Shown here: positions 1 through 64,000 of the stretch, piece by piece | Position numbering within the stretch: position 1 is the first letter of the stretch | How the letters are laid out: each line of letters opens with the position of its first letter | NCBI GenBank assembly: GCA_014871385.1 | Contig: CM026426.1 | Location: forward strand, 84,707,715-84,771,714 | Reading direction: 5' to 3' | Origin: Ceratodon purpureus | Lineage: Eukaryota > Streptophyta > Bryopsida > Pseudoditrichales > Ditrichaceae | Length of the DNA stretch: 64,000 nt | Position numbers and translations under genes: made by a program | The notes under the pieces: generated by a model | The model's database searches: none | What the model was told of the DNA's origin: nothing | Seen by the model: the letters and a program-made list of their open reading frames with translations, nothing else

Positions 1-303
1 AGGTGATTGTGCTGCCGTTGTTGCAGTGCTGCTGCCGAATTGACCGCCAGAGAAGTGTGTTGGTTTACTTCAAAGCTTAGGGTTGTGAGTCGGAGCTGTA
101 GGCTGTCAACACCGGCCTGAATTGAGTCGCGTATCTGTGTAAGGGAGGGCCCTTGCGGTGTTTCGTTTTTAAAAGCTGTTATTGCCTCTTGGATAAATTC
201 CCGAGTGGGACGATTGTCATGAGCTCTGGTGCTGTTAGGAGGTGCGGTTCCTGCAATGCTGCGGTGATGGGGAGTGAAGTCAATCAGCTTTCCTAGCAGG
301 GGG
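1..303 (-). pseudogene. Frameshifted continuation of the gag-like ORF1, cut by the window edge
   Basis: On the minus strand, one frame other than that of the main ORF is open without a stop from about position 303 to base 1. It reads LLGKLIDFTPHHRSIAGTAP and continues into a Gln/Ala-rich, probably helical stretch. The switch falls in a run of five C (minus strand) just before the TAG at 293-295. A single-base slip there would fuse both frames into one longer protein. Either this copy carries a disabling indel or the frame change is programmed. The first is more likely in so decayed a neighbourhood. ORF2 would lie to the left of the window. Confidence 0.5.
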
Positions 304-1905
304 ATGGTGCGTCTGGAGCACTAGGTGGTATAGACAGCGCTATTGAGGCAGCGTATTGTCGCCACTCCGTCATGACGCCAAGTGCATCCTCCTGGGCTCT
401 GTTGTAGGAGATATTCACGATGTTGGTTGTGCCAAAAAGCTTGTGGAGGGCCACTGAAACCTGCAGCTGGGAGTATTGTATATTCAAACCTCTGACGATG
501 ATGGAAGTGCTGAGGGCATCTTGAGCAGATCCTAGGTGAGAGGGGTCGGTGAGGTTGAGCTCGATAATCTGCGTTGGTTGTCCAGATAGTGTCGGGGGAG
601 AGGTGAGAAGAAATTGCTTTGAGTCAAGGCTGGTGACGGTAATGTCAGCACTGGGAGTATTCGTGAATTTCTTGGCGACACCAACAATTTCGGCACGGCC
701 TGAGTGTTTGTTGCAGCTGTGGATGAGATTAGCAAGCAGCTGTCGTGAGTTGTATTGCGTGAGGGCGGGGCTTGTAATCTGCAAGCGACGGTTATTTGCG
801 GTAGAGGAAAATTCGTATCCCTTCTCCACTTTCCCGACCGCTTGTTCCCCGTTTTGGAGTTGCAATGTGAAGATACGATGGCCTTGGAGGAGGGCGATGG
901 CATCCCTTTCGGGGTTGCGCAAGTCTGCCCGAAGAAATCCAAGCCAACTTTGTGTTTTTCTATGGACAATTGCAGATATACGCTCACGGAATCTGTTAGC
1001 TAAAGGTATGCTCATCAATTCGAATCTGGCTATGGCTGTTTCCTGCACTTGCTGCTTTGTCATGTGGTGATAGTCTGTGTCAAATCGGATAATGATCTGA
1101 TAACTTTGTGACAGCCCTGTGGCTTCTATAATTTCTGTGCCTATGGGGAGTTTTTTAATGTGCAGATATTGACCGGGAATTCCATCAGGACGTATTGAGG
1201 GATATAGTTTTTGTTGCACATGTGGAAAAGCATGGCGGCAAGAATGGAACTCTAGGACTTCGGAGTCTGGCATTACTCCCGGAACTAGTGCGGCAGAGGT
1301 AAGGTCTTTACATTCAGCTAAACCTTGTTGTGTGTTGAGATACTCATGAACACTAAAAGAGAGCCAGAGATTTGAAACAAAATCAGAGATAGGAGGGAGA
1401 TGAGAAGGAGGTGGTAGGTTGCCTGGGTGGGGCGTGGTGGAGAGTTGAAGCAGGGCGGTGGGGTTGTTGATGGGAGGTGTGACAGCGGGGGCCGGCTCTT
1501 GCTGTGGAGGGGCTGCTGCGGTACTGGTCGGGGTGGTATGGTATGCGCTAAAGGCGGAGTCACGAGAGGAATTCGCTGGGGGGCTGCGAGCTGGCGATTC
1601 AAATCCGTCATCAGTGTCAGCAGGCTCGATGAGGCGCCCCTCCGGTTGCGGTTTATGGCGTTTGGTGGAAGTTGTTGGCTTGCTGGGAAGAGCTGAGGCC
1701 GGGAGCTGGGGTGAAAGGCGGCAGCTGGGCGGGTAGTCGCGCACAGCTACAGGTCCAGTGGGATTGTCATCGGGAGTACTTGGAGCGCTGAGTGCCTTGT
1801 CGCTGAGCTTAATCACCAGTTTCCGCTTCTCTGTTCCTGCAGAAACGATACGAGGTGCCATCGGTCTGGAGGAGCTTATAGGCTTTCCAAGTTTTTTAGT
1901 CATAG
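293..1905 (-). CDS. ORF1 (gag-like) of a non-LTR retrotransposon, 3' part frameshifted
   Basis: The frame is open from an ATG at 1905 (protein starts MTKKLGKP) to a TAG at 293-295, about 537 residues. An in-frame ATG at 2155 exists, but the intervening 84 residues are low-complexity His/Pro/Thr-rich and look like translated leader, so I prefer 1905. The first ~190 residues are Pro/Ser/Thr-rich and disordered. From roughly residue 200 on there is a folded region (HSCRHAFPHVQQKLYPSIRP onwards). I do not recognise a named domain. The LINE ORF1 assignment rests on layout, on the strongly G-depleted sense strand it shares with the LINE at 36.8-42.8 kb, and on a C-terminal half with alternating beta/alpha segments as in RRM-type ORF1 proteins. 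The TAG is probably an artefact of decay, because another frame stays open to the window edge. A domesticated gene is the alternative. Confidence 0.5.
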
Positions 1906-3120
1906 CAAGGGGGTGAAGAGATGTGTAGCATGGAGTTTGTGGGAGTAATGGTATGGTGTGTGAGTGAGGTGCGGTAATGTATGGAGTGGGTTGGTTATGA
2001 AGTTTGTGGTTGGGGAGGGAGTGGTGTAAATTTTTTGGTTGGGCGAGCTTTTTTCTTGGGATAGGGATGGTGTGTGATAGTGGTGTGGAGGAGCAGGTTT
2101 GTAGGTGGTGATAACAAGGAGGTGTGGCATGTGTGGAGGTTTTGGGGTGAGTCACGAGTTTTCTTTTAATACATTGGCGACTTTGTAGGCTGCATGGTTG
2201 CGGTGGTGGAGGATGGTGTATGAGGGGGGGCAGCTGTCAAGGGTTTGGATTAGTGGATAAGTGTAGCGTAGGTGTAGGGAGAGAGTGGTGTTTTGTGTGT
2301 GGTGATGGGAAGATTTTTGGTTGAGAAAATGTGTATAGTTTGTTTTTGATAGGAGAAGTTGGTTTTGATATTTGTGTAGGGAATGTGAAGATTCTGTTTG
2401 GGACAGAGGTTTTCGGGATGTTTGTCACTTTGGAGCAAGGCCAGGAGCTGCTGTAGCTAAGGTGATGTAGTGCGGAAGATTTTGGTGCGGTGGAGTGGAC
2501 GAAAAGGTGAAGTTGCATGCATTGGCTGGCCCGGTGTGTAGTGCCGGGAGTTTGAAGCTGCGTGTAGTAGTGAAGGTGTGTTATAATGTAGGGGGAGTAG
2601 TTGTTGTGTAGGAGGAGATATGGTAGAGGGCGGTGGCCGGAGTATAATCGTGTGTGTAGTTGTAGACAGGGTTTGTAGTGATATTTTTTTGGGGTGTGAA
2701 GGTGGAAGTGAAGTTAGAATCGGGTAGAGCAGTGTTGGGGGAGTGGTTCGTTTGGTAGGACAGAGAGGAAGAGTAGGAAGGCTACTTGTGTTGTGTAGTT
2801 TGGTTGATGAAATAAATCTGTCGAATTTGGCCATGGTGGATTAGTGTTGCTGGTGTTATATGTGTGATTATTTTGTTTGTTTGGGAAGTTAAGTTGTGTG
2901 TGTCGGTGGGAAGTATTGAATTGTTTGGGATGTCTTGGGGGAAAGACCGAGGCTAGGGGATACGGTGTGCTTTCAGTTGGTTGGTGTTGAGAAGTAAATG
3001 TGTGGGGAGGAAGGTGCTTTGTTTGCGTTGAGTATGTATGTGGGAAAAAGAGTGGAGAGAATGTATGTGGTATGTATGGAAATGGGAATGAGGGGTGGTG
3101 TGTGTGTGTGTGATGTAAAC
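1906..3120 (-). other. G-depleted leader of the left-edge retroelement
   Basis: Read on the minus strand this stretch is almost pure A/C/T, so every frame spells His/Pro/Thr/Ser-rich peptides without a recognisable domain. The same bias marks the coding part of the element at its left and the LINE at 36.8-42.8 kb. It ends near a (GT)n run at about 3098-3113. I read it as the 5' untranslated part of the element. No promoter motif could be identified. Confidence 0.4.
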
Positions 3121-3836
3121 ATTGCTGAAACTACTTAGACCAAAAGAGGCGTACCAGTTTCGTAAGCAGAGGGGCTTGGTTGTTTTGAAGGTAGCTCGCA
3201 AGGTAAAGGCTTGGGGCAGCCAACTGTTGTACGTGTTGCTCCATGGTGAGGCTGCGGTAGCTTGGTGCGGGGTGTTTAAAAACATTCGCAGAATAAGTTC
3301 TGAGACAGATGGTGGAGTTGTCTCGGCTTGGATTCTTGGTGTTGCTAGAGGAACTGCTATCTGTGCAGCACATTGGGAGGTAGATTGGAGCAGATAGGTG
3401 AGCAAAAAGACAACAGAGGCATAGGAGCGGCGATGATGAGTGTGAGACAGGCGGCTGCGGCTAGGGCAAGACACCGCATATTGCGGAGCTCCAGCCGCCA
3501 TCAATTCCCATAGTGTACTTTTCCACATAGTAAACTGTATCAAACACCATGAATGACTTTCAAGACACCAGGAAGCAAACAACCATCCTTGAGTACTAAA
3601 ATGTAATGAGAAACGAGCAATATATCAGTGTGGCTGACAAGGAAAAACGAAGAATGACTATAATCACCTCATCTTTCGACGATCTCCTATAGATGAGCTC
3701 ACATACGCTTCTTCACTTGTTGCTTTATCTTTCTTTTCTTCTCCGACACCTCTATCAAATCGTCGGAGCCCCACATCACAGTTGCATCATTAGATAGTTC
3801 CGTTGCCTTCACATCATCCAGTAATCTAACCGCCTT
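3121..3836. other. No recognisable gene
   Basis: Composition returns to normal here. Two overlapping frames exist, one of 91 codons on plus at 3122-3397 and one on minus starting at 3582. Neither resembles a known protein, and a protein-coding exon cannot be supported. Confidence 0.3.
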
Positions 3837-4575
3837 GGGGGCAAGCACAATAAAGTGTACCAAAAAAGTGCTTAACTATTTGACAATTTCAGCCCTTCTT
3901 ATAAACACTCAAGAAAGTGGGATCTAAGTTATGTTGATTCAAAATTTAGTTATGGATTTCAAAAATAGACTTGATTCTCTTGAACTTCCCAAATGTGCGA
4001 GACAAGACATCGAGGTTTAGAAGTGGAACGGATACCGCGAAGTCGGTTCAAGTGAATGGGATTATTTGCGAAAGTGAAGAGAAATGTTTATGGATTCCTC
4101 GAAAGTCACATTTAATTTCGCTGTCCACTCTGTTCTTAAGGTACCATTCTAGAAATGCGGGGGTTCCAACAGTTTGGACCCATAAAGTGTACCAAAAGTA
4201 CCGTCGTGACGTTTTCTGGACACTGTTTTGGGCGAAACTTTTGGAGCTCTTCCCTTCAAATATTGTCGTGTTCAAATGCTCAAAAAATAATTTTCTGATG
4301 TTTGCAAATGGTCGGGAAAAAAAAAAGTGAAAAAAGAACATCTTCATTTTCATGATTTAGAACTAGCGGTCAAATTAAGTTTCAATTGAAGATGTTTTTC
4401 TTATGGAGATGCCTGTAAGATACCTTGTGACACCTTAAAAAGTGACTAAAATGCTCAAAAACTACACCAAAATGCTCAAAATCAGCTTTGAGCCTTAAAA
4501 AACAGCACACTTCATATTCACTTGTTGGTGGTCACATGTTGCACTTTGTGGTACACTTTATTGTGCTCTCCCCCC
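3837..4575. mobile_element. Non-autonomous DNA transposon with GGGGG...GCACAATAAAGTGTACCA ends
   Basis: The sequence GCACAATAAAGTGTACCA at 3845-3862 recurs as its exact reverse complement at 4549-4566. Outside it both ends run into G5 (left) and C-run (right), giving terminal inverted repeats of about 26 bp. CTT precedes the left end (3834-3836) and follows the right end (4576-4578), compatible with a 3-bp target duplication, though the C-run makes the exact right edge uncertain. An internal copy of AAAGTGTACCAAAA sits near 4186. The 119-codon frame at 3971-4330 has no recognisable domain. Superfamily is unassigned; a 3-bp duplication would fit Harbinger or CACTA. Confidence 0.6.
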
Positions 4576-4587
4576 CTTATTAAGTTG

Positions 4588-5013
4588 CACAAGAAGTTTT
4601 GGAGCTGTTAGCTCCCGAGGCTAAACCGGAAGGGGGGCTAATTTTTGGCACTTTAGCCCTGGCTAAATGTGCCCTTCCTTCTAGTTTGGGAAATATTAAC
4701 CTTGGCAATGGGACCATTTTGGGGGCTAAAGTCCAAAGCAAAAAGAAATCTCAAATTTTTCACAGGAAGTTTTTGAGACTTTAGCTAGGGCTAATCCTTC
4801 ATGTGTTAGCCCCCTCATTAGCCCCTTTACACATGAAGCAAAAAATCTTGGATTTCTTTTGTACTCTAAGATTAGCCGCCCAAAATGATACCATTACTGG
4901 GGCTAATCTTTTGTACATCATTGCGAGGTAGAAGTTAATCAGGGCTAATGTGCCACTAATTAGGCCACCTTATAGTTTAGCCCTGAGGACTAACGTCTCG
5001 AAAACTCCTTGTG
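4588..5013. mobile_element. CACTA-like foldback element with subterminal TTAGCCC repeats
   Basis: The left end CACAAGAAGTTTTGGAG pairs with the inverted right end CACAAGGAGTTTTCGAG, and similarity between the arms continues to the middle (about 4800), so the 426-bp element is nearly one long imperfect hairpin. TTG flanks both sides (4585-4587, 5014-5016), a 3-bp duplication. About ten TTAGCCC/GGGCTAA heptamers in both orientations are packed inside. CACTA/En-Spm elements have CACTA- or CACAA-type ends, 3-bp duplications and subterminal repeat arrays bound by their own regulator, so that is the best fit. No coding capacity. Confidence 0.65.
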
Positions 5014-5396
5014 TTGGTTTGTAGGGTGCATCACTTTGACTCTAGGTTCTAAAACTTTCACGATCTCAATGAATAGCAGGCCAATATCCTATTTTACATT
5101 ACACCATGGATAGGACTACAACGTTGACTTCGTTGTCTTGTAGCTATAGCCGGTTTTCCCAAGAGCAACAAGAGCGCCAAGCCTAGTGGGATGTAGTATC
5201 CACACGTCCTTGTTTTTTGGTAGTAGGTACTTCTTCTGCAAAATTATCATGAAACATCCCCACTTGAAGATACATGTACACCAAGCGTAGACACAAATCA
5301 GAAAATGGTTAGTCTCACTAGACAACATCATTACCTGATGTCCCTGTGTCAAGATGTCATTCTCTGGGTCGCACTTTGCATATTTACAGGTCGCTA
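5014..5396. other. Spacer between two small transposons
   Basis: No recognisable gene or repeat. A 78-codon frame on the minus strand (5116-5352) resembles nothing known. Confidence 0.3.
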
Positions 5397-5660
5397 CCGT
5401 AACACCATAGCTGGTTCGTTCTTAAATAATTCCAAAAATAGAAAACGAAAAAAATTGAAAATTATGAAGACCAAAAAACGAAAATAGAATAAATTGTTTT
5501 TTCTGATTGTTTGTCATATCTAAGCCAAATGAGGTTATTTTTAGTAAATTTTTAGTAAAAAACGAAAATCAAGAAAATCAATTTTGGAGAGACGAACCTT
5601 ATTTTTCCAAAAAAAATAATTATTCGTTTCACAAGGAACGAACCAGCTATGGTGTTACGG
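5397..5660. mobile_element. TA-flanked MITE (Tc1/mariner or pogo type)
   Basis: The first 25 bases, beginning CCGTAACACCATAGCTGGTT, recur as an exact inverted copy at the right end. TA flanks both ends (5395-5396 and 5661-5662). The 264-bp interior is A-rich (many GAAAA/AAAAC runs) and non-coding. The TA target and CCGTA start match the full-length pogo-type element at 44876-48228, so a related transposase probably mobilised it. The inner parts of the two terminal repeats differ. Confidence 0.8.
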
Positions 5661-7300
5661 TATCTTTAAGGCAGCAGCTGGAGTAGTACACTTGACATTA
5701 GGTTGGACGCCAGCATACCATCAGCCGCCATCGATGTCTCCATGGTGGATAAATTCTGACGTCTAAATGTTTCAACGACAATTTCTGGACTATGATCAGT
5801 CTGCAATTCACCACTAGTTGATGGAAAGGACAACCTTTCGGAGTGGGTCGTTTCGGGTGGACGACACCCTATCAACTGATAGGGTGAAAGTCCCGGATAA
5901 CGGATGGCAGGCAACGAGAACCAACACCCGTAAGTGCAGAACTCAATCATCCGACTTCAGGCTACGTACACATACGATAGGACGCAACAATAACGTACAA
6001 TACCCCGTTGAAGAATACATCATCTAGTATTTCACGCGGCCATCGTATGATATGAATATACTCCTTACTTAAATACATATACGTTTGCAGCTTAATCTCT
6101 GTGGCCAAAACTTACATTGACGTCGATTCATTGACAAAAGAAAATACGGCCCGATGTTTATTACAGGAGTCCGGTGAACATAAAAAAAATGTGTTCGGAT
6201 GCATTAAGTATCAGCAATTGTAGCAGACGTTCAGGCAACATATTACAACCCGCCGGATACTCACGAACATATGTCATAACCCCTTGCGATACAAGGTGAA
6301 AATGATAAAACAAAGCCTAAAGGCACCGCAACTAGAGCCCCTCTACCCAATTCACGGATGACAGAATCGCAGGGTAGCCTAAAAAACTTTGTGCAAAAAT
6401 CGTCACTCATGCCTCGTGGTTGCAGATACTGAGATGGCCATTAACAAAATGAGTAACCACTTAAAAATTGGCGTTTCCATGATTATGACAACTGCAATCT
6501 TAGGATATCACAGAGTAGACGGCGCGTCGTCCCCATGACCTTGTGATGGTGAACTCTTCAAAGAGAACCAGTATAACTAGAAAGAGTGCTCACTACAGCC
6601 ACCTTGAGCTTAGAAGTTAAGAGGAGCCTTGTATTGATCACGGTTTAAGGTATCAAATGGCACCGAGGAGGCACAGAGCACGGAAGGCCATGGGGCGTAC
6701 GCGACGCTATGCATCGCTATGGGGCGCCACACTCAGCGCGCGAAAGAAGCGATCTCTGAAGTTTGGTCAGTCAGGTAAGTTGAATGGCGTTCACATCATA
6801 CGTTCTCATGACACGGTCTAAGTTTGACACTATTGCAGGCAGTAGCATCGTTTGAGTAATCGAACACACTGATTATCTTGTCGTTTGTGCCGGATGCAGC
6901 TGCGCATGGCACACAGAGGTTAGCAGCATGTCTTGCTACTCACCAAGAATTCTGGACCCACATACTGCCGAAAGGGTGAGCCTTGCATCATGAGCCGACA
7001 TGACGTCTTCGGAGATTTGGAACGAAGAGGTGTCCCTGATTGCCATAGATCCAAGCCACAACACGAGCAAAACATTAGGTACAACATTCAAGGACATCAA
7101 CGTTATTTCAAAGTTCTGGGCTGATATAGTGAATGACACAGACAGTGACAAATAGGAAATCACTTGTCCAATGTAGGTCTCCGATGGGGAAACTTAGAAT
7201 TCAAGAAAGTAATACGCATAGACATATGTACTAGAGGAAAGTAGAACTTATATTTATTATGAAAGAGGCGTCAAGAAACATATAAGGCGATCCTTAGTAC
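5661..7300. other. Gene-poor stretch downstream of the ParB/methylase pseudogene
   Basis: Only short frames (under 95 codons) on both strands, with no recognisable motif, repeat or RNA gene. It may contain further 3' exons or the 3' end of the element on the minus strand, but I could not identify any. Confidence 0.3.
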
Positions 7301-7385
7301 GATCCTTCACTGTCGAGTACGAATACTATAAGGAATACATCTCTGCAATGTTCGCAGGATCTGAATTGGTTTAACAATGAGTACA

Positions 7386-7613
7386 CTAGCCAGCCGTGCG
7401 ATGTAAAGTGCCACTTAACGAAGCCTGAGCACACGTATTGTAGTAAGCACCGTCGAGTTCTTCGAGGTGCTGTATAAGAATAAGCATCCAATTATCCTCC
7501 CTTCCAATGTCGGCGCTAGGCTCCACAACGAAGTCCGATGGGAACATGTTAAATGCTGATGGGTCCTCGTCAAGAGCTAGAATATGCCTGCCACTTAGCT
7601 CATAAGCTTGCAT
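7386..7613 (-). pseudogene. C-terminal methyltransferase-like exon
   Basis: It begins AYELSGRHILALDEDPSAF, the counterpart of the segment A...GR.xIGIExD..yF that follows motif I in N6/N4 DNA methyltransferases, where the acidic residue (here D of LDED) holds the AdoMet ribose. After it comes an acidic tail without known motif up to a stop at 7386-7388. The exon is separated from the preceding one by about 95 bp of intron-like sequence; the joining phase is not clean, which fits decay. Confidence 0.45.
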
Positions 7614-7705
7614 CGACGATCTTGTGCAGCATGGTGAACTAATGTTAGAGTTCTACATTGATGCAACTTTGCGGAAACTAAACAGTATGAGTGCATTCTG
7701 CTTAC

Positions 7706-7933
7706 CCACTGCCCAGTCAAGTCGAGAACGGTGCTCGCCTTTCCGGTGCAGATTTCAATCATAGGCTCCATAAATGCCGGAGCCTTTTGTTTGGAACTTC
7801 GATAAGACTTAGTTCCTTTACATCGCAATAGGTTGTCATCGGTCACAACATTCTCAAGCACATCCGAGGATTTAGGTTTCCAATCCATAACCTTGCTTGC
7901 AATTTTGTTGAATCGAAAGTTCACTTGGCTCAT
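7706..7933 (-). pseudogene. Methyltransferase-like exon with SAM-binding motif
   Basis: The C-terminal half reads KQKAPAFMEPMIEICTGKAS followed by TVLDLTGQW and an exon end at a GTAAG donor (7701-7705). This matches the C-terminal core of beta-class DNA methyltransferases, where K.P.LLE.LI..ST..GD.VLDPFAGSG holds the AdoMet-binding motif I. The Gly-rich turn is changed (DLTGQW). The following exon continues with GRHILALDEDPSAF as expected after motif I. The upstream half is Lys/Ser/Asp-rich without recognisable motif. Confidence 0.5.
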
Positions 7934-8080
7934 ACATCTGCACCTGAAAACCTTAGCCTTGAAAAGGCGTTTCTGTAAAGCAGAAAAAACACAGGGTATT
8001 CAGTTGCACAAAAACATTCTCATACAATTGGCATTAAATGATTTAATAAAACTTCTAGTCAGTAGAGAAGGGGCTATTAC

Positions 8081-8400
8081 CCAGGTGGGGAAAAATGGCC
8101 TGTGATTCACTACATAGAACGTCCTTAAGCACTCCCCACTCATTTATCCAAGTCCCTGACGTTAGCAAGGGCTGCTCTTCGGCAGGAACAAATAGAAGTA
8201 GCACAATCGAGTCTGCCAATATGGCCTCTGCGATGTGAAATATGGCTGGAAACGTAAGTTTCTTAACCATATTCGAGACCAGAACCTTCGATTTGTGTGG
8301 ATGGGCCGGGACGACAAATTCAGGTACTTCGGCATTGTCGAGAGTATTGCAGATTATAAGATCCACGCAATACCTACTTGCTACCTTGTTATGCATGCAA
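8081..8400 (-). pseudogene. Methyltransferase-like exon, motif IV region altered
   Basis: The segment reads YCVDLIICNTLDNAEVPEF, then a helix and a second hydrophobic strand (AEAILADSIVLLLFVPAEEQ), ending at a CCACCTGG/GTAATA boundary at 8080. In class-beta N6/N4 DNA methyltransferases the strand VDLIxxDPPY carries the catalytic motif IV, followed by a helix and the strand after the G-x-V segment. The DPPY position here reads NTLD, so either the catalytic motif is lost or I have misaligned the strand. It sits immediately before the exon with the SAM-binding motif, as expected for the permuted beta class. Confidence 0.4.
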
Positions 8401-8829
8401 ATTTTCCTATCTGCAATCAGCAATCAGAAATAATATTTGTCAAAATGACCTAAAATCAACTAGCGCCGGCGCCAGAAGTGTATCTTCAAAGAATGCAAAA
8501 TCGCTTATAAAAACAGAGTTAACGTCTCGTAAGTTAGACGGTCAAATGGTCAGTAAGCGTACACAAGAGCACATCATACGTTAGACCGTGCGAATTTTCC
8601 AAGCACAACTCTTACGGACTTTTCACGACAACAGAATGTAGCAACCAATGCAAAAAGCATCTAAACGATTATGCAGAAAAAACCCGACAACATAAGCTAT
8701 TTAAGTCGTGGCGCTAGCGCCATTCAAGAAAGACTCCTGATCAAGTTGAACACGGTCGGGAACCAATGAGCACGATGTGCCGCGGACGCCATTCGAGATG
8801 GACCGATTTGTCACGATGGAGGAGATTAC

Positions 8830-10020
8830 CTACTTGATTGCGCTCAGAAATGTAGAGAACACAGATTGATCGGTTCCTTCCAAGAAGCTTTCGATGGCAA
8901 TATTCATCAACAGTTTCACGGTAGTTTCGACGCCCTTGATAGGGAGAGCTGAAAACTTTACTTGATGAGATCCGTCTGGTCCCGGCTTTGATTTTTTCTT
9001 AGATGACTTAGTCACTGCCTTTTTGGGCACTATGGTCGCCGGAGAAAGGGCCGAATCATTGTCTTCTTTTTGGAACTGCTGCGGCTCGTTCAGTAGCCTT
9101 CGTTGCAAGTCATGATGCGACGTTCTTGGCAGATGTTGAGCTGCAGTTGCACGAGTTATGGCAATATCATCATCTTTCTGAGGTGCGCTACTCATCAAAT
9201 CGACATCCTCTTTAACATCCCTTATAATAAAACTCAAACACTCTCCACCCGATGGCTGTAGAGGTACCTCCTGCCCAGATTTTGCAGCAATTATTTTGTG
9301 CAACTCAGTAAACATTATTCGCCTATGATGAGTGAAAATCCCATTGTTAGTAATTGGAACGTACACAAAGTCTGTCGAACCGTATAACGCAGAAAGAAGT
9401 ACAGACGATATACTAAGAGAAGATTGTTCTACTGTATCAGTTCCACCATCCAGATCACCCACCAAATTTCGTGCATCTTTGATCTTCTCAAGCATAGCCT
9501 CAAGCATCTGAGCCTTCTCCGCGATCGGTGTAGTCATCATCACTTTAATCTCGTCTAAGACTTGATCGTAAAGTGCAATATCGCTGTTACCTAGAAAGTA
9601 TCGTTCACTTCCGATGCTCTCAATGTACCATCCCAGCCCCATGAGATGCTGGGAAGGTAGCTTCAGTTGGGACTACGTGAACAAACCCTCCTTTGAATGC
9701 TGAAGCGAGTCGGAAAAAACTAGAAAATTTTTTATATCTCGATCTTCTTTCTGAAGTAGGGAATGCACAACGCCGAGCCACCGCACAAAGCGTCAAACTG
9801 CCTTCACGCCTTCTATGTATGTCACCTGATCCTCCCAACATTTGTGCCTTAGAGGTCCTGCGTTTGTGGTGAAGATTCGGGGAAGTACTTCTTGAATCCA
9901 AAGACCATCACGATTTCAAAGTAATCATCAAATATTGGCTTCACTTCATCAACTCGTAAAATTCATATCCCTTCTCAGGTTTTGTCTTCTCTGCCAACAT
10001 TATAAATAATTCAAACGCCC
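8830..10020 (-). pseudogene. Long exon(s) of the ParB/methylase gene with stops and frameshift
   Basis: From 10020 a frame reads AFELFIMLAEKTKPEKGYEF, slips by one base near 9950 and continues as DEVKPIFDDYFEIVMVFGFK. Another stretch, at 9840-9640, has two in-frame stops within RFVRWLGVVHSLLQKEDRDI and the following LKLPSQHLMGLGWYIES. From 9642 the frame is open for 270 codons to 8830. The last part contains a Lys-rich linker (KKAVTKSSKKKSK, about residues 208-220 of the open part) and a hydrophobic C-terminal helix. I recognise no domain here. Position between the ParB and methylase parts suggests an element-specific middle region. Confidence 0.45.
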
Positions 10021-10215
10021 GGGTACCCATCTGCAAACCACGGTTTCATTAAGTTAGTTGTCAACAAGATATAATATCGTGGCACAGTAAAGCAGCCAAT
10101 GTAGTACAAGCCCATAAATTATGGAAGATTTAGCATATAAAAGAATGGAAAACTATGGTTTCAGGTCTCCAATGGAAGTGGAAAGCTTTTCTGTTTCTAT
10201 AATGTGTTTTTATAC

Positions 10216-10375
10216 TTGCTCCCACCAAGCTCGGCGGTTCAGCCATTTTTGAAAAGCAGCCCTGGTAAAACCCATGTCCAAAAGCAATACCAATCCTTCT
10301 CCGTGCTGGAAGCGTTTCAGTGCTTCAATACCCTTTTTATATCTACCCCTTGCACCCCAATGAGAATGCCGAGGT
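10216..10375 (-). CDS. Internal exon of the ParB/methylase gene
   Basis: One minus-strand frame reads RYKKGIEALKRFQHGEGLVL and then LLDMGFTRAAFQKWLNRRAW and ends at a GAGCAA/GTATAA exon-intron boundary at 10216. A neighbouring open segment at about 10425-10560 (NPKYHPHLTEELDYHSQ) is likely the preceding exon. Neither has a named domain. Both look like genuine coding sequence by composition. Confidence 0.45.
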
Positions 10376-11156
10376 TGTCAACTGTCATAGCCCTAGGCTT
10401 CTTACTTGAATTCCTTTGACTGTGGTAGTCCAGCTCTTCGGTAAGGTGGGGGTGGTACTTCGGATTGCACAGTCTAAAAATCTTATTCATGTAGTTGGTC
10501 TTTTCCTTTCTTACATCCTCGCTCGCATCGTGCTTTGCGTTTGCCATCAACACAGGTGAGGGTTTTTGTGTGTGTAGACATCTAGGCCTTGACAGCGAGT
10601 ATTTCTCGCTGATTAAAAGGAAGAGCATCAATAGGTCAGTGCGCAATTAATATACATCCATGTAGCGATTTTGAACCCTGACAACTAGTAAGCATCGCAG
10701 AAATCAACAAATGCGATACCACAGGGATCTGAAGTCATTTGATGCTGTGAGCAACTTATTCCATATTTAAACCCGTTCCGTACAGAATAGCAACGGTCTG
10801 AAGATGCAGCAAACCGACAAGACTTAATCCACTTACAGTTCAACACAACGAGTGCAATGAGTCCAGCCCAGGTGAAACCATTCCTATTCACCTTGAAAAC
10901 TCAAAGAACAAGAATGCAGCCAAAGCCAAGCTCGCTAATACGTGAAGGTCAAAAGACAAATCATTACCAACGTTTAATGATACACTTAAATTCAGGGAAG
11001 TCTCCCACAATAATGCAAGCATCGAGAATTATCTATCCAGACAATAGTACTCTTTTAGACAATACTATCCAGACTGACCATATTAGGAGACTGTACACAT
11101 CATAGAAATCAATTTTGCATAAAAAGGTTAAGTAGATGGATGGAGAACAAACGCAC

Positions 11157-11342
11157 CTTGAAATAAACTTTGATGACGGCATCAAACATCATTTTGTACC
11201 AGCGTCCTTTCCAGGCGTCTTTTATGCGTTCAATCTCGCTTTTGGAGAAGTAGGGTTTGTACTCCAAAGGGTCACGCCTAGCTATATGCATAACCTTATA
11301 GAGAATATGCGCGAGCTGCTTCTTCAGTCGTGTTCGACGTTC
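11157..11342 (-). CDS. Basic helical exon of the ParB/methylase gene
   Basis: An open segment flanked by a CTATAG acceptor and a GTGCGT donor encodes a strongly charged, helical stretch (RRTRLKKQLAHILYKV, then KSEIERIKDAWKGRWYKMMF). It is followed by an intron towards the left. No named domain is recognised. The base composition and charge pattern are those of real coding sequence. Confidence 0.45.
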
Positions 11343-11612
11343 CACTATAGCGACATAAGAAAATACGAATTAACGATTTGAAGCAAAGCTTAGTGTGTAC
11401 CGAGCTTCTTTTGGGGGCTCGAACAAACTCTTTGTATCACAGTCTAAGCCAGAACCGTACAAGAGTAGTGAAGTACAACTCAAATAACCCTACAACCCTA
11501 AGTCAAACAAACCTTGTGCCATCATAAAATATTCCAAACTTACGGGAGAAATATAGTTTGGCGACTATTCGCTTGCATAAGCGCGAAACAATAGCTCAAA
11601 ATTAACACTTAC

Positions 11613-11960
11613 TCATTGATGTCTCTCATGAAGTTAGAAATCCAGCCCCTGTTGGACTGGGAATCACTGAGTACAGAGCAATTGACTTTGATCGGATCTC
11701 CGTTGTGGTCCTTGATGTGTCGCATCCATGCCAATGCACGGTGGTGACCATCCCAGAGATGGACATATCAACCGATCATTGCTTCAAACAAAGTTTTATT
11801 TTCTGGATCGCTCTTGCATTTATCCATCAGGTCCAAATCAAACTTTTCAGAAAGTAATGACCATCGTGGCAAATCCTCAAAATCATTGCGGGGGAATAGC
11901 CAGGGGAACAACAGCAAGTTATCCTAAAATTTGTTCCCCAATTTCCAATATCAAACCCAT
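11613..11960 (-). pseudogene. ParB-like nuclease-domain exon
   Basis: The frame contains LWDGHHRALAWMRHI (the WDGHHRALAW part at 11726-11755), which matches the DGxHRxxA box that defines ParB/sulfiredoxin-fold proteins and binds nucleotide in ParB and sulfiredoxin. The exon then runs through a Ser/Asn-rich helix (SVLSDSQSNRGW) to a GTAAGT donor at 11611-11612. Upstream the frame reads NDFEDLPRWSLLSEKFDLDL, but a TGA sits six codons before the DGHHR box, where TGG would fit, and a TAG lies further up near 11930. In the family this domain acts in DNA partitioning, nuclease or methylase fusions. Here it is disabled. Confidence 0.55.
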
Positions 11961-13029
11961 TGTAAACTGTCTGTACGTCTATTAGCAAGGCTTGCCGAAC
12001 CCAGGTAGTGGGCATCAGCTGACATAATGGAATCTCCAACTGCAAAGACTTGATTTTTCGACTCTCCAAGTGCTTGTGAATGTTGACCTCGCTAAATTAA
12101 TTTCCCTAGAACTGCTCGAATGACGACACCGATGGGTTGGGGTCCACACTTCTCTTGATGACTTTCTTCTACGCAATATAGACATCCTCGGGCACGGGCT
12201 TTTTCTCCCCCTAGTCCATGCTTGTGCTATGCAAAACGGCAAATCAACCAAGTTAAATTTGTCATTAAATTGCAAAATCCTGATCTGGGAATTGTGGATG
12301 AACTCACAAGTGCCAAACATGTAACAAGGCATGAAATTCTGACTCGAGCCGACAACACACACCGGAGCCTAATGTGACGATACACCTTACAAGTGGCGCC
12401 GGCTCTATGAGTCTCTATATTACATAGTAAACAAAATCCTAGCATCCTCAACGCTGCAGCATTAAGTAGAAATGAACATCATAGTGCAAAAACAACCATA
12501 GATGCGGAGCCTTGAGGAAGGAGGCCGAGTCACCAAGGACAGCCCAGCAAAATCCAAAACCAAGCCAGTCACGTTTCAAGGCTCGGTATACCAGACACCA
12601 AACTGGTCCAAATGGCGCCGGCTCCATCTGCACACTAGAATTGCTAGAGTGGATCGAAAACATGAATTAAGGAGCATACCCTACTAAATAGAGAGTCCAA
12701 TAAATCAACCGCTGGTACACCAGAAAGAGGCGGAATAGATATCAATCGATAAATTGATTCCACGCTTGTATATCGCGCAATGAGCACTTCAAATTAGAAT
12801 ACCGTTCAAGTGGCGTCGGCACCATATGCTTCGCAAAGCTGCCAACTAGAGCACTAATAGAATTTGAACGTAATACCATCTCTAGAGTGCCTTTAAAAAA
12901 AACAAGCCCGAAGGACCTGGTCCAGACTGCAAGCAAAACATATGGATTTTAAGATTGTGGCTTTCATTTTTTTTGCTTGCCAGTCTGAACCACATAAACC
13001 GGTCAAAAAATAGAAAGGACGCAAATTAC

Positions 13030-13076
13030 CTGATTGAGGAACAATGCACTGGAATTCCAGCAATCACTCGACCCAC
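13030..13076 (-). CDS. Short internal exon of the ParB/methylase gene (putative)
   Basis: A 47-bp open segment reads VGRVIAGIPVHCSSIR between a TCTCAG acceptor on its upstream side and a GTAATT donor on its downstream side. The match of both splice signals to an open frame is the only support. A palindrome copy lies 48 bp upstream of it, at 13124-13137. Confidence 0.35.
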
Positions 13077-13790
13077 CTGAGATAAAGTCTATGGAAAAAA
13101 CATTTCAATCCTAAACAACGGTATGGCGCCAGCGCCATGACTATCCACCTTCGGTCACCAAGATCCAGGCATCAAAGAAAAACAAAAGCTAAAAGCTTTG
13201 AACAAAGAGCAGGATGTGTTCACTTCCGGATAGCAAGAAACTATGAAATTAAAACAATTGCCCCGCTAATAACGCTCGTGAGGCCATCGACACCATTAAA
13301 TTGCTCGGCTTGGTCTAACTAGGGCAATATACTACGGACCTTGTAGCGTTCAGTGGAGTTATTAATATCTCAAATGTGATTCCAAGCATTGTGAACAGAA
13401 TTGAGTCAACACTGACCTTATGTGGTCAAATAGCAGGTAACCGACTCGTATTACAAAAAACGGGCCCCGCTGCTTCTCGAGAAACCTGCAAGTGGATGTG
13501 GATACTATCACAAAATGACATGTGAGGGGATTCTGTCGCAACTTCTCGCGCCGTAACCCTCTAAAATGAAACGAATCCAACCCACAAGAGAGCATCAAAA
13601 GATCGATTAAAATAACGGACAGATGAATCAGTGTAATGCTTACAATCACCCGTAACAACATAAGGTGACGCGAAATAAGAATCATTGCTACCCTAGGCAA
13701 GGATATGACGCCAACGCCACAACCAACGCGATCATCGAACCAGGCAGATCAAACATCAAATCAACCATGCATATGAAGGAAGGAGCTTAC

Positions 13791-13961
13791 CACTATATCA
13801 GCCGTCGCTGGTAAGTTGCCACGCTTTCGCTTGCGACTGCCGCTCATTGTGTCCGCGCCACGCCTTCCTTTGCCAAAGCTTAATAAGGACCCCTTTGCCG
13901 CAGCCATAGTAGCAGCTGAACCATCGAGGATGCCGTCAAAGAGTAATCCACAGGACATCAT
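13791..13961 (-). CDS. First exon of the ParB/methylase gene
   Basis: An ATG at 13961 opens 57 codons ending at GTG followed directly by a GTAAGC donor at 13790. The peptide is Gly/Ser/Ala-rich and contains the cluster SGSRKRKRG near residues 41-48, a good nuclear localisation signal. The exon is phase 0. It faces the start of the plus-strand MULE-like gene at 14493, so the 531 bp between them would be a shared divergent promoter. No stop interrupts it. Confidence 0.5.
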
Positions 13962-14492
13962 TGTCCCACAATTGAACTAATGAAAATGGCTTCAGATCTA
14001 GAAGGATAAGACAAGAATTGTTCACGATCTAAACCTAATCCAGTGGGAACAGCAGGGCAACACGAGGATGGAGCACAACGTGACAATGGTACAGCTTGCT
14101 TAGGAAGATAAGGTCAACTGGACATCCCTATTTATTCTAGCGGGTTGAACGGCATTGGAGATCGTTTTAAAGTTTTGAACATTTGCGCTGTCCATTATGC
14201 GATAAGGATTTAAATGATCTCCAAGCCTCAATTCGACGGCAACGGTATAACTTTTATGATCAGCCAACCGTTTCTTTCGGAGATAGAAGTAAAGCTAATT
14301 CATATCGGGAAATTTGATACATTAGAGTTTGGTGAACAAAATTCATCTGAGTTTCTATAAAGCATGTTAGGAACCATTCATTCATGCCTTTGCTAGATCA
14401 GTCCAATACGCAATCACGAACTGCTTCGTAACGTACGTTTTCTGCTTTAAACATTTTAAACATTTTCTTATTCGTTTTAAGAGATCCTTGAG
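13962..14492. promoter_or_regulatory. Divergent intergenic region
   Basis: The 531 bp lie between two outward-facing start codons (13961 minus, 14493 plus). No copy of the palindrome is present here, although copies lie on both sides. The stretch CTGCTTTAAACATTTTAAACATT near 14440-14465 is an AT-rich repeat close to the plus-strand start. No clear TATA box can be assigned. Confidence 0.3.
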
Positions 14493-16910
14493 ATGGCAGT
14501 GTCAAGCAATTTCATTTTACGACTAGCGGGCAAGATTCAGCATTTGAAGGACTCAAGCGCTGATCCAGATATAGAAATATCCGAGTTGGAGGTCGGAATG
14601 GCCTTTAAATTGGCAGAGGGTACCATCCATATTCAGTGCATAGATGTGGAGGGTAGGCTGCGTGGAAACTATTGGCTAGAGTTGAAGGATGGCCAAGCCA
14701 TGTTTAATTTGCCGGTCGTTGATGGTGAGTTGGTCATTGTTTTTGGAGTTAAGGGGAGCTACTTGCCAACAAAGGCGCCTGGTTGTCAGGTTAAAACCCC
14801 CACTCCTATGCCCGAACTAGCAGTCGCAGACACGTCTATGGAAACTTTGAATTTTGATAGTGAGTATTCCTTTGGAATTCTGGAATTTCATGGATCATCT
14901 GTATTGCAAAATTCTAGTGCCCTGTATGGGCAACTTCTTTGTGTGGACGACTTCCCGGTTGAACCTATTGGGGAAACGGATGTGGATTTAAGAACGGCTT
15001 TACCCGCGATAGGATCACCGCAGCCTAATTGTAAGTCACCGTTTATTGGGCTTAATTGTCCATTACCTAGGAATCCACAGTCGGACCCGGATGATCATGT
15101 TGAACTTGAGACTGGCACGTTCAGGCGCCACAGTGTTCAACCCAACTTGCCGCGCAGATGCCTTCCAGTGCTTCAACGCCCAGTCCAGCAGCGTCTGAGG
15201 AGGAGAAGTTGCCATCGTTGAAGGCTTGCTCAATCATCCCGCTCTTAATGGACCTAAATGCCCGTGGCTGCACACGTGAATTTGCAACTATCCCATTTGA
15301 GGAATTTCCTAGGGTTAAATGTCAGTATTTACCAAAGGTCTACGATGGAAATCACATCTTGGAAGTTCCACCTATTGTTGAGAATGATACTGTTTCGACC
15401 AATATATCCTTTGATGGACATCCGTGGGTAAAATCAAACAGTTATAAGTCGAACCCCTTGGCCGATGCTGGCAAATGAGTTTGCATATCCTTTTGCGGTA
15501 GGTCATTCTATTGTAGGAATGACCAATGCATCCACAACAGCATTCACGGTTCCACAAATACGTTGTACTGGGAGGATCGTTGCCACGCAAGACCAAAGCC
15601 TGGGAACGCTCCAGTTGACGAGGACTTGCGGTGCGCGTTCTGTTGATGGACGCCGACATGCGTTTGTCAATGCTCGTGTGTTCTTTGGGTTGCAAGTCAC
15701 GAGTCCGATCAATATACCCGAGCTGTTGTTCACATAGGAAATCACAGCCATCCGTCTTCTCCATGCAAAAGCCGCAGTGCATATGCCAACACCATAGATA
15801 CGATACACCGTTTCTTAGCCGACCAGCCCTTGCTTATGAATGCCCCTCGTTGGGTTGGATTTCGATGTGCACACCAGAATTTCTTAGACCTAATTATGCA
15901 GTCTTCATCTGTCGAGGAGCAAGAATTACTAACGGAGGATCATCTCATGGAGCTACTCAAGAACGCACCGCCCTATCACGACAAGCGGCATGTTAAGTAT
16001 GTGGTGACAAAGTTTAGGTCGGACCAAGAGCGCTGCATCTTCACAGTGAAGAAATACTCCCTGTACATCTACATTTAGGACAGCCATTTCCCAAGTCAAT
16101 CTCAAAGAGGGGTCAAATTTGTTTTCAAAATGTCCACGAGTGGAATCAAGAGGGGCGTTGCCCTAGTTAATTGCATGACCAGCGGGGATTTAAAGGTCAG
16201 TTTTGTCATGTTCGACTATATCAAGAGAGATCACAATTGGACCACGATGGCTGCTCACGTTTACGACCATAATTCAGGGCGATTGTTAACGATAGCAGTG
16301 TGCGAATGAAGTTAATAACAAGGAAAACCAGATTAAGTTTTGAGATGTGCTGAACGAGACGGTAATTAGTAGTGGCCATACCAAGCCAAGGTTCAGAGGC
16401 TTTATGGCCGATGCCTCACGTGCAAATTAGAGTGCGGTTAAAGCGGTGTATGGGAACGAAGAGGGACTAAGTCCTGAGATTGGGGGCCAAGAACAGGACG
16501 TAAACTCTGACGATCCCCTCTTACATACATACTATTTTCATTTTGTACAGAGTATTCGAGATCACACCAACAAGTGGGTATTGGAGAAGTATCGAACCTA
16601 TCATGCCAAATTGTGCAAGCAATGGGCAGCAGCCCCGACAAACGAGGAGTTCCTTGATATTGCTGACGAGCTTCAGAATTGGTAGACGGAGTCCGGTGTA
16701 GTGCACAAAGACAACATAAGGCATATGCAAGGTTGGATGACATGGTGGATGGCACGGCGCACGCTCTTCGCACAGCACCGTCCTTAACAAGCTTGACCTT
16801 GACCTCGAAAGCGAGGCACTTATCCCAAATACAAACCTATGTGAGCCTGTTCACAGCTCAATGTGGGCTACTGCTGCGAGCGGGTTGAAAGTTAAAATGG
16901 ACTTGTACAC
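14493..16910 (+). pseudogene. MULE-like transposase gene, frameshifted
   Basis: An ATG at 14493 opens 242 codons (MAVSSNFILRLAGKIQHLKD), then the frame changes near 15150, 15475 and 15780, giving successive fragments LLMDLNARGCTREFATIPFE, NEFAYPFAVGHSIVGMTNAS and PRWVGFRCAHQNFLDLIM. The diagnostic part is 16200-16690: FVMFDYIKRDHNWTTMAAHV and, after a gap, RGFMADAS followed by AVKAVYG and YYFHFVQSIRDHTNKWV. This is the layout of MULE-type DDE transposases (D in a strand, then FMxDxxxAxxxAVxxVFP and C.FHW..). In-frame stops occur at about 16308 and 16425, and the FHW signature has become FHF. No terminal repeats could be assigned. Family assignment is by motif memory only. Confidence 0.45.
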
Positions 16911-17342
16911 TATTTGTGCTGAGGATATGACACGGTCCCTCATTAATGAATATTTGATCAATTTGAAATTATCAGAATCATTATTTTGAACAAATGGTGT
17001 ATTAAGATTGTAATGGGACAACAAAGCGGAACAAGTACGTATTTACAGTTTACAACCTCACACTTATTAGTTGCAGGTTAAAGAAGATTTAATTTTGATG
17101 CTATCATGCTTCTGCCTTGCTTTAGCAAGAAGCATATTAAATGAAAGAATGAATTTGGACCTACGATTAATGAAGATTTTGTGCGACACAGTGTCCGTCA
17201 ACAAATTTGTTCAAATGGATTTGCACTGACATAAGTGTCCAATATGATGTAGGTGTATTTGAGCCTGTGCAACTTTCTTTTCCTTTTTTTTCAAAAAATC
17301 ACGACGATAGAGTACAATATATCTAGTTCATGACCATGGATA

Positions 17343-17655
17343 TCAATCAAGTGTGTCCAAGGGGGTGACCCATATTTGTCCTGCATACGTCTCATGTGGA
17401 GCTCTTACAAATTTTAGCAATGTGTCTCTCAACCGCCAGAGCTCTAGCAATGATAGCACTTCTACCGGCAACAATAGCTCTTTTGTGGTAGGATTGCGAT
17501 GTACCGAGGTTGCCTTCGATTGAATGTAAACACTGACGTTAGCCTTAAAATTCCTGAGAGCGTCGGACTTTCCAAAAAGTGGATGTGTTGGATCAATTTC
17601 AAGCAAAGAATACCCTACACAAACCTGCTTAACAGTCTTAGTGACTGCACCTTAA
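17343..17655 (-). CDS. Unknown exon-like ORF
   Basis: On the minus strand one frame reads VCVGYSLLEIDPTHPLFGKS, then KEVELLLPVEVLSLLELWRL-like helical sequence (the actual segment is TKELLLPVEVLSLLELWRL), to a stop at 17343. A TTAAGCAG acceptor-like site stands just before VCVGYS. I do not recognise the family. It could be a 3' exon of another gene of the same large element, transcribed towards the MULE-like gene. Confidence 0.3.
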
Positions 17656-18123
17656 ATTGATAACAACAATATGATCCACAAAAAATTGCTATTGTAAATA
17701 TCACACCACGGCTTGATGAATCTACTTCATTGCATAGTACTGCACCGAGACTCAATGATTCCATTCCATACAAATGTGCCTCCCAACGTCCGAGTCGCTA
17801 AGCTACCCATTCCACAGTTTCCTCGACTATAAACTTCCACTTTTCCGATGTGGCCTAGAATCGTCGAAGTCTCTACAGTATGCATGGTGTTTCTACATTG
17901 TCACAAAATACTTGAGTCCTGCAATTCAGTGGCACCTTTAGTTTTGCTAGGATCAGATCAACGACCAAGTTGTCAGGCAAGTAGCCATTAAGAGGCATGG
18001 AAAAAGAGGCTATGGAAGTGGATGGGTTGCAATCTAACTTAAAACCGCTTATGTAGAAGATAGATAGACAGGCACTAAAGTCTCTGCAAGATTCTGTGAA
18101 CAATGCATCTTGATCAACTATGA
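17656..18123. other. Spacer with a short unknown minus-strand ORF
   Basis: A 76-codon frame at 17873-18103 (minus) contains GYLPDNLVVDLILAKLKVP and may be an upstream exon of the gene ending at 17343. Nothing else is recognisable. Confidence 0.25.
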
Positions 18124-18171
18124 TGGTGCCGGCGCCAAACGGCTATATCATGGCTGTTATTGAGGTAATAT

Positions 18172-18775
18172 GTGGATGGTACGCTTTATTCAACGGCTAT
18201 GTGCCTGGAAGATGATTTGGCGGCAAGTGGAGTTAGCATAAACTCATTAAGTTCATCTAAGGCGAGTATACGCTATCCACCGGAATCTGCAAAGCGGAGT
18301 ATATTTGAATACCATAAGACGACGGGCGGATCTTTGTTGTTGCATCTTTGCAGTCGTCGGATTTACGCCCAGTTGGCGGCTTTAGCGTCAGCTTGCCGGT
18401 TAAGCATCAATGTGACAAAGATCCGCTTTGATCTCAGTGTTCAGGATACGAATCAAACTTTTAAGTTTACATCAACTCAGATTCACACATTTTGCAAGAT
18501 GTCTCTGCTCATAGAGAGCAGCTGGGGCTTCTGCGTTCTGTTATAAAAGCCCTTTGAGGTGTTCGGTGAGGCGTGTCGTCTCTAAAGAGCTTACAATGTC
18601 TCTCATTTATCTTGTTAGTGCTTTGATCCAATATGCTTTACATACTCGCTCACTCATTCAACCAGAAGTTGGGGACATCATACTTCGAAAGCTTGAGCTG
18701 AACTCAACTGTAGAGTACTCCTTCTATGAGCACTCCGAGGGCTTTTTTTTTAGAATTGCAAAACCTGGTTGCTGA
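18172..18775 (+). pseudogene. Unknown plus-strand ORF pair, frameshifted
   Basis: Two plus-strand frames follow each other (18172-18546, 124 codons; 18554-18775, 73 codons) with a one-base register change between them. The first contains ASIRYPPESAKRSIFEYHKT, the second LIYLVSALIQYALHTRSLIQ and a hydrophobic end. No family is recognised. A TGGTGCCGGCGCCA palindrome copy stands 35 bp before the first start codon. Confidence 0.25.
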
Positions 18776-21575
18776 AAGTCATTTCCTGCTAGGTCCAATT
18801 TCTTGAATCTTTTGACGTCCTTGAATCCGCCCCTAATATGATGACTTGTATGAATCTCATGGTTCGAGAGCAAAGTGAGGGCTTTAAAGAGGATCATGGA
18901 GGCGGAATCTTAGCTCTGGAGACAATCCCGAGTGGAAACCTTTGGAATGGGTCAGCCCTGCAGTCATCCCCGCAATATGCCTGACGGAATCTGTATTGCT
19001 TTGGCCTTTGCCCAGCCACTACCTCCATTAGGTTCAACTTTCTACAAGGTAGACTTCTATAATTAGGAATATTTATGCAGGACTATTTGAGGTTGGAAGT
19101 CCTTGCCATTGTGGACATTGTGACACCTGAAGATGTCGAGTTGAGGACAATATTATCCTGGCAGCAGGCGCCCAATAACTAGACTTGCGGGGGCTCAGTG
19201 ATTAGGCAAAGGACCCCGGGCATGATTCTAACAGTCAAGGATGTCATGGTCCGAACACCAGCACTTCTTCTGGCAGCTATCTTATTTCCTCACGTAAGCT
19301 GGGACGTAGATCATGACTTCCTAAGACTTTGAGTATAAGTTTTGAATGTATAGTGTTTCCAATTTGTCTAATATCTATCAGTAAGGCGGATCACAATCAC
19401 CTCTATATAGAAAGACAAAAACTTGTCGCCGGTTTTGGTGTTTATAATCTCATGTCGCCACAATTGTATCCTGTTACATTTTAAGCGATTGTTTGTGAAC
19501 ATGATTTCTTGATCGTACATAGTTTTTCATTCGAATTCCAATACAATAAGAGAATGATCAACAATTTCTTGTTGGCGCCAATATAATAAGCTACGAATTT
19601 AGACATACTTGCTATTTCGTTGCTTTGGATTTTCCACTGAGCATCTACTGCGACAATTCCTGGATTTCATGAATTTACGGCGATTCCATCCATGACGACA
19701 CATATTGAACTTGTTGTGACTATATTGTGATTCATATTGCATTTGCTTTGCTTTGTCATATTCGCTACGACCTCAACGTATTCCTTGTGCGGAAAGAGAA
19801 TTCATTTGTACCATGCTCCTATATGTAAAGCGAGCGCATACTTTAGTTTTTTCCACGTACTTCTTTTACCAGCTCTTATTTTTGTGAAGTTTACTAGTGC
19901 CTGACCATATATAGTCCTAAAAGTTAACTAGTGGCAATTTGTGATGTTAACTAGTGCAAACCATAAGACGAGAGTTCGATGTGAGTTCTGTTAAACCGAA
20001 ACAAAGTTTTACTAGAACATAGTCAAACACATTAATGATCAGAAAGTATTTAGTATTTGTTCATCATGACTTTTTGTGTTGCGCCGTCTGGTTCAATAAT
20101 TATGATTGGGTTTGGGATATCTACGTAGCAATATGCCCTTAAAATTAAAGTCTATTTATCCTTAGCCATCAAGTGCTGTGATGGATATCTGGATCAGAAC
20201 ATTGCAATGCCATGTCAATTGTATTCACACCGACATCAATTGGCACCGCTGCCATTTGACATTCCCTAGAGACATTCAGTAAAGCATTGTCAATATATCA
20301 TTTTTCCTCAATTCCCGGGCTTATGATGATTTGCACTACTTGAATGACTCTCCTTTATTGAATATTTTAGAAGATCAAGTATGTACTTCATGAATGTTTT
20401 TGGAACTCTGATCACTTTGATTTGCGCCGGCGTCACTTGGCATTGATCAGTTTGCTTCAGCTTTAAATTGTGGTTTCCAAAATTGAATTGTCTTGTTGAT
20501 TGTAAAGTATAAGGTCATTTTTCAAATTCGGAAAATTGCGTTTTAGAGAAGTCGAAAAAAGCCTGAAGTCCGGGTTGAACATGGACAATGAGATCCATCT
20601 ATATAGCTATTTTAACTAACTTCAACTTGTGCCAATGGACAAATGTAAATTTAGTTTATCAGAGTCCGTAGATGTCACATAATCTTGAAACTAGATGAGA
20701 AACTTTGTGCCGCAAATGTGGTTTCACATTCATTTTTTCAAATGCTAGATCCATACTTATTATAGTAGTATATTTGAAGTCATGAGGAACCAAAGCTGAA
20801 TAAGTTAATCCTATTGTACCAATGAAAATTCAATCAATTCTAAATTAGGGATTTGATTAGCAGTTGAAACGTTGTGAGTATGGTAATTTGCTAGTAAACA
20901 TTACACCGAATTTTGAGAAATATTGAAACGGTCTCGCATAGGATTCAGCTATAAATGAATTTATTCAGACAAAAGTTTACATTGTTGCCATTGATAGAGA
21001 TATTGATTCAGGCATGAACGTATCCGATATCATATAAAATATATAATAAGCAAAATATGAAGGATACAATGATAGGATCTTACTACTTTAGACCTCTAAA
21101 TTGTTATATATCAGTGTCCGTGTTGGACAATTATCCTTGTGAGTAAATAGATATGCCTGACGCCTCATAGTACCATGCGCAAACTTTAGATTATCGGCAA
21201 CATCATCAACTAAAGGCCGACGTGAGCCTTTTGCATCTATGTGCATGTCGATGTTGAGTCCTGGATCATGTTCTCACAGGAATCGTCTTCCAAGGACGAC
21301 GAAGTGCCAATATGCTCAGAAAACCTTCGTTTTGGTATTTTGGACGGAAACCCAAAACTTAGCATCCAGAATTGCAGAAAGATTTGGTTGCATCTAATAT
21401 TACAACAAGTTTGCTACGTCCCAACGCGAGTGTCGAGGCAAAAGATGTGACAGAAATACCCACAAGGTGATGTAATAACTTCTTTTGCGGGAAAGCTAGT
21501 CCACCACATCCCACACCTCCATCCATTTTTAGATGTACAATATGTTGGGTCGGGAATCCTTGATGACAGTGTTAA
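18776..21575. other. Gene-poor stretch with palindrome copies
   Basis: No frame above 70 codons and no recognisable protein. It contains palindrome copies at 20241-20254 and 20422-20435 and a half copy at 19573-19580. Probably decayed non-coding part of the same element. Confidence 0.3.
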
Positions 21576-22100
21576 CTAGATGTAATCTTGATGATTACGC
21601 AGAGTCTTGAGGGTTAGGCCTTTCTCGGCTTGCAGCTCATGCCACTCCTTGCAAAGCATATCAATCTCTTCCTCTACATCAGGTATTAAGAGAAGAACGG
21701 AATGATAAGATTTAAAACCATTCATGTTACGGAGAGCCAGCTTGGCCAGCGCTCTGTCCTTTGTCAACTGAGGCAATTGCGCCCTTAATTTGGTCAATTG
21801 TTCAGTTCGAACGGCTGCTCCATTGGAAATCAAATGAGAATGGCTTGCCAACACTAATGCATTCTTCATAGACTTTTGGCACAATAAATAACGCGAATGT
21901 GACGTACTCAATATATCTTCAACTACCTGTAACGGGTTAGTACCTCTGCGGTCCTCCGTGAGTGTATTCTGCCAACGAGAGAACTCCAGCTTGAGCTTTG
22001 CCAACCGAATTTGTGCTTTAGTTAGTTTCCTCCCTCGTTCATAAGTTATGCAATGCTTGTGGTAGTGTATCAAAGTTATTCTTAGAGTTATTGGGCCCAA
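21576..22100 (-). CDS. Unknown helical protein of 174 residues
   Basis: A single uninterrupted frame encodes an almost entirely helical, Leu/Lys/Gln-rich protein: GRKLTKAQIRLAKLKLEFSR, a central basic/helical segment (LTKLRAQLPQLTKDRALAKL) and an acidic end (DVEEEIDMLCKEWHELQAEK). The heptad-like spacing of Leu suggests a coiled coil. It lies inside the palindrome territory between gene-poor stretches. I recognise no family. It may be the tail of a larger spliced gene, because the first 20 residues look unlike the rest. Confidence 0.4.
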   Translation of the reverse strand: MGPITLRITLIHYHKHCITYERGRKLTKAQIRLAKLKLEFSRWQNTLTEDRRGTNPLQVVEDILSTSHSRYLLCQKSMKNALVLASHSHLISNGAAVRTEQLTKLRAQLPQLTKDRALAKLALRNMNGFKSYHSVLLLIPDVEEEIDMLCKEWHELQAEKGLTLKTLRNHQDYI

Positions 22101-24300
22101 GATGAATCAGATTACTCATTGGCATAGTGTACCTATCAATGGACTATAGGTGTAAATTCCTATTGAAACTAGTACTTTGATCTATATCAGCAATGTTTAT
22201 ATTGCTCAAAAACTAGATATCTGGTTTGGTTAAGCCGAAATGCTCACACTTTATATGATAATATTGAACAAACTTTGAATCATACGCGTTCATATTTCCA
22301 AAGCATGATTCAACATTCATATCAAATGGCGCCGGTGCTAACCACGTACTTATTAGTCATTAGAAATTAGACATTGATGGCACTTTGGCATCATGTTGGA
22401 CTACATATCGCATCGTCGTACCATTCTTGAGCTTATTATAGGACGTGAATAAGAAACAAAAAGGGATTGCATTTTTTTTGGTTGAAAATGATGATTTGGA
22501 CGTTATGCATTTATCATACTACATTGCATCATTATGCAGTTATATTGGTAATTTTGAGATTTGATGCACTTACAATAGGATATTTATTTATTTCTTGAAT
22601 TCGTGAATAGTAGATTAATATTGCTGACAGTTGCTAGAATTCAGGAAGCGTCGGTTCCCCATTTTTTTGCGCAAGCGCCAACCAATGGCATGCTAGATGG
22701 CATACTTTGTATACTTCTAAGTTGTGCAAGAGGCTTATTCAAAGTCCAATAGCAAAGTTGCAAAGGCCAACAGCAATGAGGAGCATCTAAAATAGACGTC
22801 CAGACAAGTTTTGGATTAATGAACACCGCGTCATCTTATTGTTAAACCACGATATTAAATAATCGAGTTCATGGTGCACATATTTGCCGTTACTGCTGCG
22901 TATTCCCATTCCAAGTTAATTGTGCAAATGTTTCATTCATTTAAAACGCATCGAAACTGCAAATATAAGCGGTGTTGATCAAGTTGTGAAATGGGTAAAC
23001 GGTATTCATTTTAGTACTAGTGTTACGTGTCTACTCCAAACTGCGACAAAACTTGACACATGGACATATAATGGCAAACCACACATGATTGAGTTCATAT
23101 TTGTTGTCCATTTATTTAATGCTTAATGGTCAAAGTCGTTCTTGCAACAATTTACGGATAGTTGTGCCAATCACATGAACCGCTCTGTCGTGATCCCTTT
23201 GTAGCCATATCGAAACACTAGTACAGAACCTGGCATTTTTCATTTACTATTTTGAGGATTATGCACGATGTTGAGTAGAGTTGGTCATACAGGACACGAA
23301 AAAGAGCACTTTTTGCGTTCTCGCATGTGAGAACTTAGAAGCGACAAGTTTAGAAATGAAAAATGACAGCTTTTGAAGAGATGGGTTTGGAAATCGGTTT
23401 AACAATGAAGTAGGGGATAAAAAAATGCCTGCATCCATTTTTTAGCATGCACGACAACCATTTGTTTTTTTAAAATTCAAAGTTCTACAAATACATTGAA
23501 GAAGTCAAGAAGTCATTCAAGGAGGGAAAAAAAGAAGTAGATCTCCTTGTGTTTGTGACTTTTCAGACAAAGTGGTGGAGGCTTTGGAAGATAAAATAAG
23601 GACTCTACAAAAAAGCTTCCAAGATGAGGAGAGGATATCCGTAGTTGTGCATCCAGAAAGAGATGACAAAATCCAACATAAAGTAATATTGGAGCGCAAC
23701 ATAGGAGAAATCCATTTTGATTTGCGTAGAGCCTAGGATAAGTACAATAAATTGGCATTGAGATGGGCCAATCTCCATTTCCAGATTCATAAAAAACATC
23801 ATGAATTTTCTATATAGACAAGCCAAAATAAGGTATCAATGGATATGATGGAGCTTCAAAGACTTCTACAGATCCCTTGAGGAGATCCCAGCATACACAA
23901 ACAAGGCCGTCAAATTGCGTTGAAAATGTACAAAATGATGGGCGGGGGCACGTTTAGGTCAACTACAAGATATCTGCAGACGAGTACGCTGCGCATAGCA
24001 AACCCTTTTGTGGAGAAACTGTCAATAGAGTACGAGCCTCTCCTACCTTTGATTTATTCATACAAGAATCATCTTCCAATATATTCTTTATATTTATGCC
24101 CTAAATAAGTTCATGATGCGTTTGAGGTGCCAAGGGAGCTGGGAATTTGAGAAGTATTTTGAAAGGATGATATATTCATGCGCGATGGAAAGCCATAGCA
24201 AATGGCTCCAACGCCACATGATTCACTGAGAAATGAGTGTCTTTAATTGTGTCCTGATTTGCAAACTTCTGCAATAATAGTTCTTGATAACTGCTACATG
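22101..24300. other. Gene-poor stretch
   Basis: Short frames only. Palindrome copies lie at 22327-22340, 22667-22680 and 24203-24216. No recognisable gene, tRNA or terminal repeat. Confidence 0.3.
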
Positions 24301-26098
24301 AAACTTAATGATAGCAACACTTGGTGCCTTGCTAATTGTCTTGTTGCAAATGAGGGGTGCACACCCCTTAGATTTGTCAAGTTTATTTTTTTTATGCAAA
24401 ATTGTTAAAGCGCCATCTCGCAGAGCAAGAGGCGCATTGTCATGCATATTATGCTGCACGGTATCTATCAATCCAAAGGCACGGCCGGTTACTACATATA
24501 ATACATGATAAAATGAATCATTCCAAGATAGCTTCACCATGCTTTGCAACCGAAAACAAAAACACCAATGGGCTGATGAAACTTCCTGTATTTGTAACGG
24601 ATATGATAGCGTAAGGTCATGGCAATGTTTGATTTGCTCATTACGCTCTTGATTTATACAAGGCTGAATCAAATCATATTGTTGGCTCCAATGCCAGACT
24701 TCTTTAAGATCTTGAGCAGCCTGAAGCATCAACTATTGGCCGCCAGTTTTACAATTCTGGAAGGAAGCCGCTTTTTAGCGCATTGCCGGGAGAGTAAAGA
24801 AACTTGCATTGAAGCTTTAGACAAATCAGGGGCATCTACAGATGCAAGTCCTCTACCGCGGTTCTTCATGTCCAACTTGACAACTGTTGGAAAGACTACA
24901 AAAGTAGGTTTGTCTTCTGCTACTAGTCTCTTCTTGTTGCAAAAGGCATTTTTGAAGAGGTTTTTGTATCGTTTCTTCTTTGCCGGTCACACACATGAAG
25001 ACATCAACACCTCTATTAAAAGGTGGAGCATGAAACTAAGAGAGAATGATTATCCTACACTACACTCTCTAATGCAGTCTTACATGAACATCGACGAGAA
25101 CTGTAGGAAGGTTATTCCCCATTTGATTGAGGAGGTTCCTGGCTTCAAGGAATTTGTTGAGCCATACATTGATAAGGATGGAGACAAACTTATTGGGCAC
25201 ACTAAAGGCCAGCAATTCAAGTTCTCCATGCGTAATGGTGAACCAATTACGCAATTAAAGATTTAGTGCACGACAACCTGTCGAAGCCTAGCAAAGGAAT
25301 AAAACTATGGAGTACTGACATGGTAGGAAAGCAAATGTTGCCCAATGGAGAGCCGTTCGCTGCCGTTCCTATTGCAATGCGAAACAAAGACAAAATTGTG
25401 AAGGGACTGGCAGGATTTATTACCTATTGGGAGTCACTAGCAGCACAAGATGAGTCGAGAAATTATCTTGCAAGGCACAGGCGCCTTATTACGTATTGGA
25501 TGACCGTAAGGAACGCGCATATGTTACTGGCTTCTACTACGTTACCGTCGCGTGAACACATGGACGGATTTTGGCCCACAACTCGAGTTCATGAGGAAGC
25601 GAGAGATATGTTCAATGGTGAGGGAGGCGTAAAGGAGGAGTTTGATGTTGACGACCACTTCATTGGGCTGGCAGGGGAAAGCCACAGCCTTCATTTTAGG
25701 TTGCCCGAGATTGTGCAGAAGGATTCATACTTCTGTTGCGCCTTGGAGAAAGTGAAGAAGAGCCTAAACATGTGTGGTTGGCACTGGTTCTTTCCAACCC
25801 AAAGCTATCATCAACAAGTGAACACTATAAACACATTTATGTCTAGTATTTCACACCTCTCAAGAAGGACCGCGAGGTGCAGGATTTATATCGTGGATGG
25901 GATATCAGTGGGAGGTGTGCATTGAGGTGGAGAGCTAACTTGACTCAGCCACCGTGTTGGGTACACGCGGACTCAATATTGACCGTTTGGAGACCTCGAG
26001 CTGGAGCTCTTAATATTGGCATCCCATCTTTGCAAATTGCAATAGCCAAGGATAATTTGGATTGGTGCTCAGAATCTAATTCGGAATCTCATGCATAA
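24300..26098 (+). pseudogene. DUF7869-type gene, broken copy
   Basis: Successive frames carry conserved pieces in the right order. HIIHDKMNHSKIASPCFATE lies at about 24490-24550, QLDNCWKDYKSRFVFCY at 24873-24923 followed by a TAG, then SLLVAKGIFEEVFVSFL. After a one-base shift comes FAGHTHEDINTSIKRWS (GHTHED at 24985-25002). The QLDN...GHTHED pair is the hallmark of DUF7869 proteins, which are repeated, transposon-like genes in several eukaryotic lineages; the acidic and His residues may form a metal centre. The C-terminal half continues in another frame at 25266-25925 and ends ALNIGIPSLQIAIAKDNLDW at 26098. At least one stop and three frame changes make it non-functional. Domain name is from memory of the motif. 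Confidence 0.6.
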
Positions 26099-26206
26099 GA
26101 TTCTACCAAGAACTGAGGACTCTTTATGAAAGGTGTTCCATTATATTAGGTACTTTTTGATGTTTCTCTAGCTTTCGATAGATTTTTTCTTGAAGGTGAG
26201 ATGACA

Positions 26207-27364
26207 TCAAGGTGTTCACCTTAATCTTACGTGGTCCTTCTATGTTATCGTCAGACTATAGTGTCGCTAATATGTTAATGTAATTACAGATTTTTTTTGT
26301 TCGAGCATAGTCCTTTTAGGTGCAGTAGTTCCTCACTTTCAGAGCGTCTTGGTTGAATTTTGTGGATTTAATAAGTGTCACAATAAACATATCGTCTGCA
26401 ATTACCTAGACGTCGTGCACTACATCTGTTAAGTGTAGATTCCTTGTTTACATCGGTTTTTAATATTTTCAATCATCTACTCAAATATTGTCATGGACAA
26501 GATTATTCTCTAAAAGAAGGGGATCAAATTTAATTCACGGTGTAGGTGAATATTAAGGTGGTCTCCTAGAAACAGCAATACGCAGCCGGTTTTTAGATAT
26601 TTGAGTCTCAGAAGTTAGCATTAAGGCGATCACCTTAATCATATTTGAGTAATGACATCGATCAATTTCTAGTGGTGAAATTTAAGAAAATTAAAGTGGC
26701 TTCTTGAATCTTGTATATGACTTGTTTATGTTTGAGTTTGAACGGATTGATAGTAGGGCAACAAATGATTTTTACGTCATTTGAGGTCCTCTATACAAGG
26801 CATGTCCATCACTAATTAAAGTTTAATGTAGCCTAGAAAAATATTCATGTGAATATTAAGTATGGAAATATCTTCACAATTTGGACATGGTGTGTTGGGG
26901 ACATAGAAGTCCATATTATCTTGAATAATGTTTTCCATTTATTTGAATGAATTTTTGATCACGAATTTTTGATGTCATGATAGGCCATTCTGATGATGAA
27001 ATGAAGTGATCTTTATATTAGTATGTGAATTAAAGGTTTTGTCGCCAAGCCATGCGCTCGAATCTGTTGGTTGGAATGAGTGTGTTCCATATAATCGGTC
27101 TAGGGTCAAAATTCATTGGACTCGTCGTGAGCGAATCTGTCGTACATCATGGCTTGGTGCTACTGAGGAGAAATTCTTAGGCAGTTAATGTTGTATAAAC
27201 CAACAGGGCCTGCCCAAAGCACCTTAGACAGAGCTTCAAGATGCAATGACAAGATGTAACAACGGTGATTGTTGCCACTACTTCAATAAAAGGCAGTAGT
27301 TATCACTACCCCTTTAATGGGGTACAATTCTTTATATCACATGCATTTAAGGTGATAACCTTAA
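26207..27364. repeat. Dispersed palindrome family TTAAGGTGATCACCTTAA
   Basis: Copies stand at 26207-26224 (two mismatches), 26553-26570 (four), 26621-26638 (one) and 27347-27364 (one). They follow directly after the DUF7869 pseudogene and none was noticed elsewhere. As with the GC-rich palindrome, the flanks of the copies are unrelated. Confidence 0.6.
27046..27115 (+). mobile_element. tRNA-derived SINE remnant
   Basis: The stretch resembles the 5' half of a tRNA-derived SINE: CAAGCCATGCGCTC, then TGTTGGTTGGAATGAG (A-box region), TTCCATATAATCGGTC and a worn B box (GGGTCAAAATTC). It aligns along its whole length with 36757-36824, where the B box is AGTTCGAACC. Both copies share GTC/TCC-CATATAAT-GGTC, which no functional tRNA would keep in this form. 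No tail or target duplication was defined. Confidence 0.5.
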
Positions 27365-27867
27365 TTGCCTAATCACAATAAGCAAGTGTGCCAACCTTGA
27401 ATACATTATATCTCTTGAACATTTTATCCTCCAATGTATAAACTAGCAAAATAAATATATGGAAGTAGTTGATATATGAAGTATATTCCTTTATTTGGTA
27501 AGATATAAATAACTTAAGCAGCTCCCACATTTATAGAATCTAATCATAATACTGAAACGTAGTTTTGACAAATTGAGTACATGATTAAAAACACTGAAAT
27601 AAAGATCTACTTGCTTATTACTCATGTCTTGAACATTCCAAAAGCGTCAGAATCTACATTATAAGCAAGTTATCAGTTGTATTTTTTAAATCTCCCAATA
27701 TAATCTTGTATTATTCTCAATACGATTTCAGTAACGTCTCAAATAATCTCTACTGTGCTCGGAGCAATTGACAAATGTATTCAAGTAGTGTTCTTGTAAT
27801 GTTTTTGGAAGTTATATTTAGTTCACAATATCTTTTTAGCATGTTTCTAATAAGGTCTGATTGAGTT

Positions 27868-28016
27868 CCCAATGTGTTCTCAATCATTTCAAAATGTGTT
27901 CCCAATGTTTTCCCAATGTGTTCCCAGTGTTTTCCCAATGTGTTCCCAGTGTTTTTCCAATGTGTTCCCATTGTGTTCTCAATGTGTTCCCAATGTGTTT
28001 ACACTAAGTTCCCAAT
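27868..28016 (+). repeat. Minisatellite with 11-bp unit CCCAATGTGTT
   Basis: About 13.5 head-to-tail copies of an 11-bp unit, consensus CCCAATGTGTT, with variants CCCAGTGTTTT and CTCAATGTGTT. Pairs of units often form a 22-bp higher-order repeat. Because 11 is not a multiple of three, all frames cycle through the same 11-residue peptide; on minus it reads GTHWKNTGNTLGKHWEHIGK. This gives an open frame by chance at 27750-27971 and not a gene. Confidence 0.85.
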
Positions 28017-28020
28017 CAAG

Positions 28021-29193
28021 TAGCCAACAATAACAATTCTAACAAGGCCCTGAACAATGACACATTGAATGTATTCTAAACATTTCAAGTCTGGCTGATA
28101 TTCCATTAATTAAGATGGACATTCCAATTTTAAGGTAATGAACAAATTGGAACATGAGAAATTTCCAAATTAATGAATAGTGTTGTATCCAAGTGCTAAA
28201 GATATATGCACCGCTTCTAAATTGCATAAAATTTTTATATTGCAACGCTCTAGGAGAGAATATAAGATCAATTTAGAGAAAAGTTTCTAATCTTCTGCAT
28301 TGCGGCCTGATACATAAATATGATGTAAACAAAAGCGAGTACATCACGATTTGGAAAGAATATTACGTGAGCCAGGTTCCAAGAACAATGTGGATTTTGT
28401 TGAGAGCTTTCAAAAACACCATCTTGTTAGTGAGCACTTCTTTGTGCTTGACATAAGTCGAGTGATACCACTTCCGCGCATACATAGAAACCCCAGGGAT
28501 GCTGCTTGTAACTCTCGGCAAGAATACGGGAAATAATGTTACACCAATTTTTAAACGTTCAACTCTCATGAGTACGTGCAAATGCAAGCTTATCTGCTTT
28601 ATGTTTGTCATATAAATAGGGCTTTTTAGGTGCTATACAACTTCTGAAACCAAGCTCACGGAGGTAGAATCAGACGGTAGTTCGAGAAACACTCACCAAG
28701 TTCTTCCAAGTTCTATCAAAGTATACCTTCTATTTAAGAGACAGCACGACATAAATCTCGAAAATCCCGCTCAGACAACTTCTTGGGTCTGTTACATCGT
28801 GATTTCAACGACTCTATGCTTCCATGGACCTTCCAACAACTCAAGATAGTGGAAACCTCAAGGATGCTGCTTTTATCTTTAAGAAGAATTCTTCATCCTC
28901 AAAACCCAACCCCTTAAAACTTCTTCATGAATAAAAATCACAGAGATATTTTTCCCTCTTACTGGTCAGGCATTTGTCCCACTTCCTTAGAACGTGGTCA
29001 GATCCTATAAAACTAGGTGACGATGAAGACCTGGACACCAGCTTTAAACCGGGTGTCCAGGTATATGAAGTGGGGACAGACTCTACACCATTTGGAACCC
29101 TATTCTTGTGAGGTCTCTCCACCTTTCTCGGAGCTCTCAAGGAATCAGAGCAATAGTTCAAGATATTTTGACTCTGCAGTTAGAAAGGAGAGG
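28021..29193. other. No recognisable gene
   Basis: Short frames only (under 85 codons). Two stretches near 28485-28530 and 28843-28885 share a GGATGCTGCTT core but no longer repeat can be followed. Confidence 0.25.
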
Positions 29194-29196
29194 TAA

Positions 29197-29552
29197 GGGC
29201 ATCAGTAGTGGGCCACTGTAAAGCTCACTGTAAACCTAAACGAATCTTTTGACTGACCTAAAATTTGAAGGTAAAATTACCATCATTAGAAGTGCAGTGA
29301 ATATTACAAGAATTATACTTCAAGAAAAAAAAATTGTGAAATTGGGATTAGGTGAAATGTCCCATTGAAAACACCACATTTTCAAAATCTAGAAGGAGTA
29401 CACCAAATCTTGCTTTAAAATGGAAAAATTGTCCCACACTCCCTCTATATTTCTGAAATTTATTGATGGTAATTTTATTATCTAATTTTAGGTTAGTCAA
29501 AAGATAGGTTTTGGTTAACAGTGAGCTTTACAGTGACCCACTACTGATGCTC
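29197..29552. mobile_element. Harbinger/Tourist-type MITE (356 bp)
   Basis: The left end GGGCATCAGTAGTGGGCCAC pairs with the inverted right end GAGCATCAGTAGTGGGTCAC, and the inverted similarity continues for about 85-90 bp to TAAAATTACCATCA. TAA stands at 29194-29196 and at 29553-29555, the 3-bp TAA duplication typical of PIF/Harbinger and Tourist elements. The interior is non-coding. Its right-hand TAA is at the same time the left-hand TAA of the complete Harbinger element that follows. Confidence 0.85.
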
Positions 29553-29955
29553 TAAGAGCAACCTCAATGCATCCTCGCCAAGTACCCACTCCAAACGGTA
29601 CTTGGCAAGGTCCCTGCACTGTTGCGGGGAGAGATGGCGAGGCCCGGCCCCAATGCGCCCGCGCCAAGGGCGGCCTATACACCGCTTCGCAGCTGATGTG
29701 GCGGGTTGCCCACTGCCAGCGTGGGCGAGGGAGGGCCACCGTGGCTGTCGACCTAGATGGGTCGGAGTCGCAGGGTGTGTGAGCACTGAGGGACACAATC
29801 GGGAAGTTTAGGGCTGCGCCCACCTTGCAGGTTTTCGAAATTTTGGAGTCATAGTGGGTGAGAGGGGAGAGCCTGGGTTTGGAAGGGTAGGGGGATTTCG
29901 AGGTGTATTTCCATTGTCCTGTTTAGGGGAGTGATTTGCAAGACTGCTGCGCAAT

Positions 29956-31269
29956 ATGGATTCCTGGGAAGATGAGATGGAGAGGAGCCTGGAGCTTAAT
30001 TTGGGGTTTGAGGAGGAGCTTGAAGAGGAGTTTGAGAATGATTTTTTCATGCAAATGCTTGACGTTGTATCTTCTGAGATTTTGGGTGAGTCTTCTGCAG
30101 CACCCAAAGTTGGTGGAAGTATTATGGGTAGAGAGTTTGTTTTCCGTGATCGTGAGCATTTCCACACCCTTCTGTACAACGATTATTTTTCTGATTCACC
30201 TACGTATGGGCCGGTTAAATTTCGTAGACGGTTTAGGATGCGGAGAGAGTTATTCCTTAGCATTGTTGATAGTGTGGTGAGATATGACCCTTGGTTTCAG
30301 CCCAAGAAGGATGCTTTAGGGCGTATGGGATTGTCCACATTGCAGAAGTGCACTGCATCTATTCGTATGCTGGCCTATGGTGTGGCAGCAGATGCTTGTG
30401 ATGAGTATTGCAGGCTTGGAGAATCCACTGCTCAGGAGTGTATGAAGAGATTCGTGATAGCCATACGAGGTGTTTATGAGGGTAGGTATTTGAGACAGCC
30501 CACTAAAGAGGATTTAGAGAAACAAATGGCTATCAATGAAGCTCGTGGCTTCCCAGGGATGTTTGGAAGCATAGACTGCATGCATTGGGTTTGGAAGAAT
30601 TGTCCAGTTACTTGGCAGGGACAATTTCAAGACAAGGACAAGAATCGCAGCATCATCCTCGAAGCCATTGCTGACCAAAGCCTATGGATTTGGCATGCAT
30701 TCTTTGGATTGCCTGGAGGCAACAACGACATCAACGTTTTAGATTGCTCTCCATTCCTCTTGAATTTCTTGTGGGGGGCCGGCCATGACATTACTTTCAA
30801 GGTTAATGGCAATGTCTACCCCCGATATTACTTGTTGGCTGATGGCATCTACCCTGGTTGGGCATGTTTTGTCCAACCAATACATGAGCCTATAGGAGAG
30901 ATGAAGGAGAATTTTGCCAAATGCCAAGAGGGGGCCCGTAAGGATGTTGAGAGGGCTTTTGAAGTCCTACAAGCACGGTGGGAGATCATCAAAAATCCTG
31001 TTAGACAATGGGATTTGGACACCATTAGCAACATCATGATTGCATGCATTATTATGCACAACATGATCATTGAAGATGAGAGGGAGTTAGAGTTAGAGCC
31101 ATTTGTTCCATGGGGAGTGCCTATGGAAAGTGCTCCACTACCATTCACATTTCAGGACTTGCAGTCTTCCACTAGAGATGTGGAGAGTATAGAGAGGCAT
31201 TTTGCATTGAGAAATGATCTCATAGATCATTTATGGCTAGTGAGAGGAAGAGGTAGAAGGGCAATTTAA
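29956..31269 (+). CDS. PIF/Harbinger (HARBI1-like) DDE transposase
   Basis: An uninterrupted frame of 437 residues, near the usual length. The N-terminal 60 residues are acidic (ELEEEFENDFF). The first conserved block is DREHFHTLLYNDYFSDSPTY, followed by FRRRFRMRRELFLSIV, typical of plant members. The catalytic triad is visible as D207 (GSIDCMHW), D296 (LLADGIYPGW) and E332 (DVERAFEVLQARW), a DD35E spacing. It cuts and joins the element ends at TAA targets, normally together with the Myb-like partner encoded convergently at 32.3-33.6 kb, which helps its nuclear import and DNA binding. The start ATG follows GCGCAAT and is the first in frame after the stop-rich leader. Nothing in the coding sequence looks broken. 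Confidence 0.92.
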   Translation: MDSWEDEMERSLELNLGFEEELEEEFENDFFMQMLDVVSSEILGESSAAPKVGGSIMGREFVFRDREHFHTLLYNDYFSDSPTYGPVKFRRRFRMRRELFLSIVDSVVRYDPWFQPKKDALGRMGLSTLQKCTASIRMLAYGVAADACDEYCRLGESTAQECMKRFVIAIRGVYEGRYLRQPTKEDLEKQMAINEARGFPGMFGSIDCMHWVWKNCPVTWQGQFQDKDKNRSIILEAIADQSLWIWHAFFGLPGGNNDINVLDCSPFLLNFLWGAGHDITFKVNGNVYPRYYLLADGIYPGWACFVQPIHEPIGEMKENFAKCQEGARKDVERAFEVLQARWEIIKNPVRQWDLDTISNIMIACIIMHNMIIEDERELELEPFVPWGVPMESAPLPFTFQDLQSSTRDVESIERHFALRNDLIDHLWLVRGRGRRAI

Positions 31270-31860
31270 ACAAAAATTTAATTATGTATTCATTGTGAGA
31301 AGAATCGGGCATTAAGGTTCAAACCTTGTCCAAAACTTCTATAAGCATACAATGGAGTATCCAACATGGGATTTTGATTTACATCTACTATACTAGGACT
31401 TGGTGCACTATACATGCCAGGGTGAGGTTGTGCATACACAGGTTGCCTAAAATCTGAATTGCCCTGACTAAGAGGAGTTCCATACTGGGGTTGGGATTCA
31501 GGGATGCATTGTGAATCGGTCCAATATCCCCCATGAGCATCATCTGCATGATCAACACAGTTGTAGTTAGTACACCGCAGCCTAGAGTACTAGACACATG
31601 CACATATGATGCTGAGGAGGAAAGAAAATCATTCGGGACTCTGCAGCGACCACCTACTAAGAGATCGAAAGAACCAAACGCAGCAATATAGAAAACAGAA
31701 CCTGCTACAAAGAGCAACGACGACGACGTGAGAAGTGACTGTTTAAAATAAAAAAAACCAATGCAGATAGCAGGGAGAAGAGACGTCGAAGCATGACTGC
31801 ATCGTATAAAAAAAAAACAGTCTTGAACCAGCGACTGAACATGACTGCATGGAGCGAATG

Positions 31861-31901
<41 letters not shown>

Positions 31902-32337
31902 ATGATTAGAGATGCCGAAGCCGGCTGCATACAAGACTAGTTAAATAGAAAACGTGAGCACGAGAGGCGACGTCGAAGCCGGCTGCAGAAGATGAAGGAA
32001 AAAAAAATGAGAGGTAGAAGCCGAATGGAGCGAGAGAAATTAAAAAAAAAAATCCAGATGCATTGCTGAGAGGTGGAAGCCGAAAGGTGCGAGAGAAAGA
32101 AAGGCAAAAAACGGGAGGCATTGCTCAGAGTGAGAAACCGAATGAAGCAAGAGAAATTAAAAAAAAAACAACAGCAAGTGCTGAAGGGTGAACGCCGACT
32201 GGACCAAAACGGTTGCATGCATTAAACCCTAGATAGCAACTGATGAGAAGAGAATGCCGAATGGAGCGAACGGTGAAAACGTCGCATAAGAAAAAAAACG
32301 GGAGAATGAGTCGAAGCCGACTTAAGGTGAATGCTGA
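31270..32337. other. Non-coding centre of the Harbinger element, with A40 run
   Basis: The stretch between the two convergent genes contains A40 at 31861-31900 and several shorter A9-A10 runs, each beside GAAGCCGAATGGAGCGAGAG-like words that recur about five times between 31915 and 32320. These make a degenerate tandem repeat of roughly 60-70 bp. The long minus-strand poly-Phe frames here come from the A-runs. Confidence 0.6.
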
Positions 32338-33605
32338 TTAAAAAAAAAAGACACACAGTAGTGCCGAAGACGAACCTAGGCCGACAGCAGGAACATGGGA
32401 AAACAACAGCATGAACTGCAAAAAAAAAACAGGAAGGGAGAGAAACGAACTTGCGGTCTCACCGAATTCGGGACCCGGCTGTGAGAATTCGCCGTGGGGG
32501 CTTGCAACGCTCGTCCGCTGTGGTGAGACTTCCGCTGGGGGCTGGTTGGTCGCAGCCTCTGGTTGAGTTTCCTCCGCAGGGGTAGTGGACTGCGAGGGCT
32601 GCTGCCGCACAGTCGCCGGAGGGGTGGCGACTGCAGTTGTCCCTGCCTGCACGCGCTGTCTCTTCGACACCTGCACCTCCGCCGCCCTGTCCCGCAGCAG
32701 CTTCTCGTGGTCGGATTTCTCTTTCTCGGCGACTCTCTTCTCTGCGTCCATGCGTCTTTTGATGACTCCAACTCCTCCTTCCTTCGCAGCCCGAAATACT
32801 CCCTCGCCTCTTCATCCAACTCGTCAATTGGCATCCGAAAGAGAGACATCGCGGCGTGGTCGGCCATGGCCTCCGCCTTCCTCAAATTCGCCGCGGCCAT
32901 TTGCTCACTCGCCCGAGCCTGAGTCTTCAGAATCGAGTCTCTTCTATTCGCCTCGTGTTGCTCGGTTTTTGCAGACTTGTTGCCTTGGGGCCGGCTTGGG
33001 CGGGCTGTGACCGGCGGGTTCGGCAGCAGCTGGACGTCCTCGTCAGAGACAGTGCCCTCGGCCTCACCGCTGCCAGTGCCCTGCGTCGCGACCACCTCTG
33101 CCGAAGCTGCTGCCGCGCCTCTCCTCATCGCCATCGATGCCGCCCCTCCGCCGCCGTCTCCTACATTCCGCCTTTGAACATGCTGCGCCGAATGCCACCA
33201 CCTGGGGACTTCCTTCAGCAGCTGCCAACAGTGAAGAAACGCAAAACCCTGCTGCTTCGGGTGGCGATCTTTGTAGTACTCATGAGCTCTCTCTAAAACA
33301 TCTTTTGCCGAAGCTCCTGACTCCTGCAAATCTGAAACTTGCTTGAATGCACCACAGAATTTAGCAACATCATGCTTAATGTGACCCCATTTTGATTCTA
33401 AAGACCTAGCAGGACGAACAGGACACTCCCTTCCCTTGTTGAGGTTGAAGTGAGTTGTGATGCGCTCCCAAAATGCGGTGTTTTTCTGCCCATTTCCACA
33501 CACGGGGTCTTGTGAAATGGCCAAAAAACTCCTACACAACACTCGCTCCTCCTCAGCTGAAAAGTTCTTCCCCTTCTTCCCCCTTCCTACCTCAAGAGAT
33601 GCCAT
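32338..33605 (-). pseudogene. Harbinger Myb/SANT-like ORF1, frameshifted near its C-terminus
   Basis: From the ATG at 33605 (MASLEVGRGKKGKNFSAEEE) the frame encodes the trihelix-like Myb/SANT domain of plant Harbinger partners: W-rich helices around FWERITTHFNLNKG, SLESKWGHIKHDVAKFCGAF and the next helix, in residues 15-110. It continues through a Gly/Ala linker to a helix (ADHAAMSLFRMPIDELDEEA). Near 32755 the frame changes: the continuation MDAEKRVAEKEKSDHEKLLR and basic cluster SKRQR lie one base out of register at 32338-32751. So the C-terminal coiled region is cut off in this copy. An ATG 54 codons upstream (33767) lies in terminal repeat sequence and is not the start. The N-terminal domain binds subterminal DNA in this family. 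Confidence 0.75.
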
Positions 33606-33813
33606 CGTGGCATTGACCAGGTGATGGAGGGGAGGTAGCGTGAGGACCTTCTCTCCCTGCAAATGCCCAAAATGTGGCGAGAGCGGGCCAGAACTAGCGA
33701 GGCACGGCAAGGTGGCGAGGGGGTTGGCGACTGTATTGGGGCGGTAATTTTTTGGCGGGCCCGCCAAGAGCCGTTGGCGAGGGCCGTTGGCGAGCCCATT
33801 GGGGTTGCTCTAA

Positions 33814-34245
33814 CCTCCGGAGTGAGTGGGGGACTACCGGTTTAAAGCCTAAAGTAGGAAAAAGACCGCTTGTTGTGGCACTGACTTCTCATCCCCATTG
33901 CCTTTACGGAAACGGAAGCTGAGGCCATAGTGAAAATCCGCCAGAGCAAAGCCATGTGGATAAGATGCATTAAGAGCTTCAGTCTTTCATATTACTGTAT
34001 ATGTGGTCACAGGGGCTCGCCGCACCCGCCCAAAGCGACCGGCCCTTCCCCGCTTCGTGGGGATCCTCTAGCCCATCCGACGGCCTTAATTCGCCCTCAA
34101 CTTACATCTACCCAATGACAACGGCCGCGCCCGGGTGAGCGCAATACAAAGCAGGGGACGTTGCCATTATAATGCACTCTGTTCTGTTACTCCCAGATAG
34201 CAGCGTGAAACGTCGAGAGCAGCGTGATTCCCAGAGAGACTAGCT
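33814..34245 (+). promoter_or_regulatory. Promoter and 5' untranslated region of psbR
   Basis: Only 432 bp separate the Harbinger target duplication from the psbR start codon. An I-box core GATAAG, a light-response element of plant photosynthesis genes, lies at 33959-33964. CATTATAATG at 34165-34174 is the only TATA-like sequence at a fitting distance (about 75 bp before the ATG). A GC-rich stretch with CGGCC words occupies 34030-34135. Confidence 0.5.
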
Positions 34246-34945
34246 ATGGCAACCGCCACCGCACTCATGGCTACCCCCACAGTAGCAATGTCCCCTGCTA
34301 TTAAGAGGTCGTCTTTCGTTGGTGCCTCTGTGAAGGGCTTGCCCGCTCAGACGATGTTTATGGTTGCCCGCCCCTTGACCGTCACTGCCAACACCAAGAA
34401 AATCAATGTTAAGCAGCCTTTGGGTAAATGAGCCCGCTTTGATTAGTTTTGTATCTGCCTCGCGATATGTATGTGACAATGCGCTGATCTCAAGCAGGCT
34501 TGGTGGTTACCTACGCAGAGCGTAGGGTTTTGAGATGTAAGAAAAGGGAAAGGCATGATATGAAGCAGCAGCGGTTGAGTACTTTGTTGGAGTAGGTTGG
34601 GAGGGATTATAGGTGGATGGAGTGGAGGTGGTTAATTTTGGGAGTGTAAACTGATTTGGTTTTGGATTGATTGGGTGTGCAGGTCCTTCTGGAGAGTTCA
34701 AGAACAAGAAGGGCGTGGATGCTCAGGGGCGTAAGCTGAAGGGTAAGGGTGTGTACCAGTTTGTGAACAAGTACGGCGCTAACGTCGATGGGTACAGCCC
34801 CATCTACGTCGAGGAGGAGTGGAGCAAGGGTGGTGAAAGCTACGCAGGAGGAACGCCCGCTCTAGCTATCTGGGCTCTTCTTTTGGGTGGGCTTCTGCTG
34901 ACCGGCGCTCTGCTGGTGTACAATACCTCTGCCTTGAGCGGTTAG
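34246..34945 (+). CDS. psbR: Photosystem II 10 kDa protein PsbR, two exons
   Basis: Exon 1 is 34246-34423, the GT-AG intron is 34424-34682 and exon 2 is 34683-34945. The join restores a Gly codon (G/GT) and gives 146 residues. The first ~45 residues are Ala/Ser/Thr/Val-rich without acidic residues, a chloroplast transit peptide. The mature part has the conserved PsbR block [20 protein letters not shown], then [20 protein letters not shown], and one C-terminal membrane helix ([20 protein letters not shown]). PsbR is a nuclear-encoded thylakoid subunit of photosystem II near the oxygen-evolving complex; it supports PsbP binding and water oxidation. No lesion is visible. It is the only ordinary housekeeping-type gene in the window and fixes the organism as a green plant of the streptophyte line. 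Confidence 0.97.
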
Positions 34946-36750
34946 GCATGTTCGTGTATAATTGTAGCGTTCGTTTATCATGGTCGGATTTGCCGACCGG
35001 TACAGCTGGAGGATTCTTAGCTCAATGTGACGTGAACATTTATTCTTTGCCAACTTCACCCCCATCAGCTGAATCTCTAGTGTGACCATGAACTATGCGT
35101 ATCTTACTCCGGTTGTATGTCACTGACCTGAAGATCGATGACATGCACCTCAGTGTTTCCGACTTGTTACTTTATTTTTGGCTTGAAGTATACTGTATAA
35201 TTCTGGCTTTGAGAGGAGTGGGAATTAAGAGAGTCGTTGGTTATTCTATTGAAACTTGTTTCAAGGGCAGAATCATATTCTAGTTGACCATAGCCATGTG
35301 AAACCAGAATATGCTTTAGTGGACCAAATGTATAGAAAGAGTCCTGTGAGGGGTATCTCACATTGAGCCAGCGTCGAATGGAATCATCGACATCGTATAT
35401 TCATCTTAGCGACATTATGAACATTGTCAAAATCCTCGGGAATCTATCGGTGGTAAGGTTGGATGTGCAGAAAAGGTCGATGCTTGTTTCTGCGGCGCCT
35501 TGCCTTCTCGAGCATCTGCTACAGCCATAATTATATCTTGGTTCATATGTATTCGTTCTCATCCGTATGACCTTAATAGCAAATTGTAGTAGTTGCTGCA
35601 ACTGAGAATGTTATTCAAGGATTGACTATCTCTCTGATCTATAAATGGTACATGAGCAAATTGATACATGAAGAGGGTATCGCTCATGCTACACAATTCA
35701 AACGCTCAGATGAATGGAGTTTTTAGCCAATCTGTAACAGAGATGTGCGACGAAAGCCAGCGCTTTTATTCAAGCTTACATCGGATCGACGCTACGAGAA
35801 TATAGTATGTTACTCTGAATGTGTGCCTTAAAATCTATCAACTTTTGCTGACGGTATGTTCTCCTCTAAGGCTTGTCATCTTTGGCGAGGCGGACGGGGA
35901 GTTTAGATGAAATGAAAGTGGAGTTGAGATTTTTAAACCTCGAATGAAAGTTTTCATCTAAAATGCAAACCGCATAGGCAACTCAGTTTAATCTATCCAG
36001 ATGAAAATAATCCAATATATATTATCAAATAACTTATTAAATTATTATTTACACAAATTGGATTGTCGAGACAAAGGTCATATTATTTTACATAAATTAG
36101 ATAATTTTGTCCCAAATTATTTTATGTTAGCATATTCTACATTATTGACATAAATTAAAACATTTTGATATAACTCTATTTCTTATGATATAATTGTGAT
36201 TACTCTAAACAAATTAGATTGCTTTAACACAAATTAGATTATTGAGATATAAACATCAATATTGAGACTAGATTGAATTATTGAGTCATTACTTGGGCTA
36301 ATAGAGCATATACTAGTTCATATCAAAAATTGATTATTATATAAAAATCTACAATTTACTTTAGATTCAGGTATATGAGGAAGAGAACAAATGTATACAT
36401 TTTAAAACACAAATAAATACAAGTGGAATATTTAAGTGGGCCAGGGAGAATCAACCCCCACACTGGTACCTTCCCTAATGGATGCTCTGCATGCTGCCTT
36501 TGATTTCTTATTTATCATAGCTGAGGAGGTAACTCATGGTTCTAACTCACGATTATCTTGAGGGAGAAAGTGAGAGAAACTTCGTGAATTAAGTGTCTGT
36601 TCAATCCACCCTCAATCCAATGCCCACAGGACAAAGGTATGGAAGTAAAAATATATTCCCCCCTTTCGAGGATAAGCACTTTAGTCACCAGTAACCCGTA
36701 ACAAAGAACAAAAAATAGTAAGTTCTATAAGATTTATTGAAATGTGACTT
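34946..36750. other. psbR 3' region and AT-rich intergenic DNA
   Basis: The first ~200 bp are likely psbR 3' UTR. From 36010 to 36330 the DNA is AT-rich and made of decayed repeats of ACAAATTAGATTNTTGAGA-like words. No gene or RNA is recognisable. Confidence 0.35.
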
Positions 36751-36756
36751 TAGACA

Positions 36757-36824
36757 CCAAGCCACGAGCTCATTGTTGGTTGGTGGTGAGCATTTGTCTC
36801 ATATAATTGGTCAAAGTTCGAACC
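36757..36824 (+). mobile_element. tRNA-derived SINE remnant
   Basis: The sequence CAAGCCACGAGCTCATTG, GTTGGTGGTGAGCATTTGTC, TCATATAATTGGTC and AAGTTCGAACC follows a tRNA layout with an A-box-like region and a nearly perfect B box (GTTCGAACC). It is the better-preserved counterpart of the copy at 27046. It abuts the 3' end of the minus-strand LINE, but in the opposite orientation, so the two are not simply a LINE with its tail. Confidence 0.55.
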
Positions 36825-36867
36825 TTGACTGCTTTCTTGTGTCTTTTGACTTATAGGTGAATGTATG

Positions 36868-36992
36868 TGTTGTTGTTGGCATGTGAGTAATACATGTAAC
36901 CACTTATCCGGTTCACGTGAATTACAAATGGGACATGTGATAAATGGGAATCTTTCTCTTCCCAAAAACATTTGTTTTCTAGCATGTCCCAT
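36868..36992 (-). pseudogene. LINE C-terminal zinc knuckle
   Basis: The frame reads FITCPICNSREPDKWLHVLL followed by TCQQQH, a C-x2-C-x10-H-x4-C pattern as found after RNase H in many LINE ORF2 proteins. It marks the C-terminus of ORF2, so the 3' end of the element is near 36840. Confidence 0.6.
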
Positions 36993-37300
36993 GTAAGTTC
37001 CCGTACGGAATTTGATAAGGCATGAAATTTGTTTGTCTGTGATAGCTGGGTCCTTTGTCTAAGACAACCATCATGAATGGCCAATCGTTTTTTTGGAAAT
37101 AGAACAGGGTGGCATGGGCATGTTTGTATGAGTGTTCACATTTTCTATGTGCTAGGTATAGTCCTTGTTTTGCTAAGTAATCTGCTTCTTTGTTGCTGTC
37201 AATGTTAATGTGTGCTCAGACTTTGTATAATGTAATTGGTTGTGTTCTTTGTTGAAGCAATTCTACCATGGAGGCAATTGTATTTTGATTGGGGTGGCTG

Positions 37301-37852
37301 TTATGAAGTGTGGGGTGTTTTATTTGTGTGTTGAGTAAGTATAGTACGTTTAGAATCAGTAAATATATATGCTGGTTTGTTAAGGTATTGCATATTTATA
37401 ATTCTCGGTGTTTTATGTATTGCTATCATTTCTGCACGTAGTATATTTTGGTGTCCGTGGAGTCTTTTGAGGATATTGAGGCCTTTGGGGCTATAGATAC
37501 CATATCCCGCCCTTTCTCTCCACCATTCGCCTGGTCTAATGTCTTTGGTAGGTTTAAAGGAGCCATTAGTGTAGTAGCTAAATTGTAGGTGAAAATTGAA
37601 TGGAAAATTTGTTTGGTAATTTGGAAGTTGTGGGATAGGTGTTGGGTTATTTGTTGATGTGTTTGGATAATCTAATTTAGACCACATTTTGCTACGATTA
37701 AAAGAGGTATTTAGAGGGGTGGGAGGTGCAATTTGTATATGGATTTGTGATATTTGAAGGTTGTTTAATATGTGGGTGACTTGATTCATTTGCTCATAGT
37801 TTCCGATATTGTTGTTTTGGTGGTCGATGCAGAGTATTTGTAGGGTAGACAA
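37301..37852 (-). pseudogene. LINE RNase H domain
   Basis: A 183-codon frame contains YTNGSF (normally [FY]TDGS), AGYGIYSPKG, the helix RAEMIAIHKTPRII with the catalytic Glu, and YIFTDSKRTI with the second Asp. The first catalytic Asp is replaced by Asn. The fold and spacing match type I RNase H of LINEs. With D-to-N in the active site this copy could not cleave RNA:DNA hybrids even if expressed. Confidence 0.7.
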
Positions 37853-38666
37853 TTCTTTTCTCTCAATGTTAACTTCAGGGGATATTGTAGGTTCTTCGTA
37901 TGTGATGGTATCAGCCGCAAAGTGGGTAATAACGTGTGCATCCAGGAATGGACCAATGTATGGATTGAAATTTTTGTACCAATTAGCATCCGGGGAAATA
38001 AGTATAGTGATAGTATTTGGGTCGTTTTTTGCGGCAAGTTGGGCCCAGTGAATGGCTTGTTGTAGGTCAATTTCATTATGGAGGGGGGCGTAGCCAATTC
38101 CTTTCCATTTATGATAAAAAGCTTTTCCTAGGGAGCCAAATATTATGTCTTGTGAAAATGGCGAGTAAAATTGGCTAAGTTGTGTCGGACATGTGACTAG
38201 GGATGAAAAGTAGGATTGGTGGATATTGAATTTGTGTTAAAATAAAGTCTACTATTTCAGTTGATATTGTATATTGGGCACATTTAAGTGGATCGTTTTT
38301 TGGAATACGATATTTTTATCTTTGATATAGCCATACAATTTCTGTTTCAAATGATTGTGTAGGTGGTTCTAGGCCGTGAGGGGTATTTTTTGCATTTTGA
38401 TTTTGTTTCCATTACCATAGTAATCTAGTTTTTGGGATGGTAATGAGGTGCCGGCCATTGTCTTTGTATATATGTGCCACGTCAAATTGTATTTGGATAG
38501 TGTTTGAATTTGTTTCGATGTCGTTTTCAAGATTGCATTCATTAATGGAGATATGTGCTAATGGGATAATTGCGGCCGGAGTGACGCTTCTTGTGTCCCT
38601 TTGTTGTTCTATAGAGAAATGTGTTTTAATGATGTTTGAAAAATGTTTGTGTTGTTGTTTCATAGA

Positions 38667-40520
38667 CTATCTAGTGAGTAATTTGGTATTTTGGTGACAA
38701 ACGTTGGCATCACTCCTAGGGAATAATTCTCTTTGAGTGCGCCATTTGTTGTATGTATTATTATTTAGCGTGGTCCATAGGCATAGGTATTTTGTTTCTG
38801 TTTTACTTATCAAGTTTGAATCTTTGATTTTTCGTTGTTCGTGGTCTAGTATTGTGTGCATGGAGAATTGTCGCGGGTTTTTAAGCATATTTTTGGGAGG
38901 AGGGGGGAGTCGAAGAATAGGAAGATTTGGAGTGTGTATTGGGGGGATTGGTTGTTGCGGTATAATGTTGTGGTTTAGTATAGTGTAGACATTTTTTAGA
39001 GTGTGTGGGGGATGGTGGAATCGGCATGGTAGGTGGCATGTGTGGTGACAGGAGGGGTGGCAAAATAGTTGATTAGCAATATTTAACGCACTTTTGATGA
39101 GTTTTGTAGGGTTGGAGAGGTATAATTTGAATTTGTCTGGATTCATTAATGAGATACCATTAGGCATGGTTATTTGTTCCAAGTTTATTATGCTATAAGA
39201 TAGTAATTTTTGTAGTAATTTAAAAGAGGTGTTGGGGTTTAGGCCATGTAGGTTTTGTGCTTCTCTCATCCATGCCATTTCTAGTTGGGATGGATTTAAT
39301 TGAAAACAATCTATTGTACTTTTAAGATGGACACCGTCTTCATGTTTGAGTAGAAATAGAGTTCTAGTAATAGGTGATCTCGCGCAATGTTAGTATTTAA
39401 TGCGGGCTATTTCTTCAGAGCCTCCAAATTTTGCAAGTATGAACTGTATCAAGCCATAATATATTTTGCCAATTCTACCTTTATTATCGAGGGCATTTTG
39501 TAATTGTTCTCTTACACAGCATAGATTCCAAATAGATCATGTAGGAGTTGTGTAGCAATATTAGAGGTGCATTTTGGTTAACTACATATTGTTTTATGTA
39601 GTGCTATGATCTTTTTGTCGAGTTTTTTGATACTCGGTATAGAGTATGGCACTGCGTAGAAGCTGTATGCTATTCCAGCGCGTATCACTGTATTTGCCAT
39701 ATTGATTTTTTGTTTCATGGTGGCAGGGCATGATATAAGAGCTTGGCATTGTTTGATGACTTTGGCTGTAGTGGTATTTATTTTTGTTTTCCATTTTAGA
39801 GATGGCGCAAGATTAATTCCAAGATAAGTGTATGGTTCCTGTTGGTCTAAAACCGATAATGGTTGATTTCTAAAATTTATATTAGTAGCTTGGATTTGGG
39901 CTTTGAATGCAATGGGGTTCATTTTGGATTTGTTAAGGCATCTAGTTACTGCACATTTGGATATTCCAAGGTCCATTCCTGCTCAATCGCAGAATATGTC
40001 TAGTTTATTTAGTTGAGTTTGTAGAGATGTTAATTTGTTAGCAATGGGTGCTAGATCATCGGCGTATGCTGCGGATGAGATTTTAACTTTGGAAGTGCCA
40101 AAGGTATATCCATTATCTCCTTGTTGTAGCCATCTGAGAAGGGGTTCTAAAGATATTATAAAGAGATAAGAACTAAGTGTATCACCTTGTATTGTTCCTC
40201 TTTGAATGGGAATGGGTAAATTTTTGCCAAAATGTACTCCAGAGAATATAGTGGAAGACTGTAAATAGATGTTTCAAATTAGATTTATAGCGTTGGTTGG
40301 GTATCATGGCTAAGAGTCTTGCGTCTTCAATAGAGCTAAAGGCGTTATTGAAATCTATGTATAGGATGTATATGTCTTGGTTTGTGAATATGGCATCTTC
40401 AGGGGCTGCAATAATTAGTTGAAGTTGTCTGGAAGTCCCTCTTTCTACTCTAAATCCTTCTTGCCTATCATGTAGGATTTGGTGTTTTTACCATAAGCAG
40501 AAAGGATAGAGGTTGATGTA
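38667..40520 (-). pseudogene. LINE reverse transcriptase domain
   Basis: The catalytic box YADD is encoded at 40055-40066 (SSAAYADDLAPIANKLTSLQ), followed by a TGA and GMDLGISKCAVTRC, where the usual pattern has W at the stop. Next comes the thumb segment EPYTYLGINLAPSLKWKTKI at about 39785-39845. To the right, at 40150-40480, minus-strand pieces such as the RT palm blocks before YADD can be sensed but are too broken to translate continuously. The domain copies the element RNA at a nicked target site. Confidence 0.75.
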
Positions 40521-40795
40521 CTTGTATAAAGTTTATATATGGTATTAGCTAGTGCAATAGGTCTGTGGTTAGTTAGTTGTGCTGGGTCGCCTTTTTTGTA
40601 TAATTAAACCGTAAGACTGATTTTCCATGATGCGGGGATTTGTTTTTGTTTGTAACAGTGTTTGAAAAATAGAAATAGTAGTTTGTGGAATTGTAGTAGC
40701 ATATTTTTCAAGATTGAGTTAGGGATTTTGTCAAGGCCTGGAGCTTTGTTATTTCCTAGGTTTTTGAGACAAAAATCATATGTTTCTTGGTCAAA

Positions 40796-41666
40796 TTATG
40801 TGTGTAGGGGTATTTGAGGTTTGCCACGTTGGTCAATTGTAAATCCTTCTAAATCGTGCCATAGATATTGTCTAACGCTGCATGTGCAGTGTGGTTGGTG
40901 ATTGTTTTGATAGTGGCATGTGGAAAATGTCGGTCTATTACTGATGGATTGTTGGATGTGTATTTCTTGTGCAATATCTTCAGGGCTGGTCAGAATGTTA
41001 TTGTTTCTGTCAATGATAGAATCAAGAGGTGAAGTTTCAGAATTTTTGAAGACTTTCCTATTTATTTTTTTGGGAATTTTTTTATACATTTGGCGGTATA
41101 TAGAGACTGCTTTAAAAATATTACAATCTTTAGTGTATTTGTTTGTGTTGGTGTTGTTGTTTTGTTTTCCAATAAGTGCAATGTCGCGATTGAAATCACC
41201 ACATAGGATGTATGTATGGTTTGGATGTGCGGCAATTTGGTTGGTGATGGTAGTTTTGAGGTGTGGGATGAGACGTGTACCCTCTAAGTGTTTGGGCAAT
41301 ATACATGTGTATAGTTAGCCATGGGAGTAGTAAGTGATTATTTATTTTTATTATTTGTGAATATGGATAAATATTTGCTGGTGAGGGAATTTTATTGTCG
41401 TTTTCAAGAAAAACGTATTTATTGTGGATAAGTGTGATTAGGCCTCCTTTGCCGGGGGTGTATGGCATTCTTTGTTGCATACATCTTATTAGAGCATGTG
41501 TGTTGTTAAAGATGAGCTTGTATTTGGGAACTAGATTTTGTATGTATTTCTTAGATTTCGTTGCTGTGAGTTTAGTCACGTGAATGTTTATAATTGCTGT
41601 ATTTCTTCGAGAGTTATTTATTAGGTTTTGTAAATTTGGTAAGGTTGTATTAGTGATGCATTCCAA
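40796..41666 (-). pseudogene. LINE endonuclease domain
   Basis: Two adjacent frames carry TPGKGGLITLIHNKYVFLEN (the strand that in APE-type LINE endonucleases reads GGVAILI.N) and YILCGDFNRDIALIG (the GDFN catalytic motif). The spacing of about 80 residues between them is normal. The TATKSKKYIQNLVPKYKLIF stretch precedes them. Catalytic D and N of GDFN are kept, but the frame is broken between the parts. Confidence 0.7.
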
Positions 41667-43043
41667 GTAATTATATCAGTTTGTGGTTTGTTGTACTATT
41701 TATTCTTGGAGTTGGTATGGGGATATTTGGGAGTAGAGGGGGGTGTGCGTATTTGTTTATGTTTTTAAAGCACTAGAGTGATTCTAATATTAATTTCTTC
41801 GGGAGGAATGGAAATTTTCTTTGAAGAGTGATTGGTGTAGGTGGAGTTTCTTGGCTATGAATGAATTTGTATGGTTCTGAGTGTAATGAATTTTTGGGGT
41901 GTAATAAGTCTTGATTGTTTAATACAAATTTGGTAAATGGATGTTGTATTAAGATGTGGCATTCTTAGGGTTGTTCAGGTTAGAGAATCTAATGAATATT
42001 GTATTAGTTCAGATGTCATTAAAGTGATATATACGTGGATGTGCTTTTATATCATTACATTTGTTTATTAAGGGGTTTATTGTCATGTCTAGTGCGTAAA
42101 GAATGTAAAGGAGTGGCGAGTTGTATTGAGTTTATATGTATTGGTGGAGAGATGGAAATGTGATAGTCGTTTGGTGATGTAGTGGATGTTCTATTTTTAA
42201 ATATTGGCAAATACTTTTGCTATATGTTGGTATTCTGGTCGGAGTTTTATTGTATGGGGGATGAAGAATATTTTAGCCCGTTTCTTGTGGTCGGCAGGAT
42301 GTGTGCGTAGTATGTTGGGCATTGGTCCAAGGTTGGTTGCTACTGAAGTAGAGCTAAATTGTTGGCATTGAATTAGAGCTAATTTGTTGATGAAGTAATA
42401 TCCTCTATATTGAAGTATTTTGGGGTTTTTCTTATTTGTTTTGTAATTTTTTATAATTGTAAATTTATTTGTGATAAATAAATTAGGTAAAATAGGTATT
42501 GTTTGTATAATTTATTTGGAAAGATAGTGTGATAGTTTAGTGTGTTTTGATGTATGTCTTGTGGTTGTGGAGGCATACTAGTTGTATAGATGTTGGTATT
42601 TGTAGTTTATTTTGTAGCAAGGCCAGTAGGTCGAGGCCATTTTGTTAGTTTTTGTGATTTGTTTTAGGAAATAATATGTTTGGCTTGGAAAAGATGTGAG
42701 GGTTTTTTTTATGTGATTGATTGAGGTAGTTTGGAGGTGTTTTATATGGTATTTAATAATACTATAAACAGGTTTTCAATTTTAGTATTTATTAATTCTA
42801 TAAATATTTTTTTGTCAAGTCTATATTTGTCATTTGTTATAAAAATATACAATTAATAGCTTGGGATAATCAATGGCCGGGATGTTTGTAAAATGCATAT
42901 TTCCTTCAATTTCTGATTCAATTTTTTCTTTATTTGTCTTTGAAGAAGTTGCATTTGAAGCTTGGAATTTTTGTTTGCTTCTAATTTTACATGGTCGCAT
43001 AAACTTTTGCCTTTTGTACAATTTCACTTTTTAGACTTACTAT

Positions 43044-44132
43044 TTACTTTCGAATTTCATCCGTTCCCTTCTTTACCGCCTCTTCTACCATCTTGTTCAA
43101 ATCTTTGTTGGAGTTGTTTTGGTGTGGTCCATTCTTCAAGGCTTGGATGGTGTTGGCAGGAGCGGTGCTAACATCCGTAAATCCAAGCTTCACTAATTCT
43201 TCTTTACTAAGTGCATTGACTCCATCAAGACTCTTTGGATGAGGAATGTATTCTACAAACTTCTTTAGAATTTTTTCATTTTTCTTCACAAAGTTCTTAT
43301 AAGCAAATGGGTTAAGACATTGGACATTGCAAGAGCCCGTATGTCTCGCATTCTCAAGTCTAAAATAAAAACTGATGACATTTTCATCCCCTATGCATTT
43401 TCGGATAGCCTCCTCAATTTGCATGGTTGTTTTTACTTTGTTGAGGTTAAGAACGATGAAGTGACTACATTCTTTCTAGCCTTCTCATCCTCCATCATTT
43501 TTTGGTTATTTACAAAATTTACATCCACCATTTCATTGAAAAACAAAATTTTGTGAGCTTTAAATCTTTTGTCATCGTCTGGAGAGGGTGCTTTGATCCA
43601 AGCAAACTCTGGATCCGCCAAATTTTGCACATTCGTTATTTCAAAGTCAAGGCCACGATTAAATCCATCGCCAACTATTTTCTCAAACAACTTATACCAT
43701 TCCTTGCTTTAAATTGATGGAGTCGTGATTTTGATGGATAGCATGGAAGCAATTGATATTGTATGAAAGGATTTACACACTTTGTTTTTGTAGGGTATTA
43801 ATTAGCCAATCTTGAAGATAAAAGGTCTAAATCCTTGGAGAAGGATTTTTCCATCCATTTCAGGGTTTTTAAAATGGAATTAGAACCCAACTTCATCTTT
43901 TTCTCCTGTGAAAGCAAAGGATAGCTATAGACTTCGCATGAATTTCCCCGACCGCTATCTTCATTGCCTTTAACATTTCCTTTGTTAGGTCAAATACCAT
44001 GTCTCTATCCACTTCCTTTCTTTCAAATACGATATGAATAGGCATGTGGTAATCTAAGGCATGTCCATAATCATCTACATCCACATCTAAGGGGAATTTG
44101 GGTGATGTCGATGTGCATTCCCACTTTTTCAT
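43044..44132 (-). pseudogene. Unknown multi-piece gene, frameshifted
   Basis: Three minus-strand pieces line up. The first, 43893-44132, is acidic with PIHIVFERKEVDRDMVFDLT. The second, 43435-43705, reads EWYKLFEKIVGDGFNRGLDF and ends in MMEDEKARKNVVT. The third, 43044-43470, continues one base out of register as HFIVLNLNKVKTTMQIEEAI, then GSCNVQCLNPFAYKNFVKKN and EYIPHPKSLDGVNALSKEEL. The HFIVLNL...IEEAIRKCIG...SFYFRLEN layout is beta-alpha-beta and could be an RRM-like fold. I do not recognise the family with certainty; such genes may be repeated in moss genomes. The frame change near 43460 makes it a likely pseudogene. Confidence 0.45.
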
Positions 44133-44873
44133 CCATTCAAAAAGAAGGTCACTCTTCTATAACAATATAAAAGAAATGCCACCACCATTTCGTATGCTTC
44201 AAACGTATAAATGCTTTTTTCTAGAGGGGAGGTATTTGACATGCATATTGGCAAACTTTATACTTATTTTCATATCCTGAGAGCTCAATCATTTTATCAC
44301 TTTCTCTCAGTAGACATAATCCCCTTTCCCTTCTTTTACTTTACAAATACCACAACCAAGATTGGACATTTTTTATTTACACATTCTACATTTTATTATC
44401 AAACAATTTTCTTAAAGATATAGAATGCTAATGCAAGCAATTTTGTACATTACAAAATTTCTATGACCATTTCTATAAAAATAAAGCATTTCAAATATTT
44501 CCCTTCACATCTTAAAACAGTGCCTCTTCTAAAGATTTCGCTCTGGGCCAACTAAGATATGTTACGGTATAAAGGATTTGAACATACAAAAATATCTCAC
44601 TTCCGAAACATTCTACAATTCTATTTCACTACAAATCCATTGCATAACTTACATCCTAATTTGCTAATACAAACATTGCTACTATTGCAAGCATTGATTT
44701 CTACCACTAACCTTCTATGAGAGAAGAAGTTATTGGCAATATCAGTGAAAGAAAGGAGTTTAAGAGACTGGCTGTAATCCCACAGTCTCCGCTAAATAAC
44801 ATCACTTTGTAAACAACCCATGCATATACATTCATCATGTAATTCAGCAAAATACTTACCTTATCTTCAGCAC
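44133..44873. other. Spacer left of the pogo-type element
   Basis: AT-rich, short frames only, no recognisable gene or repeat. Confidence 0.3.
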
Positions 44874-45175
44874 TACCGTAGCTTCCTAGCAGCTTGGGCA
44901 GAAAATAATTAATTTGAAAGGTGCCTAAATTTCTGGGAAATTAGTGACCATTTATGCCGAAAAAAAAAGAAATTCAATTCTAAGAGTGCCTAAAATCGCA
45001 ATAATTCACACCACATGTGCTGGAATTCAATAAAATAGCCACTGTTGATACTCTACAGTAACCAAAACACCGCATCAGTCAGAATCAAGGTCTAAAAATA
45101 ACACGAGCATGCAACAGGATGTCCTGGCACCACACAAATTACGCTGACAAGGGAAGCGCTCCGCCAACGGAAGGA

Positions 45176-45290
45176 CCACGAGAACCACATCTGTGTCTCG
45201 AGAATCACGTGAACCACATCTGTGTCTCGAGAGTCACGTGAACCACATCTGTACCACATGAACCACATCTGTATCCACGAGACCACGAGA
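45176..45290. repeat. Short tandem repeat with ACCACATCTGT units
   Basis: Four to five units of about 31 bp with the core GAACCACATCTGTGTCTCGA, the last two shortened. It lies inside the pogo-type element. Some units contain the palindrome TCACGTGA. Confidence 0.7.
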
Positions 45291-45320
45291 AGGAGTCGAG
45301 TTGTTGGGGGAGTTGCTGTC

Positions 45321-45560
45321 TGAGTGTTGAGTCGAGCAGCAGTAGAGTGCGAGAGTTGGGCAGTGGCAGTGACAGAGAGTTTGGAGAGTGGTCGCTGAGT
45401 GTTGAGTCGAGCAGCAGCAGTAGAGTGCGAGAGTTGGGCAGCAGTAGTGATAGAGAGTTCGGAGAGTGGTCGCTGAGTGTTGAGTCGAGGAGCAGCGGAG
45501 CAGCAGTAGAGTGCGAGAGCTGGGCAGCGGCAGTTATAGAGAGTTTGGAGAGTGCGTCGC
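45321..45560. repeat. Tandem repeat of about 75-85 bp, three copies
   Basis: Three head-to-tail copies begin GTTGAGTCGAGCAGCAG at about 45326, 45399 and 45479 and run to GAGAGTGGTCGCTGAG. Unit lengths differ through extra CAG triplets. It produces repeating Ser/Leu peptides on minus (LLDSTLSDHSPNSLSL), which I do not take as a gene. Confidence 0.75.
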
Positions 45561-45872
45561 TGGTGGGCGTTTCGGTGGCCGTGATGAGGTTTCTCTTGTC
45601 TTTTGTTCCGTCAATTCCGTGCAGCGCTGCGGCGAGGTGGATGCCCGCTGCTACATGCGTCACGGTATATTTGCTGTTCTTATAAAAAGTTCTTCTCCTC
45701 ATTTCACTTTCTCCCTGTCTGCTACGGTATCCTTGGTGAAGTGGCATTTCTTAATAAGTGTTGCATGTGATTGTTCAGCGGAGGAATTACAGAAGCTTGG
45801 GGCCCAAGTAAAAGTGAGTCAGAACGGTGCGGAATCTGATTACGGTACCAGTTCATGGCCAGATTGGGAAGT

Positions 45873-45961
45873 TCAGGCCAGATTAGGGTTCTTCCTAGGG
45901 CGGCCTCGCTTCTTTGGAGGTTCGGCATTCTCCTTGGAGGCAGCAGGAGGTATATTCGAGG
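45873..45961 (-). CDS. Putative last exon of the pogo-type transposase with AT-hook
   Basis: A 138-bp GT-AG intron (45962-46099) would lead into a segment that in one frame reads SNIPPAASKENAEPPKKRGR and then PRKNPNLA before a TGA at 45873-45875. The core KKRGRPRKNP is a textbook AT-hook, a minor-groove DNA-binding motif. The phase of the join is off by one base, consistent with the other indels in this copy. An accidental AT-hook is possible but unlikely this close to a TTGCAG acceptor. Confidence 0.45.
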
Positions 45962-46099
45962 CTGCAACAGGATTGCAATTTCAATCACATGTATCCGTCA
46001 TCACCATATTGCATATTCGTTGCATTCTCCATCACAGATCTAATCATTTCAAACATGAATCTCACAAAATTCGTGGGTTTGTTTTTTGCAGGAGCTTAC

Positions 46100-47891
46100 C
46101 TTTCTCGAGCCATGCCTTTGAGAGTAGAGAGACTTGACTTCGTATTTGATGATGCAATCTCAGCAACTCTTGTTAATGAATCTTGCACAACTGACTCTAC
46201 AAGCTGATCTGTGTCCACGTCTTCTTCTTTTTCATTGTCCTTTGGCTCAACTTCCTTTGTCTCAACCTCAAACAGAGGTGTCTTCATGTCCACATCCATG
46301 GCAGCCATTTGAAATGGTGGTTCAAGGGCTTGCAATAAACCACATTGGTGCCACCCTTTTATAATTGCCTCGACCATTTGCTTTGTAAATGCTCCCATGC
46401 TTTGAACAGCCAGCTACATAGATGACGCTTCAATTCTTTCATTTTAGTATCAACCTTCACATCTTTTGCTGCCTTGTGCTTCAGTTGTTGGATGATGTCA
46501 TCTGATGTGTAGGAGTCAAATGCCTGTCTAAATCTATGCTTGAATGGCTTCTGTAAAACAACATCAGCTCGTTGGTAGACAATTGTACAACATGCAGGCT
46601 CAAAAATGATAAGGATTTCAGGGTGGTTAACCTTCATTCAAGATTTGAACTCCTTTGACTTGTGCACACTCCAGCAGTCTATCAACCATATCAGTTTCGT
46701 CTCCTTGGGTAGCCCTAAACGCTCAACTTGGTCTTGCCTATATGTTTGTAAAATCTTGATCACAAAGTCCTTGCATGCTTCAACATTTGACCAATGGTTC
46801 TCTGAATATGTGAGATGCCACCCAGCTTGCTCACAGTCAATCCGTCCAACATTTTGTACTGGTAAGCACTTTGTAGTTGTCCCTGTAAAAACAACTTGGA
46901 ATGGTAAAAGGTTGCCAGCTGCTGTAGAGGACACTGACACTCTAATCTGCCTCATGTCATCTCCTTTGTGAACAAGTACATGTTTTGAACCTTTAACATC
47001 CTATGTATGAGGTCCTCCTGTAGGGATTAGGTGTATGCCTGTTTGATCTGTGTTTACAAATAATTCTAGTTGAATTGAGTAAGCCTTGACAAGATAAGCT
47101 CTTTGTGTCATCTTCAACCCTAGCTCTTCCCAATCCTTTGGTAGTTTTCTCGCAGTCCCTATAACCTTTCTGTAGCTCCAGTTTAAGTTGTCTTTCACAA
47201 ATGCCCTTGACCAAGTTAAACTGACCTTGAAAGCTCTGCTGCCTTCTTGCTGAAGTAATTGAGGGTGTCTAATTTCAATCAGGCTTTTAATCCTTGTTCT
47301 CACTGAAGATGCAAACAAGGGTTGACCTGCATCTCTAAGGCCTTGGAGCATTACAATGATCTCGTCCTCTAGCTCAGCATACTCTGCCAGAACATATTTA
47401 TGTTGAGAACCTTCAGTAAATGAAGACTTCTCATCAAAATTTTTTTTTTCACCCCTTCTTTCAACTCTTCTGAAGTAGTGAACCAATTGAAGAGTGTTCC
47501 TCTAGTGAGATCATCATAGACACTACCACTCTGTCCTCGAAGCTTGTACTTTGATTGCAAATACCTCACAGTGGCAGTATAATTCTTATGCACTCTCATT
47601 GCAGCATGTATGGGATCCCAAAGAGTAGGCATAAACCAGTTTGTATAGTTGCCTCTAACCTGAGTCTTCTTTGAAGTTGACCCTTCACGTTTCTCCACTT
47701 TTGGTGTGATTAAAACTGCTTGAAGCTCCTTCTTGGGTCTCCCAACAGGCCCTTTCACAACCTCCTCCTCCATAGCTCTCTTCAGCTCCAATCTCTTCCC
47801 TAATGCTGCAAACTCACGCTCCACACATACTTGCATTTCATCTTTGTCAATAGGTCTAAACATACATTGTAATGTCTTATGCCTCGCCATT
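46100..47891 (-). pseudogene. Pogo-type DDE_1 transposase with two stops and two frameshifts
   Basis: Starting at MARHKTLQC (47891), the protein has an N-terminal basic segment with GPVGRPKKE, a helix-turn-helix part (YTATVRYLQSKYKLRGQSGS) and a CENP-B-type second DNA-binding part (AELEDEIIVMLQGLRDAGQP). The DDE_1 core follows: VNTDQTGIHLIPTGG with the first Asp, KLIWLIDCWSVHKSKEF with the second, and VYQRADVVLQKPFKHRFRQA with the third. Lesions are a frameshift in an A10 run near 47440, TAG at 47001-47003 where Trp is expected, TGA at 46638-46640 after KSKEFKS, and a frameshift near 46390. The coding part ends at a GAAAG/GTAAGC donor (46099). The C-terminal ~60 residues are acidic (EVEPKDNEKEEDVDTD). 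Confidence 0.85.
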
Positions 47892-48454
47892 GTGAGTCTT
47901 GTGCAGCTCAGTCTCTCATAAATACAACATAACTCTCGCATGCAACAAACCGTGACGCCAAAGAAAACCCTCACACATATGAAAGAGAGATTTTAGAGTA
48001 ACTAATGGTGGTTAAGGAAAACGATTAGGGTAATCGCAGTCGCCTTAGATGAAAATTGCAATAACCATCTATGAACTATAAGAACAACATGGATGAATGC
48101 CTACTTATTTTTAATTACTTATTAAAATAGCCCAATTTTAGTATATTATTTTCCGGGTTGCCTAACAGACTTTCGTATTTTAAATAATTATTAGGCGGAA
48201 AGGTGCCCAAGCTGCTAGGAAGCTACGGTATGCTAGGGCTAAGGGCCCAACAATCCAAACTCAACCCTAACATATAATTCACTCTCAAAGCACGTAAACA
48301 GACATGAACTTCTATCACCCAATGGCCTTGACAGATCACAGACTTGCTGTGATGTTTAAGTCCCAGTTTGTTTGCAGTAGCAGTCAACGATACACATTAA
48401 TACATTAATTGTACGTGAGCACACACAACAATTCCTCGCTGGGGTTTGCAGATT

Positions 48455-49054
48455 TTATAGCAATAAACAAAGAAAAGAACCTGAATAATCTTCGACGGTG
48501 TCGAAATTGCCTTCGTCCTTTCCGTCCTTTACTACAGCAGCAGCGTTCTTCTCTGGAAAACTGTTCTCCTCGTCCTCTTTGTCTTCGTCAGCAGCGTTCC
48601 TCGCTTCTACAGCAACGTCTTCGATTGTGGAAATCTCATTTGGAATAGCAGCGATCTCCTTCGAGAGAGCAGACGACTCCTTCGGGGCAGGAGCGCTCAC
48701 CTTCGAATGAGCAATAGCGGTCTTCAATGACACCTTCCGCACAGCAGCGGTCTCCTTTGGTACAGCAGCAGTCGGCTTAGAGTGGGCAGCGGGCTACTTC
48801 GGTACAGCCGCGGTCTTCTTCGGCACCGCAACGATCACCTTCGGATGGGCAGCAGCCTTCTTCGATATGGCATCAGCTCCGCCTTGTTTCAAGCGCTCAC
48901 CCTGACTAATGTTTGTTCTCCGAACCCTGCAATAGTACCCTGTGAGAGAAGTTGGGGACAGGTCCGGCGATGGAGCTTTCGCCAGGGTCTCCTCCGACGC
49001 AGCCTTCTTGGTCACCGCCGTCGCAGCTAGCAGGTACTTTTGCCGCAGGTACAT
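48455..49054 (-). pseudogene. Lys/Ala/Pro-repeat ORF with one stop
   Basis: One frame of about 200 codons is interrupted only by a TAG at 48794-48796. The peptide repeats the motif [AV]-[VA]-P-K-[KE]-x-A (VIVAVPKKTAAVPK, TAAVPKETAAVRK), then turns acidic (NAADEDKEDEENSFPEKN). This looks like the tail of an H1- or neurofilament-like protein, but low complexity prevents assignment. Its left end runs into a CAG/GTTCTT donor-like site at the 3' side. Upstream, at 49060-49300, a partly duplicated 66-bp unit (LPAAEETETSPVVTETAI) suggests the same gene continues in other frames. Confidence 0.35.
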
Positions 49055-49649
49055 CCGTCACAGCACGCAGTGGCTTCGCAGGCAGCAATTTCCTCTTCCA
49101 CCAGACCAGTCACCTCTCCACTTCCCTTGCTCCACTTCGACGGCTGCTTCCAATTCAACGATTGTTCTCTTGGAGATGCTGCCCCCTCGTCCGCAGTAGC
49201 TGGTAACCTTGATATCGCTGTCTCAGTAACAACAGGTGATGTCTCCGTCTCCTCAGCAGCTGGTAACCCCAATATCGCTGTGTCGCGATTCCTTCTACAG
49301 CGAGCGCCGATCTCTTGAGGCCAACAACATCGTCTGCCTCACAGGTACGTGTATCTCACCCGAGTGAATGCCTTGATGGGATCCAAATTATGCTCATTGT
49401 TTCTGTCCATATCTCTGTGCAATTGAGCTTGTGATACAGTAATCACATTCGTCCTTTGTGTGTTGATCAATTCTGCCCTAAATTTTGTGATGTAAGTTTG
49501 GGGGCGGCTATGGTGATTTTCTACAAGTATTCTAGGGTTTTGAGATTGTTGACTGTTAGATTCTATATCCAATGGTGCAGGTTGGTGATTATCCTCTATT
49601 ACTTTTGTAATCACGATTGCAATTCTACTATGAGCTATGGTGGGCAACA

Positions 49650-49979
49650 CCCTTGCGATAAACCTCGCCCTCGTCTTAATGACGAGGGCCCCCAACCAGG
49701 GCTGTCATTGGAGGGGGCAAAAAGCCCCCTATATTTTGCATGTTGATGGAAAAAAAAATTAAAATTTTAAAAAAAAATTAAAAATATATAAACTAACTAA
49801 AATTAATCTAGTGGGTCCCCCGCACTAATTCGGGGTCCCCGGTTTCATTTAAAATAAAAAAATTACTAAAAAAGGGCCGCAGGGCCCCTAAAAATAGATC
49901 AGGGAGGAAAGGAGAAAGGGGAGGAGGAGGGGGAGGGCCCGCCTCGTCATTAAGACGTGGGCGAGGTTTAGAGCGAGGG
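49650..49979. mobile_element. MULE-type MITE (330 bp)
   Basis: The two 38-bp ends, CCCTTGCGATAAACCTCGCC on the left and CCCTCGCTCTAAACCTCGCC inverted from the right, match at 34 of 38 positions and continue with CGTCTTAATGACGAGG. TGGGCAACA flanks both sides (49641-49649 and 49980-49988). A 9-bp duplication is the signature of Mutator-like elements. The interior is AT-rich in its middle and purine-rich on the right, with no coding capacity. Confidence 0.85.
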
Positions 49980-50244
49980 TGGGCAACAATAATTGAGGTG
50001 AGCTTACCTGTCGTGTGTAGTTGCCGTCGAGTCTGTCTTGTTTGAGGTGGTGTCTTCTCCAATTTCGCCCACCTCTTGACGCAGCTTGCTGTTTTATTGT
50101 GTAGTTAGATCTTTGTGCTCTCACGTTTGAGCATTTGGTCTTGAGATGGTGTGTGGTCGTTGCTTTTGCTCTGTCAGTATTGATGTAGATCACGCCGTTA
50201 TGTTGCTTGGGGCAGCGTACTGCCGGAGTTGGCTATGGTGCTGC

Positions 50245-50690
50245 TGAGTATTGCCAACACCTCCAGCTCCTCCTGTGACGAGTGCAGTTTGTCCTTCCTT
50301 CAGATTAGCACTTTCAAAAGCTTCATGAGCAGTCTCAATTGCGAGAGGCAGGCTTGCTGCTTCAGCGAATCTTAAGTACTTGGGCTTGATAGCCAGAAGC
50401 TCTTCCGGCATTGCAGTATATCGCTCCAAAGAACCATACTGTTGAGGCTGATTTAATGCAGCTTCGGCTTTGGCATAGACCTCATCACCCTCCTTGAACT
50501 TAGTCATGTCCGACCCTCCCTTTACTACTACCCCGTCGACATCGTACCCTGGCCTATGAGGAAGCTCGGAATCCGTGGCCTTGAATTTCTCTATCCTTCG
50601 CTTGCCATCTACTGAGTTCAGCGCTGGAGCCTTGACCCCAACTAAGACTTCACCTGGTTGCACCTCAGGTACGGGAATACTGTCCTCATC
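50245..50690 (-). pseudogene. Alkenal/2-methylene-furanone reductase fragment, 3' part missing
   Basis: The frame reads DSIPVPEVQPGEVLVGVKAP, then KATDSELPHRPGYDVDGVVV, GDEVYAKAEAALNQPQQYGS and EGQTALVTGGAGGVG. This is the N-terminal GroES-like domain and the start of the NADPH-binding Rossmann domain (GGAGGVG) of plant medium-chain reductases of the AOR/quinone oxidoreductase group, which reduce reactive carbonyls. Homology stops exactly after GGAGGVG; the 20 residues that follow to the stop at 50190 are unrelated. Half of the enzyme (about 170 residues) is missing and no start codon belongs to the frame. It is a gene fragment, possibly captured by a transposon, 266 bp from a MULE-type MITE. 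Confidence 0.8.
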
Positions 50691-52364
50691 TCTCGATATA
50701 TCACAGCAGTCTCTGACCCTGCTTCTTCAATGTATATCTCAGCCCGTGCACTGCTTTGTTGATTTCGATGCTGCCGAGGACTTGGTTCTTCGTTCAGTTT
50801 CATGTTGTTTCCGCCTCTACTGCACAGGTGATTTGTGTGACATTTATCTGTGTCATGGTTGGTTGATGCGCAGCTCCCTCCATGAGATTGAGATGTCGGG
50901 AAGCAGCTCATACTTCGCAGTCGTGATGTGTGCAGGTCTTGGTACCAGCTCAAGCATCTTCGGTAGTCACTGTTGCTCATAGTTGCGCTGATTGTCCGTT
51001 GTTGATTGGTTTGTGAGTGGTGGCGATGTGGCTTCGTGTTTAAGCGGTTGCTCCGGCGTTGCTTTATGTAGAAGCTGGGTCCCTTGATGAACCTTGTTCG
51101 CCTCTTCATATGTATCTGTTTGGATCTGTATCTGCTGGTAGGCTGCTTGACTCCGCTTGTGTATGTTGACTGCTTAAAATCGTATCTGCTGCTTGACTGC
51201 TTGTGCTTGTTGTTTGTCTGTATCTGATGCTTGGCTGCTTGACACCGTATCTGTTTGTTGTCCTTGCAGGTCCTGTTCGTCCCGTTACTATACTGAAATT
51301 GTTGTTGGCGCTGGGACTCGATCTGCTGCAAGTGTGTACACACAGTGACGGTATTTTTCTACTGTAACTGTTAGTGTAGACCAAGCTATCATGCAGATGG
51401 TTTGTGAGATCTGGGTTTGATCTAATAGTGAGAGTGGGATAAAACATTTGTGAAGCAAAGGAATGAAAGTACAAAGAGTGAAAAGAACAACTGCCCTTGT
51501 TTGTGAGTACGTTCTGCCATCTGAATGTTGGTTTCTGGATCTGAGTAGTCCTTGAGTTGTTGTGAGAAGGTTTCATAGGATATCCATATCCGTCCTAGAC
51601 TGACAAAACTAGATCTGAGATGCAAACAAGTTTGGGGGTTGTAGCATTGTCAAAACGTAGCCCCAACACATGTCCCAGCCCTCTACTATGTTTTCGATTC
51701 TGGTACCTCCAGCACAAATGAGGCATCAGATCTAGTTATGTCAATCTTGAGTCCCTTCCATCATACATCTTCTACTTTCTCACAAAACATAGATTGAGTG
51801 TGTGCGAAGAGGACTCTACAGCCCCTAAGCTGCACACATCTTCTTTGCCTAAGTCCTAGAGACTCTCTTCACCGGAAAAGGTGGAGCTCCTAGCTACTCA
51901 TCTCTCTTCTTTGCCCCAACCTTAAGAGATGAATATGAGAATCCCGAGCAGAAGACCTCCCTTATACCGGGACTATTTCATTCGATGATCTTAACATTAT
52001 GTGATGTGGATGAATGGGGCCTTTTGGCCTTATTATGCAATCATACTTATGTACTCACCTTCATTTGAACAATCCATTGCAACTTGAAATTCCCTTCCTG
52101 TGATATGAGACGAATAAAAATAAAATTGTGCACATAAATTGGAGTATATATCACTTGTGGTTTCAAAGAGACTTGTAAATCAAGCACCATTGAAGTTTCA
52201 AATTGGGTATGTTTTTAAGCTTTGGCTGAACAGTTTACTTCATTTGTATTTTATTGCATGCATTTAAATGGTTTATATCTTAAAAGCATATTGTTGTAAC
52301 AATCTAATAAAAGAAAATGCCTAGTGTTGTAGCTATTATGGAATGTTCACAAAAAGCAAAGATA
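50691..52364. other. Non-coding with degenerate tandem repeat
   Basis: At 51112-51262 words like GTATCTGCTGCTTGACTGCT repeat five or six times in degenerate form. The minus-strand frames over it (up to 233 codons) consist of these repeats. Around 51900-52000 the minus strand shows GTATAAGGGAGGTC, a TATA-like sequence in an LTR-like context, but no matching second LTR, tRNA primer site or polyprotein is in the window. Confidence 0.4.
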
Positions 52365-52366
52365 TA

Positions 52367-52765
52367 AGGTAGGAGCACCTAAAACCAACAACGTAAGGAT
52401 TTTGAGCCTTTTTTTCGGGTTTGTTTTTAGGGTGTAATTTTTACGTGTAGAAAAATAAGTTTTTCATAGAATGCAAATTTTTTCAAAATTTTCTTTCCAA
52501 TATTGAAATAGATACAAATTTTTAAACACAAAAGTACTTCGTGATCCAAAACTGATATGTAGACTTTTTCCATTGTTACACCTAGTTGATATTAATTTCC
52601 ACTCATGAGTGTACCCTAAACCACCAGCTTTTTGAGTGTTTTTGAGCTTTTTGATTGGTCAGTGGTCTGACAATGCTAGTCAGCGAGGTGGTCAGCCAAA
52701 ATGCGGCTCTGGGGACATCTACACGTTGGCTCTTGGGGTGCGATTGGTTTTAGGTGCTTCTACCT
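52367..52765. mobile_element. TA-flanked MITE (399 bp)
   Basis: The left end AGGTAGGAGCACCTAAAACC pairs with the inverted right end AGGTAGAAGCACCTAAAACC over about 21 bp. TA lies at both borders (52365-52366, 52766-52767), but since TA is its own reverse complement this is weaker evidence than for other elements. The interior is non-coding and T-rich. Confidence 0.65.
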
Positions 52766-52814
52766 TAATTTTTTATAGAAATGCAATCACAATGGTATGG
52801 CTTAAAGAGTAGTG

Positions 52815-53520
52815 ATGTATTTCAAAGTATCTCTATGATGGGTATTTCCTCCATGTAGTTGTGATTTATCCTATATATAGTCTATAATAGATATCTCTTG
52901 GAAGACATGATACATTTCAAAATCTTTCTGATGGATATATCCTAAAGATTGTGATGCATTTTAAAATCTCTCTTTGATGGATAGTGCCAAGATGAGTATT
53001 CCTTAAAGAATGCAATGTATTTCAATTTTTTTTCATGATGGGTATTGTCTAAAGACATACGAGGTATGTCTAAGTGTGCTTCTTTTTATGATTGTTTTAA
53101 AGATTTGTGATATAAGTCCATTTGGGCCTATGATGGGTATTGGGCCAATTTTATAGTGTGTCAGTAGAAGTTGTTGTGTGCTTCAAATTCCTAATTTTTT
53201 TTTTACTTTTAATTTTTAGTTTTTTTTTAAAAATTTTTTTTTTCCTTTATTATATAATCATTGGAAATCCAGGAAGGGCAACTAAAGATAAATCTTTTTG
53301 CTCAAAAACTGTGGTATGATTGGTATTGCTTTGAGAGTTGAGATTTAATTCTAAGTTAACTTATGATGGGTATTTTTCCTAATTCATGAAATAATTTACA
53401 AGGTCTTCATAATGGGTAAAGAGTTATGAGAGTTGTCTAAGTATGCTTTTCTTGAGGATATTTTCAAGTTTTTGTGATAAATCTTAATGGGGCTTCATGA
53501 TGGATATTGCTTAATTCAGG
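52815..53520. repeat. Degenerate tandem repeat around TGATGGGTATT
   Basis: Seven or eight units of roughly 60-110 bp share CTATGATGGGTATT or a variant (about 52836, 52919, 52974, 53037, 53131, 53364, 53411 and 53500) preceded by CAAAATCTCT-like words. The copies are strongly diverged. No coding capacity. Confidence 0.55.
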
Positions 53521-55338
53521 TATGAGCAAAGTATCTAAAACCTTAAACCCTAATTCACCAAAATCATTACAAACTTGGAAAATATAAATACAACCCATAC
53601 ATTTCTTCTACAGAATCCATACATACAAAAATGTAATGACTCTAAACCAATGCAAACTCAAACATGAAGACAAATGTGGAAAATAGCTTCCATCAACATA
53701 CATTAGGTACCATTTGTTACAAGCTTAAGGTTTCTATTTTTCCTCCTTAACACTAATTTAAACTTCCAAACACCTTCCCTCAAACCTGCAAAAACACAAC
53801 AATAAATTCTCTATAAAAAATAAGAGACATATGATCCAAAATCCTAAAACATATCTAAATAAAAATTGTAATTCCAAGGTGAAAGGTACAGAAGCAATCA
53901 AATCAAAATTCAAAACAAGCAATGACAAGCAGTGAAGAAACAAAAAAAAATTAAAAATTAAAAAGAAAGCAAGGGTAGGAACCGACACCTGGAGGACGCT
54001 GGGTTGCAGGGCAATGCTGATTTCCTCAACTACAACCTGAATTTTGAAGAACTAGGCATTAGTTCAGGCTCACAAGTGGGGAATGCTAGGACATGAGCGA
54101 TGAGCCGTGAGCCATGTGTCGTGAGCGAGATTCCATGAGCCGTGAGCGGATGACTTACTATATTTAGTCTATGCATTTCATCCATGAATGGCGATGAAGT
54201 CATCCCAAAAAAATGAATAATTTGCAAATGAACAAATCATATTTCAAATTAAATGATTATTGTTACACCAACGTGTCAAAATAAATCATTAGGATTAGAA
54301 AGCTTAGGTGAAAGAAAACGGCTAATGAAACCTCCAGAGGTACTTGTAAGCCATGGCCAGGGAGAGTTGGTTCAAACACAGAGGTGCATAGAAGCCATGG
54401 CTAGGGAGTTTAGGTTCAAACACAGAGGTACTTGCAAGCCATGGCTGGTTCGAGGTCACACGCAGGAACTAGCAAACTGCTATGTTAAAAGTAATTTTCA
54501 CTGATCTAGCTACAGAAAGTTGTTTCTGCTACAATCTCAGAGGATGTGGTTCTCGCTCTTTGTTTCTGCTACAATCTGAGCACCTTCTTGCCTGGTATCC
54601 ACTCGCACTTCACTTTAGTACTATCTCTGCTTGTATATTTAGTTGTTGTTTCTCATTTTGGGATATGTAAATGATCATCTGATGTTGTTGCTGAGGTCAG
54701 AATGTTAAAGTCATTGTTTACTCGACCTTGAGAGCGCTGCTATTGTGATATTCAAAGTAATTTTATATTAGCTTACAAAAGATAGCTATCTCTCCTACAA
54801 TCACTGAGGATGTGGTTCTTGCATTGTTTAAGTTGCCACACCATGGTTTAGATTTTTTAGTCTCACTTTACTCACGTTTTTGAATTTCAGTTCATTCAGG
54901 TGTTCCGTAGCTTTTGAAATTAGGGACAGTGTGAGTGCGCGAACATTTGATCATGTGTTCCTGGGATTGAAGGTGGATTTCTAGATTGTTACACAAGTCA
55001 AGTTGCAGGACTCATTCGCAAGACAGCCACCGTATAATCTGAGCATTCTCTAAATGATGATGACTTTATTCGAATACTTCTGTAAGTTTCAAGTCCACAT
55101 TTGTAATTTCCAATGTTCCATATGAGTGGAAAAAAGTAAAATGCTAGTCAAACCTCACTGTCGAGTGCATGTAGATAACTCGTCCCTTGACTTTGTGTCT
55201 CTGTTGGGTAACTTTTTATTATAAACATTGTCGTCTCTCTAAATTATTCTTCCCAATTGCTCTGGCATTTTTTGTTTGTCTTCTCTTTGGTGGAAAAAGG
55301 ACAATTGCTGACGTTGAACTTATTCATATTTGATGCAG
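53521..55338. other. Upstream region of the zinc-finger gene, with small tandem repeats
   Basis: At 54336-54447 a 50-60 bp unit (AGCCATGGCNAGGGAG followed by TTCAAACACAGAGGT) is repeated two and a half times. At 54086-54150 GTGAGC/ATGAGC words cluster. Two 45-bp stretches (54520, 54790) share CTACAATCNNNGAGGATGTG. No gene is recognisable, although untranslated exons of the gene at 55977 could lie here. Confidence 0.4.
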
Positions 55339-55449
55339 AATGTGTTGGAGGCCATCGGAAGGGTTTGCTTATGATATTCGGTTCTTGCTGTTGAGGAGCA
55401 GCTGTAGAATAAGAAACACCAGACTATCCCATTCACAAAATCTTATGGT
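55339..55449 (+). other. Possible untranslated exon of the zinc-finger gene
   Basis: The stretch is preceded by TTTGATGCAG (acceptor) and followed by GTATGTTC (donor) and has balanced composition in AT-rich surroundings. It has no long open frame. It would be spliced to the coding exon starting just before 55977. Confidence 0.25.
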
Positions 55450-55976
55450 ATGTTCTGTGTAATCTTTGAGCGTAAGATTCTCATGAGATCTATTGTCTAT
55501 TTAACTTAAATTTCTGACCTTCAGAAGATACTTTCGTACTAAAGACTGGAATTCGTAGTAAGATAATAAGTTGTTGTTCAAGGCAGAGAGTGAGCAAAGA
55601 CTAAGAGATTGTTTCAAATATATACATATTGGTAATTAGTACTGCATTGTCCCACAACAGTTTTGGTAACTAATTATCGTCATTGGGATTGAATAGTGGC
55701 CGTATTTGGAGAACTAGGTAATTCCACTGATATTGTGGATGTATCAATTCATGTAAAATATGTGTCTTCTGTAATCAAGAGCACTTCGACTCTGCATTGA
55801 CTTTTAAAATTTTAGTTTGTGCATTAGTAAAAGTCTACAGAGATACACAATTGATAGTTGACTGATTTAAATTACTAGAACTGCTATGTGATTGAGTTCC
55901 TTTGGTGCAAGATTTTAATGTTTTTTTTTTAATGTTTTGATAACAGTACAGGTTCTGAGTGATAGAGAGGGTTAAA

Positions 55977-57307
55977 ATGAAGAGAAGGAAGGAGCTATGG
56001 TTTGCAACGGAGGTTTCTTTACCCAACTGGGGGCTGGATCCCTCCAGAGATTGCAACCATGTGGAGAATTCAGAATTGGAAAACATGTTTGGTGAGAGAA
56101 AGAAGAGGATAGGATATTTCTATCCAAATGCAAAGTCTACAAGAGTTAGAGAGCGGATACACGAATTATATCCAGCCCTTTTCCAATCTACTAAGATGCC
56201 TAAAAGTCAGTGTATCCCTGAGTCTTTGGCAAGAGCAATAGTATCAGAGGTGTGCCATGGGCACCCTATGAATTGGGCTCTATATGGTGAGGATAGATGG
56301 AGGGCAAAAAGAGGTAAATCCAAGAATAAGGAGCCAGTGATCAAGTATGGAGCTCCTCTTTCCAAGGATTCCTACTATGGGTTTGTGAAGGCGAAATTCG
56401 AAGCAGATTTAGCAAAATCAGAACTTCTCTACAGCGAGGTTGAGGCTGACTACAGCGATCGTCATATCTTCATACATACCCTGATGTCAAAGCCGAATAA
56501 TCCAGCAACTGGAGATGAAGCTGAGAAACTTATGACAAGCATTTCGAGGCTGCGTGAGAAATTGCATGATTCGGAGGGGGTTCTGGAAAACATTGAGGAC
56601 AGTGAACAGCATGTGCAAGAAAGGAAGAAAGTAGAAGACCGCATCATAACTCTGAAGTACAGGTTAAAGAAGAAAGAGATTGCCTTGGTTGACACAAAAG
56701 GAGAGATAAATATAGCTATGGCAGAGCTAAAGAGATTTCAATCGATAATGGAGGACCTTCAGGACAAATCAGATCGACTGAGAGATACATTGAAGAAGAT
56801 AACCAAGTTACTCCATATTCCCTTGACCATTCGTACAAGTCATCATGTCGAAGGAGAACTATCTGGTCGGAGTATTTTCCAGTTGAATGTCAATAAGTGT
56901 GCTTTGTGTGATTCCACCTTTCCTCGGATGGATATAATTGTCGCTCCAAGCCACTGCGTATACCACCCATGGTGTGTTGTCATGCAATGTTTGCTAGCAG
57001 ATGAATGTGCCGGCAAGGAATGTAAGGAGAAATTCAGAGAAAGTTGGAAGCAAAGTCTCGGCATCGACAAATTACCAGGTAAAGGAACAACAAACCTTCT
57101 ACATCTCATTCAGTCAAATCCATATTGACGAACATGATCTGAATTGTTTGCTTTACTTCATTTGCTACTAACACCCTCTGAACCTTTGATTTAATAGAGT
57201 ATTATCTTGACAAGTCACCAAGAGAAGGTCAGCAGCCAAGACGCAAGCGTAAGCATACGAACTCGGACATTGGTGGGGTGAACTTTTCCAAGAAGAAGAA
57301 AACGTAA
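55977..57307 (+). CDS. Coiled-coil protein with C-terminal RING-like zinc finger, two coding exons
   Basis: Exon 55977-57078, intron 57079-57197 (GTAAAG...AATAG), exon 57198-57307. The join makes a GAG codon and gives about 403 residues. The first ATG (MKRRKELWF) directly follows an in-frame TGA at 55956-55958. The N-terminal 130 residues are mixed and basic (GEDRWRAKRGKSKN), and residues ~140-275 are a long helix with heptads (LREKLHDSEGVLENIEDSEQ), likely a coiled coil. The finger at ~300-345 has CALC, then SHCVYHPWC and ECAGKEC, that is C-x2-C-x15-C-x2-H-x2-C with further Cys, a RING/treble-clef-like pattern. The second exon is Lys/Arg-rich (PRRKRKHTNS, SKKKKT), a nuclear signal. A nuclear ubiquitin ligase or transposon-derived protein is possible; substrate and partners are unknown. 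The frame is intact. Confidence 0.7.
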
Positions 57308-59000
57308 TGACTATAAACGAGATGAGCAAGATTTAAATTGGTAAGCACAAAGAAACTCACCTTATTGAGATTATATTGTTTAGTTGGGTGGTATCTCTCG
57401 GAACCAACTCAGTCATTATGTTGCAGCAAGGCATAGTAAACACTTCTTCAATTTTACTTGTTAAGTTTCTTCAAAATCGACTGCTAAGACTGTATAAGTT
57501 AAGAATTAGTGAGAGATCACACTAATCGGATATTGACAGAAACTATAACTATATTGTTGTTACCATATTATTGTATAACACGTTTGCTTTATATGTGCCG
57601 GTTGCGGTCAATGTCTGTCAGATGAATCTAGGCGTGGGTGTTGCTACTTTTTAGAATGACATAAGTAATTGAAGATGGAGTGAATCAGATCAACAGTTTT
57701 GAAGATCACCTGAAAATCTTGAAGGCTACTTTCGAGGAACTCATTAAGGAAATAGCAAAGATTTTCATGTTTTCATTCGTAGAATTATAAACTGGATATA
57801 AGAATTAACTCTCGATAAAAACAACTCCACAGTATATAAGTGTATGTTACTGCCTTACACATTGGACTAAAGCAGAGTTTTGTAGAGAAGGGTCTTCAAA
57901 TCATAGTATTGATCATCATCTTACATTTGATAACTTACAGTATACTAACTTCATCTGAGTGCAAAGGCAAAGATAATTCATATCGTTTGACATCCGCAAA
58001 AATAAATTCGTTTTCAAGTGGTGCGACTAAACTCATTCGGTACAGATCGACTCCTGAAGTGCCAACTGAATGAACAACTCTGATCTCTAGTGCCATATCA
58101 CCAAATACCCCAAACTAAGAAGGCAACACTTAAAATTCATCAAAAAAGCCAAAATAGAAATTCAATGACCAACACAAATCACTAAACTAGTTAAATTGCC
58201 CACACATAATTTAACCAGCACAGACATTAATTCAAACTAGAAAATTAAAACAACATGTAAGAGAGACTTAGCAAATACAATAAGAAGTCAAGGCACAGCA
58301 GTAATGCTCATTCGGTGAACTTAAGATCAAAGCTGCTGACCCCATTCGGCATCGAACATGTAATCGCGGCTTCCTACCTTATCGGCACCAAATGACCAAG
58401 TCGATGCCAACCAATGATCCCAATCTCAAATCAGTCCCTCTGTACCTATTCGGTACAGAATGACCACGATGGAAACAAATTATTTATGAAATCGTAACCC
58501 CATTGCAACTACCTTGCGAACCATACTTCTGTTCTAATGGTTTAAGATTTACGTTGACTCTGCAAATGAATTCGGTATGTGAATTTAAAGTGGAGTCTTT
58601 GACTTTTGTCCCAGGAGGGATTGTACTCTATTTTCTTGCAGTGAATTTTCATTTATTGCTCCCAAAAAAAATTAAAAAATAAAATGGAGTCTTTGTATGA
58701 GTTCGGTACCGAACGGGATGTTGCGTAGTGGTTTGTTGGGCTCCTCTCGGCAAGACCAAAACACTCAGGGCAAAGTCAAAGAAAGATTTAAATCGGCTCA
58801 CCATAACGTGATCTGTAGCGAACGCCACTATCATAACCAATTCGCCTAGGAGCCGTCTTCCACAATAATAATTTTCGGCCACACCCTGTTCTGTACAGAA
58901 CGGTTACCTAGGCACTAATTTGGTCACGAAATGGCTAAATGATTTATACAGTAAGATCACAATTTTAATTAAGAGGGAAGGAAGGTGTTCTTGCCGAACA
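57308..59000. other. No recognisable gene; GTTCGGTACCGAAC palindromes
   Basis: Short frames only. From 58035 the stretch carries copies of the GTTCGGTACCGAAC palindrome. Confidence 0.35.
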
Positions 59001-59805
59001 CCTAGCAAGGTCCTTGATTTATGCTTCACACTTAACGGTTATGTGATGAAAAGAAAATGTTTTATATAATGTTTATTCAAAAATAATTGACGAGGATAAG
59101 GAGCACTGGTTATTTTAAGGGAAATTATTTTTAAGAATTTCCATTTCAATATTCACCACATCCAAGTTAGTAAATGGTATAAGGTATGTTTCTTATAATA
59201 TGGGTGAAGTAACTTAAATTATTATATGAACATACGTTCACGTTTGTAATTCAAACAAATCACTTGGATACACAAATAAATTTATTATCGGAATACAAAT
59301 ATAGTTATTACATTGATTATATTATTTGTCAAATACTTATCTTTAAATTGATATTCATAAATTACTGTCACAAAATCATAAATATATATCTAAAACTAGA
59401 GCATTATGTGGACTAGTTTGACAGATAGCATATTCAATATCTATAAATATCTTGTAATTATTCTCTAATAATTATATTAAAAAGTCAACATATATACTTA
59501 GATATATATAAATGTGACAACTTATATAATATTTAAAATATATCAAGTAGTAAAATTATCAAATTATTAAATTATATAATATTAAAAAGTTCTACAACAT
59601 ATATATAGAAATTCGTATTTATGGTTGGAATGTACAAACAATATCCAAAAATTAACATTGATGAAATAAGTAATTTAATATAAAACTTAAATTTCTGATT
59701 ATATAAAAATGATTCAAAAAATTATTTGCAGTTACAAAATATGTATATCAAAATATAGAAACTGATTCTCATGTATATATATACTTATATAAATCTATAT
59801 ATATG

Positions 59806-59863
<58 letters not shown>

Positions 59864-59929
59864 GTATATATTCATTATTTTTTTAAATTATATATGCCTC
59901 TTATAACTTTTTGAATATATAAATATAAA

Positions 59930-59985
<56 letters not shown>

Positions 59986-61436
59986 TTTATATAAGTATAT
60001 ATATACAGATATATCTTAAATGTAATTATGTACTAAAATGAACATCATATGGCTTTATATAAAAGTTTATCACATAAAAATTATTTCCTATAATTACTAC
60101 ATGGTTTATTATAAATTTTTACTTTAAATTTATTCTTTTAAATGTATACATATATTTGCAATCTTCTAATCTTTTAGATATATATTTAAAATCATATTAA
60201 TAAATACACAGTAATATACAATTGCAAAATTATATTGTATATAAATTTTTAAAATAACAAAATATTATTATCATAAAAATAAAAATAAAATTATGCATTC
60301 TTGCGTACATGAAACTAAATTATTTTAGAGTTAATTAACATTATTAAATGTATAATGATGTTTAATTTATTTTACATTTTTAAAACCTCAGGCATTAACA
60401 ATTTTTCACATAATAATTATTGTCTTGTTATTATAAACTGTTATAATTGCGTATGATTAAAACACAAATTTAATATCATATGAATGAAAATTTAAACACC
60501 ACAAGTCTTTTTCATGTGCAATTATAAGATTTTAATATATGAATTTGGAATAGAGTGTTAATAGTGAATATTTAACTTTATTTCATAGTTTTAACAATGA
60601 TTACATTATATATATTTTTAGCAAATTCTATTCTAGATATTTTTGTAATAACATCTTATATATGACGTAATCAACATCACCATCCACAGCCAGGACTACA
60701 ATAGGAATAGGGCAATGGTCAGCTTGGGGTATCACTTTTTGGACACACTAATTAGGTTGTTTTTGTTGAAAGCCTCCAAAGTTTGTCTAATTTGTTCATT
60801 TTGATCAAGTAAAAAGACCCTAACATGGAAAATAAGAAATCATGCGCCTCAATGAAATCAAAGTATATATGCCTATAGAGTTTTTCTTAAAAAAATTAAA
60901 TTTTTTGGATCTATTCGTAGATGAGGAAAAAAATGCTGAATTTTGAGATTTGCAGGCATTAATGTGCACAATTAATTAATTTTTTCATTATAAAAGAAAT
61001 TATTTTGTACTCTACACAAAAAGATGTAGGTCATATTCAAAAATAATATTAAAATAAAAATGATTGATATTCCATTTGCTTGATTCTATGGATTCTAGGT
61101 TACTGGGACATAGCTTACTTTTTCAACTAAAAAATCAAATAAAATTACTTCAAAATCTTTTATTTATTTATTTATTTCTTTTCTTGATATGTTATAAGTA
61201 TAGGCAACTAAAACCACATCTAATGAAGTCTTACAGTATTATAATTAAAAAATGGATATGTTTGACACACCAGCATAGAGTGCAATTGTTCATGAGACAA
61301 CCTTTTTGGGTACCCCAACGAGACCATCATCCAATATCCGAATCCTTCGGGCTTGAAGTGGATTTGAATGAAATAAACCCCTAACCGGTTTGTGTTTCCA
61401 AACAAATTGAAGTCAAATGGGCGTTCGGTACAGAAC
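58035..61436. repeat. Dispersed palindrome family GTTCGGTACCGAAC
   Basis: A perfect copy stands at 58701-58714 and one-mismatch copy at 61423-61436. GTTCTGTACAGAAC, itself a perfect palindrome, is at 58888-58901. Copies with three mismatches are at 58035-58048, 58344-58357 and 58448-58461, and a 13-base variant GTTCTTGCCGAAC at 58987-58999. Single arms (ATTCGGT) occur at 58310 and 58570. None was noticed outside this territory. Confidence 0.65.
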
Positions 61437-61860
61437 ATATGAGAAAGCCGTTAAACAGGTCCAAAACATAATACAATCACTTAATGTAAGTATATAATAT
61501 GGTATATACATATATGAATTTTAGGATTTATTTATACAACTATGAATAATGTTACATAAATGATTATTATATTTTAGATCCATAAGATTGGAAAATAATT
61601 CAGATTTTATTTCATAATTCAGATTTTTAATGAAAATTAACATACATATTAGTTAAAAAATAACATTGTGTAAGAGTAAGAACATAAAATAAAATGAATT
61701 AGTTACATATGTAGCTATCAACACAATATTACTATACAATATACTTTATTTTTATTAAAGTAATTAAAAAACATTTATGATTCTTTAATTATATGTGTAT
61801 AAAACTATTATCTTCACACATGAAGTTCCATCTTGAACTTCACTCACATGTGGTGTACTA
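59001..61860. other. Very AT-rich DNA with (AT)n tracts
   Basis: Mostly A and T, with (AT)n at about 59814-59860 and 59937-59973, the latter followed by (GA)n. The frame at 61064-61384 has no recognisable motif. No gene is supported. Confidence 0.5.
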
Positions 61861-62100
61861 TCATGATTGTTTCACTCGCATGAAGTCGTTTATACTATAG
61901 ATATGAAATTAGAGGATATAAAGTCATTGAAAAAATGTTGCAAGATCAGGATTACAACTCAGTACGATTTGAATTTGAATGGTCGAGGATGTGGCTTTCG
62001 GCGACTCCCGGAAATGGAGGAAGAAAGCATCTGCACAATCGACAAGTGTGGATTTTATAGAGAATACAACTCATTCTATGACTGAAATGCACTCAATTTG

Positions 62101-62193
62101 TATTCAAAACCTTAGAACAAATGCATAAAGCATAAGGTATTTGAAGCTATTGCAGAACTGATTGACAATGCACGTGATGCCAAAGCCACATGT
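62101..62193 (+). pseudogene. GHKL ATPase fragment, MORC-like
   Basis: One frame reads NKCIKHKVFEAIAELIDNAR then DAKATC before a TGA at 62194-62196, with a TAG eleven bases before HK region at 62113-62115. The segment [F]xAIAELIDNAxDAxAT is the N-box of GHKL ATPases, where E and N hold ATP-Mg, and in this form is typical of MORC-family chromatin proteins. Only this one exon-size piece is recognisable, surrounded by AT-rich DNA; a frame at 61867-62085 just upstream is not clearly related. It is a remnant, perhaps of a transposon-borne or ancient duplicated copy. Confidence 0.55.
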
Positions 62194-62196
62194 TGA

Positions 62197-62567
62197 GCTT
62201 CTACTGTTAAGTATACACCTTTAAAAATTTCAATGAATAACAAGCTAAAAATATCAGAACTACATTTCATTCATAATAACTATGTATAAATATATAGAAA
62301 GGTATATAATTCTAAAAATAAATCAAATGTTTAGTATTATTAAAAAATTATTATATTTTAAATTTAATTAGTAAGAAATCAACAAATATGATTTCTAAAG
62401 TGAATATTTACAACATTCTCAAATATGGGTAGCAAAAAAAATTAAACCACAAATTTGCTTCTTGTGCAATCACAAGATTTAGTACACGAATTTTAAATGA
62501 AATATAAATATTAAATATTATAAGTATTATGAATTAATTATAAATATTTATGTTTAAATTTCATTAG

Positions 62568-62657
<90 letters not shown>

Positions 62658-63032
62658 CATAGATAACTTTAGTTAAACATATAAATTTTATTTCACAACA
62701 GAATTCAGATTTTTAAAAATAATATATTTATATTTTAATAATTACCCTTTTAATATCGTTTTATACATTAATTATATTATATAAAATATAAATAAAACTT
62801 ATAATTGTGTAATACGTTTGTATTGAAGTTTAATAAAAATACATGTTTATATAAATTATATTATTAAAATATCTATATAAATATTTAAATATATATCCAT
62901 GTAAGCATTGATATTTGCATTTTAATATTTAAATGTACGTTAGTTTTAAATAACAAATTATATATATAGATATAATTAATTATATATATATATATAATTA
63001 AATATATATATATATCTATATATATATATAAT

Positions 63033-63078
<46 letters not shown>

Positions 63079-63849
63079 ATTATATCTAGAAGTATATTGT
63101 ATCCATTTATAATCATGTATTAATATATACATCTATTTTTTTATATCTGTAAATGTATAATTATATATATGTATATTAATTTTATAGAGATTTTTATTTG
63201 TATTATATATATATATATATATATAATTCAATAAAGTATTATATACTTATTGTATATTTGTATATTTATTATCTATTTATATATTTATTATTATATAGAA
63301 AACTATAGGTATACATAGTTATACATATATAATTATATATAAATAGTTATTCATTAACATAAATATATACATTTGAGTATATATATATTTTTTTAATGCA
63401 TATATGTAGTTTATGTTTAAATAGAAATATTTATGTAATACTAGTAAAAGTACAAATTAAATTGTGTGTGACATCTAATTACTTCATGAAAAATCAAATA
63501 TGTATTTGTAATTGTATATATATCAACTAGATAAATAGACTATTCAAAAACAAAATTTTCAAAACATGCATATTAAAAAACATTATTTAATGTATTCATA
63601 TTTGTGATAATTAATATAGAATATTTAAAAAAAAAATTACTTATTTTTACAAATGTATACATATATATTAAAAGGTACATTCAATTTAGTATCTTAAAAG
63701 TTATGACTATTTACATATACATATATAGATATTGGAATACATAAATTGATAATGTTTGGTTTTTTATTATATATATAAATAATTTGAAAAATATATTTAT
63801 ATGTATTAATAATTGAATATATAAATTGGAAAATAATATATTTTTAAAG

Positions 63850-63922
<73 letters not shown>

Positions 63923-64000
63923 TATTAATATATATATTTATGTACATATTTATACATATTTATAATTATATTTTGATAATTATATATAAGGGAAATTGGA
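62197..64000. repeat. AT microsatellites and AT-rich DNA
   Basis: Long (AT)n tracts stand at about 62571-62652, 63042-63074 and 63849-63915, with shorter ones at 62981-63030 and 63207-63226. Reading frames here are (AT)n artefacts of the Ile-Tyr repeat type. Nothing else is recognisable up to the window end. Confidence 0.85.

Follow-up and report, generated by a model that had tools for sequence, protein, structure and literature searches.

The 14-bp GC-rich palindrome TGGCGCCGGCGCCA, which recurs within the window (that is, the whole 64,000-nucleotide stretch of Ceratodon purpureus DNA analysed here), clusters in giant transposons of one Mutator-like (MULE) family, whose elements (43-47 kb in the two delimited copies) carry about 30 palindromes each, spread along their length; the window itself holds an old, decayed and broken copy of such an element. 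Judged from its sequence, the palindrome has the marks of a dyad-symmetric, predicted protein-binding site. The explanation favoured here, which stands about an even chance of being right, is that it is the dispersed putative site of one dimeric DNA-binding protein that is dedicated to this family, encoded by the element and anti-silencing in its role.

Distribution of the palindrome

A mismatch scan of the window finds no exact copy of the palindrome, four copies with one mismatch (8461..8474, 12613..12626, 13124..13137 and 18124..18137), five with two (8709..8722, 12394..12407, 12811..12824, 20422..20435 and 22327..22340) and six with three (8778..8791, 13706..13719, 20241..20254, 22667..22680, 24203..24216 and one at 29653), all without an assigned strand. 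The resulting nine copies at two or fewer mismatches and 15 at three or fewer, the latter to be compared with a mean of 0.40 and a maximum of 2 in 100 shuffles, agree with the preliminary description, which had counted nine and about 14; the starts at 12394, 12613, 12811 and 13124 likewise bear out the spacing of 200-310 bp that it gave for the 12.4-13.1 kb region. Its claim that the palindrome is confined to this territory is correct for the window, where 14 of the 15 copies lie within 8461-24216, but fails for the genome, which contains 793 exact copies (versus 0 for the reversed control) and 2942 places at two or fewer mismatches (versus 870). In both of the checks that had been proposed, against shuffled sequence and across the whole genome, the palindrome comes out well above its control.

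Among the 50 exact places listed, all of which are on contig C1, 47 fall into four clusters, and these clusters contain all five of the C1 transposase loci among the 32 loci scored (out of 3839 candidates in the transposase search). Two of the other three places lie in element-derived fragments; the third, at C1:26581174, is unexplained. Over the part of C1 that was listed, then, the palindrome is not evenly spread. Of the stretches lying upstream of another eight transposases (L025-L032), seven contain a site at three or fewer mismatches, from which, together with the genome totals, we infer that the palindrome also clusters on contigs beyond C1.

Giant transposons and the broken copy in the window

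Both ends were located for two elements: element B, of 47,117 bp, is bounded by the 9-bp target-site duplication (TSD) ATGTTGCAA, and element E, of 43,008 bp, by the 9-bp TSD GCCCCATGG; MULEs have duplications of 8-11 bp (mostly 9), and both of the elements with two ends read have one of 9 bp. The terminal inverted repeats of E agree at 32 of their 35 outermost bases, those of B at 20 of the outermost 28. For copies A, C4 and C8 the left end alone was located; A and C4 share sequence that extends past this end and are therefore not independent insertions.

Within the TSD bounds lie all 32 of the sites at two or fewer mismatches in B and all 28 in E, with none in the flanks (2.9 kb and 15.0 kb, respectively) and with only 0.06 (B) and 0.10 (E) in dinucleotide shuffles; at three or fewer mismatches, 37 of 37 sites (B) and 33 of 34 (E) are inside the element. 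The sites skip the AT-rich core, in which a check for tandem repeats found only short ones, and are absent from the terminal repeats, in keeping with the earlier view that they are not transposon ends. (Separately, the low GC of loci L011-L012 comes from 10 kb of consecutive N.) The preliminary description had also excluded both a longer transposon and a tandem array: the site is indeed repeated in its own right and without tandem arrangement, but its copies lie throughout transposons of 43-47 kb. Nor are the copies fragments of a single short repeat, but nearly all of those that could be placed belong to one family of very long transposons. Their flanking sequences differ, as had been claimed, apart from some related flanks inside copy C, and a tandem array or short repeat was rejected on this ground.

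The elements encode a MULE-like transposase of about 1500 aa, a multi-exon gene in which some parts weakly resemble ParB and others a methylase, and further genes that are RING-like or of unknown kind. Their likeness to MULEs lies in the 9-bp TSD, the terminal inverted repeats, a DDE-like pattern and a CxC..CxH SWIM-like C-terminus. For the transposase this likeness is a motif reading, namely of MADAAPANYNAV and CxC..CxH, which we take to be the DDE-like and SWIM-like pattern of MULE transposases. The elements differ from MULEs in their 43-47 kb, in their many genes, and in that the pieces of B scanned (DDE-like, cysteine-rich, SWIM-like) match no Pfam-A transposase model at E values up to 10; whole ORFs match none at E 0.05. 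Copies that share the palindrome have transposases that are 55-62% identical, the transposase core is strongly conserved across the family, and the SWIM-like CxC-Xn-CxH C-terminus, which has no Pfam match, is invariant in pattern in all three aligned copies. In viral contigs, two short peptide patterns confirmed no transposase relative. The clusters and the RING-like genes had raised the idea of an endogenous giant virus, which was dropped after TSDs and terminal repeats were found, given that a TSD-bounded transposon explains the clusters; the NCLDV major capsid model PF04451 has no match in the genome, its control likewise matching nowhere.

The copy in the window starts from a left terminal-repeat-like end (AAGGACAACCTTTCGGAGTGGGTCGTTTCGGGTG..., 5826..5860, plus strand), which was recognised by end comparison, has a candidate 9-bp flank GTTGATGGA and has TTTCGGAGTGGGTCGTTT in common with both ends of element E; the partner (right) end was not found within the window. 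On the minus strand follow remnants of the ParB/methylase-like gene: exons 6-7, with a motif X/I-like region (7407..7978; tblastn against element B gives 79% and 47% identity); exon 5, with a motif-IV-like CNTLDN (8078..8417; comparison with better-kept copies); and, by element comparison, exon 4, whose frame is broken (8815..10033), exon 3 (10213..10571), exon 2 (11148..11333) and the ParB-like exon 1, with a DGHHRALAW box and internal stop codons (11612..12120). Between this gene and the transposase is a small-gene remnant (13821..13964, minus strand) of which 48 aa align with element B at 44% identity. The MULE-like transposase itself (14484..17082, plus strand; piecewise 42-80% identity to element B) is broken by frameshifts and stops, its N-terminal, cysteine-rich and DDE-like regions being matched and its C-terminal SWIM-like part unmatched. 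Further remnants are those of gene N (17346..17992, minus strand; 43-50% identity to L006:7291-7770 and L006:7819-8166), gene Q (18527..19170, plus strand; 27-30% identity to L016:5086-5934) and a coiled-coil/RING-like gene (21336..22100, minus strand; 29-36% identity to L005:7807-8718, L009:8260-9195 and L014:9165-9998). A second coiled-coil/RING-like gene of this element family, with an open frame of 389 aa (55959..57128, plus strand), is 32% identical to L007:593-1795 over 382 aa and may be part of either the same copy or a second one.

Architecture of the site and constraints upon it

When TGGCGC-Nk-GCGCCA is sought at one or fewer mismatches in 170 kb, the spacer k = 2 occurs 90 times and each of the 12 other spacers (within 0-12) 0-2 times; a flank preference for C/G at -4, a purine at -3 and A/T at -1 is alike across three groups of copies. 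In a 17-kb stretch of copy A that is aligned with B, all 12 sites have a B counterpart at two or fewer mismatches. Site identity between A and B is 0.958; the figure for noncoding 14-mers outside the sites (8168 of them) is 0.593, rising to 0.731 in their GC-rich subset of 294. Of the 12 sites, 10 are kept at 13 or more of the 14 positions, versus 27% of GC-rich non-site 14-mers. Site 11636 of B corresponds to a gap in A, and site 7349 has three mismatches in its A counterpart; there has therefore been some site turnover. All eight in-ORF sites in four transposases encode MAPAP with the alanine codon GCG in 16 of 16 cases, while GCG accounts for 83 of the 400 alanine codons of those ORFs (the 16 site codons included). 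As this codon choice shows, the sites within transposase ORFs are constrained at the DNA level, also at synonymous positions. A Helitron hairpin was rejected in that the palindrome has no fixed flank or end beside it; so was an RNA hairpin or terminator, a DNA site being a better fit to a fixed half-site sequence and to sites inside ORFs.

This constraint bears on who reads the palindrome. A GC-rich palindrome with three CpGs could suit host factors, and the exact site at C1:26581174 is without element homology; nonetheless, it is extremely unlikely that the sites are recognised by the host, for example by a repressor or insulator protein targeting the element. Sites through which a host repressed the element should tend to disappear from it, whereas the well-preserved copies keep theirs, synonymous positions too, and it is the sites of the broken window copy that are more mutated (mean arm mismatches of 1.50 versus 0.76 in well-preserved copies).

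Position within the element is likewise informative. In B, 29 of the 32 sites are outside mapped coding sequence (exons and introns being assigned by conservation, not from transcripts), and some are near genes, two of them (18743 and 18953) ahead of the RING-like gene and one (18267) directly after the transposase. Such sites would suit a transcription-factor or enhancer function, in which a factor encoded by the element or the host would co-regulate the element's genes by binding close to each of them. This is quite improbable, however, in view of the sites in probable introns and within the transposase ORF, and of the number per element (about 30), which is many for promoters. Alternatively, the palindromes could be internal transposase-binding sites that aid the assembly of a very long element for transposition, as the family's strongly conserved transposase core might allow. 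Subterminal repeats of CACTA elements are the comparison case--En/Spm, of the CACTA superfamily, has repeated short TnpA binding sites that are subterminal only--but the moss sites are spread rather than subterminal, lie outside the terminal repeats and skip the AT-rich core, which makes this function very unlikely.

The ParB/methylase-like gene and known systems

The preliminary description likened the palindromes to parS-like sites or sites to be methylated, and proposed to see whether they coincide with ParB/methylase and MULE-like genes. These genes do neighbour each other in the same element: in A, B, C, E and the window, the five copies examined, the ParB/methylase-like gene adjoins the transposase. 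The palindrome does have the dyad marks of a protein site, as do parS and many methylase sites, which are palindromes. Furthermore, the first exon is strongly conserved, with a WDGNHRA box that is invariant in nine aligned sequences (L025, identical to L014, and L032, with an internal stop, were left out). Reading of the palindrome by the ParB/methylase-like protein, in contrast, found no support. A PHROG ParB-like partition family matches weakly (E 0.09-0.36) in all three copies scanned, and the box reads DGNHR where CTP-binding ParB has its characteristic GERR. The copy C counterpart of the window's exons 6-7 piece matches PF01555 (N6_N4_Mtase) at E 0.0058 and 17.0 bits, under the curated cut-off of 26.7; the methylase-like part of copy B matches it at E 0.062, and a phage DNA methyltransferase family matches at E 0.074; these matches, too, are weak. 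The same methylase-like piece is scored as well by an unrelated NCBIfam beta-glucuronidase model (E 0.0037), which was set aside as a chance match along with phrog_34256 (E 0.016-0.32) and TehB (E 0.11-0.14). At motif IV, expected in methylases to be [DNS]PP[YFW], all four better-kept copies (A, B, C and E) read CDTPDN and the window CNTLDN, so that the beta-class N4/N6 methyltransferase motif is present in none of the five. The predicted structure of the ParB-like exon was set aside for its low confidence (pLDDT 43); solved-structure searches gave no meaningful match.

It is unlikely that the palindromes are loading or modification sites of the element's ParB/methylase-like protein, which would then cover the whole element with a coat or a chemical mark and in this way protect, cluster or segregate it. 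The resemblance to ParB-parS consists of a palindromic site and a neighbouring gene with a ParB-like box; the differences are the number and spread of the sites (about 30 throughout a transposon), a box that reads DGNHR rather than GERR, and a eukaryotic genome. The boldest form of this idea--a giant eukaryotic transposon that marks itself, its roughly 30 parS-like palindromes being loaded or modified by its ParB/methylase-like protein so that the 45-kb element with its AT-rich core forms a chromatin domain of its own--is decidedly improbable. Were this protein the reader, we know of no such eukaryotic system, and among the papers listed by the literature searches there is no report of one.

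Under the favoured explanation, that of a dimeric protein dedicated to the family, a sequence-specific protein encoded by the element would bind the palindrome as a dimer. Because the roughly 30 sites per element are spread over probable introns, intergenic stretches and low-complexity coding parts, such a protein could distinguish the element from host DNA over most of the element's length; once bound, it would most likely keep the element open and expressed, by analogy with the anti-silencing VANC of Arabidopsis VANDALs. In the passages cited, VANDALs are described as MULEs with extra genes, whose element-encoded VANC causes loss of DNA methylation, and the short motifs recognised by it (YAGTATTAY for VANC21) as scattered over introns and over noncoding DNA between genes and at the termini (PMC5735166; PMC10398659). 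The moss elements are similarly MULE-type, have extra genes and carry a short motif dispersed in noncoding parts, the motif itself being different: a 14-bp GC-rich palindrome with a 2-bp spacer and without tandem arrays, whereas VANC targets are often tandem. They differ also in their length of 43-47 kb, versus several kb, in having terminal inverted repeats, and in a motif common to copies with 55-62% identical transposases; among the subset of element ORFs and exons scanned, none has a VANC-type domain. Spm TnpA and MuDR MURA are described as linked with demethylation too, and in this respect En/Spm, through its element-encoded TnpA, offers a further likeness (PMC10398659).

How a transposon discriminates its own DNA from that of its host is an open question, to which VANC of the Arabidopsis VANDALs is one worked answer. 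The giant moss element apparently embodies a separate solution, in the form of a 14-bp dyad that is sharply defined, strongly conserved and common to diverged copies.

Genomic distribution of the palindrome and its host element

Within the window, 15 sequences match the 14-bp GC-rich palindrome TGGCGCCGGCGCCA with at most three mismatches (none exactly, four with one, five with two and six with three), against a mean of 0.40 in shuffled sequence, which bears out the enrichment claimed in the preliminary description; 14 of the 15 lie at window positions 8461-24216. Across the genome searched (362.5 Mb in 151 contigs, of which the window's contig, C6, with the window at 84707715-84771714, accounts for 110.5 Mb and is presumably one of the Ceratodon purpureus sex chromosomes), the pattern occurs at 2942 places with up to two mismatches, versus 870 for the reversed pattern, and exactly at 793 places, versus none. 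An even spread through the genome, named at the outset as grounds for abandoning the idea of a dispersed unit, was not seen in the listed part of contig C1: among the 50 exact places listed, all on that contig, 47 sit in four clusters (at 0.69-0.72, 20.26-20.36, 21.76-21.81 and 27.65-27.67 Mb). Two of the other three lie in element fragments (about 265 bp at 74% and 1.16 kb at 81%); for the third no element homology was found.

Comparison of 20 stretches of 10 kb (17 from the C1 clusters and three around isolated exact sites) indicates that the clusters have a gene set in common, in a partly colinear order, and copy-to-copy comparison located the ends of the element that carries it. Element B occupies C1:21762802-21809918 (47,117 bp), with ATGTTGCAA flanking both sides; element E occupies C1:675407-718414 (43,008 bp), with GCCCCATGG flanking both sides and terminal repeats that match at 32 of the first 35 terminal bases. 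Nine-base target duplications and terminal inverted repeats are typical of Mutator-like elements (MULEs). A 9-bp duplication is given for several groups in PMC6446971. At up to two mismatches, all 32 sites of B and all 28 of E lie inside the element (flank read: 2.9 kb for B, 15.0 kb for E), whereas shuffled elements contain 0.06 and 0.10, respectively; at up to three mismatches, 37 of 37 and 33 of 34 do. Since the palindromes of B and E sit within elements of 43,008-47,117 bp bounded by target-site duplications, the earlier claim that no longer transposon is involved is not supported. Both elements contain a palindrome-free, AT-rich core of about 7-9 kb (17-35% G+C; B, C1:21.785-21.794 Mb, fetched stretches L015-L016; E, C1:695-702 kb, L006), in which tandem repeats are short only and no open frame of at least 140 aa was found.

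The cluster at C1:20263685-20360783 contains tandem copies, with near-identical transposases at 20300239 and 20346178 (45.9 kb apart); it also includes 10 kb of N, most likely a gap in the assembly. One copy carries a repeat some 400 bp long (L009:815-1201) that recurs, 76-82% identical, at dozens of genome places, and in the 27.65-Mb cluster an open frame (L020:4220-5251) that matches plant self-incompatibility protein S1 (E = 1.3e-5) is perhaps a captured host gene.

Element genes and the broken copy in the window

The largest open frame of the element is 1482-1603 aa long, except in copy C, where it has 1456 aa. It is rich in cysteine near the N terminus, contains a DDE-like stretch and ends with CxC-X18-CxH, which is how MULE transposases are laid out, but a Pfam search with it matched no model. 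Its relatives occur at at least 32 places (32 of 32 scored), three of them 100% identical, so that the family has recently moved or duplicated. Adjoining it on the opposite strand are several conserved pieces, probably exons, of a ParB/methylase-like gene. The first contains a WDGNHRA box, invariant in nine aligned sequences, and gives weak ParB-like matches (E = 0.09-0.36) in all three copies scanned; later pieces resemble N4/N6 DNA methylases (PF01555, E = 0.0058 in copy C, under the curated cut-off, and 0.062 in copy B). The methylase-like piece also matches an unrelated NCBIfam model (E = 0.0037), and where the N4/N6 motif [DNS]PP[YFW] is expected all four copies have CDTPDN. This gene would be the candidate for a ParB/methylase-type marking of the element at its palindromes, which we consider rather unlikely, though it is the main rival to the anti-silencing role discussed below. 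The element also encodes proteins with middles that by eye are coiled-coil-like and with weakly RING-like ends (E no lower than 0.0026), and further genes without an assigned family.

The window's copy has, at window 5826, a left end similar to those of E. What is left of its ParB/methylase-like gene occupies 12.1-7.4 kb and what is left of its transposase 14.5-17.1 kb; pieces of a small gene, of genes N and Q and of a RING-like gene also survive, and the series reaches 22.1 kb. These remnants are interrupted by stops and frameshifts, and their order is in part rearranged. The 14 sites in this copy have a mean of 1.50 arm mismatches, versus 0.76 in 124 sites of other copies, and C>T or G>A accounts for 20 of 29 site changes, versus 66 of 142; such decay would be expected of methylated DNA without selection. 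Elsewhere, positions 59000-64000 are very AT-rich (the final kb has a G+C fraction of about 0.12), adjoin an element-family RING-like gene (55959-57128) and could represent an AT-rich core in opposite orientation, from either this copy or another one. A separate PIF/Harbinger-looking transposon lies at 29956-33767. It has two open frames, one of 437 aa for a Plant_tran transposase (E = 1.5e-85) and one of 463 aa for a NAM-associated/Myb-like partner (E = 2e-15). At 24619-25263 there is an open frame with DUF7869 (E = 1.6e-10).

Architecture and conservation of the sites

When all spacers from 0 to 12 were compared in the 170 kb surrounding four copies, TGGCGC-Nk-GCGCCA (one mismatch allowed) was found 90 times at k = 2, against 0-2 times for any one of the other twelve. 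For 89 sites there was enough flank for analysis, and 79 were left once related flanks were removed: the central dinucleotide is CG in 47, CA in 14, TG in 10, GG in six and another in two, and symmetric preferences, similar across groups A+B, C and E, reach position -4. The fixed spacer and the shared symmetry look like those of a site for a dimeric protein, with a single conserved reader predicted to recognize the palindrome.

Over a 17-kb alignment of copies A and B, all 12 aligned A sites (at most two mismatches; the 40 kb of A has 21) have a counterpart in B, at a mean identity of 0.958, versus 0.593 for 8168 non-site noncoding 14-mers and 0.731 for the 294 GC-rich ones among them; identity of 13/14 or better is reached by 10 of the 12 sites versus 27% of those 294. 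Some turnover is implied by two sites of B: opposite 11636 copy A has a gap, and the A counterpart of 7349 carries three mismatches. Within the transposase frame, where it occurs two, two, three and one times in A, B, E and C, the palindrome encodes MAPAP in a poorly conserved linker; the alanine codon there is GCG in 16 of 16 cases, versus 83 of 400 alanine codons overall in these frames (those 16 included), which suggests that the DNA itself is under selection.

Site placement and a possible anti-silencing role

The sites lie in probable introns, between genes, downstream of genes and in linker-coding DNA; in B, whose exons are partly mapped, three of 32 fall inside mapped coding sequence. 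Neither promoters alone nor transposase binding at the ends accounts for this scattered placement, which suits a protein that needs to find the element along its length. VANC21, the anti-silencing protein of the Arabidopsis VANDAL21 element, binds YAGTATTAY at intronic, intergenic and terminal noncoding positions of that element and brings about a loss of DNA methylation across it (PMC5735166, PMC10398659); its motif and the palindrome are alike in being dispersed through introns (probable ones in the case of the palindrome) and intergenic DNA. Among the open-access papers listed on MULEs, bryophytes, Ceratodon and ParB/methyltransferase combinations, none reported such an element. The placement of the sites and the VANC21 precedent together favor element-encoded anti-silencing, to whose full statement we give an even chance: a protein encoded by the giant element would bind the palindromes all along it and, in the manner of VANC21, would counter the silencing of its DNA.
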